Assembly (NCBI GenBank): GCA_023653785.1
Contig: JAMKCH010078985.1
Coordinates: forward strand, 93,327-157,326
DNA: 64,000 nucleotides
Source of the DNA: Ophioderma brevispina
Lineage: Eukaryota; Echinodermata; Ophiuroidea; Amphilepidida; Ophiodermatidae
Direction of reading: 5' to 3'
Shown here: piece after piece, positions 1-64,000 of the stretch
How the letters are laid out: every line of letters starts with the position of its first letter
How positions within the stretch are numbered: position 1 is the stretch's first letter
Notes under the pieces: model-generated
Databases searched by the model: none
What the model was told of the DNA's origin: nothing
What the model saw: the letters and a program-made list of their open reading frames with translations, nothing else
Made by a program: the position numbers and the translations under genes

Positions 1-127
1 ATCCAGATGCAGAGTTCCACTAATGAATCGCAAATGTCGCAAATGAAAGACCTCGAAGGACAATGCAAAGAAATATTACAAGACTGCAGTAAGTTCCGTG
101 AGCAACTAGCGAATTTGGATAAAGAAG
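1..127 (+). CDS. Coiled-coil exon of a split gene (gene 1, 5' end outside window)
   Basis: Open in frame 1 from the first base and ends in a good donor (aaag, then gttagt, GT at 128-129), so it leaves in phase 1. The 42 residues are rich in Gln, Glu, Lys and Leu with heptad-like spacing (for example ILQDCSKFREQLANLDKE), as expected for a coiled coil. The exon start lies outside the window. Its phase matches the exon at 6138. I do not recognise the family; the coding status rests on the open frame, splice site and phase agreement. Confidence 0.6.
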
Positions 128-1539
128 GTTAGTTTTTGAATACACTTGCCCCACCAAAAGTTTATAGTAGCTGTCAGCGATAGTATCAGTCTCAGAATCA
201 CTAAAAGTTTTGGACAGTTTGATGGGTTAGCCGACATGAGAGGCATTTTCTTGATAAAAATCAACATGATTGCGAGCAGGGAGGAAGGCCATACCTGAAA
301 AAGTGTCTGCTTCTTCAACACACTTGAAATGTATTTGTCGGTGTTACGACCGTTGATTATCTAAGATATATAACCGTTTTGGTATTGTTTACAGAATGAC
401 AGCCTCTATTGCGTTGTACAGGTTGTACAGTGTAATCAGAGTAATTTGCCAGCAGCTAAGATGTGTGAGCGGATTTTGCATTTTTACAAACACACATATT
501 TTTAAATTTTACCAATTATAAAACCTATAGATTGTTATTTTCAACATTTGTAATTTTAGGATAGATACCCATTTTTAGGTATATGCAAAATAAAATTTGT
601 GTATATATTGTTGAAAAGCCATTAAAAAAAAATGGATGTTGCTGTTAAAATTTAATAAAAAAAAACCCATGGACAATGTGGATTTTACAAGAAAGAAAGC
701 TGCCCTTGCAGCTAGATACAGGATTTTGTACTCATCTTAACTACATTTTCATTCTTTCCACATAACAATATAAATTGGCGTTAAAGTAGCAATTTGATTT
801 TAAGTGTTGTGTTTTAAATTAGTAAACACCAGAGGTTTGCGATTCTAAGCCATGAGCGGTAAAAATAAAAATTCACAGCAAAAGTGTTGACTTGATTTTT
901 CATATTATTCTAAAGTCAAAAACCCATCCATACATCGATCTTGGACGTCACATTCTCCTTTTTAAATGGAGTGTTTTTCCTTCTTGTGATCACTGATCAA
1001 CAGTTTTAAACAATTTTGTAGTCTTTTCAGTTAAATCTGCACAATCGAAACAAACAAGAAATAGTCGATTCAAACACACACCAACAGTGCGTTATTAAAT
1101 TTTGACAGAGAAAACCAGAAGAAGCAAAACTCAGAGAGTCCAATCAAGGCAGAATCCGGTGACAAACAATATGAGGAAGGAAGCGCTTTGTTGTCATAGA
1201 AGCATCAGTGATCAAACAACTTAGGCAAGGAAATAGGCACATGTATGTACAGATAACGATATGTCCCTTGAAGATACTTTGGAGCACATAATGAACATGT
1301 GACAGGAAACACTTTCATAGCATCATTTTATATCCTTGATTTTGTCTATTAAGAAAAAATAGCGCCTTGGATTTAGATATGAAAAACACTTAAAACATAA
1401 CAATTATTTTGTTATCTTATGGCAACAAAAAGCAGAGGGTGTTGTGAACCAATCAACACAATGCACGCGGGACGTGCCAATACTGTACTGTATAAAACAC
1501 ATGTCATAGACTAGACGAGATTCTCAAAAAGTCTTGCTT

Positions 1540-1890
1540 AATTAAGGAAGTCCAGACTTTTTAGTAGAAGCGTTTCAAAACTTTCTAGACTGATTTTTTG
1601 TGATGATTACGAAAATGCCGGTTGCTTTGCTGAATTTTGAGTGAAACGGGGTCAACATGTAACAATTCAAAATGGCCGCCAAATGCATTTTTTTTTAAAT
1701 CTATTTATTTTTTTGTAATTAATGCGTTTCTACTTTTTAAAATTTATCCGACTTAATTCTATATACCGTTCCTTGAAAAGTGAGCATATTTTCCAATAAC
1801 TACCAGCATAAGTTCTCCCCCCTCCCCACGAGCCCAAATTGGAGGAAAGAGAAAAAGAAAAGAAGAAAATTCAAATGGCCGCCAAAATAA
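1540..1890 (-). repeat. Degenerate tandem repeat, GGCGGCCATTTTGAA family, reverse orientation
   Basis: On the minus strand this reads like the array at 4800-5480: a GGCCATTTTGAATT segment followed by TGACCCCGTT, then AAGCAACCGGCATTTTCGT and AAAAATCAGTCT. The core (as AAATGGCCGCCAA on plus) occurs near 1670 and again near 1874, giving a spacing of about 200 bp. It is a second, inverted copy of the same family inside one intron. Confidence 0.6.
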
Positions 1891-4799
1891 TGACGTAATA
1901 ACATGAAAAATACTATCATTCCTCAATTTTGTTTTATTCAAAAATTATGTTATATAAAGAAGGACAGATACATGGAGAGTAAAGTAGTAGTACTGTACCG
2001 GTGTTGCAAAAAGGGAAGACTAATTGAGGCGGAGGGTTAACGTCTAAATGCCATGACATTCTTTTCTAGTTGTCATTAGAATAAGATATAAGGCATCGGC
2101 CTAAATGCATGTGTTTTTTTTTTAAATTTTTTGTATGGCACTTTGTATAGGGCCTAGCTCTAGGTGATACTTTTTATTTATGCAAATATATAAAGAATGT
2201 CTGGACCTTCGAAATGAATTGCAAGATTTGGAAGGGCCTCATAACAGCATATCTTCCATATATTCGTAGGAAGTGAAGGGGATCGTCAGACGAGTAATGA
2301 TAGTTATCTTTCCCATTTTGGTTGATTGGTACGACGATCAATAGAGTTCAGTCAGCTTGTTCTTACAAACAACTTTCGAAAAATGGATTGGCATGTACTA
2401 GATTTTAGTAAAAGTTAAACTAAGACTTTCAAGATATATTATCTGAAATTAGAATAGTTAATCCTAGTGGCTCGAAGATGCCGTGAACTATACGCCCGAA
2501 TTAGAGAAGGATAAGGGACAACAGGTCGAACGTCATCGGTTTACCCCCCCCCCCCCTACAAAAAAGATTGGACACCTTGGTATTAGTATTGACCCTCTTT
2601 ATCAATGTCCGGTAGTTAGTACTCTCAAAATGTTGTTGTCACTTTTTCAATCGGGGTCAATTTCAGGTTAATAGGGTCAAAACTTTTAAAATGTTCCAAT
2701 CGTGTTGAATGTGTGCAGGTTGTTCAGCCTAGTCATATATGCACGGAAGCCCTGGTAATGTCGAGTAATTTAGTTCAATAAGGATAAAAGGTAGAGGAGA
2801 GAATCTCAATTGAAATAAAAAAATAAGTATTGTAAAACATTTTTTTAAACGGGCTGCTGAAAGCAAAGAAAAAACTCAAATTTTGTATAAAAAGGGGTTT
2901 ATAAAAACTCTTCAATCTCACACTTCCTATATGGTGGGAAAACTACATATATATTTAAAAGGTTCATTGCACCGATAAGTTTATTCTGTGAGAAGTTAAA
3001 AGAGAAACCAATATGGGGTATGTGGAATATGGTGGTTGGAATATGTATAATTTGGAATAGTAAGTTGTGCTGTAATTAAAAATGGATATCTGTAATATCA
3101 GAACAATGGTGTACTATGGAAAGAATCGTAGTTTAGAGCATTGGTTTGGGAGACTTGCATTTATTGCTTTAACTAAATTGTAAATCTGAAACATATGTTA
3201 GGACATTATCGTGGTCAATTTTTTTTTTATCGTGTCGTTTAAAAATCATGGCCATTTTCTGCAAAATAGGTGTAAAATCTCCAAAAACAGGTTATTTTAT
3301 GGGGGTAATGATAATATAAGACGCAATAGCAGAGGTTTGTTAGTAGATATGTGAAACTAAAGCTGCCGAATGATAATTTGAATGTACAATTTCCATTGGA
3401 AAAAGATTCCCAATTTAGGCGAATTAGTGAATATATTAAAATGTAGTATAACATGGTTTTTAAACAAGTTGATTAAGGTACGTCATGCAATTTCAACCGT
3501 CGTTAAAGAAAGAAGAAAAAGTTATCGAGACCTGAGCTGATTTGCAAAAACGTAATTAACTCATATTACGTTTTGAGGAAAGCCGTATATGTTTCTTGCT
3601 CAATTGAAAAGACATCTATAGAATTGTTGAATCTACCAAACAAAATCCTATCTGCATCTAACAACAAAATTCCTATCTGCATTAGTTATGAACGATCAAA
3701 TTTAATATGAAAATTCAATGGTGATAACTTCTTTATGTTCAAACAGAGAGATAGAGTTCAAAACAAGGATAGCTTTACTTCCAATTCATTATTTTATCTA
3801 ATACTCATACCTTAGAGGAATCTCTACGAATGAAACTTTCTGGGCAGATGAATGTATCTTTTGTTAAATGTACTGAAAGATTATGATCATTTTAGTATGT
3901 GCTCTAAAAATATATTATTTTGATAAAATCAGTTTAGGGATTGTTATATATTCCTTGATGAACTATTCCTTGAAGTACGTTTAGAAATAGATGGTTGGAA
4001 CATCGAAGAAAACGAATGCAATTTAATAAATGTTTTAATAATGTTGGCTCATATTCGGTCCATAATGAAGAATGAATAAAATGATGGAAACCATTTCTGT
4101 TTTCTACTTGTTTCAATTAGAGATTAAAAATTAGTCCAACTGCAGAAAAACAAAGAAACGATTACCTAAAATACAGGAAAATTTGTGGAACGTATACTCA
4201 AAAACTACTTGAAATTTTTAAGTAATACTAAAAATATATGTTTTAGTGTTGATATTGTGAATTGTTAAGGAAATATGGTTAACATAATAAATGCAGACGT
4301 TATCTCTTTTAGGGTAAAGATAAAAAAAAAAGTGAATAGTTTATAGTGAGGTGTCCGCACTTAGAGATCTCATTCATCTTACTTAGTCAAAAGGTTTTTA
4401 GATACCTAAGGGACTGTTAGTCTTAATGTACAGATTTTTTTGGAATGTATGTTGCGCAGCTTAGTTCTCAAAAGTAAAATTCGAAAGGATAAACAGCATT
4501 TAATAGTCCACATATTTTCCTTCACTTAATTATGAATAGCAGTAAGTATTGGGACATGCCTCTTGGGCTTTTGAAATGCATGTAAGCCTTTGAAAGAAAG
4601 AGAGAAATCATATAGGCAACCACATCCAGGCATTCTAATCTTGATATTTACTTGCATACATAAAATCATGACCTTTCTAAACATTATACCTTCTCTTGTA
4701 TCTATCTAAGTACGGAGAAAGGGAAATCATGTATTAAAGATCCTTGTCAGTCTTTGGACTAGCATGCAAACTAATACCTCACTTTTGACTTTTCAGTGA

Positions 4800-5480
4800 A
4801 AAACATTGTATTTTGGTAGCCCCATTTTGTAAATTTTTTGATTCCCTTTGCACTCACAGCCAGAAAGTTAACTGGCATACCAAAAATATAAGTCTGAAGA
4901 AGTGTATCAAACACCTTATACTAAAACAGACAGTGGAGTGACTTTTACAATCTTGGTTTAGACCGATACATAGGTCTATGGTATTTAGCGGCCATTTGGA
5001 ATTTGATCAACATATACCCCTTGGGCTACAAAACTTAAACTGAGAAGTTGTTGATAATAATATTAGGTCTACTTCACAAATTACTCACCTTCGAGAGACA
5101 GTATGTTTAATAAAAGAATTATTGTTAGATGGTACGCCTAAAATTAAGTTAAGTTTTGTATGATAATTTGGCCGGCCATGTTTGAACTTTGGTCCAATTT
5201 TACCCTGGGGCTTAGATTAGGATTAATAGTTAGTGTTAATACACAGTTGCAAAAAGTCTGTGTTAGAAGAGGTAAGTTTAATGTCTGTTAACTGTTCGGA
5301 AAAATTACGAATTTTATCTGTGACTAAATTTAGTGATATTTTGGGGGGCCATTGAATGGCTTGAATTTTGACCCCGTTGCACCCAAAAACAGAAAGCAAC
5401 CGGCATTTTCGTGATCAGCATAAAAAATCAGTCTCGAAACCAATGTTTTCAAATGCTTATACTAAAAAATGCATCATGAA
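4800..5480 (+). repeat. Degenerate tandem repeat, about 175-bp period
   Basis: A core resembling GGCCATTTTGAATTTTGACCC recurs near 4818, 4990, 5170 and 5345, spacing 172, 180 and 175 bp. Between cores, motifs such as TATACTAAAA and GTTAACTGGCAT or CAACCGGCATTTTCGTGATC also recur in diverged form. This looks like an old satellite-like array within an intron. Confidence 0.6.
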
Positions 5481-5989
5481 GTTTCTTTTCACGAATTCCG
5501 TCTTGTCTATCCAGTAGGGATTGTAAAATGTGTAAAAAAGTAGTTAGAACCATAAAAGATATTCATGATCCGCTAAAAATTCACCAAGTACTAATGCATG
5601 TGGGAGAAAATGAGTGTAAATATCAGGGTTTTTTTAAATGATTTGGTTATATCACAGACCCTTATGGGATGAAATATAAAAAAAATGATGCATTTGAAAA
5701 ATGACCAATACCCCATCAGGCAGCAGAACGTGACCTAGGAACAGGCAGGTCTCGCATGATGCCTCATTTCTCAACGCATCCAGAATCATGTCATACATAT
5801 GGTTCAATGTAACAGAAGACCTTATCAAAGTTTGGTTCAAAGGGACATGACTCCCTAAACTATCGTTTGCAAAAATTATCTGCGTGAGAAATCTAGAAAT
5901 GTTCTATTCCACGTTTTGTTTTTCTCACTCATATACAAGACATTGCGACTATGGACATAGAGGGAGGAACGGGAGAGGGGGGGACTGAG

Positions 5990-6028
<39 letters not shown>

Positions 6029-6137
6029 GACAGAGGGGGAAACGAGATATGCATGTTTTGAAAGTAATTCATGAAGCAATGTTTTTAAAAAATATGAATA
6101 AACATCAAGTTAAACTTTATTTGGGATTCGTAAACAG

Positions 6138-6200
6138 ATGGAGAGAAAGTTAAGCTGCATCTCGAAGATCGAGTGAAAGCCATGCAAGACGAACAGCAGG
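6138..6200 (+). CDS. 63-nt coiled-coil exon of gene 1
   Basis: Bounded by an acceptor (gtaaacag, AG at 6136-6137) and a donor (cagg, then gtaatg, GT at 6201). Reading with the single carried base from the exon ending at 127 gives about 21 charged residues including KLHLEDRVKAMQDEQQ, continuing the coiled coil. It enters and leaves in phase 1 and is a multiple of three, so it could be skipped without breaking the frame. No known family is recognisable. Confidence 0.6.
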
Positions 6201-6289
6201 GTAATGAACCTGGGCACAATTAGTAAACTGTGTTTTTTAAAATGTTAAAATGTAAGATGAAACAGGGCCCGTTTAGCCAGGAAATTTTA

Positions 6290-6440
6290 TTTGGGGGGGG
6301 GGGGGGGCGGAAGTCGCCAGGAGCGGACCTTTTTTGTCGAGAAGAAACATTTTTTTCGCTCGCTGCGTTCGCGGTTGCCCCAAATTTTAACCGTCGCATC
6401 CAAAATCTGAGAGCGGGGGGGGGGGAGGGAGGGGGGGGAA
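6290..6440 (+). repeat. Two poly-G tracts
   Basis: Runs of G at about 6292-6307 and a G-rich stretch at about 6415-6439 frame roughly 110 bp. The overlapping small open frames on both strands come from the homopolymers and are not genes. Such runs are prone to length error and could form G-quadruplexes. Confidence 0.6.
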
Positions 6441-7512
6441 TTATACGGTGCAATGAAACATCATCAGCGTTAATAAAACGCTAGGCATATAGTAGTAATG
6501 CGTGTAAACCACTGCATTAACCAATAACAGTCGAGTAACCACAACACTGGCAATAACACGGCGCATTTAATTTAAACACACAAAAGCGACCTTCAACATG
6601 GCAAGCGGAACCTTCGACATGATAAAGCGGACCTTGTCATTTTTGGGGACCCACCCTGGCCTAACGGGCCCGGATGTAAATTGATCAGTCTTTTGTGCCA
6701 TCATTTTCCCTTATGCATTCTGCTATGCAGGGCCAGTAAGTATCCTGGACGAGTTATGTTTTAGAATATTAAGTATTATATGATCCTGTTGCATTGCAGC
6801 ATCCTTACACTGCGCCATCAGTGGGTGAAATACACTTAAGTCTGAGCGGGTATTCACAATGGAATTGTCACTTAGGGGGGGCGCGTAGGGTGGCTTTGCT
6901 CATAGGCATGCGCAAAACTTTCCACAAGCTAACTTAGGCCAAAAAAAATTGTTGTATTGGAGTAAATACAAATTTTCAAATAGGGTAGGGAGGGTGGCTT
7001 TTTTTTTTATAATGCATTACTACGTCAAATCATCACAAATAGTTTATGTAATGCTATTAATATTGAGACTTTTGACTTATTATTATTTTTTTTTTTTGAA
7101 ATCTAAAGAGAAGTTGCCAAGTTACAGAAGAAACACAAAAAATATTGAGGAAAATCGGTTAAACATCATGGTTTAAAAACAACTTGAAAAATAAGAGTTT
7201 GAAAAATCAATAAAAAAAAATTAGGGTAGGTATACTCTTTTGACAGGGATTTGATTTTCAAACTTAGGGTCGGGCGGGTTACTCCATTGCAACAATTTTT
7301 TTTTTTTTGGCCTACTATTTATATATTGTAGTCCACTCTTTTCTCATATGTAATGCTGACAAACACTATCTAACACCCGTTTTTGTAGTGATTTGATTTT
7401 TATCCAATCAGAAAACCTAGCCAGCTTTATCGGAGGCGCAAGGCTTGCCGATTCGTTATCTCAATAAGGCCTACATAGTGCGAAAGAAGCTGGCAATCTG
7501 ATGACTGAGCAG

Positions 7513-7631
7513 AAGAAAAAAACACAAAAAACTTGACCTCCAGACTACAAAGGAACAAATTGACAGCAAGTCAGCGGAATGAAGCATTGAAAATGGACAG
7601 GGACTCAACTGTAACGGAATTACAAATGACC
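7513..7631 (+). CDS. Basic coiled-coil exon of gene 1
   Basis: Follows a tandem acceptor: AG at 7508-7509 and at 7511-7512 are three bases apart (NAGNAG type) and both keep the frame. It ends at a strong donor (gacc, then gtatgt, GT at 7632). Entered in phase 1 it is open throughout and leaves in phase 0, encoding a Lys/Asn/Arg/Gln-rich helix-prone stretch ending near DRDSTVTELQMT. It continues the coiled coil of the earlier exons. Family unknown. Confidence 0.6.
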
Positions 7632-7814
7632 GTATGTGTGGGCGTTTCCTAATTCTTATAAATAATCAGATATTTTCATTCATTCCATTGGGTTGATTCA
7701 CTAGTATAAAAGAAAGTTTAGAATAATGTTTAGAAATTCTTGACAAATTATTTTTATAGATGTTAAATGGCTTAACGTTTATAGTCGATTTCAAAATTAA
7801 GTGATACTCTTGAT

Positions 7815-8200
7815 ATTTCGATAGGGGGCTATTGATATGGGGTTCAATCCCTGGCCATGCGGGGACTAGGCCTTTGTTGCATTACAAAACTTTATGTGGT
7901 CCATGGTACAAAGTACAAGTACAGAATCGGCTTATTGGAAAACTGATGCATTCAGTTCTACAATGGTCGGTTCAGATAGAAGGATTATGCCCTATGGTTG
8001 GACACGGATGTCAAAATCCTCTTTGTCTCTAATCTCTTAATAGCAAGGTTGTGGCCCATTTTGATGGTCAAATATAAAAAAAAGTAGTTGTGTTTTGTGT
8101 GGCATTGATATAAAAAGGCTTTCAATATTACTGATATTGAATGCATTTTTTTTGCAGTGTCAAAGCCGTTAAAGTTCTGTTCAAATTAACAATGTCAATG
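7815..8200 (+). repeat. Dispersed repeat R1, copy 1 (possible SINE)
   Basis: Near-continuous similarity to 22310-22527 joined to 23651-23830: GATATGGGGTTCAATCCC, GACTAGGCCTTTGTTGC, ACAGAATCGGCTTA, TCAGTTCTACAAT and CTCTTAATA all occur in the same order. GGTTCAATCCC resembles a pol III B box, which suggests a tRNA-derived SINE, but no clear A box is visible upstream. It lies in intron 3 of gene 1. Confidence 0.65.
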
Positions 8201-8935
8201 ACATTAATTGCTGTTGTTTCATATTGAGACTTCAAATGAAACATCCAAGCTCTCTTAGATGTGAAATAATGTATTTTAGGTCAAACATTATTTACTAGCT
8301 ACTATTCCTCTAATTGTATGAGTACCACAAACTTTTTACCTGTGGCCAGTAAGTAATCCTCTTACCTCTCACGTCACGGTGAATGGACAGACCTAAAACT
8401 TTTAATGAGGTATCACTTAAAAAAAAAATCTACTATATGTATTGAACAAACCACCAAAGTTACTTTGCCATGATTCATATTCAGCATTTACACATCCGGC
8501 AAGTTGACTAAACATGATCTACAAATGTTAACATCCTAAACATCATCAAAATACTGTTTTTCAAGAATTCTAAACACTCTTTTACATAATAAGTTGTATT
8601 AAATAAACAAATCGGACTTGTTTGAGGTTAGGTTTTGACGTTAGGGATATACGGTGGGTGTGAGACTTATTGTTGAGGTTTGGGGGTTATATAGTTTATT
8701 TCGCGCGAAAATTTTTCTCAATTACAAGTGAAGCAAAAGCCAAACGGGATAGGGGCGAATGATTAAAACAACAATCAAACACATTTTCAATGAAAACAAC
8801 AACACCATATATATAATCAATATATCCAACCAATACAAACAAACGACACAAAAAGAAAGAGGGCACAGCAAAACAAAGAGAGAGGCAAGCAACCTGAGCA
8901 GTGAACCTAATATTTTTGCAATTATTCACTTATAG
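8201..8935. other. Intron sequence, nothing recognised
   Basis: AT-rich sequence between repeat R1 and the next exon. I see no open frame with splice sites, no clear repeat and no RNA gene. Confidence 0.4.
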
Positions 8936-9078
8936 ATCATCAAGAGAATGCTGATTGAAGAAGTTGAAAGGCGATTATGCTAACCTCAATAAAGCATTCC
9001 ACAATGTGGAAGAGTGCACAGGAGCGGTCAAAGAAGAACAGTGATCTGACAGCAACGGTGAAGACACTTACAGTAAGA
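8936..9078 (+). CDS. Coiled-coil exon of gene 1 with two single-base excesses
   Basis: The acceptor (cttatag) has AG at 8934-8935. The donor is either GT at 9079 (aga, then gtaagt) or GT at 9073; the two differ by six bases. In phase 0 the exon starts IIKRMLIEEVE, shifts frame near 8970 into DYANLNKAFHNVEECTGAV, and shifts again near 9030 into NSDLTATVKTL. Each shift corresponds to one extra base. The exon is 143 nt, so removing two bases gives 141, a whole number of codons, and restores phase 0 to phase 0. That fits assembly indels or recent gene decay. Confidence 0.5.
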
Positions 9079-9420
9079 GTAAGTTATAGCCATGCATATT
9101 AGCAGATGTGATTTTACATTGTTAGAATTGTTCTGTAACTCCCCAACGCCTGGTATGCTCTTGCCTTTTTTGTTTACATATTATTTAAAGCAAAAAAAAC
9201 ATAAAACTAATAAAAATAAATAAATAAATAAAATATAATATCTTGGGAGTGAATGTCACGTGCCAGAAATAATATCTAGAATGAGCATGCTGAGGAGGTT
9301 TTCATGATGTGAAAAGGTATTGGTCATTGGCGAGTGAAAATTATTGTAATCACAGAAAACATTGGTACAATTGAATTTGTAATACGTGCTATACGTTCTG
9401 TGTTGTTCGCTCATATCCAG

Positions 9421-10970
9421 CACGAAATTACAAGCAAAGGAAACACAACTGAAGGAACTTCCAGCTCAAGCCGCGATTTCGGCTCTCGACCGGAAACGAG
9501 GGAGATTTCGACTTCCACTGAGAAGGATGATAATTAAACACCAAATCACCACTGATCAGAAAAGATGGTAGCATTGACATTCAGAAAAGCTTGAAGACAA
9601 AGGAGCGTTTTTCGGTTGCACTGGAGGAAAGAGGCAGTCACAAACAACGCATCAGATGGAGATGATGCCAATAATTCCGTGATAAAAACCTCACATACAA
9701 GGAGTCCTTTATCGCGGCAGAAAATGGAAACTCGGAGCTGATTAAGGCAAGGATAAGGAGGTTCGACCAGGACCTTCTTCAGGTGGTGCGCGAAAAGTTA
9801 TCACTGTAAGTGACAGCAAAAGAAAGATCTATCCAGTAGTGCAAAAGAATCGGAGTCATCAAATTTGGAAATTATGAATGCACTCTGACATCCAACAGGA
9901 GGTGAGTTTGAAACCATTCTACGTCAACAAACGATGACGTTTCGAAGATTAACCGAGCAGAGGAGTATGATGGTGCAGCATAAGGATTGATGTTGGCGAG
10001 AGAATTTCAGATTGGGCAGTCACAGATATCAAATTACTCTCACCATAGCGGTTGGACGGGAGCATAAAACACCCAATTTAGCAAGACCCATCGGAAACCT
10101 TCTTAAGAACACCAAACCTATGGAATTAATTATCCGTGTGGTGTCAAGCCAGACAAGCCAGAAACAGTAGCCGTCCGAAAGCAAAGTTTCAACCAGGAAG
10201 ATATTGTTAGTTGGCCTCTATTCCAGATAAACCAGCGTTGTATTACCATCTAAGACAAAATTCGATGATTCAGGCTTATCTGGCACGATGATGTTCCACA
10301 CAGTAAACGTTCATGGTAAAGAAAAGTACAGTGACACAGCCGTCTCCAACGAACATCCATTCCAACGACCGTAACACAATCCATACCCACCAAGAGTTCA
10401 AGTAACACCTTTCAAGATTCAGATTGCATCACAGCAGGCAATAAACATTCACCCCTGACAGTTCAAAAGATTACAGAACCTGACAAGGCCCGCCTTTGAA
10501 TCTCGACCAGATGTCAGACGAGATGTTAAAACCGGGAAAAAAAAAAGAAACATAGCTTATCGTGCACATGCCTTTCGTTTGGATTACATTTGGCAACTGC
10601 AACTAACAAAGAGTCAACACCACGCACCTTACCACAACAAACGATTGCGTCAAAACGAAGTGACACACTGTCTAGGGACGTCTGCAATGCAAGTATTACC
10701 TTCCTTTGGATTTAATTCTGTATCCGTAACCGACGAAAGGCTACGCTCGAATACGACACAAAATCAGGAGAAGTCGCTTGAAAGAGAGAAAATAGGCCCA
10801 GTGTTCATCTGGAATATTCCAGCATCGACATTGGAAATACACGTCAAGTTGGGAGTGTAACCGCAGGTGGGAACCACAAGACACTTTGTCACTGGACGGA
10901 TAACAGTCAGGAGCAGTGGCCCGATTTTTGTGTTGGCGAATTTTCAGGCGACTCAACTTCACAGCATTCG
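9421..10970 (+). CDS. Large Ser/Thr-rich disordered exon of gene 1, many frameshifts
   Basis: Begins after a good acceptor (tcatatccag) and ends at a strong donor (cattcg, then gtaagt, GT at 10971), phase 0 at both ends. Entered in phase 0 it reads HEITSKGNTTEGTSSSSRDF and on, low-complexity and hydrophilic. The coding frame then jumps at least nine times, yet nearly every 30-60 codon block stays open in one frame with the same Ser/Thr/Lys/Asn/Gln-rich composition. Examples are NTKSPLIRKDGSIDIQKSL near 9540, a VRPGPSSGG block near 9765, QDSDCITAGNKHSPL near 10420, and the final GGNHKTLCHWTDNSQEQWPD near 10870. Base composition is clearly less AT-rich than the flanks. Indel errors or a decaying gene would both produce this. 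Confidence 0.45.
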
Positions 10971-11604
10971 GTAAGTGAAATTATCAATAGGTGCGTGCAT
11001 TGCTCTTACGTACCATAATTTCGTTGTGCTCATCTTTTCCCAGTACCATTTTCTACGAGTCCTTTCAAATTTCGCTCTGGTCTAATTTGATTGGTAACTC
11101 AACAATTTATATGACGTACAATAAATGGCTTTCCATTAGAGGCTGCTGTTGTTATCAAAAGAAAGCACATTGGGTCTATTCTTTAGTAATTGACCATTTA
11201 TATGTAGCCACTTGCTAATTAGCAGTGCTATCGTCTAAAGGAAGAGCCAGTGAATGTGATAGCACTGCCTAAATTATTTTGTTGTTTGCTGATATGCCTT
11301 GCTAATTAATGTTAATTGGGTCTACTCTCATTAAAGAGAACCTTTTAAAAAGAGTGCGCCCTCACACATTTTCAACACCCATAATTATACAATGCATTTA
11401 TGTGTTAACTCTTAGTGGACCTGCGGGAGGTATAAATAAAACCCATGGGTAAAATTGATAGCTGCATATTTCTAACAAACGGGCCAAGTGCATTTATTTA
11501 TTTATTATAATTATTTTTTAACCGCGAATCGGAAGTCATTGAAGTGAATATAATCAGCGGTGTAGAAATCTGGAAGTAGTGTCGTGGTGGACATGCACGG
11601 TTAA

Positions 11605-11820
11605 TCAAAGATCATAATTCGACAACTCAAAGATCATAATTCGACAACTTATTTTTTTAATTTCCCGCTGACCAAAAATAGGACCCACTGGTCCACCGTA
11701 CAATGGCCATACAGTCACCGCATTACTGGCATCGTTGCCATGGTTGTAAATTTGCGCACTATTAATATCCTCTTCAGGCTCAGATTTCGACCCAATATCC
11801 AATAATCCGATCACAGTCAT
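11605..11820 (-). CDS. Unassigned minus-strand ORF within an intron
   Basis: An ATG-started frame of 71 residues; the first 55 or so look protein-like (SKSEPEEDINSAQIYNHGND, then WPLYGGPVGPIFG). It lies in the last intron of gene 1, on the opposite strand. A possible acceptor sits just upstream on that strand near 11830. It could be an exon of an antisense gene, a transposon fragment or chance. The 3' part overlaps a 22-bp direct duplication and is probably not coding. Confidence 0.25.
   Translation of the reverse strand: MTVIGLLDIGSKSEPEEDINSAQIYNHGNDASNAVTVWPLYGGPVGPIFGQREIKKISCRIMIFELSNYDL
11608..11651 (+). repeat. 22-bp direct duplication
   Basis: AAAGATCATAATTCGACAACT appears twice in immediate succession, an exact local duplication consistent with slippage or a recent insertion footprint. 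Confidence 0.7.
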
Positions 11821-12096
11821 ATCCCCTGGTCACTATACTGTGATAATAAAGTGCGGGCGTAGATCAAATAAACCAATGTATAACAAAATTCGTAGTCCTT
11901 CATGAGTAGTTGGTATGCAATAATGTCATGGAGACAGCACTTAAAGTGGTCACGTGCGATTGCCCCATTACAAAGCCATGCTTTTAATTAGATTCATACC
12001 CTAAACTCACTGTATAATTGGCCAATTCATTGAATTATTTATCTTGTATAAATCCTCGTTTTAGGTAAAAAGTAACACAGCGCTATTCCTCGCCAG

Positions 12097-12240
12097 GAAA
12101 AGAAAAGACCTGCAGAAGCTCCCACCATGTTTTCCGACGAGGAAGATGACGATGATTTGAAGGTAGGCGTGGCGCGCCAAATAGAACGGATTCAGGCATT
12201 CCTAAATAATGACCGATTGAAGAGCCAAAAAAGAAACTAA
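12097..12240 (+). CDS. Last exon of gene 1: acidic patch plus short helix
   Basis: Follows a pyrimidine-containing acceptor (ctattcctcgccag, AG at 12095-12096) in phase 0, matching the phase of the exon ending at 10970. It runs 47 residues to TAA at 12238-12240. It contains a basic KKRP start, an acidic cluster MFSDEEDDDD, then VARQIERIQAFLNNDRLK, likely an amphipathic helix, and a basic tail. The layout (N-terminal coiled coil, long disordered Ser/Thr-rich middle, short acidic-helical C-terminus) is seen in chromosome-axis and scaffold proteins, but that is only an analogy. No family is recognised. Confidence 0.6.
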   Translation, partial: EKKRPAEAPTMFSDEEDDDDLKVGVARQIERIQAFLNNDRLKSQKRN

Positions 12241-12399
12241 GGAACCATTGTGTAAAAGAAGTACATAAATTCTAATTCTTATGTTTGATTATTGTGGAAA
12301 ATGAAGTCAAACAGTCTTTCTTGAAAATAGAGGTTTGTAATAGGGAAGTAAAACTATAACTACGCAACTCTACGTGGGGCGGGAAATCTACGATCATCT

Positions 12400-12680
12400 G
12401 GAGTTCAAGAGACACGAGAGATTTCCAGAAAAAAAAAACCGCCCCAATTTTTTGTCGAACCCCGGTTTTTTGCATATTTGGAATCGCTTACAATGTAATA
12501 AGATCACACCTGAAGTGAATTAGCTGACTACGCCGTCTTTATTTAAGATTATACTTTATCTTTCTTTCTGTCGTGCAACGACAGAAAGTCAAAGCATGGT
12601 TTTCTATGGGGACGATTGCGATAGCAGGCAAGTTCAAAACAAGGTTTTGGCGGTTTTTCTTTTGTACTTGTTTGTAACGT
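12400..12680 (+). repeat. Dispersed repeat R3, copy 1, left part
   Basis: Collinear with 49690-49970: GATTTCCAGAAAAA, CCCCAATTTTTT.TCGAACCC, TTTTTTGCATA, AGATCACACCTG.AGTGAAT, a hairpin around GTCGTGCA.ACGACAGAAA, and TTTTGTACTTGTTTGT. Similarity stops at about 12675 and resumes at 15869, so this copy is split by the DIRS-like insertion. Confidence 0.75.
12562..12590. repeat. Hairpin in repeat R3
   Basis: CTTTCTGTCGT and ACGACAGAAAG are perfect inverted repeats around GCA. The second copy (49862-49880) keeps a related GTCGTGCACGAC palindrome although flanking bases differ, so the structure may be retained. Confidence 0.7.
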
Positions 12681-12689
12681 AATAAACCA

Positions 12690-12966
12690 TGTTCATAACA
12701 GTGGTGTTCTAATTACTCGTAAGGGAATGCTTGCTTACCTTCTCCCCATTTTGAATGTAACAAATTGGCCATTGTCCTTTAAGGCAGATGCAGAACCTCC
12801 CATAAATATAATATGCCCACATAATATATATCATTCGATCCCATGTATGGACGAAAACACCCCCAAGTGACGTCATAACCACACATCCGCTTCCTCTTTT
12901 CGTCTTACCTTCGACAAGATAAAACCTCCTGTCCTGCAGGGGGCAGTACGGGCCGTGAATTAACAT
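12690..12966. repeat. Inverted terminal repeat of the DIRS-like element, left
   Basis: Pairs with about 15650-15868 in inverse orientation. Inside, GGAATGCTTGCTTACCTTC, AATGTAACAAATTG and the GGCAGATGCAGAACCTCCC block correspond to complements near 15850, 15820 and 15795. Confidence 0.75.
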
Positions 12967-13065
12967 CGGAGAAGGTAAGCAAACATTCCTTACGAGTCAT
13001 TTAGAACACCACTGTTCTTACATTAACTCATACAGGAAATCTGCTTACCTTCAATCCGATGTGAT
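12967..13065. repeat. Internal complementary region of the DIRS-like element
   Basis: The segment 12967-13014 is the complement of 12699-12746 (GGAGAAGGTAAGC and GAACACCACTG against CAGTGGTGTTC and CTTACCTTCTCC). The segment about 13015-13065 matches the complement of the right terminus (ACTCAT.ACAGGAA.TCTGCTTA.CTTCAATCCGATGT). In DIRS elements this joint copy of both ends templates rejoining of the circular intermediate. Confidence 0.75.
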
Positions 13066-13604
13066 GCATTAACATCGCCAGATTAACACAGGTTACTAGG
13101 AGGCGGTGCAGGATGCAAACCGTCACACCTGGATTGCGTAGGCCAAATGAGTATGCATATGAATTTGCAAGCAATTCAGAAGAAGTAAGAGCAGCGCAAG
13201 GTCACATGCCAATACAAATACCATGAAACCTAAGCACACAACTTACTAAGCTCATAATTTGCTGAGCCCCCTGAAAAAGTGGGCTCCTGCAAAACTGGCC
13301 AGTTAAGCGACGTACATAGAGACGACGTCACACCGAAAAACCAGCACCCCTCGTGCACAACACCCACGCGCATAACCGAGAGTTTTACTCCAGTTGAGGG
13401 TCTACAGGCTACAGAGCAGCTCGAGCCATTGGACCCAATCGCCACCCTCTAGGCCCGTGACGGGCCGAGGAAGGGGCAACGCCGTAAGCGAGACTGAGGA
13501 GGGCGGAAAGATCCCAAATCCTCAGACCCTCGACGTCTACAGTACTCTGCGAGAAACCCTGCACAGCGTAAGGACAGTAAACATGAGTCATCAACTGTAA
13601 CCTA

Positions 13605-14048
13605 ATGCAGCCGCCCACCCTATCCCACTCACTTGAGCCCAAGGGCCAGCGAGTGCGAGGAGCGGAAAAAGAGGAGCATCTTGCGAGGCCGACCTTAGCC
13701 ATCCGATTTCACCAGTCTAGATCGAAGCCTACCCCGGGGGTAAGCTTCAGGCTAGCACAGCCACCCCAAGTGTATCAAGTATCTCCACCAGAATGGATAA
13801 GGCCAACCAGAAGATTGACCCTATTCCGGGGGAACATCATAAGTCTACTATGCATATGTCATCATGAAATGAAAAGCCTCAGAGAGGATACTCGATGTCG
13901 CCTTGAGATGGGACCACCTCAAACGAATGATCAGTTAACGTTTGAAAGGGTGCTGACCAAGAATTCTAGCACAAACATGATGGAGAGAGTACCGATCAAC
14001 CGTACCAGCTCCAACATTTACTCCAAGGCCTACCTAAACACGGATTGA
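13605..14048 (+). CDS. Unassigned ORF inside the DIRS-like element
   Basis: 147 codons from ATG with a basic, proline-rich N-terminal half (for example RSKPTPGVSFRLAQPPQVYQ). The internal region here is markedly more GC-rich than its surroundings. It lies antisense to the orientation inferred from the internal complementary region. It might be a remnant of an element ORF or simply an open frame in GC-rich DNA. No reverse transcriptase, RNase H or recombinase motif is seen. Confidence 0.2.
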   Translation: MQPPTLSHSLEPKGQRVRGAEKEEHLARPTLAIRFHQSRSKPTPGVSFRLAQPPQVYQVSPPEWIRPTRRLTLFRGNIISLLCICHHEMKSLREDTRCRLEMGPPQTNDQLTFERVLTKNSSTNMMERVPINRTSSNIYSKAYLNTD

Positions 14049-15151
14049 GGCGGCCAGGAGATTAAGAGAATCTAACAGATTTCCGAAACTCTAAGGTTTA
14101 AGGAAATTCCGCGAGTTAAAAAGGGCGGACGAGGAAAGCTAGCCCCGACAGCATTTCCCCATCATACAAATTACGACTAAGGGGGGACGAAACCGGGATA
14201 GGGGAAATCCAATAAGGCATGAACAAGAGGAAAAAACCTAAGTGGGATAAAGATCACAGCTGGACCTCAGAGCAAAACCTATCGGCAAGTGCAAATAGGA
14301 TGCTTCAAGGTAACGAGTCATCCAGTTGAGACCCGTAGGCAAAAAATCATCATCCGAGACGGCTGGAACATCACAGAATAATAATCCTGAGAATCGAAAC
14401 CAGCCCATGGAACACCCAAAAGATTCTCTCACCTTATAAAAAGGCTGAGAGGGTTGTAATAAGACCAGTCTGCAGCACGACGCCAGACCAAGAGTGGAAC
14501 TATTACTCTATATAAACATTGAAAGGCATATGATAAAATAATAGTCGATCCCACCATGGACAGCAACCTATGCACCTGGCGATGAGACTATTATCAATCA
14601 GAACATAGAGGTAAAATTAATATAATATAAAAGTATAGTATATCACACCTCTATGATTAGAACAAACCAATCCAGAAAAGATAGATTGGAGTGATACCCC
14701 TTTCAAAACAAATATTATATTAGATTGAAAGCACAAGTGATAAAAATAATAAGTCCATGTCATTTGAGTATGTACAAGCTAATTATCAACCTAAACATTC
14801 CATCCCCATGCAGAGAGATTGAGAGGTTGTCCACCATGTCTTCAAACATAAAGGCAACAAAACCGCCGCGGGTGGGCGGTTGATGAAGTAGTGCCTATAA
14901 CGGAGCTGAGAATCCCTGCTATAGCGTGAGAATTAAAGGACCCCGAGGGGGATCGGCACAAAGCCGACTCGAGCGAGAGGAATCGGCGGCGCGGGCCACA
15001 CACGCTTAGTAGAGATCAAAAGCCGACCACGACCTGACACACTTCCGAAATAGAAATATTGCAGGGCGGTTAGACTTGGTTTCTGGTGCAGAGTCTCCCG
15101 CCACAGAATTTTAGCCAAAAAGACGAAATTAATCTTCTAACATTTAATCTA

Positions 15152-15186
15152 GGGTATCCATCGCGAAGATGGCGACGGATACCCGA
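15152..15186. repeat. Near-perfect hairpin inside the DIRS-like element
   Basis: GGGTATCCATCGC and GCGACGGATACCC pair with one mismatch around a 9-base loop. Related CATCGCCAA and GCGATGAATATGGC motifs recur between 15190 and 15370. Confidence 0.6.
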
Positions 15187-15868
15187 AACCCTCATCGCCA
15201 AGCGATCAGAAGCGATGAATATGGCATAAATTACGGCGGAATCCGACATACTTTAGGCTACTGACGAAATTAATCCGACATCGTATCATCAACGGTACTC
15301 ATCGCCAAAAGGGAAGAACTCTTGGACGAATATAGAAACTTCGAACAACCGCGATCCGAAGTGATGATACAAGCGTTATAAAAAAACGTGAGGGAACGGC
15401 AGAACAGCTCCCGTTCCGGAAAAATTACTGGCTACGTAGTCTATGGGGGTGAATTATGCAGGTTTGTGTGTTGACAAACCCGACGCAAAGTCAAGGTATA
15501 AAGTCCTTAAAATACCGACTTCGCAAAAGAAATATGACAAACTACGGTCCCAGGGACGTAATAAATGAAATTTAAAATTTTCACAAGGTTCAAGGCCACC
15601 AAGTAGCTAAATCTGACCAAATAATTCGACAAAATCAGGGAGCTAACGACATAAAGGTACCGATGTGACTTCGTCGCACCAAAGACGGAACAAGAGGAAG
15701 CGGATGTGGGTATGACGTCACTTGGCGGGGGGTGTCGTATACAGGTTGATCGAAATGAATATATAGTATGTGGGAATATATATTTTGGGAGGTTCTGCAT
15801 CTGCCTATAAGACAATGCAATTTGTTACATCAACATCGGATTGAAGGATAAGCAGATTCCTGTGATGA

Positions 15869-15965
15869 GTCCTTCGAAACGTTCTCGGTAGTGGTCTACT
15901 ACCGATCCAGTGAAAATTGAGGCGAACTTTGTTATCCTAAAAATCTCCTCCTGTCATTTAATTGA
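15869..15965 (+). repeat. Dispersed repeat R3, copy 1, right part
   Basis: CCTTCGAAACGTTCTCGGTAG and the TCTACTACCGAT palindrome, then AAAAATCTCCTCCTGTCA, match 49970-50060 (CCTTCAAAACGTTCTCGGTAG onward). It resumes the repeat interrupted at about 12680. Confidence 0.7.
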
Positions 15966-16481
15966 CCGAATTACCAATACAGGTGCAGGAAAGAAAGGAC
16001 AAAAAAGGCTAAACTGCCAAATGTATATAGCGGGAGGGATTTTCTTGTATGCCAATTAGAAATCGCATGAGCAATTAATGGCGAAGAGTAATTAAGATAT
16101 AATGGTGATTGCTTTGATGGTTTAAAAACATTCACAGATTTAAAAAGAACATAAAGGAAGGAAATTCAATGAATATAGAGACACGAATGAAGACGAAAGG
16201 AAAATATAACAAAATGTGTACACTTTTTCTATAGCGGGGAAGTTAATTACAAAACCTCTAAGAGGTAGATATGCCAAGGCTGTGTGCCAATTCTTTGAGT
16301 ATAACTTTCCTTGTGATTCAAATATCGCGAACACGTTTACAATACCTTTCTTTATTCACCGATATTACCTTTTTCCATTAAGAAGTCATGAAAGAGTAAA
16401 CATTGCCACAAAACATGAGCTAACATGTTTATTACTTTACCGTATGTACCGTCTGCAAACTAAAATTCATTTTATAATGTA

Positions 16482-17087
16482 CAGCCTGTTTCTAAAAAAA
16501 ATGGTGCAATCAAAAATCTATTTTTTAAAATATTAAATCTCAGCATAAGTAATCGTTTTGTACATGACATTAAAACATTTTGTTTTGCATCGCATTTGCT
16601 TGTTTAATAGTCGAGAGATAACTCCAGTTTACTGCGGAACACAAAAATCGAGTTTGTGCCACTTTCTGGTTGATTAAAAATATGAAAGAATTAGTTAAAC
16701 ATAATTATTCACATTTGAACAGAGTTTTTATGGTCTTGATATATCATGAAACTCAAAGTATTGCAGATATCTTGATACTTTGCTTCCAAATTCAAATTTT
16801 TATTGTCTTCAACAATTACGTACAAAGATAGTGCAATGTTTTTAATTTAAAGTGTTTATTTTGGTTGCAATCATATTCCTCTTTTTAATAGATACCAATT
16901 TTGAAATAAATTCAAAATTCAAGCTCCATTGAGACGCACAATAAACATTTGATAAAAATCGATTTTAGTGTATCGTACTAAATTGACTATATTTCTGGAT
17001 TGACCAAAGCAAATACGATGAAATAAAGAATTGGAAATTTCAAATTTAACCAATTTTCCTGATTGCACGATTTTTTGAGACAGGCTG
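16482..17087. mobile_element. 606-bp TA-flanked inverted-repeat element (mariner-type MITE)
   Basis: Starts CAGCCTGTTTCTAAAA after TA at 16480-16481 and ends TTTTTTGAGACAGGCTG before TA at 17088-17089. The ends are inverted repeats of about 30 bp (with GTGCAATCA inside both). TA duplication and CAG...CTG ends are typical of Tc1/mariner. No transposase frame remains. Confidence 0.75.
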
Positions 17088-17592
17088 TATAACCATACAG
17101 CACGCGAGAGCTGTCAATTTTTAATCTTTGGCCTATCAAATTAACAATGCCTTAGGATACCATATGTAGACCACGAAGTCAAGGGGGAGCATCTGTTGTC
17201 AGGTTAGAACATACAGTAGTAGTTCTAAACGAATGGTAGCTGGCCAATAAATGTCTTATGAGGTCAATAAACTTCAATTCTTTTTTAGGTTCATGTTTCC
17301 CGATTTTCTCTTTTTTTTGTTGTTGTTGCCAAACATGACTCTTTTTGGACCTATAAATATCCATTTTAAACCGTACGGTTTTAATTGATTTTAAGGCCAA
17401 ATCAGTTTGACTCAAAAGACCGCGCGCGTACAGTTGTAAATTACATTCACAACATTTAATTGTTATGGTGGTTGAGACTTTTGTTAAAAGTGTATATGCA
17501 GGACTAATAAATAGTAAACCAAATAAAACAAATTATAATCATTTTGTGGGGTTACCGCGTTTCCGCCTATCCCCCACCTAAAATACCTTGTA

Positions 17593-17640
17593 CAGGGTGA
17601 ACCAAATAACAAACTTTACCCCCAAAATGAAAGTGATATT
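17593..17640 (+). mobile_element. Solitary mariner-like terminal sequence
   Basis: TA then CAGGGTGAACCAAATAACAA looks like a mariner 5' end. I find no matching complement downstream, so it is a fragment at best. The following 17640-18060 contains only partly inverted CCCCTGAC.TGACAC segments. Confidence 0.3.
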
Positions 17641-18289
17641 TTTTTCCACTTTAACAAAAAAATTGATATCTGTGGATTTTTATTTATCATAAGAATGGTA
17701 ATTGAGCAATCTTGCCTGAAAAAATTTAATTTTGGCTTGAGTGGTTCTCAAGATATGGTCCCTGAATAATACGTTAGCAAAACAGACTGTCCCCGGAAGC
17801 ATCAATTTTTCTTAGCATGGAAATCCCCCATGCCCAAATCGACAGACTGTGTCCGACCCCCTGACCTGACACAGACAGAAAACTGCTATTTTAGCACAAT
17901 CTGCATGCTATGATTTCAGATTTGCAAATCCCGGTTGCCAAACCAATTTATGTGTACTTATCATTCCTCATGAAATCCCCTCTGCACTTTGTGCTAAATA
18001 CAAGTTTTTGTGTCTTGTGTCAGGGGCGTGTGAACCTTAGCCATGCCCGGCATGCTACCTACTAATATACACATTACACAGTGTTTTTTTAAGCCACATA
18101 TTTTTGTTCACTTGTTTCTTCTCACTTTTTTTTACTAAATTAAAACACAAACAAATAATGTTAGTTACTTTAGAGGTGCAACGAGAGATTTTGAGGCACC
18201 CAAATATCCTGTCATAAGATAATTTCATTTAGATTATACACTCAATACATAGAATTTTTTACCTTGTATTTGGTGCAAAAAAATGTTCT

Positions 18290-18420
18290 TAAACAAAAGA
18301 GAGAAAAATTATTTTGATTTGCTTACTATTTCAATATAAAACATAGGCCTGAATTTTGTATTTGCTCCTATACGAAATTAGACATTCACAATTCTTGTAA
18401 CCAAGAAACACTTCTCACTT
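18290..18420 (+). repeat. Dispersed repeat, inverse copy at 31330-31460
   Basis: TTTTGATTTGCTTACTATTTC, ATATAAAACATAGGCCTGAAT and TATTTGCTCCTATAC match the complement of 31370-31450 closely. This suggests an interspersed element, boundaries unclear. Confidence 0.55.
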
Positions 18421-19334
18421 AATCATTTCAGGTGGGGATATATTTGATGGAAAGCTTTTACATCAGACCAAACTCAATACTTTCGATTTTTTAATGGACA
18501 CCTTAGATTGAAATCGCTCGTTGGCCTTTAAAACCTATACAAACAAACACAAGTAAGTTTAAACCTTCAAACAAACAAAAAAACAGCATACGATACCCGA
18601 CCGACAAGCTTAAAACAATTAAGTCTGAAGGCTCTGTTGAGGTATCACAATCATGAGTTAATGCGATAGATAGTTTGTTTTTTATCTGCCATAAAGTGAT
18701 TGATGATAGAGCTCTGCTTGGCCGGACCATTTGGCAATCCGTTGTGCGTGCGTGTGTGCGTTTGTGTGTATGTGTGGTATGGTCACTAAAATGTTAATTT
18801 TTTTTTATGGAGCGGTCCACAGCTTATATTCTTTTGAATATAGTGAGCGCGAAAGCCGAGAACCGCAACTTTAGTTGACCTTGTTATGCAATAAATAATG
18901 TTCCGGTGGATTAATATGAAGTCTAATTGTTTTGAACGCAAACTGTTTTAACTTTTGGTATTATGAATTTTCAGTGTTTGTAGTTCTATAGTTATGTAGA
19001 TACACTGTTAATGTTTAGTAAAATAAGAATTAAATATTTCTGCGTGTCGACAAGTAGAATATTTGTACATGAATGTAAGAAGTTCCAATGGGTAGATATC
19101 ATAATAACATTTAAAACATTAAAACGTTTAAACAAGGAGCGGAAAGAGATAATTCTTAAACAGACTTGTATCAGTTATGATTGTGTTCTTTTATCAAGTT
19201 TGTTTATTCACAGGTTGATTGCCATTCTACCAGGTAGCGTTTTATGTGCGTCTTGTGCTTTCAATGATAATTCTAGATGTTGCCATTTCAAAATAGATGC
19301 TAAATCACTTTGTTAGTATTTAATATGGAGTTCT

Positions 19335-19697
19335 TAAAGGCTGACTCAGAGATTTCCTGAGGAGGGCGCCCTTAATTTCCCCCCAAAAATCGCGTTTTTT
19401 GCATGTACATAATGCTTGTCCATATACTAATCACTGTTGAAATTGCCTAAGCTTAAATTCGGATGCCTTCATATAGAAAATCTTTGTTATAAAATTCCGG
19501 ATCCGGAAGTTTTGTTATACACAGTATCTATGGGACGTAATACTAAACATAAATGATTACCGCCCATCAAAACGAAAAAATCCGATTCATCTCAAATTCG
19601 AATTGGGCATTTTAGGTTAATATCTTTAGTCTGATTGACTAATTTTTCATTATTACAAAAAAATAATATTTCGAAATCTCTGAGTCAGACTTTTATT
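19335..19697. mobile_element. TTAA-associated MITE, GGCTGACTCAGAGA family, copy 1
   Basis: TTAA then AGGCTGACTCAGAGATTTC at the left and GAAATCTCTGAGTCAGACT then TTTA at the right. About 360 bp, no coding capacity. An internal near-palindrome TCCGGATCCGGA near 19497 is shared with copy 2 at 43044-43396. The right flank TTTA could be a mutated TTAA duplication. Confidence 0.7.
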
Positions 19698-19970
19698 TCA
19701 TATTTTCAATGGACCAAATGCGAGAAAATGGATGTGGTCATGTCAGGCATTACTGTTAAAAATGACCAAAGTATTTTGGAGTGTGTCAGTCAGTCATTAC
19801 TTCATCATTCTTAATTGGTTATTTCTGATAATTGTAGAACCTCAAATCCTACTTGCATGCATCCCTTAATAGTTTAAGACTCTAGCTAGCAGTAGTTGTA
19901 GTGTTAGTAGGTGATGGTGTAATAATCAGATACTAAATATCTAAACTATCTATCTCTATGCACACATCAA

Positions 19971-20617
19971 GAAGCTGATAGCATGCAGCTTCTACTTCAT
20001 GCAGACGATGCTGCTGCTCAAGGATTCCAAAGGGTCATGCTGCGTACTGTGGACACAGACGTTGTTGTTTTTTTCTGTAGCCTTGTTCAGCCAGCCCAAC
20101 CTCAATGAACTCTGACTAGCATTTGGTACTGGAAAGAATCGCAGATTCACACCAGCACATACTATTGACCAGACCCTAGGACCAGAGAACGCTTTGTCTC
20201 TGCTGATGTTTCACACCTTCACCGGTCACACAAAGGAAAGAAAACCACATGGAAAGCAAGCAAAATCTTCCCCGATGTTGTAAAACTTTGCAACCCTTGG
20301 AAGAACTCCGCCTTCAGAAGATACCTTGAAACTAATGCCATTAATTGAAAGATTTGCTGTCCTCATGTACGTCAGAACAAGCTCCTGTGAGAGTGTTGAT
20401 GATGCTCATAGAGATTTATTTACTCATAAAGGGAGATCCATTGAGTTCATTCCACCTACCTCAGATGCACTCTATCAACACTCAAATAGAGCAGCATACC
20501 AGGCAGGGCATTGCCGTTCAAGCATTAGTTGATAGCAAGTCTTTCTTTCCACAAGGCGACTCTCTTAAAACTCCTTTGAGACTGTTTCAAGGGGTTGGTC
20601 TTTGCTTAAGGATTTAA
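19971..20617 (+). pseudogene. Decayed transposon-linked metazoan ORF (VDTDVVV...ERF...GRSIE type)
   Basis: Blocks in order are EADSMQLLLHADDAAAQGF, RTVDTDVVV, LAFGTGK.RRFTPAHTI, LGPENALSLLMFHTFTG, TTWKASKIFPDVV, ERFAVLMY.RTSSCESV, GRSIEFIPPT and AAYQAGHC then QALVDS. I recognise this motif order from large multicopy hypothetical-protein families in cnidarian, echinoderm and other invertebrate genomes, thought to be transposon-associated. At least three frameshifts and an in-frame TGA where the family has Trp (near 20118) break it. Biochemical role unknown. It abuts a LINE fragment on the other strand. Confidence 0.7.
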
Positions 20618-20619
20618 GG

Positions 20620-21950
20620 CTGTTAGCAGCTGGTCTCTGTCCGGATATATGGGTGCTTCACATTAGATATTTGGCAGCTACGCTCTTGCATGCTCGCTAC
20701 ACTACGGCAGATTCCTGCTACGATGTACAAGTTGTCCGCTGGAGTTGGGCGAAGACATCCTGTAATAAGCAGGCAGGAGGCATTTAATGCTGGATCAACC
20801 TCCTTGGAATGGGTTGTCTTTCCCATACAGGGCAAGCATACTCTGCACATAAGTAGCACATGTACAGGACAAGTGCGACTTTATGGTATATGGGCGAGCA
20901 CCCCATCTTGTGTCAGTGAGTTTGTTCAAGATGTTATTGCGTGAACATACTTTACTCTTCGTCTTCACGATGTGGGTCTTATAAGAGAGAGTGCGGTTCA
21001 ATGTAACTCCTAGGTAGACAGAATTATCACAGTGCTCAGGGGTGTTCCAGACCAGGTTACTTTAAGCTGACGTTTGGCTTCACGGTTGCGTAGATGGAAA
21101 GCACACACCTGTGCCTTTAATGGATTTTACACGTAGGTGATTTTCCTCATAAAAGCTAGTGAGTTCATCCAAAGATTTGGTGAGACTGTCTTCGACAACT
21201 GAGGAGTGATATTGGTCTATGCTCTTGGGATTAGATGGATCTTTCCCAGGCTTAGAAGTGCCATAACGTGTGCTTTCTTCCAGATCTCTTTGGAACCTGT
21301 GGGAAATAAGGCAGCAATTGTACAGCTCAAGAAGCCATTCCTTTGCTACTAGCCCGAAGTTTTTCAGCTGCTCATTTAAGATGTTGTCAAGGCCCACTGT
21401 TTTCCTGTTTGAAGTTAGCAATACCGGTTTCCAGTTTGTCAATGTTGAAGGGGTGAGTGAAACCAGAATCGCTACTATACCTCTTATGGTCCTAGTTTTA
21501 TCTTCTTGGACTTCTTTTGCACTTGCCATTTAAAAGCAGTTAGTTTCGGCAACTTGGTTGGGTGTAACATTTGGCTGCTGTGGAGGTTTTTGTTGGATAC
21601 CTTTTGACTCGAAGCTTTCGGTTGGTAGACCACGCTCTCTTGCTGTTATGGGTCATATCGGTGGATTCAATTAATAAGGTGTGCCAGGCTTTGGCACTTC
21701 CTCGCCTTTAGCATTTGTTTTAGCTGAGAAAGGATCAGCTTCAAACATGGTGGAATACCCTTGATATTCTTTAGCAAATAAGTTAGAAAGGCCTTGTATT
21801 ATTCCGTCCAACAGCCTCTTGGTATGAATCTCCGGCAGTCTTGTTCACTAGTATAGCAAATTTGCCATAGTTATGGGGTTTGGGAGCAACCCTCGTCACG
21901 TTCTGATCCAGTGAATCATTGCCAGTCTACTTTTCTGTATTTAAAGCGCC
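20620..21950 (-). pseudogene. Non-LTR retrotransposon reverse transcriptase, internally deleted
   Basis: Read on the minus strand: about 21420-21240 gives GLDNILNEQLKNFGLVAKEW then KPGKDPSNPKS, the finger motif before the palm. It then jumps straight to SLDELTSFYEENHLRV, which in such enzymes follows the catalytic YADD-type box. From about 21005 come RTLSYKTHIVKTKSKV, RNNILNKLTDTRWGA and, near 20810, EVDPALNASCLLITGC, the thumb and C-terminal region of jockey- and RTE-like elements. The catalytic palm is missing, so the copy is dead. Sequence up to about 21950 reads as a decayed linker between endonuclease and reverse transcriptase. Confidence 0.7.
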
Positions 21951-22309
21951 ACTTTGTTTGGTCTTACTGCAGCATTGACTTGGGTAACGATTGGTCGATG
22001 TTGAGTTAGTGGAACAGGATTCAAAACAATCAAGATGTTTTTGCTAACAATAGCTAGATCAAGGTTGTAACCCTCTTCCAACGGGAACTATAAAATAATG
22101 GCGGCAGCTTAGGGTTGTGAAGGCGATGTGTAAATGTTTCTATTCATAATATTGCTGCCAGTTCGAGGGTTATTCCAGTGTAATATTACACAGAACTAGT
22201 CTAGTGTCAAGACTTCAGTGAAGGAATATATACCTTATTCAGTCAGGCATTGTAATCCCTCATTGAAGTTTTCACAATATCCTATAGTAGATTTTAAATT
22301 AAGTGAAAT

Positions 22310-22527
22310 TCCATGGGGTGATATTGATATGGGGTTCAATCCCCGGCCATGCGTAGACTAGGCCTTTGTTGCTATTACAAAACATATTGTGTTCATGGTA
22401 CAACGATACTTTACAGAATCGGCTTACTGGAAACTGCTGCCTTCAGTTCTACAATAGTCTGTTAATTATAGGACTTATGCCATGGTTGGCCGGGATGTCA
22501 AATCCGCTTTGCGCTAATCTCTTAATA
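22310..22527 (+). repeat. Dispersed repeat R1, copy 2, left part
   Basis: Matches 7815-8040 to the word CTCTTAATA, where a TA-flanked element interrupts it. GGGGTTCAATCCCCGG again resembles a pol III B box. Confidence 0.7.
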
Positions 22528-23650
22528 CAGTGTGAGTCAATAAAAACCCTACATTCAGGAAAGATTTTTTCTTCAAAGGTTAAACGTTACTTTTTGCTTC
22601 AATGTTTGCTTTGGTTGTTTACTGAGATAAACAGGCTATAAGAAGATTTTTATTTGGTGTCTTTCGGACTTTGGGTTCAGAAACTATGTCAATTTTGCGG
22701 AGAGACCTAAAAATTCAGTTTGGCCGATTTTAGCCATGCAATGCGGAGAGACTGGCACCGACATATACCATAACACATTATAGCAAAGACAATTCACACA
22801 TGCAATTCAGATGGTATCGATTTTCTTCTCGACAAAAACATCGGTTTGAATAAAATGGTCTATTGTGTAACATAATTATAAGTAAAATATCTTCAAAAAA
22901 TTAAATTACCATTCCTCAATCATAAAGAGTCAGTCGAAAATCACTCCATATCAATGTCTCAGTTCATGAACATAATGAAACTGCTCAGAGATTTTTGTTT
23001 TACATCTCTAAGGTAATTATTTTGCACAAATACAGTATACTCAGGGTCCATAAATTGCAAGAAGAACTAAAGCTGAAGTTTTCTGTAAATAAATCGGAAT
23101 TAAAACTTAAAATTCAATATCGCACTGCTGTTTTTCAAGCGGAATACAAAACTTTTCTATAGGTTCACTCTTGCTCCCAAGTTTCGTTGTAGGTTAAAAC
23201 ACGAAAATCTTGCTGAACCAAAGTAAACTGTGGTCTTACACCAGCTATCTTGAATTTCTTATTTGGGAAATTGAACATTTTTTTACTTAGCATTTTCTTT
23301 TGTAATATCTGGGATATTATTTTATAAACCTTCAATTACTCTCCCACCTTATATTGTTTAACAATAATATGGTGTTAAATGTTTGTACTCAAATCACTGT
23401 TGAAGACCATGTTACTCTATGTAAACGAATGCATCTTTGTTTGGCTCAAAATCGGCCAAACAGGATTTTTACGTCTCTCAGCAAAATAGGCATAACTTCT
23501 TCCTCCAAAGTCCAAATGACACCAAATAAACGTTTTCTGAAAGCCTGTTTATCCCTCTTTATAACCAAAGCAAACATTTGAGCAAAAATAAATCTTAACT
23601 ATTTTAACTATTTTTTATTCTGAATATAGGGTTTTTATTGACTCACACTG
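22528..23650. mobile_element. 1123-bp TA-flanked element with long terminal inverted repeats
   Basis: Begins CAGTGTGAGTCAATAAAAACC after TA (22526-22527) and ends GGTTTTTATTGACTCACACTG before TA (23651-23652). Similarity of the two ends extends with gaps for about 220-240 bp (for example TTTGCTTTGGTTGTTTACTG and AGATAAACAGGCT at the left, their complements at about 23545-23575). It sits exactly inside repeat R1, whose uninterrupted form is at 7815-8200. Tc1/mariner-like, non-autonomous: I see no transposase motif in the remaining 650 bp. Confidence 0.85.
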
Positions 23651-23830
23651 TACAATTAAGGTTGGCCCATTTTTGATGGCCAAATAAAAATTTCTTTGTG
23701 TTATGTGTGCATTGATATAAGAATGCATTAATTTCTCCAATGCTGTGATAAGGAATTATATTTTGTAGTGGCAAAGGTAATTTTTTTGTTCAAATAACAA
23801 CGTTTGATGAAATAATTGCTCAATTGATCA
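23651..23830 (+). repeat. Dispersed repeat R1, copy 2, right part
   Basis: AAGGTTG.GGCCCATTTTTGATGG, TTGTGTTATGTGTGCATTGATATAA and GGCAAAGGTAA continue the alignment to 8041-8180. Confidence 0.65.
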
Positions 23831-23834
23831 GTGG

Positions 23835-24097
23835 ATGTACACCACACTACATTGACTCCAGCAAATAACAGCGCTAATGTTTACACTGCCCATCCATTTC
23901 AGGTGTTATCACCACCCGATTTAGATTGAGCTATTTCTTTCATCGTACGAAACACAAAAGTCATAAAAGAAAAGTTGTTTGGCAGACTGTGACCTTACAT
24001 CTTTGCGCAGGGTTATAACCCGTAACCCAATATCTATTCAATATAGCGCGTTTTTAGAAGAAATCTAAAGCCATTGGTATTCACCGCCCTATATGAC
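23835..24097 (+). repeat. Dispersed repeat R2, copy 1, left part
   Basis: Similar to 27000-27405: GACT.CAGCAAA.AAC, ACAAAA.TCATAAAAGAA, TTGCGCAGG.TATAACCC and CGCGTTT.AGAAG in the same order. It is interrupted at 24101 by the next element and resumes at 24967. Confidence 0.55.
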
Positions 24098-24100
24098 ATA

Positions 24101-24966
24101 CTACGTGAATAAAAAAAATGTGCAAGGGTTGCAGATGAACTTGACCTTGATAAAATCACTGAATCATAGATTTGTTGTTGTTTTAATAAAGCAAATATAA
24201 GATACTTCCAAATGTTGAAAAAATGAAAGAAAACGATTAAAAAATAAGCAGATATGACTAATTTTGTAAGCACACCTCTTTTTCCTCCATTCCAATGGGA
24301 TTTATACAGTTAAGCAAGATTACGTTAATGTACGATATACGGGGCATAGCATTATGAAAGTAATGATGACCCATGCTATTTTGTTTAAGTGATATGAATA
24401 GTCATGATCTCCTTCATTGATCTTCAAAAAGAATTTAATGTTCACACAAGATCTCACCCAATTAATCTTGATGTGTAAATGAAAAGGGTTTCAATACTAC
24501 TACTACTATTTATAGATACAAGCTATGCCAATAAGGAACTAAAGTCTTTGCAATATCCTAAACAATGGGAAGATCTTGTTTTCTTGCTCTGCAACAGGTG
24601 AATTGGTGTTTGGATTCGTCATATCAGTTGGCACATTGGTATAAATAAATTTATTGATTAATCCGTAGTTGAAATAATAAAAAAAATGTAGCATTAAGTT
24701 CACAAAGGCATCATGATATTGATATTGTATACATTCTCACAAACACAAGTTTAATGTGTGTAAATCCCATAGGAATGGCGAAAAAAGGGGTGTGTTTACA
24801 AAATTGGTCATATCTGGCTTATTTTTTAATCGATTTCTTTCATTTTTTCAACATTTGGAAGTATATTAGATGTGTTTTATAAAAACAACAACAAATCTAT
24901 GATATAGTGATTGCATTAAGGTCAAGATCATCTTTAATCCTTGCACATTTTTTTTGATTCACGTAG
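24101..24966. mobile_element. 866-bp TA-flanked element with about 200-bp terminal inverted repeats
   Basis: Left end CTACGTGAATAAAAAAAATG after TA; right end CATTTTTTTTGATTCACGTAG before TA. The arms (about 24101-24300 and 24765-24966) share CTTGACCTTGATAAAATCACT/complement, ACTTCCAAATGTTGAAAAA, and AAAATAAGC.GATATGAC. The empty site is suggested by repeat R2 copy 2 near 27400. No coding capacity. Confidence 0.8.
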
Positions 24967-25491
24967 TATAGGTAAACTGGTGCCGATCACGTATGAGATT
25001 ATTTAACCGTGTTTTATATTTTATAGTAATCTCAGCAATGTACGATACCATATTGCATTTCTTGCATATTGGTTGCTGGATACCATTCACCTTTGTTTTC
25101 TTCGAACACATGGTGAATTGAATAGAAATGAGGTTCAGCAATAAGTTATAGGGTCTCGGTTTTACACAAGATGTTAGGTCTCAGCTTGCCAAACAACATT
25201 TCATTCATGAATTTTGTTAATCTTCGTTTATTTTCCAATAAATGACGAAATATGGTCAAAGTTCATTGAACTCGCAGTTTATAAGCTCAAGGTTTATTCG
25301 TGAACTAGGAGAGCTCAGTCTAAATCGAGTCTGTGGTAACACCTGTAATCTTTTCAAATGCATGCATGAGTAATAACAATGGCTCTGAAATTTCCAGATG
25401 GAAAAAAGAATCAAGTACTTTATCTTTGCATACCGGATGAATATCATTTTCCTCATTATTTGCTAGTGCCGAGGTAGTGCGATATATATAA

Positions 25492-26302
25492 AACACAAAA
25501 TCAAAAGTAAGTTTCCCCCCAAAAGAACCTACAATAATTTCCAGGATATCCGTTTTTTAAAGATGAAACATAGTAAAGTTTATAGCTATGGTTGTTAGGA
25601 AGCGGTGTTGTGAAAATGAGAGGAATCCCTTACTTCACGGCTGAATGAGCACAAATTAAACACGAAATGAGGCCTTTTGAAAAATTGCAAAGAGTGGTTT
25701 CATGTCCATATTTCACTGTGCTACAACATGTAATGGAATTCAGATTAAAATCCCCGCCAAGGTTGCACCAGCATGTCACTTTTCTTTTGAAATCATTATA
25801 CTCGGTCACCTGGTCAGGTATAAAGTGATGAATGCATCCATTCATGGGATACTGGGAGCATTCATAAGATTATGAATGGTGAAACACATGTCAATACAAA
25901 AGGACCTGTTATCAAAAATGTAGGCCTATACAACCAATAATTCCTGACCACAACACTCACTTGCAATTCACCAACCACAAAGCATAAAGTATAAAGATGG
26001 TAAATTTAAGTCCAAACTGGGATGGCAATAATTAATCATACCCAGGTTATCTGACCAGGATAGGGCAATTGCAATTAGCCTGTTGGAAGCTGGCACGCCT
26101 GTCATCATGATTGACGTTTTTGCAATTTTTAAAAAGGCCTCATTTTTTCTTTAATTTGTGCTCATGCAGCCGTGAAGTAACCGATTCTTCTCATTTTCAC
26201 AACACCGCTTCCTAACAGCTATAGCATCCGTTAAAAAACGGATATCCTGGAAATTATAGTAGGTTCTTTTGGGGGGGGGAACTTACTTTTGATTTTGTGC
26301 TT
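25492..26302. mobile_element. About 810-bp element with about 190-bp terminal inverted repeats
   Basis: The left arm (ACAAAATCAAAAGTAAGTT, ATTTCCAGGATATCCGTTTT, AGGAAGCGGTGTTGTGAAAA, CGGCTG.ATGAGCACAAATTA) has its complement at 26115-26302. Inside there is no protein motif. I cannot identify a target-site duplication, so the superfamily is open (foldback or hAT-like are possible). Confidence 0.75.
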
Positions 26303-26717
26303 ACATCCACTGGTTACAGGGGAAGAAATTAAATGACATTTTATTAATTTTGAAGAAAATGTGTGACATTTATGATTGGCATACCTAATAAATATTAAGT
26401 ATAATATTTATTAGTATTTATGATGGCAAAGGTTTTTACCTCGCCGAGGTATGTAATCAAAAGGAAAAAAATCATTTGATCCAATGGCCTACATTAAAAT
26501 TGACCATATCCATAAAACTGGATCGATAGACTATGGAGCATGTCCATCTATGCTATTGTTTTGCTGTCCCCATCAGGGTGCTAGGGAAAACCAAGTGTAA
26601 TAATAAATTATTAAGTTCATATAACCGTCTGTTCCCGCATACAAAACTGGCACATTTTCTTGAAAATGAATAAAATGTCACTTCAATTTCATTTCCCATA
26701 ATATCAGTGACCAAGGA

Positions 26718-26996
26718 CAGGGGCGTACCCAGACTCGGGGCAGAAACTTTCCCCCTTCACTTTCTCTTCCCTCTTTCTTTTCCTCTTCTTCCCTCTTTCC
26801 CTCTTCTTTTCCCCTTTCTTCTTCTCTTTTCCTTTCTCTTTTTCCCATTTTTTCTTCTCTTTCCCTCTTTTTCTTTCTCTTTTTCTCTTCGTTCTCCCTT
26901 TTTTCCTTCCCATTTTTTGGCTCCCCTTCCCGATTTTTTTGTGTCGGGGGGGGGGGGGCAGCTTGCCCCCCGGCCCCCCACTGGTTGCACCACTGC
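26718..26996. mobile_element. Possible short element with CAGGGGCGTACCCAG / CTGGTTGCACCACTG ends
   Basis: The left end CAGGGGCGTACCCAG and the complement of the right end, CAGTGGTGCAACCAGT, are similar. Flanks CCAAGGA and CCAATGGA could be an imperfect 7-8-bp duplication, as in hAT elements. The core is a CT-rich tract (26745-26932) and a G run at 26946-26960; open frames over it are compositional. Confidence 0.4.
26745..26932 (+). repeat. Polypyrimidine tract
   Basis: About 190 bases almost entirely C and T (CTTTT/CCCTCTTT units), with the resulting Ser/Phe/Pro and Lys/Glu open frames on both strands. Not coding. Confidence 0.85.
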
Positions 26997-27420
26997 CAAT
27001 GGATCCACTGGACTTCAGCAAACAACGGGGCTAAAGATATTCACTTTCCGGCCCGGTATGCGGTGGAGAAAAGCACTTCAGATTCCTTTTCATCTGGGAG
27101 TGCAGAACCATTGTTATATAGTCTCGTAGTTGAAAAGATTTCAGGTGTACATCACCGCTTTGATTTAAACTGTGTATTTTTTCATGACGTAAGCTCAAAA
27201 GTACTTATCCTCATTCACAAATAAATAAATCTTGAGCTTCTATAGTGCGTAGACGAACAAAAATCATAAAAGAATATTGCTGGGCAAGCTTTTTACCTAT
27301 AATAACTTTGTGCAGAACCAAAACCCATAACTTATTGCTTAACTTCATTTCTATACAATTTACCGCGTTTCAGAAGCAAACTTTGTGTCAACGACCTATA
27401 TTATAATGCAAACTGGTTAG
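26997..27420 (+). repeat. Dispersed repeat R2, copy 2
   Basis: Aligns in order with 23835-24097 and continues through GACCTATATTATAATGCAAACTGG, which corresponds to the junction created by the 24101-24966 insertion (CCCTATATGACA and TAGGTAAACTGG). Confidence 0.5.
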
Positions 27421-28151
27421 TTTTTGTGAAAGAGGACGGGCATTTTGTTACTCAACCCGAATCGTGAAGGTGATAACACCTGGCTATTACAATGGCTCCC
27501 ATACCGGCCCATTGTAATATCTTTAGCTCATGATTTGCTGAATTCTATCCATTGGTCACTGATATTGCCAGTTTTGTATGCGGGAACAGACGGTTATATG
27601 ATTTTAATAATTTATTGTGAATTTACACTTGGTTTTCCCGTAGCCCCCTGATGGGGACAACAGAACTTGTTATACAGTTAGTTATTTGGTCTACGCCCAT
27701 AGTCTACGATTTCTTCGTTACGTTCCTGTGCATGAAACATGCTTAAACCACACTGACCCGTATCTCCATAATACAATGAGTTAGCACACCCTACACTTTA
27801 AATTCTTGTTTTTCTTCCACAACGTCCAAACTAAAGATTCAAACAACTCGGATCTGTGGCAACACATACTGTGACGTATTTGAAAGTGAAAACGATTCTG
27901 TAATGTGTAAGAGAAATGTAGCAATCACATGAGGTTCGATTCTAACATTTTCACAATCACAAAATATTTTAAATGCCGTGCAATTTTCCCGTTTATAATC
28001 GAAATACTGTATGTTTCTTAAATATATTCCAATAATGCCAAATCGTGATTTTTTTATTGATAAACAATGCTTAAGAAACTGAAATTAAATATTATTTTTG
28101 CACCTTGATTTCGTACATGTTATTCATGGCGAGGTCCTTTTATTTCATTAA

Positions 28152-28393
28152 AGGCACTATCAGTGATCCTCCAAAAAGAATATTCATTTACAAGAGTAGT
28201 CTAAAAGTGAAGGATAAGTCTATATTATTCGCAAACGCTAGGTTTTTCCAAATGCAAATTATTAAGTAGCTCCTAGACCTAGTATGACTTGCAGGTATGT
28301 TAAGATAGTTATACTTGTTACAGACATACAAAAATCTGATTTTTGATTATTTTTTTCTCGATTTTCTAATTTGGCAAATCACTGATAGTGCCT
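28152..28393. mobile_element. 242-bp TTAA-flanked MITE (piggyBac or Kolobok type)
   Basis: TTAA at 28148-28151, then AGGCACTATCAGTGATCC; at the other end AAATCACTGATAGTGCCT then TTAA at 28394-28397. Perfect 16-bp terminal inverted repeats with an exact TTAA duplication. No coding capacity. Confidence 0.85.
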
Positions 28394-28399
28394 TTAATA

Positions 28400-29640
28400 C
28401 TGTTACAATTGAGCGGCTTCATATACAGATACATCTTGGAAAAAAAAGGTCGGCCATGAAATCCCAGACAGTTATGTATACAGTATGGGTATTGTCAAAT
28501 TGGCACGGAGTTCAGGGTTTCCAAGATTTTACCTCAGGCTATAGCTAAATTTTAAAGGGTAGGTGTTGGTGATTCCTCCCTAAAAATGATAGGTTTTGTG
28601 TGAAATTACCAGTTTATCTTTGAGTTTTACAAATATTTGAATCACAACGTTTACATCAACTTTAATTTGTTATGGCATTGAATTTAGCAACAGTATTACA
28701 AAGACTGTCGTTGAGGAGCGAACATATCAAGAGTGAATGAGATGCTGAGGGCAATCTTATTTGTGTGCGCGCCAGTTGTTAACATGCAGGAGGAAGGAGC
28801 TGAACTTTTTCAAGGTGTTTTGGTTGGGTTGAATGCTTTTCTATAGGAAATTGCGTGAAATAAATGATATGTAGGGTTTGTTTCATTTTTATTTTTTTAG
28901 AGGAGCTGAGATGCAACAATAGGTAAACACGCCCTGCTGTTAATGGCCCGCTCCCTTTACCGGATGTATTTCTCTTTAACAGATCATGCTTTTGAGATAA
29001 ACTAGAGAAATATCACCAATTTGAACAGCACATTTAGCTTGACATCTTATGAACTATATCAATACGTCATGGCACGTGTTTTGGTAATGTAGTGGCACTG
29101 ACTTATACTCGTTAGATCTCATCAGTCATCATTGATACGACTCCCCTGTGGTCACTATGAGTTGATATGTGCAATGCAGTGACAGTCGTTCGCTTTTGAA
29201 TTGTTGTAATAGCTAGTACATGGAATGCATTTGAATGCGTATCTTTTGCAAAGAATTTATATTAACGCAGATTCTTTTCATGGCGACGGTTAGTGTATCA
29301 AAAAAAAAAAAAAAATGGAAAATTGAGCAAGTAGAAATCGACCTACCTGAACAGTGAAATACAATCGCTTTTTACCACACATGCGAATCTGTTTGGTTGA
29401 TTTATCAAGACCCTATGAAACTTATATACAAAATGGTGATTTTGAAAACCGGGGAATGGATACATTTATGTATCTGGGTACTAAAAACATACTTCTCACA
29501 GTCCAAAGTTTGTTAGTTACCAAAGCTGCCTTTCCACTAGTTCGTGGCCGTGTGTAAGGGAACTGGTTCCCGTGGCCTTTCGGTTTTTCTAATTTTTGGA
29601 TTCCATATACATTAACCACTTTATCAAAAATCGATGTCCA
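28400..29640. other. Intergenic or intronic sequence, nothing recognised
   Basis: No repeat partner or convincing exon seen. A 14-base A run lies near 29302. Confidence 0.4.
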
Positions 29641-30790
29641 ATTTTTCTGAGCATTTACTAATATATTAGTTATGCAAATGAATACGACGTCATTAAAAAA
29701 TATCGTAGGAAACGATCAAGTACCATGAAGGTTTCACTGAAAATGTCGAATATATTCCTTTGACCAGTACAAACGCCTATCTGCGTTTCCACCTTGTTAG
29801 CGTCTTCAAATTGAAAATGGCGGGCAAAACGGGCGCATTTGAAGTTACAACCTTAAAATTATCATATTAAAGTATATATATTTGGTTATACCATCCAAAA
29901 TGTGTATATTAAGTGTAGATTATTTCCTTGACCATTAGAACTCGTGTTTGGCGTTTCCGTTTGATACAATGGAGAAATCCCAATGGGCGACCAATACTCT
30001 GCTGTTTCAGACTTTTCAAAAGCTACAATTCCCATATGTCTGTATTATTTAGTTATGTATCATCCAGAAATTGTTTGTAAAGGTATAAATTGGGGTATGC
30101 AGACATGTTTTGATCACCAGATATTTATTAATATTACTTTATTTGTTTATCAGTCTTAAATTTCAAGATGTTGGTCCCAAGTGAAAACAGGTACATGTCA
30201 ATTTTAGAAGGTTTAAAGAGAACTTAAACGGAAGGGATAATTGCCATAATTTTTCATTGAAGTATGTTAACAAACCAAAATATACTAGACATATTTCTAA
30301 TTTTAAGGTTGTATTGTTTCATATTAAAATTCGTACGTTTATGGTGATTTCTGGATAATATTAACTAAATATATCCAGATGGTAAATTGTCCATTTTAAC
30401 GAATTGAAGACGTCCCATATTGGCTGTCTCTTGGATTAAGGCAAGATGATATTAATATATGCCTGACAAGAGTTTACGATGCCTTTAAAATAAAATACCA
30501 TGGTTTCTTCACACACATTATATCTAGTCAAAGTGTGTATTTATTCAAAAATTTTGCCATTTTGATGGAACTTTTGGAGACATTTTGGTACCCATCCTGG
30601 ATCTGAATCAAGCTAATGCTTGATAAGAGTTACTGATTACTCGTGAAAATATATGTTGGTGTTTCTTCCTCATATTAATGATTATTTTGGCCAATATGCG
30701 CATTTTTAATTTTTTCATTTTTGGACGCCATCTTGAGTAATGCTGGAATGCTGCATGTTTTCATTGGTTTTAACATTTGACTGCGGTATA
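29640..30790 (+). repeat. Degenerate tandem array, roughly 140-170-bp units
   Basis: Recurring cores of the type AAATGGCGG, CAATGGGCGACC, CCATATTGGCTG, GCCATTTTGATGG and GGACGCCATCTTGAG occur near 29815, 29975, 30415, 30556 and 30723, separated by TTTCCTTGACC.GTA, ATCCAGA and GTTTC.TCA motifs. It resembles the arrays at 1540-1890 and 4800-5480 but is older. Confidence 0.45.
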
Positions 30791-31027
30791 GAATGATAAA
30801 AGGAAACTATAAACGGTTGATTTGATTGTGTACTGGTGTATTTAATTTTGAAATATTACGTCATACTAAATTGCATGTAAAATGGTGAACACACACTCGA
30901 AATAATTGGCACATCTTTTTTTGTTCATCTATCATATGACAGTCCTGCAGCGAACGAAATAACTTCAAAGCCCACGGGCTCACCATGCCACCGACTACTA
31001 TTTAATATATCAGCAGAAAAATGCGAC

Positions 31028-31225
31028 TTAGAACCTTTTTGTCCTCTAGGATTATATGGAACCCTCAAGAATGGAACCCTTAGAAATGGTTCTTACAAAT
31101 CTGAGAACCCAAAAGGTTCCAAACAGAACCATAAAAGTTGCTGTACAGCATTTAAAGAACTCCTTTTTGGTTCTTTGAAAAAACCTTACAGGTTCCCTAT
31201 AGAGGACAAGTTTAGAACCTCTCTT
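31028..31225. mobile_element. About 200-bp inverted-repeat element rich in GGTTCTT/AAGAACC
   Basis: AGAACCTTTTTGTCCTCTAGG near 31030 is the approximate complement of CTATAGAGGACAAGTTTAGAACC near 31197. The interior repeats GAACC and GGTTC words (AAGGTTCC, TTTTTGGTTC), so the whole unit can fold back on itself. Confidence 0.6.
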
Positions 31226-31329
31226 GCCCTTTTTTTCTGAAAGGCGGTGTCATTCCTGGGCTATTCCTAAAACGATTTTTTGCCCGAGTAAAGTTTCCAT
31301 AAAAGAATGTCCATCTTAAGGATCAGCTG

Positions 31330-31460
31330 GAAATGTTTCTTTGGTAAAAAAAATGTGATTTAAAAAAAAATTGTATAGGACCAAATACGAAATTCAGCCT
31401 ATGTTTTATATCGAAATACAAGCAAATCAAAATCACCTTTTTCTCTCGAAACATTTCTGT
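31330..31460 (-). repeat. Dispersed repeat, inverse copy of 18290-18420
   Basis: The complement of this stretch matches 18290-18420 (GATTTTGATTTGCTTG, GATATAAAACATAGGC, TATTTGGTCCTATAC). The 88-codon minus-strand frame beginning at 31665 overlaps it and is not supported as a gene. Confidence 0.5.
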
Positions 31461-32359
31461 CTCTAGCCAAATAACAGCGTGTGCCCCATAAAATGCAACA
31501 CTTGGTGACAGTCGCCATAGGTGTTTGAAAAAATCCTACCACTGCTTGTTCTTTGTTGTAAGGTACGATAGGAGTGTTAGCTACTGGCCTTGAAAAGTTC
31601 ATAGAGGAAGAGTCAATATTTGTTAAAGATATGGCCCCAGAAATAAAGCAACCCGCAAGACCCATTTTTTCATTTGAGTACTATATTGCGTGCAGAACCC
31701 CAATATGAATATAGATCCCCCCCATTTTATTTTTTCAAATGAGTGGTGCTTACAACAAATCTTACCATATGAATGAACAGCTAAAACAATTTTAAGACAC
31801 TCAGATAAATTGGGAAAATAATAACTATTATCAACGAACACCTCGTCTTGTCCCAATTAGAACAACATTGGAATTGAGCTATCATCATCATATTTTGGTG
31901 ACAGAAATCAGAACGAGATTGTTCGAATCCAAACTCAATGACGATGACATAACTGACATTGTTTATTGAGTTTTTTGTTGAAAACTTATGTTATCCTTTC
32001 ATGAGCTCGGATGTAACAAGCAAGTTGCCACCCAACGCTTTGAAAATTTTACGTGGAGTTTTGTCGATGAACTTCGTCCATAGTTGTATCTTTATAGTCT
32101 CGGAATGTATCTTATCACCAAATAAATCACGGTTTTTTTCATTAGCAGTATCATTATCAGTTTAATATAATAATTATGTAAATGCAGTTTTTTTGAGGTT
32201 TTCTGCAAGAAATTTGGGCATTAAATGTTGAGGGCAATCAAATTGTTTGGCCATTTCCTGTTTCTTCAGTAACCACCCTTGTTGTTTCCATCTTCTCATG
32301 TTGGTAATGGGTCCTTCGGATTATTTGATTGCTATGGTGCATTATTGATTCTATCGTCT

Positions 32360-32512
32360 ATGAATTTCCATTTTCATATATATATATCTATATAAGTATA
32401 TATATATATATTATATATATATATAGATATATATATTATATATATATATATAGATATACTATATATAATATATAATAGATATCTAGAGATATATATATAT
32501 ATATATATTTAT
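32360..32512 (+). repeat. TA-rich microsatellite
   Basis: About 150 bases of TA and ATATAG/ATATCTA repeats. Self-complementary; likely unstable. Confidence 0.9.
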
Positions 32513-32513
32513 C

Positions 32514-32897
32514 TTATCTCGGCATTTTTTCAATCAGTATTGTGCCAAAGTCCGATAATTTTAAAGTGAGAGACTGTAATATGACAGCTGTGTGTGTAGT
32601 GTGTTTATGCATATGTCCATTTCTGATTTCAGGAGAGTGCCGGAAGGGAAAAAACCGTGAATCCTGAAATTTTATTCTGGCAGCCCCCTTTACCAAAATT
32701 GTCAAAACATATAAATATACAAGCGCCGCCTCGTTGGAAAGCAGCAGAACGTTGATAAGCCCAAAGGAAAGCACAATGACCTGGATAGGACGACTAACGG
32801 CATTGACAGTTGATACCCGACGGGCTTCGGCATGTTCTCCTTTGCCGGAAAAGGTAAACAGCTCAAACGAAAAGTGGTTCAGGTTTCTCATTAGCAA
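32514..32897 (-). CDS. Unassigned 127-codon minus-strand ORF
   Basis: Starts at ATG 32897 and runs to 32514. The middle contains a hydrophobic stretch (PIQVIVLSFGLINVLLLSNE, then LVYLYVLTIL) that could span a membrane. The underlying DNA (32640-32860) is less AT-rich than its flanks and is also largely open on the plus strand, so either strand or neither may be coding. No family recognised; no splice sites support this strand. Confidence 0.2.
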   Translation of the reverse strand: MLMRNLNHFSFELFTFSGKGEHAEARRVSTVNAVSRPIQVIVLSFGLINVLLLSNEAALVYLYVLTILVKGAARIKFQDSRFFPFRHSPEIRNGHMHKHTTHTAVILQSLTLKLSDFGTILIEKMPR

Positions 32898-33198
32898 ATA
32901 ATAAAATTAAGCAAAAACCTTTGCTGATTTATTTGTGTGTGTATACCAGAGAGCAGACGAGGTGTGAAATGCAAGGAAAATGTGAAAGGCATGCACGGTG
33001 CCAAGCAAAGAATTGAGAATCTCCTGCGTGATTCACGACCATGCCGTCTGCAAACGCATTATTGTCCAACGCTTGGATTAGTATTCTTAACTGAACTTTT
33101 AGTGAATATTTTCCCTGATTAATAATTTGTGTACAACGCCGATTCGTCCGCATGACGGTTTGTTTCCAGGAGTTTTTAATCAATTTTGGACTACTAAG

Positions 33199-33282
33199 GT
33201 ATACCCTTTGTGTGGGACATGCATGTGAAAGTTACCGGTGAGGAAATTTTCGCACAACTTCGGGACTACAGATATAAACTAG
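33199..33282 (+). CDS. Candidate 84-nt internal exon (gene 2)
   Basis: Sits between an acceptor (ggactactaag, AG at 33197-33198) and a strong donor (ctag, then gtaagt, GT at 33283), phase 1 in and out. It encodes IPFVWDMHVKVTGEEIFAQL followed by RDYRYKL, a well-mixed protein-like sequence with no codon bias towards repeats. Phase allows joining to the exon at 53905 (carried G plus GA gives Gly). Family not recognised. A possible upstream partner ends at 32853 (tttgccggaaaag, then gtaaac), but it has an in-frame TGA. Confidence 0.45.
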
Positions 33283-33474
33283 GTAAGTGTCCGATTTGCT
33301 TTTTTGTAATTAAACTTGTTATAACTTTGGCAATTTCTCTTTATCCTTGTAATTTCTTGTAATTTGGCGCTGTTATCTGAGCACTGAGAAAATAGGTAAA
33401 GCCAGTGGTCAATAATTTTTTTTTTTATATTTTTGGATTTAACGTTCGGGAGGGGAAAGCCGTAGCGTGTATAA

Positions 33475-33885
33475 TAAAATTAGATTGCGCCCCACTGTAA
33501 AATAATGTTGACAATTTTGGACAAACTTGTGTTTAGACTTAACTCTTAAGTGACCGGGGGGTCACTTAAGTGACCCTCCCCTCAAATTTGTTTTCGCGGT
33601 GGCCGCTTTACGCATGGAATTTTTTTCGTGGAATTTTTTGTAACTGTCTGACTTTAAAATTTGTATTTTGAAAGCCGTATTTTTTTAAAATAAACTTATA
33701 TATTGCGCTACACTGTAAAAATAGTTTTGACAATTTTGGACAAACTTTTAGACTTAACACTTAAGAGACCAATGGTGCCTATGGACTCCCAAAATTTGAT
33801 TTCGTGGTGGCATGGGATTTTTCCGTCGAAATTTTTTGTAATTGTCCGATTTTTTAATGCGCTTCATACCCCAAAAAATAAAGAA
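33475..33885 (+). repeat. Two-copy tandem duplication, about 218-bp period
   Basis: TTGCGCCCCACTGTAAAATA.TGTTGACAATTTTGGACAAAC near 33486 recurs as TTGCGCTACACTGTAAAAATAGTTTTGACAATTTTGGACAAAC near 33704, followed in both by TTAGACTTAAC.CTTAAG, a CGTGGTGG segment and GAAATTTTTTGTAA.TGTC.G. Confidence 0.7.
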
Positions 33886-34457
33886 AATGAGTAAATTAGT
33901 AGGTGTCCCATGGACCTCCTCCCTTGGGCACTAACGGAAGTCAGCTGAGAATATCTTTAAAAATCAAAGAACCATAGCCATTTTTTTTGCTGATATATGT
34001 GCACACATACATGTAAGTAAACAGCTATTAGTAACATAAAAAATAATAAACCCTTTGCAGAAAATAAACAATTTCCATGTGGAAGTTGATAAACCGTTAC
34101 TCTACAAAGGCTACGGCAAAATAACGGGTATTTTGCAACCCCGTAAAAATATAGAGTAAATATGTAGAGTATATATCAACATAAAATAAGTTTTCAAAAA
34201 GTTTGATGTAAGCGCAAGGCTCATTGGATTTTTTCCTCTTTTGCCCAATTATCGCGTGTTTTGAAAACAATATTTCCCCTTATTTGCAGCCCAAATAACA
34301 AATTGCATTTTTATTGCTGATTGGGTTTGTCTTATGACCCTTCACATGTGGTATAAATTTAATTCGTGCGAAGAATTCAGTCGGGAAAGTGGTTTCCTTG
34401 AGGGGGGCATGGACCCCCCTTGTGCACTAACTGGAGTGAAAAACCCTGGTCACTTAA

Positions 34458-35032
34458 AGCGACATAATGGCATAAAAATATTCAGACATAATGAAAAGGA
34501 CCCTTACTGAAATCACTTCCACAAGTTTGAAAACAATTTGGATGTTTACATTCTGTAAAAACAGTAAAAACAGGAAAATTTCCAGAGGGGAAGGTGGCAG
34601 TTCGTGGCAATTTCTGGAACAGAAAACCAAGGTGTTCACATCCCTGACAGAATTTACAGTGTATCTAGCATGTTTTGTTACACAATTCAAAAGCATTCAG
34701 ACCAGGATTCAGGCATTGTACTTTAGGCTTGTAGTAAGATATTGATCTGGCAAGTGAAAGATGGATTAGCTGGGATTAACACATATACAATAGCAATGGT
34801 CTGTGAGCTGATGACAGCATGCTTTTCAAGTTTGGTAAATGCTGGCAGTAATGTCAGCATCATTTTTCCAGATATTGCCACGAACTGGCCCCCCCCCCCC
34901 CCTCTGGAACTTTTCCTGTTTTTACTGTTTTTACAGAATGTAAACATCCAAATTGTTTTCAAACTTGTGGAAGTGATTTCAGTAAGGGTCCTTTTCATTA
35001 TGTCTGAATATTTTTTATGCCATTATGTCGCT
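34458..35032. mobile_element. 575-bp TTAA-flanked element with about 155-bp terminal inverted repeats
   Basis: TTAA at 34454-34457 then AGCGACATAATGGCATAAAA; the right end TTTTATGCCATTATGTCGCT is followed by TTAA at 35033-35036. The arms include complementary AGGACCCTTACTGAAATCAC and GTAAAAACAGTAAAAACAGG blocks. A C run at about 34890-34901 lies in the right arm where the left has AGAGGGGAAGG. Mirror-image open frames on both strands are products of the inverted repeats. Confidence 0.85.
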
Positions 35033-35853
35033 TTAAGTGTTAAATCCTTAATCTGAAGGCCATTTAAACATTAGTTCGAAATTTCCTAACTCTATTTACA
35101 GTGTATTATCATTTATATGATCCACAGTATAATTTCACACACCAGTGTTGGTCGTGGCAATTATAAATTGGAATTCTTTTCGTTCATCTTATGGGGCATT
35201 TGAAAGGCCATCATTTAAATCGGTGGGGGTCCATGCCCCAATTTAATCCCGACTGGTTATGTCAACGCCTAAATTCAACTCAAATATTAAAAACGAATGT
35301 AAATTCTATAAAAGAAAACTACTGAATCAGAATAAATCGGATTAATGAGGACTGGCATGTTTATTACCAAGCAACTTGTGGAATTTGGCCTTCCTGTTGT
35401 GATACATTACCCACTATAAAGTTTCTGGCAAACTTTAAAAGTCTATATACAATCAAGCGTATGAATTGAACTTCTTAGAATCTTTTCAAAAAATACTTGG
35501 GATTATATATTATTATTTTTTGCGAATTTTGTTCTTCACCCTTAAATTTTCGAAGCCTAATTGTAAATAAAGAACGCTCAATTAACAGCTTTAAACGTTT
35601 GCAGTTGCCAACTTTCATGGTACAAAACGTTTCAAATTTACAATTTGTTGAGCCAATTTGTTGAAAATAAAATTTAAATAAAGAACAAAAATACATAAAT
35701 TATAGGATATCAAGAACCTCAAATTATTTTGAACATATACGAACACATTTTTATTAGAAGTCGAACAACCTCTTTCATTTTCCGGGGGGGGGATCATTCA
35801 TGAAGAATCACGTTCTTATTAAAAACACAAACATTTAGACTTGCTTTAAATGT

Positions 35854-35859
35854 TTTATT
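35854..35859 (-). promoter_or_regulatory. Putative polyadenylation signal AATAAA
   Basis: On the minus strand AATAAA begins two bases after the TAA stop of the 35861-36019 exon. It is unusually close to the stop, but correctly oriented and placed to end that transcript. Confidence 0.35.
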
Positions 35860-35860
35860 T

Positions 35861-36019
35861 TTACCGTTCCATTCGTGGGAAAATTATTCTGTGCTCCCAC
35901 GCAAATAGACCCTCCTTCTGGTCCACGATGACGAAATCTAAGCGACTGAACTTACACTGGTTTTTCAAAAAAACCCAATACCCGTGCTTGCTCTCCCGTG
36001 TAATCCAGGAGCCGAAGAG
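35861..36019 (-). CDS. Last exon of a small minus-strand gene (gene 3)
   Basis: After a pyrimidine-rich acceptor (gaagaatttttcag on the minus strand, AG at 36020-36021) this reads 52 codons in phase 0 to TAA (35863-35861). The product LFGSWITRESKHGYWVFLKN then FSRLDFVIVDQKEGLFAWEH alternates hydrophobic and polar residues like beta strands and is rich in Trp and Phe. Phase agrees with the exon ending at 42415. I do not recognise the fold or family. The codon composition and lack of repeats argue that it is a genuine exon. Confidence 0.5.
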   Translation of the reverse strand, partial: LFGSWITRESKHGYWVFLKNQCKFSRLDFVIVDQKEGLFAWEHRIIFPRMER

Positions 36020-36308
36020 CTGAAAAATTCTTCAATTTTTTAGTTTAGCATATCTTTTCATCAAGTGCACTCAAAACCCAGAGACAGCATGGACTGGGGA
36101 CAGTCTACTACTCTAAAGATCATGCGCACAGGCCAATGATGGTTTGTGGAGTATAACCATTCATAGAGTACGCACTTTATTGTTTCAAAGCACTTTTCTA
36201 GTCTAACAGTTTATTGACATCGCATAATGGCTTGGAATATGTTATTGTGGCTTTGCGTCGAACTTATTTGAATTTCAAACAAATTATATTTTTAACATTT
36301 GCATATAA

Positions 36309-36340
36309 AATATAGCCGCACCACCCACCGCCAACGCCCA

Positions 36341-36371
<31 letters not shown>

Positions 36372-36402
36372 CCACCACCAACCACCACCACCACCACCAT
36401 TA
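36309..36402 (+). repeat. CCG and CCA trinucleotide microsatellite
   Basis: An imperfect (CCG)n stretch is followed by (CCA)n. GC-rich island within AT-rich sequence, non-coding. Confidence 0.9.
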
Positions 36403-36653
36403 CCTTAAAAACTTCTCTTTAAAAACTTCTCCTCATCAAACTTTCAAAAGGACAGTCTTCTTGATACCAACGTAAATATGAACCCTTTTGTTTTGGTTAG
36501 TACTATTCTATTTTAGCCCTGCAACATACATGAACCTACAGTGGCCTAAGACCAACCCGACTTAATAACTGATGGTATCACGTAAAATTATATTTAGCTT
36601 GCTAACGTAGTAAAAATATCAGACAAACAAACGAAAAACAAACAAACAAAAAA

Positions 36654-39600
36654 ATCAAGTAGGGCCTTTCAAATCTGATCCTAAACATGGACATTGCTCA
36701 TGTAAAATTATGGCCCCATTTCACAGAAACGTCTTTAAAAACCCTTATCACTGATAGACCCAAAATGTTGCGATAGGCTATATGTGAGATCTAATGTGGT
36801 CGTGGTAGGTTAAACATGCTGGTATTATAAAGTTTCTTCCAATTTCTGAGGCAACTTACCCGCAATTTCTTTATGAAATGGGAGAACTGATTTGGTATTA
36901 GGGATTACAGAAAAATGTGTTACCTTAATTTTGTGGTAATTTTGCATGGTTTTATTACCATCTTCGCAGTGTGAAAATCTACCCTTTCCAGCGTTTTTCT
37001 GCTCCCGCGATGACAACATGTTTTGGTAGAGTCCACTTCCACCCACCGGATTCAACCTGGATTTTTCCTGATTTCTAATCAATAGCGCACTGCAAACCCC
37101 GGCTGGGAGCACTTGTATTCCAAGACGGGTATCATGCTCATGTACAAAAACGCGTATTTTAGGGTCGTTTTTGAAGATCAGGCGATGTACGCACGTACAT
37201 TGTTTAGTTTAGGGTATCAAAATCATCGAGAATACAAAATTAGGGTATGATTTTCACCTTGTAGATTGCGTGTTAAGGTTGTGATGTTTTGAAAATTTCT
37301 TCACATAAAAATGCTGGAATAACAAATTAATGGATTTTCCTCCGTATTTTCCCCTGAATAACTATCAGTCAGGACGAGGCCTTTATGATATTTAGTAACA
37401 GCTCTTTTTCCACACACTAAACTATTCACGTGTATGGATTGGCACTGTTACCCACTAACAATGAAATGGAATACATAAAAAAAGTCATTGAAACCTTATG
37501 TGAATAATTCATTTAATAGGGCAGGATACAATATTATGTACAGGGTATGGTTAAATGCAGTACATAATCATCCTCGTTTATAGGTTAGCAAATTCATGTC
37601 AAAATACTGGTTTATGGTGCATTTCTAAACAGTCACACAAAATGTTTAGGGTAGCAAAATCAAACCAAAATACTTGTATTTTTCTTGCCAAGTGCAAATG
37701 CGCGTTTAGGGTGCATTTTAGGAGACCATATGTGAACATGATATCCATTTTGGAATACAATTTCCCCGGCTGCGAACGCATTTTATGATTCATTTTATCG
37801 GCAGGTATTACAGAATTACAGTAGCCTGATTGGTATGCATTACGGTTTCGATTCTGATCAAACTTACGTAATGTAACTTACGTGGTGGTCAACGTAGTAC
37901 TTTACGTGATCACAGCTATGCACTTACAATTCAATCTTGCCTGTACCATACGTGGGCAGATTTTCATAATCGAAGTACATCAAGAAAACGCACTCATAAT
38001 GCATAGTAACCTAAAGGCGTCGTAGAGATACGTACAACATTTGAACACATTAAGCTTTGTTTATTTGTTTTAGTATCGACAATATTGTTTTGTAGCATTT
38101 GTCATTTATGGAATTATTAGCAAATTGTATATATAGGTATCACTATTGGCGCGCAATTTGATAATTTTGAACGTAATGCGAATGGTGGTCATAAACCGTT
38201 TGGCAATCATCATTCAATGAATCTGGGGCGTGTCTACTCTCTTCTTTCTCGTTGCGCTTTTCAAACCTGCCTTTTTGTACTCTGCAGTGGTAGATCACAC
38301 CTACGTAACAAATCTTGAACAGACAATAAGTTTTGCAAGAAGCAGACGTATTGGAAACTTTTACACAATAATTTGCCAAATATGACATACTGATTATAAT
38401 CTGAAGTAATTTCAAAATAACTTCTGCACAACTATACACTTCAGTTCAGTTTGTTGAAAATTGAGCAATAATATAGATTGCAATTAAAAAAATGAAATCT
38501 GGTAAATGTGTCATCCCACTCATGAAGTGTTCGATGACTTAAAGCATATTACACATTTTTTTGAAGGTCGCCCCCAATTTTTCAAAATTTGAGATTTTTA
38601 CCGGTTGCATTGGAACTGGCTAGTAAACTATTAACCTGGAATGGTTAAAGCTCGAAAATGTCTATGCGTTACAAACGAAGGAATTTTGTCTGAAGAATTA
38701 TTATCGGGGATTCCCCGATTAATTCAACGGCTGCTGGACCGGCCTTCCAATGTGAATAGCCGGGAGAATAGTGCCATGTACGTGTCTAGGCCCATCCATT
38801 AGTTGTTGTAAAAATAGTTCGGGCAAGTCAATTAGAGGTTATTTTCTCGAGGTGGCACTATTGTATCTGGACGGACATAAACGTAGCATCCAGCTCTGGC
38901 CGTTAAGAGTCCGCAATCTGGGATCCCAATTCTAATTACAAAATCGCTGATTTCTTTGGGATAATACGCAGTTTTTTAGCATTCTCGTTCGCAGGTATAG
39001 GTTCCTAGACAAATTAATCAACGTAACCTGTGCAAAAATATCAAATTTTGAAATTGGGGCGCTCTTCAAAAATGTTGCCAATATTGCTTTAACAACACGT
39101 ATAAATAATTGAAGTATCTACTTTTCGAATATGTAAGTATCTCTACGATCGTTTATAGGTTACTATGCATATGTAAGAATATTTTCGTGATGCACTTTGT
39201 TTATGCATCTGCCCGCATACATTGGGGAAGTTAAGCTTGTAATGTACATAGCTGTGCACCACCGATTACGTAAGTTTGATCAGACTCGAAATAAGCATAC
39301 CAATCACGGCTACTGTAATAATACTTGCAGCCGGGGAGGGGGTTGTATTCCAAGGTGGATATCATGCTCACGTATGGCCTCATAAAATGCATCCTAAACG
39401 CGTATTTGCAATTTGCTTTAGGCAAGAAAACCACCCTAAAAAAGTGTTCATTTTCCAAGGTGAAAATCATGCCCTAATTTTGTATTCTCGATGATATTGT
39501 TACCCTAAATAATGTACGCGCGTACATATATAGCCTGATCTCCCAAAACGCCTAATTACGCGCTTTTTGTACACGAGCATGAAGTTGGAATACATGTGGC

Positions 39601-39998
39601 CCCCAAGGTTCCCTGTTGTCATCCGCGAGCAGAAAAACCGCAGGAAAGGATAGATTTTCTCACTGCGGCGCAGCCGTGAAGAGGATCACCAAACCATGCA
39701 AAATGACCAAAAAGTATCATATTTTCTGTAATCCCTACTAAATCAATCCCTCTATTTAGAAAGAAATTGCGGGATAGGTTGCCCCAGAAATAGGGGAGAA
39801 ACCTTCTAATACCACGCACTTGAAAGGTGTTTCCCCTGCGACGACCACATAAGACTTCGCATACGCAATACAGCATTTTGAGTTTATCAGTGAAAAGGGT
39901 AGTCTGATTGAAGGAGTTCATGTGAAAAGGGGTTATAGTTATAATTGTACATGAACAATATCCGTGTTTGGAGTCAGGTCTGAAAAGCCCTGCTTGAT
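36654..39998. mobile_element. 3.3-kb foldback element
   Basis: The left arm 36654-38045 corresponds in inverse to 39110-39998. Paired blocks include ATCAAGTAGGGCCTTTC (36654) with the complement of GAAAAGCCCTGCTTGAT (about 39980); TGTGGTCGT (36796) with the complement near 39845; CCCGCAATTTCTTT (36859) with 39760; and GCATAGTAACCTA..GTAGAGATAC (38000) with 39140. The right arm lacks part of the left arm (about 37290-37550). The spacer holds a TTAA-flanked element. No transposase is visible. Superfamily unknown. Confidence 0.7.
38543..39088 (-). mobile_element. 546-bp TTAA-flanked element, AGCAATATTGGCA family, copy 1 (nested)
   Basis: TTAA at 38539-38542, AGCATATTACACATTTTTTT at the left and AAAAATGTTGCCAATATTGCT then TTAA (39089-39092) at the right. 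The internal segment (ATAGTGCCA, GGCACTATTGTATCTGG, ACGGACATAAACGTAGC) is the complement of 44260-44430 and 46450-46620. It is inserted in the spacer of the 3.3-kb foldback, so it is younger than that element. Confidence 0.8.
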
Positions 39999-40089
39999 GA
40001 TGACAAAATGTAAATGTATATAAGCCCCATTTCTCGGGGTTAATTATAGAATATGAAATATCGGATGATTACATTATACCCTTCGCATC

Positions 40090-40107
40090 TACTCTCCATC
40101 CATCCAT

Positions 40108-40141
<34 letters not shown>

Positions 40142-40215
40142 GTCCATCCGTCCGTCCGTCCGTCCGTTCCGTCCGTCCGTCCGTCCGCCTATCCGTCCAT
40201 CTGCCCATCGGCCCA
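40090..40215 (+). repeat. CCAT/CCGT tetranucleotide microsatellite
   Basis: (CCAT)n passes into (CCGT)n, with more CCAT/CCGT words at 40326-40355. Frames on both strands are repeat artefacts. Confidence 0.95.
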
Positions 40216-40542
40216 TCCATGATGATATGCTTGTGGTGACTCAATTTCTTTTCAATTTTCGGTCTTGCGTGTCTAATTTTAACAAAAGTAAAGATACAAG
40301 TATATATTTTCGTTAACGTGTCTCTCCATCCGTCCATCCATCTGTCTATCCATATACCTATCTGTCTCAAAAAATATTTATCAAAGAATTCTTTAAAGTG
40401 ATTTATTATTAGTTTCTTTAACTTAACTTAGTATTAACAACCATTTTTATTCCCTGTGGATTTTAAATTTCATAAGTATCCTTTAGCTTAATCCTTTAAG
40501 TTTGATATAAAACGTTCCATATATTTATTAAATGACTTAAAG

Positions 40543-40678
40543 AAGCCACCGCGAGAGAGCTATAGATACGCACATCTTTCATAAAGTCAAGCGCTACTAC
40601 CGATATCAATTCACTTTTCTGATGAACCAGTATACCATGCATGGATTTGGAGCTACATGGCTTTCTTTGTGCAAATAA
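40543..40678 (+). CDS. Weak candidate terminal exon
   Basis: An open frame of about 44 codons ends in TAA at 40676-40678 and reads THIFHKVKRYYRYQFTFLMN then QYTMHGFGATW. A possible acceptor is AG at about 40543 or 40546. Composition is protein-like but the acceptor lacks a pyrimidine tract. Could be a fragment of an old element. Confidence 0.2.
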
Positions 40679-40984
40679 AGAATGACGTTTGAGATTTGTA
40701 ATATTACCAACCTGCTAGATGTTCCAGACCTGTTTTGTACATAATACCTGACTGTCCGTCGTGATTGGAGAGAGGCACGTCCTGTATTTTGGGGTAGACC
40801 ATTTGCGTATTTTTATCTTTAATTTTGCTAACGATGGTGGTATATATATGGTTTGTAACATCCTGGAAAAAAATTACAACACAAATCCCTCTCTGGGACC
40901 AACACTTGAAGTTACAATGTCAAAATGTCGATTTATTTTTCACCATTCACCCCCAAAATCGTTCAAACATGGCTTTTTGTTTGC

Positions 40985-41420
40985 GTTTGCGTTATATGAA
41001 AGAAGATGGCCATGTATTTTATTCATGCTATATATGCGATTTTACGTGGATGGATAGTAATAAGCTCATGCTTAACGCAGGTAAGACTGAGGTATTGACC
41101 GCGATACTGATTCTTGAGGTTCATCACTGGATAGTGATGCCATCGAATTTCCCGTCTTAGTAACTCTGTTACGTACCTCGGTGTGAAGGCTGTAACCAAA
41201 CTATCTGCTATCTGATCACGTGTGTCGCTCATTTTTTCTATCGCTGAGACATATTGGCTGTATCACCCTGGGTCCGAAAAACGCCGTCTTGGTGCCGTCA
41301 TTAATTCGCTTATCATCTCTCCTCTTGATTTTTGCAACTCACTCTTGAAGGTAATATCACTGCTGATCAACTAAGCCGCCATCAAAGTGTTCCAAAATTG
41401 GGCCGACATTCTTATTGTGT
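40985..41420 (+). pseudogene. L2/CR1-like LINE reverse transcriptase tail, decayed
   Basis: WMDSNKLMLNAGKTEVL at about 41046, then, after a frame change, VTYLGVKAVTKLSAI (41165), VINSLIISPLDFCNSLL (41300) and AAIKVFQNWADIL (41370). These follow the order of CR1/L2 enzymes after the catalytic box: WM..NKL.LN..KTE, LGV..D, A.I.SRLD.CN.LL and ....VQN.AARL. Several frameshifts; upstream domains absent. Confidence 0.65.
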
Positions 41421-42414
41421 GTGTGCCTTGTGTGTGGTTTGTGTGGGGGGGGGTGGGGGTTAACCCGTTTACCAGGGTAAACTTGAAATCGGCCTTTAGA
41501 CAGCAATAAGTTGGCATGTGTGGTGTATATTTGTTACAACCTGCTTTCTAGTTTTCGGAAACTACGTCCGTTTCACCCTGGTTGCCATGGTCACTGAGAA
41601 AAGCCCGTTATTGCCTAAACACGGGAACAAATAGAACTGCTTAACCAAACGCGTATTCGTACACCCATAAAACGTCCAACCCATGGGGCGGATTTTTGAA
41701 ATGGTTTCCATGGTAACCGTGAACCGACCGCCAATCCCGGTAATTTGGATTCATTTTCGAATTTGGAAAACCCTACTGAATTAACAACCAATTAAATCGA
41801 TATGGTAATTTACCATCCTTATCATCTGTGCCATTTGAAAATGACCATACTCTATTTCATTTCATTCAAGTTAACGTTCAATCGGATAACATTCAGATAG
41901 ATATAAAGTGTCTTTTTCATATCGAACTGTAAAATTTTCATTTCACTGTATGCTGTTTTATATTAAATTTATCGAAAGAAATAAAAAAAATCTGAATTCT
42001 ATCGCGGATAATAATTTTTTGTAAATTTTACTAAATGTCGCGAGTGAGTAAAGAAATTCCCGAACCTGCATTTTTTAAATGATCTCAATCTGTTGGAAAA
42101 ATGTATGTAATAATAAGCACATTACCTTAGTAGCACATAATCTAGCCAAATTCCATACTCATAACCATTTTTAAAACTCTTAAATACGCGCCTGTTGTAT
42201 TTCTTTACACTTAAAGTATAGGGAATCCGCAACGCCGCACATTTTTAGCAACTTTTGCATACATTGCATTCACTTTTGGATCGACCATATATCGACCATA
42301 GATTATATTCCACAGAAGTTGGCAATGTCTTATCCAATTTTTTGCATACCATTTTTTTTGAGCAACTCTCACGGTAGATTACATGTAAAAGAGAAGCTTG
42401 ATCGTATTACTCAC

Positions 42415-42518
42415 ATTATCATCGAGCTTCAACTCCCATCGAATATCGCATCCAATTAAATTAAATGTTTTGGCATCAATTCCATCCTTCTGAAGTAAGG
42501 CTGCCACCGTATCTGTAT
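42415..42518 (-). CDS. Middle exon of the small minus-strand gene (gene 3)
   Basis: On the minus strand it follows acceptor AG at 42519-42520 (ttacaaaacag); a second AG six bases further in also keeps the frame. It ends at a donor gtgagt, GT at 42414-42413. It enters in phase 1 and leaves in phase 0, encoding TDTVAALLQKDGIDAKTFNL then IGCDIRWELKLDDN. Joining with 50366-50348 and 36019-35861 gives 282 nt, a complete 93-codon ORF with stop. Family not recognised. Confidence 0.5.
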
Positions 42519-43043
42519 CTGTTTTGTAAAAAGTTAAAATTCATCTCTTCTCTAGCCTAATTCCCTGGTTCATAGTTTTTTTTTTACGGGTTTTGTGTAT
42601 GATTTTCATATTTTTGCGCGCTCTGTGTACTTCGGAATTGTTGTTTTCCGCATAGGACCAATTGGAAAGAGTTCCATATGTACCCGGCCTTTAAATTGTA
42701 CAGAAATACCAATTATTTTTTATTTATGTCCTGACACAAACAAAATACCCTAACCCTAGGCCAAAAACAAAAAAAATGATTTGGGTTACCGTGTAGACTT
42801 CGAAGAGGGGTACACTATGGAACTCTTTGCCTACCAATTGATTATCTTGTTTTGTTTAAAATTTATTTTTGTAAAATTTTGACTCAATAATTTAGACACC
42901 ACCAGCACAGTAATCATTTTTATCAAAGTTTTTGAAAGTGCGGGGATTTTTAGTTTTCTAAGCAAAACCGGGTAGTAATGTACTAAATCTAGTTTACTAC
43001 TATAATAACTCCACTCCCAAGGCTTTTTGATACTGCTAATCAT

Positions 43044-43396
43044 TAAAGGCTGACTCAGAGATTTCAAAATATAATTTTTTGGTGCATAATTTAAAAAAGT
43101 CACATAGAACTAAAGAGAGTAACCTAAGTGTACATTCCAACGTTAGATATGAATCGGATAGTTGGTTTTTGATGCAGTAAACATATGGATAGTCTTACGT
43201 GCCATGGATCTGTGTATAACAAAAATCCGGATCCGGAATTTATGACAAAGTTGTGATTTTCTTATGAAGGACTTCGATTTGAGCTTAGTTATTTTCACTA
43301 CAAGATTATTGTTGTGATCAATCATTATTTACTTCCCAAAAACGTCGATTGTGTGAATATTTAGGGCGCCTCTGAAATTCTCTGAGTCCGCCTCTG
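43044..43396. mobile_element. TTAA-associated MITE, GGCTGACTCAGAGA family, copy 2
   Basis: CATTAAAGGCTGACTCAGAGATTTC at the left and GAAATTCTCTGAGTCCGCCT at the right, with an internal ATCCGGATCCGGAATT as in copy 1 (19335-19697). The right flank is not TTAA, so one end has mutated. Confidence 0.65.
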
Positions 43397-43439
43397 TATT
43401 GTTACTATCATCTTTGACATACCATTGAATAACAACACC

Positions 43440-43810
43440 TACACTGTTAGAAAATTTTCCGTAAATTTACGAATTTCTGGCCGGCAGAATTTCCAGAATT
43501 CTTTAGGGTAAAATTTACAGAATGATCTGTCATTAGGGAACTTTGACAATAATTTTACATAGTTTTTTTCATATAATGGAACAAAATGTGTACTGTTAAA
43601 ACAAATTTATTTCCTTAATTTAAAATTACGGAAATTTTTTTTAAAAAAAAATCCAGAATTTTGTTGCGGAAATTTTTGAACATCCTTCCGTAAATTTTTT
43701 TTTTAAATTTTTTTTGTTTTTATTTTAATTGTTTTCGTAAAACAGATATTCCGTAAAAATTTTACGGAAATCTGTTTTTTTCCTAATTTACGGAAATTTC
43801 TAACAGTTTA
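43440..43810. mobile_element. About 370-bp AT-rich MITE with ACTGTTAGAAA.TTTCCGTAAATT ends
   Basis: The left end CACTGTTAGAAAATTTTCCGTAAATTTACG and the right end TAATTTACGGAAATTTCTAACAGT are inverted repeats. Inside, TTACGGAAAT and its complement recur many times, so the element is almost entirely self-complementary. A TA flank is possible. Confidence 0.75.
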
Positions 43811-44079
43811 CGTCTCCACCATGCTGTTCGTTATACAAAAACAACGCTCCTTGACGTTTTTAACTCATGAGAGAAAACGCGCGTGTCGCAGCGTTTTTTG
43901 TGTCTGATGGAACCCAACTCATTGAAGCATATCACGCTGCCTATGTCATTTTCCAAGTGGTCGTATTAGTGGGTGAGCCCGATCATCCAAAATTTTGATG
44001 GGGAAAAGTGCTGATTACCAGGTGTTCCTAACTATGACTTACACCAAATCATGATAGCTATTCTGAAAGGTTAGCTAGA

Positions 44080-44623
44080 AGCATATTGGCACATTTTTTG
44101 AAGACGCCCCCAACTTCAAATTTATATATTTTTTTGCAGAGTTATGTTGGTAATTGTCTATACGAAACTATACCTGCAAACGAAATGCTAAAGAATGCTT
44201 GTTTATTTATTGCATAAAATAGCGATTTTTGTATTTAAAAGTGGGATCCCAGATTGGACTTAACGGCGGAGCTTGAATGCTACGTTTATGTCCGTCTATG
44301 ATGAAATAGTGCACCTCAAGAAATAACATCACACACAGGACTTGCCGGAACTATTAAAACACCAATGGATGACGTATAATATTTACATGGTGCTATTTCC
44401 GGCTATTTCACATTGGAATGCTGTTTCCAGCAGCCTTTTAATTAGTATATTAACTAGTCTTAATTACAAAATTCCCTTCGTTTTGTGTGACACCTAGACA
44501 TGTTTCGAGCTTAACCATTCACATGTATAGTTACTAGCCGTTAGCCAACGCGAACCATCTCAAAATTTGTTTTTTTTGGAAAAAAAAAATTGAGGGCGCT
44601 CTTCAAAAAATGTGCTATATTGC
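44080..44623 (+). mobile_element. TTAA-associated element, AGCAATATTGGCA family, copy 2
   Basis: AGCATATTGGCACATTTTTTGAAGA at the left, TCTTCAAAAAATGTGCTATATTGCT then TTAA at the right. The internal block GTTTATGTCCGTCTATGATGA through GGCTATTTCACATTGGAA is shared with copies at 38543-39088 (inverse) and 46450-46834. Confidence 0.75.
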
Positions 44624-45221
44624 TTAAAGCTAGTTAGGTCACGAAAGTTATACATGTCACAACCTAAAAAATGCTAATATTTTGTAGGCAAATATACAAG
44701 AATTCCAAAAAATGTAAGTTTGAAATGTTTTTGACCTATGGGGATTAGGAAATAATATATAAACCTAATAAATTGCCAAGGTGAAATTTAACCTCTATAG
44801 CTAGAGGTCATTCCTTTTAAGTGTAATTTGTTTGTGCAATGTTAGTACTTAGTTTTACTATTTTGAAATAACAAAATAGCTGAAATGGCATATATGGACC
44901 TACCACGCACTGGTTTTAGTTTTTGTTTACACAACACCCATTTAGACAGCCATCTTACGTTTTTGTGTACTCTATTGGGCCTTCCATGGGGAGCCCCACA
45001 ATCAACAAATAGTTTGGCTGGTCACGCTCTCAGATTTGCTAAATCACTTCTATCATGCCTCTATGGATATTTTGAGGCCCATACCTGATTTTGAGTTCAA
45101 TCTAACTTGTGTGACTCCTCACCCAATTAACATGTTAATCCTCATCTACTTAGGAAGATATTATATAGAAGCTCGGAGACACTGGCGAGCAAAGAATTAA
45201 CATAAATACGAAAAATACACG

Positions 45222-45282
45222 GTCTCGAACCCGGACCTCTCGCTATCTAGGTCGGAAGAATACCACTGGCCACAAGACGTGT
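45222..45282 (-). repeat. tRNA-like sequence, possible SINE head
   Basis: On the minus strand TGGCCAGTGGTA resembles a pol III A box and GGTTCGAGACC a B box. Short complementary ends (ACACG and CGTGT) could form an acceptor stem, but the D and T arms are imperfect, so it is not a working tRNA gene. Confidence 0.35.
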
Positions 45283-45371
45283 TTACACGTGGATACCAGA
45301 GAAACGAGCGCTAAGTACTTCATTTTTTATTTCAGAGTTTTCAAGCCCCAGCGGTCGTAATTATATGATAT

Positions 45372-45550
45372 AATTTTTTTAGAGGTAGGTGCCTATATGC
45401 GTGAATTCTGCAGAATATATGACGATGCGAAACGCAAGTCAATGATACAATGGGTTGTCATCTCTTACTTGATCCTCGCGTGCATTGAATTGAGTTTCGC
45501 ATCGTCATAGATTTGCAAGAATCATGCATATAGCCTACCCTCTAAAATAT
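45372..45550. mobile_element. Hairpin element, about 75-bp arms
   Basis: AGAGGTAGGTGCCTATATGC, ATATGACGATGCGAAAC and CAAGTCAATG on the left are complemented by CATTGAATTG, GTTTCGCATCGTCATAG and GCATATAGCCTACCCTCT on the right, with a spacer of about 35 bases. Confidence 0.75.
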
Positions 45551-46205
45551 CTTAGGGAGATATCAGACTCCTAAACAACTTTCACTTTCGGATTTTTTCA
45601 AGGCCTCTGTAATTCACAAATGTAATCAGTACGGATAATGGCAACACATTTGTTTGATTATGTGAATAATGCGCATTGTTCAATAGTCTTACACTTCCTA
45701 TCATTTGAGATCAAATTTACAGGAATTTCATGATTTTGTTGAAAATGTGTCTGGTGCCACTGTAATTCAAGACCATTTTTGTAAGGCGAACTACTGTATC
45801 ATAACTAAAACCAATATGTGAAACTGATTTTTGTTGATATCTGCAGAAAATGTGTTAACAAAGACTTCGTGTTTCATGATTGCAGTTCTCATTTTTTGAA
45901 TGGTTCTCGGACATCAGTAAATAACGGCAATATTCGACGCCTAAAGCCATTTGTCAAAGTGGGTGCAATTTAACAAATGACCCCACCTTTGCAATCTAAC
46001 ATGAAACGTTGAATTCCGAGCTGAAATTTGACAGTAGATGGAGATCTTGCTTTTACTCTGTTGGGGTGATTCCATGTTTGTCCGTTAAAGTCACCGATAT
46101 TTTCATGAATTTTCATTTTTTTTTTTCCATATTGAATCCATATTTGGAATCCAGCCATCATTAATAAAGGTTTGAATAATCAACCTTACTTGAGATAAAG
46201 TTATA

Positions 46206-46260
46206 CAGAGTGTCCCAAAAACCCTCAACCTATTTGACGGGGCTATACTTCCACTTTAAT
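46206..46260 (+). mobile_element. Solitary mariner-type terminal repeat
   Basis: TA then CAGAGTGTCCCAAAAACCCTC is a typical mariner end (compare CAG.GTGTCCCAAAA). I find no complement nearby, so the other end is lost or outside the window. Confidence 0.45.
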
Positions 46261-46449
46261 TCTGATGCAGCTGTTTGCGTTTTTTGAAATCTCTGGTGTG
46301 CTGCTCCGTTTAACTGTTAAAAGTTAAATACATGCTGCTTTAGATTTGCAAAATTAACGAAGTCAAGGGAGTCTGTAAAGAACCAGTTCAATTCAACCAT
46401 TCATTATTTTGGCCGCACTCTTTCAACACTTTTTTGTGTTTGCCATTAA

Positions 46450-46834
46450 ACGGCCGGGCTGAACATTCTATTCAGTTTATGTCCGTCCATAATGATATAG
46501 TGCCACCTCAAAGAAAGTGACATCGTACTTGACTTGCCTGAACCACTAAAAAACTAATGGATGAGCGTAAGACACGTACATGGCACTTATTTTCCCGGCT
46601 ATTTCATTTTGGAAGGCCGTGACAGCTATTGAATTATAATCAGAGATCTCCGATATTAATTATTCTAATTACAAATTCCCTTCGTTTAGACACATAGACA
46701 TTTTCAAATATTTTCAAGCTTTACCATTCACGATATAGTTTACTAGCCATTACCAATGCAAACGAACGTGCAAAAATCCATTTTTTTTTTAGAAATTGTG
46801 GCGCTTTTAAAAAAAAAAATGTTGCATTATTGCT
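46450..46834 (+). mobile_element. TTAA-associated element, AGCAATATTGGCA family, copy 3, left end lost
   Basis: From AACGGCCGGGCTGAAC through TTATGTCCGTCCATAATGATATAGTGCCACCTCAAAGAAA to the right end ATGTTGCATTATTGCT, collinear with copy 2. The left terminal repeat is not present. Confidence 0.65.
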
Positions 46835-47444
46835 TTACCCAGCATTTGGTTTAAATATATATAATGGACCTTAATAAAACTGGAAAGTACCATTCCAATA
46901 CATATGGAAGACAACAAACTGTCTACGAGGACATAGAGTTTGTTGGAGAAACGAATTGACAAACCAAAGCTACGTTTTGAACATGCCCTATTTATTATCC
47001 TGTATTTATTATGAAACTTTTCGTTCGCCTTTTCACCTCAATGCCTGGTTTAAAATATGGTAAAGCATTTTGAATATGCCAATACGGTTACAAAACAGGA
47101 ATATTTGTTGTCTCCTAAATGTACTCATGGTCCCTAAGATGCTGAAAATGTCCTCGATTATCACATATAGTCATATTTGTCATCGAAAGTTCATTTAATA
47201 AAAAATCTCAATTAAAAGTTGCCGCGGGATAGCATGATAAGAAGATTATATTGATGTTTGAAATTGAAACGCCCTTGCTTTTCTCAAAATGTATTTTTCA
47301 TTAATTGGCGACAATGTAAACACAACACCTGTTTTAGTTAACAATTTGACGAGTGCCGTATTTGTTTGACATACGCGTCCTCATTCAGGGTGAGTAGAAA
47401 CAAAACCGAACCCGAATAGTGGTGCGGGAATGATATTTCGTGTT

Positions 47445-47651
47445 AATTACTACTACTACTAACTACTACTACTACTAATTATACTACTAACTACTACTAA
47501 CACACACTACTCCTACTACTCTACTACTACTATACTACACTACTACTACTACTACTTACTACTATACTAACTACTACACTACTTCCTCACTACTACTACT
47601 ACCTACTACTACTCTCTCACCACCACCCTACTACTACTACTACTACTACTA

Positions 47652-47682
<31 letters not shown>

Positions 47683-48020
47683 TACTACTACTCACTCCTA
47701 CTAGCTACTACTATTACTACTACTACGCACTACTACTACTACTACTACTACTACTCACTCACTACTACACTACTACTACTCACTACTACTCACTACTGAA
47801 TGATACTCTACTACTACCCGCAACTACCAATACCACTACTAACCACCAACCAACCACCACCAACCCCAAACCAACTTCTTCCTCCTACCTCCTCCACCAA
47901 CCAACAACCATCAGCCACCACCATCCAACCACCACCAACTCAGCCGTCCACCACCACCACCACCACCACCACCTCCACCACTCCTAATACTACCCTACTA
48001 CTACAACCACTATTGCTCTA
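47445..48020 (+). repeat. Large ACT/CTA trinucleotide microsatellite
   Basis: Nearly 370 bases of imperfect (CTA)n followed by about 200 bases of CCA/ACC-rich sequence. The 135-codon Thr/Pro frame starting at 47800 is a repeat artefact. Confidence 0.95.
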
Positions 48021-48588
48021 CTACACGACTAGACTACTACACTACACCTTCGCCGTCGCCAACAACAACAACATAACAACACTAAACACAACACATAAAC
48101 AATACCCAACAATTCTTTCAATGGAGTTACCCCGCTCCACTTCAACGGTTTTCGACCTGAGAACATTCCACAATTCAGAATTTCTTCTTTTCGTTGTCGA
48201 GTTTTGAATGGGCCTCGTCTGCATTTTTGTTCCCACAACAAAAAGTAAAATCTCAGGTTCTCCAAACGTAAAAATATAACCAAGGTGGATACTATAACCT
48301 ATGGACCACAGATCTGAGTAAATTAGACGAGAAACCAAAAATGCTACGTTTTCGTGATGTATTTGTCTGTCTTCTTACTGTCACGTCCAGAACTACTTCG
48401 TAGGGTGAAACCTTTCACCGATGTTTTCTTGAAATGCTATCAATAGCAACATCATGCCGGCGTGATCCCGGCTAAAATGGCAATTTGTTTTCACTTGAGT
48501 ACATTAGCTTGTTAGATACCATCATGGGCTGTCTGTCTGGTAACTTTTATGTAAACGATAAGGTTTGAAACATAATGCTTTCAATTAG

Positions 48589-48682
48589 GGGGGAACATCA
48601 AGCGAGCATTATCACAAGGTATTGGCTGTTGAATCGCCGCAAAGCGCATGCGAAAGAGATTATTGAAAACATGTATGCCCAG
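48589..48682 (+). CDS. Candidate internal exon on the plus strand (gene 2)
   Basis: Acceptor tttcaattag (AG at 48587-48588), donor cag then gtgaaa (GT at 48683). Phase 2 in, phase 0 out. Encodes GEHQASIITRYWLLNRRKAH then AKEIIENMYAQ, an amphipathic, helix-prone sequence. The next strong acceptor in the same phase is at 49515 and ends in a stop. Family unknown. A G run at the acceptor makes the exact start sensitive to indels. Confidence 0.4.
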
Positions 48683-49514
48683 GTGAAATTGAACGTCATT
48701 ACCTTTGCTTTATAACAATTATTACAAATGTGTGGCGGTTGACGGGTTCAGACCTATTTTTATATTCGTTTATATAGTTTAAGTCAATGTTGAGGTTCTG
48801 ATTTTTGTTCATGTTGCTGATATTGAAAGAAATGCTGTTCTTAGCAAGTGCTAAATATCAAACTTGATTGTATTCGTTTTTCATCAGTATTGTCATTCAT
48901 TAGGCCAAGAAAAAAAACAAGTTTTTCTCTGAAGACCGCGCACATTTTGTTTTCGGTATTTTAGCGCATTATTTTTTTAGGTTTTTGCTCACTTTATTAT
49001 TTTTTTAATTTCAGAAAAAAAATGAATATTCGGCCGCGAAGCGCCCGAAAAGATGAAAAAATTGGCCAAGTATACAAAAAAAAAAAAAAAATCCCGCATT
49101 TCGCATTAGCATTTTTCTAAAAAATCAAAACGCATTTCGCATTTGCATTTTTCACATTTCTTCCGAGATAAAACTGATTTTTTTTGCCTTATAAAATCTA
49201 ATACTTTTAACATTGTGTTTGCAGACCTTTGAAATCAGTGTTTTAACATGATAGAGAGAGGGAGAGAAAGGAGCGAGAGAGAGGGATATAAAGGGGGGGG
49301 GGCAGGTGAAGAGAGAGCTTCAAAATGATTGTTTTGATAAGGGTTCCTCAAAAAACGTGATCAGCTGCACCGTAATCCTGCCTCATGTAGGAAAGTGTCT
49401 CTACAATGCTACTCGTGGCTTTTTAAAGGTGTGTTTCACAGCCTCGTCCCCGACTTATCTAAAATTGAAATTTTCATAATTTTTCGTAATTTTGTATATA
49501 TTTTCTGTCCGTAG

Positions 49515-49574
49515 ATGGACAGAAATTACAATCACTGGCCTATGGCGCAGCGCGATGCAAACATTTGCTCATAA
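49515..49574 (+). CDS. Candidate terminal exon on the plus strand (gene 2)
   Basis: A long pyrimidine-rich acceptor (attttctgtccgtag, AG at 49513-49514) is followed in phase 0 by MDRNYNHWPMAQRDANICS and TAA. It matches the phase of the exon ending at 48682. At 19 residues the coding evidence is modest; the splice acceptor is the strongest element. Confidence 0.35.
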   Translation: MDRNYNHWPMAQRDANICS

Positions 49575-49689
49575 TATCAAACGAACCATTAGAATCAACT
49601 GAAATTTTTGAAATAACCTTTTCTTGAGGATATCTAGTGAATTATGAACAGAGTTTAAGGTGCTATGATCACTCTATAATAGGCGAGCA

Positions 49690-50070
49690 CAGATGCACTT
49701 AAAGAGACATGAGGAAATTTCCAGAAAAAGTGGCCCCAATTTTTTTCGAACCCGTTTTTTTTTGCATACTAGTATTTGGAATAAAGTATTAGATCACACC
49801 TGGAGTGAATAAGCCGAATACGTCGTATTTATGTAATAAGATGATGATTTAGTATTTTGTGTCGTGCACGACAGAAAATCATAGCACGATTTACTGTAGG
49901 GACAATTACGATAACGGGTAAGTTCAAACAATGTTTGCGGTTTTGTTTTGTACTTGTTTGTCCAATACACCTTCAAAACGTTCTCGGTAGGTGGTCTACG
50001 ACCGATCAAGTACAATTTATGAGAAATTCGTATTCTCAAAAAATCTCTTCCTGCCACTATAATGGGAATG
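49690..50070 (+). repeat. Dispersed repeat R3, copy 2 (uninterrupted)
   Basis: Aligns with 12400-12680 and then 15869-15965 without the DIRS-like insertion, giving the empty-site form of the repeat. It holds a GTCGTGCACGAC palindrome and a GGTAGGTGGTCTACGACCGAT near-palindrome. Confidence 0.75.
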
Positions 50071-50347
50071 CGCCGAAACCCCTAATGAAGTAAAACATGA
50101 GTAATGTTTCCTTGATTCTTAATACAACTTCATTGTAAGTGTTAAAACCGCCATTTTCACAATGTACTATTTCCAGTCTTAGTAACTACAAAAACCAGAA
50201 TACGGTTACAACTCATACTTGCATTTAAGAGAATTATGAGATGAAACGGAAAAAAGATGCAGAACACGTGTAGACCAGCGCGCCGATTCATCTGTGAGAG
50301 GTTTTCAACGATCGGTGACCCTGTACTTGTTCGGCACTTGAACTTAC

Positions 50348-50366
50348 TCATATAAGTACTTCTCAT
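50348..50366 (-). CDS. Candidate first coding exon of the small minus-strand gene (gene 3)
   Basis: ATG at 50366-50364 begins six codons (MRSTYM) plus one base and ends at a strong donor gtaagt (GT at 50347-50346). Phase 1 out matches the 42518 exon. In the same frame, upstream sequence is open for about 26 codons to a TGA without another ATG and would be 5' untranslated. Supported mainly by splice site and phase. Confidence 0.35.
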
Positions 50367-50706
50367 CGCCAAGGACCTAATTTCACAGACGGCTTTGAAC
50401 AGTTTGCGAGCGGATATTGAGTTGAGTCAACACAGCCCGAAGTTCAACGTAAAATCAACAGGAAAGCAATACCCAAAATTTCGGGAATTGTACGTGTTCA
50501 TTTTTTATAAACAGAATCAGCTTGTAATATGATAGGATGCTTAAAATTAGTATCAAATTGGTTAGTCCCAATACAGCCTAGGAAATGCCTTTTCGGGCGT
50601 TAGAAACATTATTGACCTCGACTGTTTTTTTTTTCGGATTGCACATCTACCGCAATATTTTTAACACCAATTTTTGATGAAATTGACCACCCCAAAGAAA
50701 AAAATA

Positions 50707-51185
50707 AGACCTGATATTTTGCGAAAAAGGATTTTGTTGTTAAATTTTCACTCAAAGAGCTAATGTTTTGATTTTGTAAAGCTTCTTTTTCGTCAAACCT
50801 TTCATTTGGGTGGCTGTTTGCATGAGCACAGCAAGAGGTAGTTATAGCTAGTTATTGAATGCTTATGAAACCCATTTTGCAAAAATATCAGGTCCTATCC
50901 CTACGTCCCTAGAGGAATTGACTAGCAACCTGACGATGACCGCAAAAAAGAGAGGTAGCGGTATCGTGTTGTTAGATCTAGGAGCACTTTCCCCGCAAAC
51001 ACAAGGCAGGGGTCCGCTCCGTGATTTTTGAAAAGTGGAAATAAAATGGCATTTAGAAATTTAAGGGATTTTGCTAATCCACCTAAATATTTGATGTTTT
51101 AACTCCTGTAAAGCTTCTTTTTCGTCAAAAACCTTAATATGGATGGGTGTTTGCATGAACAGTTGATGCAGTTATTGAGTGCTAG
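50707..51185 (+). repeat. Direct duplication, about 330-bp spacing, with inverted pair
   Basis: GTAAAGCTTCTTTTTCGTCAAA, TGGGTG.CTGTTTGCATGA and GTTATTGA.TGCT near 50778 recur near 51106. In addition GACCTGATATTTTGC at 50709 is complemented by GCAAAAATATCAGGTC at 50879. Confidence 0.65.
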
Positions 51186-51249
51186 AACCACTGGAATGCT
51201 TTTCCGGTATTCACACACTCACTTACTCACTCGAACATTGCGATAAAAA

Positions 51250-51745
51250 GGGTGTCTCGAAACATCAGACCTCGAAACAACAGACCTCAGACCTCGAAAC
51301 ATCAGACCTCGAAACATCAGACCCGGAAGTAAATTCACTTCCGGGTCTGATGTTTCGAGGTCTGATGTTTCGAGACACCGGGGGATGTCTCGAAACAACA
51401 GACCTCAGACCCGGAAGTGATCTTTTTGCCGAAGTCAAGATTTTACTTCCGGGTCTGATGTTTCGAGGTCTGATGTTTCGAGACATCCCCCGGGTGTCTC
51501 GAAACATCAGACCTCAGACCTCGAAACAGACCGGGAAGTAATTTCACTTCCGGGTCCGAGGTCTCTTGTTTCGAGGTCTGATGTTTCGAGACATCCCCCC
51601 GGGTGTCTTGAAACATCAGACCTCGAAACATCAGACCCGGAAGTAAAATCTTGACTTCGATGTCAAAAATGTTTCCCCGAATTCAGCATTTTACTTCTGG
51701 GTCTGATTTTTGAAATTCAAGTAGACCCTCATCGTGCCATGACAC
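51250..51745 (+). repeat. Nested palindromic array, left arm (CCGGAAGT / CTCGAAACATCAGAC)
   Basis: Alternates CTCGAAACATCAGAC and GTCTGATGTTTCGAG modules around two kinds of palindromic centre: CCGGAAGT-spacer-ACTTCCGG and GAGACA-(C/G run)-TGTCTC. At least five centres are visible. The last 130 bases (about 51609-51735) are the exact or near-exact complement of 52413-52545. Ser/Thr/Glu-rich frames over it are artefacts. Confidence 0.9.
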
Positions 51746-52411
51746 GGAGGAGTTTGCCCTGGTTTTCTGCCGCTAAATTGAGGGGGCCGACCAGTCGAAA
51801 GAGAAAGGGACGATATGGCCGGCGGGGTGCGGGAGGAGGTGTCCTCCCTTTGCGGGCCAAACCTTTGCAACGTTCGCTTACTAAGACACATTTTCCCATG
51901 CATGCAAATTTAATAGAAACAATTTGAAGTGGTAAACTTCATAATTCATGACCAACCGTTTTACAAAACGGTGTGGGTGCGGGAGGTATGTAAGTTTGGA
52001 GTATTTAGTTTTCAAGACATGTTTTCTATGAATAGTAGATAAGTAGATAGACCCGATTTAAAATTGCAAGTTGATTAATAATAAACTTAACTGATGCTAA
52101 TGTTAAATTTTTAAAATGGGGACTTTTGGAACTACCTTTATCTGAAATGCGGGCTTGTGGAACTGGAGTTTGAGTAAAATGATATGCTTGTTGAGCGGCT
52201 AGCAAGTAGTGAAATGGGTGTATTTAGCAACGCACGTCCATTTGGTCCAAGTCCAGGGCAATCTCCCCTTGTCACGGTTGGAAGAATAGCAGGATTTGTT
52301 TCTATCTACTTTTTTTCATTTTTTTTAACTTACAAAACTTCTCAAACAGACGGGTAACTAGTCAACAATTCCAGGGTCAGTCTCCCCATGTTTGAGAGAG
52401 AGAGAGAGACG

Positions 52412-52727
52412 ACACGGTGAGGGTCTACTTGAATTTCAAAAATCAGACCCAGAAGTAAAATGCTGACTTCGGGGAAACATTTTTGACATCGAAGTCAAGA
52501 TTTTACTTCCGGGTTTGATGTTTCGAGGTCTGAGGTCTGATGTTTCGAGACACTCGGGGGGATGTCTCGAAACATCAGACCTCGAAACAACAGACCTCAG
52601 ACCCGGAAGTGAAATTACTTCCGGGTCTGATGTTTCGAGGTCTGAGGTCTGATGTTTCGAGGTCTGATGTTTCGAGACACCCGGGGGATGTCTCGAAACA
52701 TCAGACCTCGAAACATCAGACCCGGTG
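52412..52727 (-). repeat. Nested palindromic array, right arm
   Basis: Begins with the complement of the left inner arm, then repeats GTCTGATGTTTCGAG, CCGGAAGT-GAAATT-ACTTCCGG and GAGACA centres, ending at CAGACCCGG. Confidence 0.9.
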
Positions 52728-52735
52728 TGGCAGGA

Positions 52736-53430
52736 GATATAGCCCCCTGTAGCCATAGTCCGGAGACACTAAGTTCTGGTTTTAATAGTCCGGGGGATGT
52801 GCAAAGCTAGGAACTATAGTCCCCCGGACTATGATTTAAGGAATGTTAGTCCTACAAGTGGGAATGAAAGTCCGAAAAGGACTATCAGGCCTTAGGAATA
52901 AATATCCAAGTCCGACATGGACTACCAGTCCTTAGGATTTAGTGTCCATTTCCGAAAGTAGGGACTATTAGTCTCTAGGGATTAATGACCTGTCAGGGGT
53001 GGACTATCGCTCCTTAGGGATTAGGGTCCAATTCCGACCTGGACTTTAGACCTTAGGAATTATTGTCCATGTCTGAAGGTAGACAGACTATTAATCCTTA
53101 GGAATTAATTTCCTGCCAGAGTGGACTGCAGCTCCTTAGGGATCGGTGTCCGATTCCGACGTGGACTATAAGTCCTTGGGGATTATTGTGCAAGTTTGTA
53201 TTTGGGCGGACTCTCATTTCTTAGGAATTAATGCCCTGTCAGAGGTGGACTATATTTCCTTAGGGATTAGCGTCCATGTCTTGCGTGGACTTACAATTCT
53301 AAGATAAGTAGGTCCAGTCAAAGGTGGAATATCGATCCCTGGAATGATGTCCAAGCCGACGGGGACGGACTACCAGGGCTTAGGAATATTGTCAATGTCC
53401 TAGGTACACTCGTTCCTAAGGAATTGTGTC
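52736..53430 (+). repeat. GGACTAT/CCTTAGG tandem array, about 40-bp units in 120-bp triplets
   Basis: Thirteen or so units of 36-46 bases share TCCTTAGG(G/A)ATTA, a TGTCC segment and (G)TGGACTAT. Three subtypes alternate: one with TGAAGGTAG..ACTATTA, one with CCTGTCAGAGGTGGACTAT, one with TTCCGACGTGGACTATAAG. That gives a higher-order period of about 120 bp over at least three cycles. The first 100 bases (52755-52835) hold AGTCCGGGGGA and its complement TCCCCCGGACT as a hairpin. Confidence 0.85.
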
Positions 53431-53609
53431 CAAGTCCGAAGAATGGTAAAGAATTCTATTGAGAAATGATCCTACTTTAATAAAAACTAACATGCATAGA
53501 ATTGGGTAGCCCTAACATCATAACGCCGAGTACAAACATATGAATGACACATAGCATAAAATTGATAGGTTTTTGGTTTATCTATTTCTTTCCATGAAAT
53601 TCCCCTATG

Positions 53610-53835
53610 GTAAAATTGGGACATAAATTGGGTGTTTCCATAAGGGACCCCTTTCTGACATACTTTTCTGACACCCATATGAATTCGGAAACCTACGGAC
53701 CTAACGGAATAAAACACAGGTTATGTGGTTATTCCGTTAAGGGTCCGAATTCATAATCAAGGGTGTATCAGAAAAGTATGTCAGAAAAGCTTTTGTGTCA
53801 CCTTATGCAACACCCATTAAATTTTCTCAAATACA
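53610..53835. mobile_element. Hairpin element, about 100-bp arms
   Basis: GGGTGTTTCCATAAGG, TTCTGACATACTTTTCTGA, ATATGAATTCGG and CCTAACGGAATAA on the left are complemented by TTATTCCGTTAAGG, CCGAATTCATAAT, TCAGAAAAGTATGTCAGAA and CCTTATGCAACACCC on the right. The central loop is under 20 bases. Confidence 0.8.
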
Positions 53836-53904
53836 CTTGGTGACCTAAAAGCTTGAATTACATATTTTTCAGTGGCGGAGATTCCTTCATGATTTCATTT
53901 TCAG

Positions 53905-54005
53905 GAGAGTTTTCATCCATTCGTGAATTAGAGCATACCCCGAAACAATTGAAAGAACGCAAGAAATCTCCACCCACTGGTGCTCATAATGACGCAGCAC
54001 TCTGA
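53905..54005 (+). CDS. Candidate terminal exon on the plus strand (gene 2)
   Basis: Follows a good acceptor (gatttcattttcag, AG at 53903-53904). In phase 1 it reads EFSSIRELEHTPKQLKERKK then SPPTGAHNDAAL and stops at TGA (54003-54005). The charged, Lys/Glu-rich composition is protein-like and unlike the flanking DNA. Phase matches the exon ending at 33282; the exon ending at 48682 is in another phase. Gene identity unknown; it may be an alternative terminus or a separate gene. Confidence 0.45.
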
Positions 54006-54009
54006 GTGG

Positions 54010-55660
54010 AGAGTGCGTAATTAGTCCCGCCTAACCATTATGACCCAAGATCCCCTTTGAACCTTCATGTTGTGAAGGAAGTTTCAAAGCTCGATCCACT
54101 CCTTCCAATTTTCTTTAAAAATCATTTGATGTATAGACCCTAGCTGACATTTTACATTTCGGAGTGTGCCCTTGCTCAATAATCATTGTGTACACAGCAT
54201 ATGGGTTAGAGTGGACAAATAATATATAGTAGAGTATTTTGTTTGCAATAAGTCAAATTTACCCCCTGAATAACCTTTGACCTCAAACTGTTGCGGTTAC
54301 ATATGTGCGTCAGCTAGATCCAAATAAGTCAACTGTAAAAATAATTTGGAAATATTCTAATGAATATATTAATAATAATACTTACCGTTAGAATGACACG
54401 TAGGGGAAATTTGAAAATTAGTCATTAGGTAAATGAATAAATTCATAATCCTTTACTAGTCTAGTGGATTATTTTAATTTGCATTAATTAAAATTCATAT
54501 CATTGACGGAATCAAGGCAAACAAAGGATAACGGTAAGGGAAAACGAAATTCCCCTAACCCCCACATAGTATTACTTATACTACTACATATATACTACTA
54601 CATACACTATATTACGACATACTAATACTGTTATATTACCTCAACTTTTGAGTAAAAAAAATATTTATTTTCTCCAATTAAATTTGAGAAAAGTTCTCAC
54701 GAGAAAAGTTATTTGTGTATGATAAGAGGAGAGCAGGGTCCCCTAGAGGTTTTGATATAAGGTGCACTGTTAGATAGATGCCAATAGAGGAAGTGGGGAT
54801 TCCCCAAGATGTAAACTTAGAAAAAAGAATTAACTTGTTTATGCTTTGGATCAAAAAACATTGCAAAATATGGGGATCCCCCCATGGAGTTATAATATGT
54901 GAAGTGCGTGTAATCAGATGATGTAATATGTGAAATGCGAAATGGTCAGCTAGTTTCAAGGTTTATGTTTATGGATATGGTGTGGTAATATCTATTTTAA
55001 GACTTGGGAACTTTACGAAATGATGTTATAAAGCTGAGTTACAAGAGGTTAGATTGGCCAGATCTTAGTAACAAGTAGCTAGAAGTTTATAGCTAGTTAT
55101 AATCTGCAATGAGTAGCAGACCTGTAAAGTACCATGTGCCAGGATTATAATTCCATGTGAGTCGACCTCGCTGTAATTAATTCTACTGTCGTCTTTTGAA
55201 GCCAAAGTGCTGGGAATCAAAAAGGATTTCCAAATTGTGGACAGATAGAAATCGCGGTGATTATCTTGGACTGATTACTATGTAATATTAGTGTTCTTGG
55301 AAATGATGGACAAAATTACTTTCAGGACTGAGACGATTCCATTGGAATAGAGTACTGAAGCTTTTATGTGAACTTTGCATACGTCATTTTGGAGTGTTTT
55401 GCGGTGGAGGACATATCAACGTTGAAATGCACGGCTCTTTTCGTTTGAGACATAAATCTGAGTAAGATTAGAATTGTTAAGTGTTAATTGTGATTGTATA
55501 GATAATGTGTTTGGGAAATAACAAATAGTGATCCATCTGATTAAAATCATTTTAAATTGTTTTGTTATATAAAATTCAGATTTATTGTGCACAAAAGGCT
55601 CGTTTATTTGTGTTTGAAAAGGTATTTCTGACCTTAGAAGTCCCACGAGACATCAAACAA
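54010..55660. other. Intergenic or intronic sequence, nothing recognised
   Basis: AT-rich without convincing exons. A short run of TACTACTACAT units lies at 54570-54635. Confidence 0.4.
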
Positions 55661-55669
55661 TACATACTT

Positions 55670-55865
55670 ACTAACATGCTACTACTACATACTACTACAC
55701 TCCCGGCTATACTACTACTAACTACTACAATAAAACTGCTACTACAGAATACTACTCACTACTACTACAGAATGCTACTACTACATATACTACTACTCCG
55801 GCTACTACATACTACAATACTACTTACAACTACTACTACATTCTACTAATACATATACACTGGAG
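55670..55865 (+). repeat. ACT/TAC trinucleotide microsatellite
   Basis: About 190 bases of imperfect (TAC)n; the overlapping Leu/Thr-rich frame is an artefact. Confidence 0.95.
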
Positions 55866-56257
55866 CTAGCAGACATTATAACACATCTCAAGTAAAATGG
55901 TTGAGTGATTAAATAGTTGACAGCCTACGGAAAACCCCTGAAAACGCGATTCTACGTGTGCACTGGCAAATGAGCTTTACGGATGAGGGGCCAAGACAAA
56001 GTTTGTACAGGGGTCAAACATTTTTAAATTGACCCAATCCATGTTGAAAAGGGTGTAACCCACATCTGTGTCTAACATAGGATTTAGAAAAGGTATCGTT
56101 TGTACTATCTACAGCCTAAAAGTTTCAGTTTTATAAGCTAAAAACTGCAAAAATCAATAAAGGTAAATTTCAGTGTACAGGGGTCAAAGTTGGAAGGTGA
56201 GGGAAAACGTCTTAATGAGTGCATAACATAGCCAATTTCATAACCTGCTACACAGGC

Positions 56258-56365
56258 TAATATAATAATAACAATAATAATAATAAACTATGCTTATTAA
56301 TAATAATAATAATTTAATAATACTAATTAAAAAAATAAAAACTAATCATAAATTAATCATAAATT
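56258..56365 (+). repeat. AAT trinucleotide microsatellite
   Basis: Imperfect (TAA)n with interruptions, then ATCATAAATTA duplicated. Confidence 0.9.
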
Positions 56366-57284
56366 TGCTCTTATTGGTTTTAGCATATAACATATAGGAT
56401 AGTGCCAATATATCTCACGATGAACAGGTATGTTACGGCCACATAGAGTCGATGACTTCAGAGAGATGCTTAAAATTGATAAAAACATCCCCATGTTCAG
56501 AAATTCCAGAGTATAATAAGAAAATGCTAAATTGGCCACACTAACTGTTTAATTTTGTTATGTCCTTTTTAATTTGTGGATTGTGATTGATGATTTATAT
56601 ATTGGAATTAATTAAATAATACACATTTACTTAAAAGTAATTGTTTTGTTTGTTAGGGAAAAAGGCTTTTCTCGATCGTTTGTTTTCACAATTTTGGATT
56701 TTTTAAAAAAGGAATTTGGTCAAAAATTATAGAAGCCTTGCATGTGTGGATACGTTTTAGGGTTTAATGAAGTATTGTGGAAGCAATTGCATAAAATGTT
56801 AAAACATTAGGTCGAGAAAGCGGACTTATGGTAGGCCTTTTCGGGAATAGGACTACATCTATGTCTCTTCTCCAAAAACATCAAATCTTAAATCTGTATT
56901 TACCTGAATTCCTGAAATGTTGAAGGAAAATTAATTTACTAGTAGCTGTACTGCTACTACAACTAGTATGAAAGATAGTAACACAAAATAATCAATAATA
57001 AAATTGAGGACCAGAATAAAGATTTATAGAAAGCCATTATAAACATGACAAACGTAAAACATTAATGACCAGAGCTGCAAAATATAGGTTGTTTTACCAT
57101 TTACACTTAAGATTAGGGTGTTCATTATAACACCTTGAGTGTACACGTGTGTTCTACCACCATAGTTAATGGCATTCAGAGACAAACGTTAAACTCAATA
57201 CATCCAAAAAATATGTAAAGTACATCGGTCGTCGGGACCGCTTGTGTGCCTGCCGGTCGCGTTAGTGAATTGATAGGCCTAACA

Positions 57285-57720
57285 CGGACTTTGACCTTGA
57301 TGTGTCCCTTGACCTTGATATGTGACCCTTTGACGGCATAACAAACGGGGTTGCATGTAAATCCATAAAAAAAAGTGTGATTCCAATTGCTCGTTCAACT
57401 TTTCAAATGAGGGCCGATTTTACATTATTCAGCCTATATTTTACAACTTGACCTCACATGATTTTGACCTTGATATGTGATCTTGATATGTGACCATAAA
57501 CAAATGAGGGTTGCATGCCAATCCATAAACCAAGTTTGATTACATTGGAACTTCAACTTTTAAACTGAGGTCAATTTTACATAGTTTCCGCTATTTTACA
57601 CTTGACCTGTCACAGGATCTTGACTTGGTATGTGACCCTTTGACCGCAATCCACAAATGGAGGGGATGCCAGTTGCACCTGTGACCCACGTTTGGTTTAA
57701 ATCCATCAAAGTATGTGATA
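57285..57720 (+). repeat. TGACCTTGATATGTGACC tandem repeat, about 155-175-bp units
   Basis: TTGACCTTGATATGTGA.C begins units near 57290, 57462 and 57617. Each continues with AAA.GGGGTTGCATG, AATCCATAAA, GAACTTCAACTTTT.AA.TGAGG, TTTTACAT..TT and CTATTTTACA.CTTGACCT. About 2.5 copies. Confidence 0.75.
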
Positions 57721-57724
57721 TTAA

Positions 57725-59190
57725 AGCCAAAATGTTAAACCTTTTTCAGAACAGACATCAAACAACATACTCAACTATAACAAAACAGGACATCAAACAA
57801 CAACAGTGGACAAAGTGATCCCTATGTGTCTCCTGCCCTAGGGCCGCGACCACAAAAATGGTAATTGGCCAGTTCAACATTTATTATATTTATATTTTTA
57901 TTTAAGAATTTATGTGATTATTTAATTTAAAATAGATGCAAAAAAAAAAAAAAACTGAAAAACAGATTTTTTTAGGATCGAGATGTTTCCCAAATAAACC
58001 ATAAATTGGCGTAATTTCTTGATTGATTCTAATTGCAGTTATGTAGAAAAGAAATATGACAAGACAGTCTTCATTATCCACTACGGAACTATCCAACTTA
58101 ATTGCCGCACAGGAATGTCCGTGTAAAAAGTGCAATAATATTTTCTTCTCAACTGACAATACTTACTTTGCAGTGTCTTGCAAGGAAAGATCGTGAAACG
58201 GTTCCCGAAAAGTGATCGTTCTAATTACCAAATAATAGTAATTGAAATTGCAATTTCACCAAACTGCACAATGAGAAACCAGTGCGCCGCTCAATATCAT
58301 ACTAAATCGATAGAATGCTTCCTTTAAAACAGTGTAGGGTAGCAGTTTCGTATACTGTTCACATAAACGTATGATTTAATTATAGGCTACCACATTTATG
58401 GCGGCATCTAACAATAGGCCGTATATATTTTATTTTTACAACTAAATATCCAATTTCCAATTCCAATTTATTTATTTCAGAAAAACATGACATCAAAATG
58501 ACATCAAAACACAACAAAAACAAAAAAAACAACACTGGAGGAGTGGCAGGAAACCCATTTAGCCTGTGGAAGATTAAACCTACCTTAAAAATACAAAGAA
58601 ATTAAATTTTTTATAAACATTGAGTTTTAGAAAGTGTTGAAAAAGAAGATATAAAGATGAATCCCAGAAATTGGGAGGAAATCCACATAATGTGTGTGAA
58701 AATCCTCAAGAGGATTCCTATGCATGATCAGGTTCCGTGTTTGTTACCGTCCTCTTACCACAAAAATGATTATTTATGTACATTTGAAATTTACCTTAAA
58801 TAGCCATATAAAATGTCGGCAAACTTTACCAGTACAATAACCGTTGAGTGTTTAAAGCTGACTTTTTAAGGCCATACTATTAGATAGATTGAAGGGGAAT
58901 TATATATTTCTAATAATTATTTTGCTACTTAAAATTAGGGTTAGTTGTACGTGGGTATTCATCAATTACTATGACGTGGTTTATGTTGTAGAGATATTGA
59001 AAAATTTGTAAAGTAATGCAACATTCCATTAAGTTCCAAATTGATAAAAAGAATCACAATTGTGCTTTTTCATCTAATTAACTATAACCACACTCACTGG
59101 GTTCATTGTAATCATGTTTTGAATTCATATGCGAATGCTCGAGCATGTGCGTTTCCTTTATGTCATTCTTTTTTCTATTTGGTGATGTAT
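57725..59190. other. Mostly featureless; one weak minus-strand exon candidate
   Basis: AT-rich. On the minus strand 58220-58167 lies between an acceptor (tttggtaattag) and a donor (gtaagt), but all three frames are open over 54 nt, so frame and reality are unsupported. Nothing else is recognised. Confidence 0.3.
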
Positions 59191-59410
59191 TAATTGCATG
59201 GGTCTTGTGTTGTGTCTTTGCATGTGTGGTGTGTGCGTGTGGGTGGGTGTATGTGAATGTGGCTGTGAGTATGTGTATATGTGGGTTGCAGTGTGTGTGT
59301 GTGTGTGAGTGTGGTGTTCGTTGGTGTGTGTGTGTGCGTGTGTGGGAGTGTGCATGTGTGGGTGCAATGTGTGTGTTGGGTGTGCGCACTCGTGCGGGAT
59401 GTGGGTGTGG
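59190..59410 (+). repeat. GT-rich microsatellite
   Basis: Imperfect (GT)n for about 200 bases with the usual Cys/Val and His/Thr frames as artefacts. Confidence 0.95.
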
Positions 59411-60229
59411 TTCACTTACTTAAAGACTCAATCTTACAAAAATCACAGTTTATGTACAAACCTCTCACAAAACAACCAAAATAGCACACCAGCTTGACTT
59501 TGGTGAGATTCAATGGCTGTTAGGGTTAAGTAAATTCATGCACATGCGTGACTTGATGAAATGTACTTAGGAGGGGAATGAGGTTTACGATCGTAGCACG
59601 AAACTGAAATTTAAAAAAAAAACGTCTTATTATTACCCTGAAAATGTGGTCTTAAGGGCAATGAAAGTGGTCTAATATTGTTCGGTGGACAATCATAACT
59701 AGGGCTAGTTGATCCGCCAAAAAATACCTCAATTCCGCAAACACTAAATTGAAACCTTGGGCAATTTAAACCAAGGTATTTGGAAAAAAACTTATTGCTG
59801 GCCTCCGATGTGCTTTTGCTTGAGTTGAGATTGGAAGAACATTGTAGCATATTATGAGGCAGGAAGGGGGGGGGCTGGGTGTGGGGAAGCGTATGTAGAC
59901 AAAAGAAAGAAAACACAAGTGAAGCAGAATACTTGAAAATGTTGTCATGAATCGTTTGTGTTTTAGTATTACCAGTATAGGGCCCAGATTGAATTCGACA
60001 TCACCGCATGTTAAAGGTCCATGGCACTATCGCTATAGCCTAGTTCCCAGAAGCCCCAGATTCTACCGGAAGTGGTCAACATTTTGGTAATCAGAAGAAA
60101 GCTACTATTTTTCTTCATTACCTGTGAAAATCTTCTAGAGCCAAAGGATGTTTGGTTGTGGAAGTTTGAGCGGAAATATCCGGACCTTTGGTCTCGACCC
60201 AAATATTAATTTTTACCGTCGGCCTACTC

Positions 60230-60670
60230 ATGGGGCACTTTTATAAAATCAACACACCCCGTTTTAGCTTCGCCCATCACAAACGGATTGAAATATCGAG
60301 GCGCGAACTTTACGATGGGGTTTTTGTAGTGAAGGCCGTCTATCAAGATGATAAACTTTAGTATCCTCAAATGGGGGCCATCCCCCTTGAACGAGACTGA
60401 AATGAAGCCGACCAGTGGGATAATAATCAATGGTGTTCAAAAACCCCAAAAACAATATTGTACGCTGCCATGGACTCGTTTACGAAATAGTACCTCGTCA
60501 TTTGGGGGGGGGGCTACAGAAATTAGACCTATAAATACAGTGAGTAACATGAAGGTTGCTCTACGTACTTCCATAATGCTATCATTGCATGTTTTTGATA
60601 CGCAACACAACAAGCGTAAGCAATTCACCACATCGGTCACGGAAACAAACAGAGATCATAGATCATAAGG
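60230..60670. other. Region of low stop density on both strands, unassigned
   Basis: Frames of 63-106 codons overlap on both strands (plus frame 60348-60668; minus frames from 60430 and 60455). Base composition is more balanced than in the flanks. I cannot choose a strand or frame, and a G run at 60506-60515 disturbs the reading. It may be an old element fragment. Confidence 0.25.
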
Positions 60671-60676
60671 CGTGTG

Positions 60677-60724
60677 TCATCGATAGATTTGGGCGAGATC
60701 CAGGTTTTCTAGACTCTCTGCTCC
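60677..60724 (-). CDS. Weak candidate terminal exon, minus strand
   Basis: After acceptor tgctgtacgcattcag on the minus strand (AG at 60725-60726), phase 0 reads GAESLENLDLAQIYR and TGA. Short but with a good acceptor and protein-like sequence. Confidence 0.25.
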   Translation of the reverse strand, partial: GAESLENLDLAQIYR

Positions 60725-61035
60725 CTGAATGCGTACAGCAAAATACACGATTTCGAAACAAATAAGACTACACTTGAATATATGTGTCTTGCTCATTCCT
60801 AATAAGTCATGAATAATAAATAATTATGAATATAATTAATAAATAGGAAAAAGCTATTAATGTAATAAATAAACAGTTTAAACCCATAACTATGTGAATG
60901 AAAGTAGCAAATAAAAACTGATTAAATCAATTTGTTGGTTAAATGAATTTTCAGTGACTACTTTGCTGCTGTTAATTGTAAAAAAAATATTTTCGTAGCT
61001 ACGTGTCAAAGGTCATTTTCCAATCTGATCTCTAA

Positions 61036-61057
61036 GCTGGCCTCTCTGGAGGCCAGC
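61036..61057. repeat. Perfect hairpin GCTGGCCTC-TCTG-GAGGCCAGC
   Basis: Nine-base-pair perfect stem with a four-base loop, a strong local structure with no T run to suggest a terminator. Confidence 0.7.
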
Positions 61058-61082
61058 AAAAACAAATTAAAATAAAAACATA

Positions 61083-61156
61083 CTCTACTTGGACTCTAAC
61101 CTGGTTCATTCACATCGTAAGTCAGAGAGACCTTACCGCTAGACCACGAAGGCGGT
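61083..61156 (-). repeat. tRNA-like sequence, probable SINE head or tRNA pseudogene
   Basis: The minus strand has TGGTCTAGCGGTAAG, a good pol III A box as in valine-type tRNAs, and 40-odd bases later GGTTAGAGTCCAAG, a B box with one mismatch. Acceptor arms do not pair well, so a functional tRNA is unlikely. Confidence 0.45.
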
Positions 61157-61269
61157 TGACGACAGCTTCTGTTTTTTTATACCATTTATCACACTCTTAT
61201 TAACATCTGTATTCATTCATACCTATTGTGTCATACCGTGATATACAGGACTACAGTAGCGGAGGACAA

Positions 61270-61640
61270 TGGTTACTTTTACTGGTGTAAAAGGAACTAT
61301 AGTCCGATAGAGACTATAGTCCGGTTAAACTATATAAAAACCTAGAAACTAATATTGATGTAAGGACTACTATTTCTACAGAGAGGGGTCCACGCAGTGA
61401 AGACTATTGACCCTGGAAGCCATGGTCCGGGGTATAAAAACTAGCAACATTAAAGCAAGGACTGTTATTCCTAGGAACAGGGGTCCACAGGGTAAAGACC
61501 ACTGACCCTAGAAGCCATGATCGGAGACCGCTCGGTTCTGTAGTCCGGTTAGGGTATTGTTCCTAGGGGACAGGGGTCCGAAGGACCCTGTCCCTAGGAA
61601 CCAACAATCCCCCCGGGCTATATCTACAGGGGGACTATAT
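61270..61640 (+). repeat. GGACTATAGTCC-type array, second locus
   Basis: ACTATAGTCCG repeats, then GGACT.TT.TTCCTA and GGGGTCCAC.G..AAGAC.A.TGACCCT.GAAGCCATG in two copies (about 61380-61425 and 61480-61520). It ends in a large hairpin at 61555-61605 (CCTAGGGGACAGGGGTCC / GGACCCTGTCCCTAGG). Confidence 0.75.
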
Positions 61641-61644
61641 ATTC

Positions 61645-61860
61645 CTTTCAGACCCGGAAGTAAATGTTGACTTCGGCAAAAAAATCACTTCCGGGTCTGA
61701 GGTCTGTTGTTCGAGGTCTGTTGTGCGAGACCCTCCCCCGGGTGTCTCGAAACATTCAGACCTCGAAACATCAGACCGCGAAGTGAAGTACTTCCGGGTC
61801 TGATGTTCGAGGTCTGAGGTAGGTTGGGTTCGAGGTTCTGATTGTTTCGAGACACCCCGA
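61645..61860 (+). repeat. Nested palindromic array, second locus
   Basis: CAGACCCGGAAGT, ACTTCCGGGTCTGA, GTCTGTTGTTCGAGG, GGTGTCTCGAAACATTCAGACCTCG and GAGACACCCCGAG repeat the module order of the 51-52-kb locus with more mutations. Confidence 0.85.
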
Positions 61861-62509
61861 GTAAAAAAAATTCTACTGGTTATAAATCCTGCATGAGACA
61901 GTCAATGGCTCTGCCTTTAACCATCTCCATGCCGATGAAACCGCATGAATTTGTATTGGTATGTTTTTATTGGGTTCAAGGTGGTTTTCAAATATAATGC
62001 TTGCTATATTGCAGAAGTATTACTGTCTTCACAGATTTGATAGGAAAGGAATTTACAAAAGGCGAATAGTGTTGGTTATTTATCGGCGTAAAACACCCAC
62101 TCTTTTGATCCTTTGGATGACTTTGGGGTTTTCAAAGCCTTTAATTTTAGAGATTACATTACCGTTCATAATCCTCCAACCTGTTTTACTTTGATTTCAC
62201 TTCGATTTCACTTCTTTAAAAAGTCATAGAGCTCGGCGCTAGTAGCTAGTAGGACTAGCTCGAATAATTTACTTCGTCTAAAGAGTACATCTTCACTTTG
62301 AAAAAAAAAGAAACACAAACAAGCAAAGAAGAACAAACAAACAAAAAAAAACCAACCCAACAAAAAACATAACAACTGTAAAATAAGGATATACGTTTTC
62401 TTGTTGTATTAAGAACACCCTCTTAAACCGCCATTTGTACGAAACTTGTACAATATTATTTAACAATCTTCAGATCTAAGGGGAAACGAAAGTAAGTAAT
62501 TGGGAAAAA

Positions 62510-62735
62510 AAGGACAAGGAAAGAGGAAGAGAGAAAAAGAAGAGGAAGAAGAAGAAGAAGAAGAGGAAGAAAGTGAAGGAGGGAAGAAGAAGAGAAGGAA
62601 GAAGAAAGAGAAGAGGAAGGAAAGAAGGAAGTTGAAGACAACGGGAAATAGAGGCGGAAGAAGAGACGACAAAGAAGAAGAGGAAGAACAAAAAGAAGAG
62701 GAAGAAAGAAGTAGAAAAGAGGAAAGAAAATAAGA
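62510..62735 (+). repeat. Polypurine GAA/GGAA tract
   Basis: About 220 bases almost purely A and G. Lys/Glu and Ser/Phe frames are artefacts. Confidence 0.95.
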
Positions 62736-63640
62736 AGAGGCTAGAGGCAAATTGTGCTCGAAGAGCACGAACCTAGCCGTGGGGGATATCTAAAAGACCT
62801 GTGACCCCATGCCGAGCACATACACATTTTGTGAAGAGTCTTAAGCTGCTTCATAAATTAGTCACGTGATCATACAACGTTGCATATAGAAAATATGATT
62901 TTTGAGGATTGTTTTCACATAAGCCGGAAGTGCCCTTTAGTTGCCCTTTAAGACCTTGACCCCCCATGTTGAGCACAACTTTGGTGAAAGGTTCTCAAGC
63001 TGCTTCATATGCATGAGTCACGTGACCATGCTACTTGCATATTAGCAAATATGAATTTTGAATTCGGACGCAAGTTGGCACTTTAAGGACCCCTACTAAT
63101 GACCTTGCCGATCAAAAATTTTGTGTACACCCATAGGGACCTTGGGTCAGCGGGCGTTCTTATGAAAACCGTCTGTGATTATAGCAATTGATTTGTGGAA
63201 CAAAAGGATTTATAGAATTTTGACGAATGCCTTTAATCGGCCCACATGGACCTTTTGACCCCAATCTGCCGTCACCCCATAGGGGTCTTAGGTAGTGGTA
63301 TTCGGATAAACATCTGTGATCATAGGACTTATTCTGTGGCAGAGGAAGGCTTTTAGAGAGTTCCGAAAATTTTCAAAATGCCCTTTAATGCACCCACGTG
63401 AACCTTTGAACCCAAATCTGTGCCACCCTATAGGGACCTCGGGTCAGTGGTTCTCCTGACCAATTTTGTGGCAATCGGAAAAATATATAATAAACGTTTG
63501 GCACTAGTAAGCATTTGAATGTTGCGTCGGAAAGAAAGAAGAAGAAAGAAAGCAGAAGAAATCGCCACAAATACAGGACTAGCCGTGCTCGCACACGGTA
63601 GGTAAGACAGAAGTAGAAGAGGAACTAGACAAAAACTCCA
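62736..63640 (+). repeat. Degenerate repeat with TGACCCC..GTGAAGAG units and GAA tails
   Basis: TTGACCCC.CATG..GAGCACA..TTTTGTGAA.GT.CTCAAGCTGCTTCATA..ATGAGTCACGTGACCAT occurs near 62800 and 62955; ACCCCATAGGG.C.T.GGTCAG.GG.. units occur near 63125, 63270 and 63425. A GAAAGAAAGAAGAAG run at about 63530-63565, then GTGCTCGCACACGGTAG, mirrors the purine tract at 62510-62735 followed by GTGCTCGAAGAGCACG. Confidence 0.6.
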
Positions 63641-64000
63641 GGAGACTATGCCTGTTACGTATGATTGAAGTCCATTTGACCTTTGACCATGAACGAGGCT
63701 CTTAGAGCGGGGTTACTGTGGACACACTTTTTATTTTTTCATTTCATTGAGGCCTAAAAGATGGATAGCAATTGTAGGTCAATTAGCTTCTTTTATTTGA
63801 CCCCAAGATGACCCCATTTTGACCTTTGACCCATATTGTGCACATAAGAAATAGAGCTTTTCCCAGGGGTTCTTGTGCCCACAAATTGACATAAATATCT
63901 ACTTTGTTGATGAGTTATAGCGTTTTGCATTAATTAGCTCATTTCATATCTTACACGTGACCCCTGCGGGCCAATATTCTGCACATGATTCGTCTCGACA
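63641..64000 (+). repeat. TGACCTTTGACCC-rich degenerate repeat, runs off the window
   Basis: TTTGACCTTTGACCATGA, TTTGACCCCAAGATGACCCC and TTTTGACCTTTGACCCATATTGTGCACAT recur at irregular spacing, related to the preceding units. Confidence 0.5.

Follow-up and report, generated by a model that had tools for sequence, protein, structure and literature searches.

Palindromic arm modules in two pieces 9 kb apart: a foldback element probably interrupted by a second mobile segment

The TU elements of sea urchin have an outer arm domain that consists of 15-bp tandem repeats. Arms of short repeated words are also found in Tm1, a member of the Mutator/Foldback family in root-knot nematodes, which according to the sections of PMC3169594 drawn on here has composite arms in which 13-15-bp tandem words are repeated a varying number of times, the two arms of an element being of different length; its duplications are of 9 bp, and some of its members are without a transposase. 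Tetris, from Drosophila virilis, is described in the excerpted text of PMC4079207 as foldback-like and apparently non-autonomous, with no apparent coding capacity and with 8-10-bp duplications, and a sea-urchin foldback is mentioned there alongside it. From the same excerpt comes the description of Galileo, of the P superfamily, which has foldback-like arms whose internal repeats carry additional transposase-binding sites (via PMC4079207). Finally, Foldback4 of D. melanogaster has modular palindromic ends, mostly of more than 400 bp, around a variable interior (PMC2955051, in the part that describes the element).

The window, by which we mean the whole 64-kb stretch of DNA that was analysed, contains a locus that can be set beside these systems. 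It probably represents two nested mobile segments, a non-autonomous foldback DNA transposon of 1.68 kb (element A), later split by the insertion of a second segment (segment B). Element A is a known kind of mobile element and an unusually readable case of it, rather than a new kind. It would work like Tm1, Tetris and Foldback4, a likeness that is drawn from their descriptions and not from sequence comparison. The parts of element A are as follows.

51250-61857: element A, 1676 bp once the insert and one duplication copy are subtracted
51241..51249, + strand: candidate target-site duplication of element A, left copy CGATAAAAA
51250..51736, + strand: complete left arm, 487 bp, comprising modules M1, M2, M3 and the left half of M4
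51737..52412, no strand: interior, 676 bp
52413..52725, - strand: right arm, inner part, comprising the right half of M4, M5 and half of M6
61658..61857, - strand: right arm, displaced outer part, comprising the remainder of the M2 and M1 equivalents and ending in GAGACACCC
61858..61867, + strand: candidate target-site duplication of element A, right copy CGAGTAAAAA

The two arms, of 487 and 513 nt, flank an interior of 676 bp. They are inverted, have internal subrepeats and make up most of the element, and it is long inverted arms of this construction, forming the majority of an element, that characterise the foldback class. The outer terminus of the left arm is GGGTGTCTCGAAACA. The longest inverted arms are 51613-51736 and 52413-52536, these being 124 nt long, 97% complementary and separated by 676 nt. 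The earlier note on this DNA had described facing palindromic arrays about 670 bp apart, each with two kinds of centre; the arrays are present where it placed them, and the two types of centre, which alternate in the arm modules, are CCGGAAGT..ACTTCCGG and GACACCC/GGGGGATGTC. Each half-module follows the same grammar, running from TGTCTCGAAACA through 15-bp words (TCGAAACATCAGACC or near variants) and 7-bp words (TCAGACC) to CCGGAAGT. Taking each half-arm from TGTCT to GAAGT, there are ten complete ones at 51.25-52.7 kb, with lengths of 78, 41, 33, 41, 45, 48, 41, 48, 48 and 63 nt, and two, of 42 and 65 nt, at the second locus described below; an eleventh half-arm, at 52689, is truncated by the insert.

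The modules have hairpin potential. Eight pieces were folded as single-stranded DNA, with 200 shuffles of each. The four modules at the main locus gave z values from -11.0 to -14.9 and the two pieces from the second locus gave -9.2 and -3.4 (the latter for 61648-61738), with 0 of 200 shuffles as good for any of these six. For two pieces from the array region, z was -2.7 and -2.9, a level that 1 of 200 shuffles reached. The idea that the modules are separate tandem insertions was dropped on inspection, since the junction between neighbours is a centre of the same GACACCC/GGGGGATGTC type, with no duplicated bases seen there. A half-module profile run across the 64-kb window finds no copy beyond the two loci at E < 1, and no further copy of the interior of A is seen within the window, where element A is present as one copy, split.

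The 15-bp word of A recalls the 15-bp repeats of the TU elements, the likeness being one of description rather than of compared sequence. With Tm1, as presented in the sections of PMC3169594 drawn on, A shares composite arms of short words, unequal arm lengths, 9-bp duplications (candidate ones, in A) and members without a transposase. However, Tm1 has tandem words with asymmetric 7-bp end motifs, whereas in A the words make up palindrome chains whose centres alternate between two kinds, a difference that is likewise taken from description (PMC3169594, same sections). The short non-inverted outermost bases of Tm1, reported in the same sections, show a likeness to the ends of segment B (PMC3169594). 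Tetris resembles A in its long arms with internal tandem repeats, its apparently non-autonomous nature, the absence of apparent coding and its 8-10-bp duplications (a candidate one, in A), but its repeats are of about 220 bp, its arms are of up to 1735 bp, and the excerpted text of PMC4079207 makes no mention of palindrome chains. Foldback4 has modular palindromic ends around an interior, as does A, with modules that differ from those of A as far as the description in that part of PMC2955051 goes. The binding sites in the internal repeats of Galileo have the role that we propose below for the arm words of A (via PMC4079207, same excerpt).

The right arm of A is in two pieces. At a second locus, 61246-61858, which is absent from the earlier note, both sequence types are found again (the palindromes and the GGACTAT array), in mirror order. 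In the left arm, 51449-51736 is the colinear counterpart of the piece at 52413-52725, and 51250-51458 that of the piece at 61648-61857, such that the two pieces tile the left arm once and overlap by exactly the 10 bp (51449-51458) of the duplication. Removal of 52726-61657 leaves a right arm of 513 nt that can be aligned over its full length to the 487-nt left arm, with 455 of 470 paired bases identical and 15 substitutions under one scoring, and 453 of 470 identical and 17 substitutions under two others. Of four arrangements compared under one scoring, the colinear one has the highest value, 752, compared to 507 for the swapped order, 578 with the displaced part flipped, and 507 for the inner part alone. 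The best placement of the displaced piece is on M1-M2 (51250-51458), with a score of 237, the nine other placements scoring at most 167, and the 26-nt spacer of M2 is common to it (40 of 52, compared to 11-22 for five other modules). The inner part differs from the left arm by 8 substitutions in 288 paired bases and by gaps of 15, 7 and 3. The colinearity of the pieces, together with the 10-bp overlap, therefore points to two nested things, A and B. The features of segment B are these.

52726..61647, no strand: segment B, the insert, 8922 bp (8.9 kb)
52716..52725, + strand: 10-bp duplication TCAGACCCGG, left copy, target site of insert B
61648..61657, + strand: 10-bp duplication TCAGACCCGG, right copy
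52737..52763, + strand: inverted terminal motif of B, left copy (ATATAG-CCCCCTGTAG..ATAGTCCGG)
61613..61640, - strand: inverted terminal motif of B, right copy
52840..53446, + strand: GGACTAT array at the left end of B, monomers of about 40 bp in triplets of about 120 bp
61246..61612, - strand: array at the right end of B, diverged GGACTAT/TCCTAGGAAC repeats with a period of about 100 bp (limits by eye)

The inverted terminal motif extends over 28 columns with a score of 34, which was reached by 0 of 5000 dinucleotide shuffles, the same-strand score being 10. Among random 60-mers from the window, 0 of 5000 reached this score when the two places of the motif itself were excluded (maximum 24), and 11 of 5000 when they were included. 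Beyond the terminal motif, the arrays have no alignment above shuffles (inverted 18, same strand 19, maximum of 300 shuffles 20), and the outermost 5-7 bp of B are non-inverted. Both copies of the motif contain ATAGTCC, the reverse complement of GGACTAT. There are 13 GGACTAT/ATAGTCC sites in the window, 12 of them within the ends of B, with their orientation mirrored: on reading inward from each end, one direction is shared by the outermost three on the left and the outermost one on the right, and the inner six and two have the opposite one. The left-end array is the 40-bp/120-bp array that had been noted immediately after the palindromes, and its three-monomer higher order is borne out by a lag-3 mean identity of 0.661, a value reached by 32 of 10000 permutations in a test on 15 monomers with cuts placed by hand. 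In the right-end array, 61333-61427 and 61433-61522 are 74.7% identical.

The duplication flanking B, TCAGACCCGG, is exact and 10 bp long, and so falls within the 8-10 bp of a target-site duplication. When breakpoints were placed at random inside the arms (20000 trials), a duplication of at least 10 bp resulted in 0.8% and one of at least 7 bp in 1.7%. For element A, the flanks CGATAAAAA and CGAGTAAAAA give a 9-bp match with one 1-nt gap, and 6 of 4000 random pairs are as good, or 8 of 4000 pairs in a control using left flanks that end in AAAA. Ungapped, the outer flanks match at 7/9 with a score of 3, which is reached by 35% of 3000 random pairs and is not significant. Since the scoring that allows a gap was adopted only after the ungapped test gave no signal, the flank duplication of A is supporting evidence and not proof. 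With lengths of 9-10 bp, the duplications are in keeping with the Mutator/Foldback class, this superfamily being only a candidate.

A history that would account for these features can be proposed. Element A probably moved by cut-and-paste, using a transposase supplied in trans, and made a duplication of about 9 bp on insertion. The repeated arm words probably served as spare transposase-binding sites, and slippage or unequal exchange probably added and removed them, for the most part 15 or 7 bp at a time. How the arms of a foldback may grow can be read clearly from those of A, with their palindrome chains and their 15- and 7-bp words. Later, segment B, which has GGACTAT-array ends and the inverted terminal motif, would have entered by transposition beside a CCGGAAGT centre in the right arm of A, duplicating the 10 bp and leaving the arm split as it is seen. 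B is younger than A, the arms of which differ by only about 3-5%, and hence the ends of B would already have been different before insertion. The terminal motif may be a transposase site that was kept while the rest of the ends diverged, and its conservation amid diverged ends is as expected if this is its function.

The manner in which B entered could have been different. The arm modules are strong palindromes, and B could have been captured as DNA during the repair of a break at a cruciform extruded in the arm of A, instead of being transposed. It would suit such a capture that the ends of B match only in the terminal motif, and that no transposase was found in 22 of its 28 open reading frames. 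However, inverted motifs and repeat arrays at both ends of B, together with an exact 10-bp target duplication, are marks of transposition, and we therefore regard capture during repair as unlikely.

The earlier note, in which only the left end of B was included, described a composite foldback. The foldback part of this description is supported by the subrepeat arms, the interior in which no coding was found and the candidate duplications, but the composite part is not supported, the array being the left end of B. Extended to the second locus, the same idea would make 51250-61858 a single 10.6-kb foldback belonging to one composite family, with inverted ends made up of palindromes, terminal motif and GGACTAT array. 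This order is present at both loci, mirrored, and the outer flanks have a possible duplication. However, each end of such an element would need its own complete palindromic part, whereas the palindromes beside the right-end array are the piece that is absent from the right arm at 52.7 kb, with a 10-bp overlap, and the palindromic left arm is fully partnered only after both right pieces are joined. As the palindromes at 61.65 kb supply the outer part that the right arm lacks, a single composite element was rejected as the main reading, and we consider it improbable. It can be seen that a nested insertion can mimic a new composite element, and that arm-to-arm colinearity resolves the nesting without a genome search.

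If A was split by B, as we propose, the insertion amounts to a natural experiment, in which one part of a foldback arm has remained beside its partner and another part has been moved 9 kb away. Such a split arm can be used to ask whether inverted arms evolve in concert via hairpins. Inter-arm substitutions number 8 in 288 (2.8%) for the part in place and 7 or 9 in 182 (3.8-4.9%, depending on the scoring) for the displaced part, with no difference between the two (Fisher p 0.59 and 0.31). Judged by these substitutions, the two parts look about equally old, as expected for parts of one arm. In contrast, single-base gaps are found at 10 places in 182 pairs of the displaced part (61658-61857) and at 0 in 288 pairs of the part in place (p 6e-5), the numbers being 9 and 0 when two other scorings are used. 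Longer gaps, of 4 to 13, are present in the displaced part as well. The extra indels of the displaced part could come from poor sequence polish or from the loss of arm-to-arm correction, either one. If the excess of gaps is biological, it may be that hairpin-mediated conversion keeps arms that face each other across a short interior in register, and that separation stops the conversion; we hold this to be improbable, and the equal substitution levels speak against it.

The many single-base indels at the second locus could also be those of an older copy, in which case the two loci would be independent copies of one repetitive family that by chance lie 9 kb apart in mirrored orientation. A scan for duplications around the first locus alone found as its best ATAAAAA (7/7, near 53479, over 220 positions), which is at the 95th percentile of a background of 100 scans of 150 positions and speaks for independent copies, while the best score for the second locus alone was 5, with a background median of 4. 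None of the ungapped tests, whether of the outer ends or of each locus alone, is proof of a duplication. For the copies to be independent, coincidence would have to account for where the displaced piece aligns, for an overlap of exactly 10 bp, for the common spacer, for the similar substitution levels and for the flank match, and this makes the explanation very improbable. An assembly artefact, for example from inverted chimeric reads, would suit a displaced part that is rich in single-base indels, like poorly polished long-read sequence, but substitutions and longer indels distinguish the two arms, the interior has no mirror-image counterpart and the pieces fit together with a duplicated stretch, so that this hardly deserves credence.

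For segment B, open reading frames were taken from stop to stop, with at least 60 aa and a start between 53.3 and 61.4 kb. Of these 28 frames, 22 were compared to Pfam and gave no match at curated cut-offs and no transposase, the remaining six being in or beside microsatellites. No coding was found in the interior of A, where one overlapping frame had no match in Pfam. A MULE transposase (Mutator superfamily) was found neither in the 22 of 28 frames of B nor in the one frame overlapping the interior of A, and no THAP-type protein was found among the frames checked against Pfam. Overall, 40 frames were searched in this way, giving five matches below the cut-off in four frames (best E 0.0095, 16.6 bits against a cut-off of 27), which were taken as chance. 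The longest stop-to-stop frame in the window is 184 aa, and the window has many microsatellites. With these features and its several segments bounded by long inverted repeats, the window has a eukaryotic look, although it yielded no marker gene. Protein searches gave no match; for the window, Rfam gave 0 matches at the gathering score and ARAGORN gave 0 genes.

Words of 16-17 nt from the family were matched at 4 loci in viral contigs and 38 in genome contigs, with one match each. These 42 outside loci have at most 3 family words per 500 bp, compared to 13-28 in the four densest bins of the window, and they are therefore taken as chance. The 28-base centre pattern and the 21-base array pattern had 0 hits in viral contigs, and the interior of A had no match in plasmids. 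In the paper library searched, six motif strings gave matches in two papers, a single string in each, and both papers are by their listing on other subjects.

Two smaller features were observed in segment B. At 53652-53787 there is an imperfect palindrome, 73% identical over 151 columns when aligned with itself, with ends that resemble TTTCTGACATACTTTTCTGA; it may be a small MITE nested in B. On the minus strand, 61070-61165 has by eye a likeness to the head of a tRNA-derived SINE, and ARAGORN identifies no tRNA there.

It can be added that the window contains several other repeats. A GC-richer segment of 3.55 kb, 12404-15956, has inverted stretches near its ends (12732-12906 and 15682-15854, 82%). 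The 358 bp at 49699-50056 match only the two outer ends of this segment (76% and 81%), and look like a deletion derivative of it. There are also short segments with long inverted ends, namely 34451-35039, 24098-24969, 25491-26302 and 22526-23652, with arm identities of 94%, 89%, 82% and 78% respectively, and with several such segments in the window the genome seems to be rich in elements of this kind. Finally, 38538-39089 and 44079-44629 form an inverted pair of about 550 bp, 73% identical and separated by 5 kb, to which a third piece, 46475-46795, is related.
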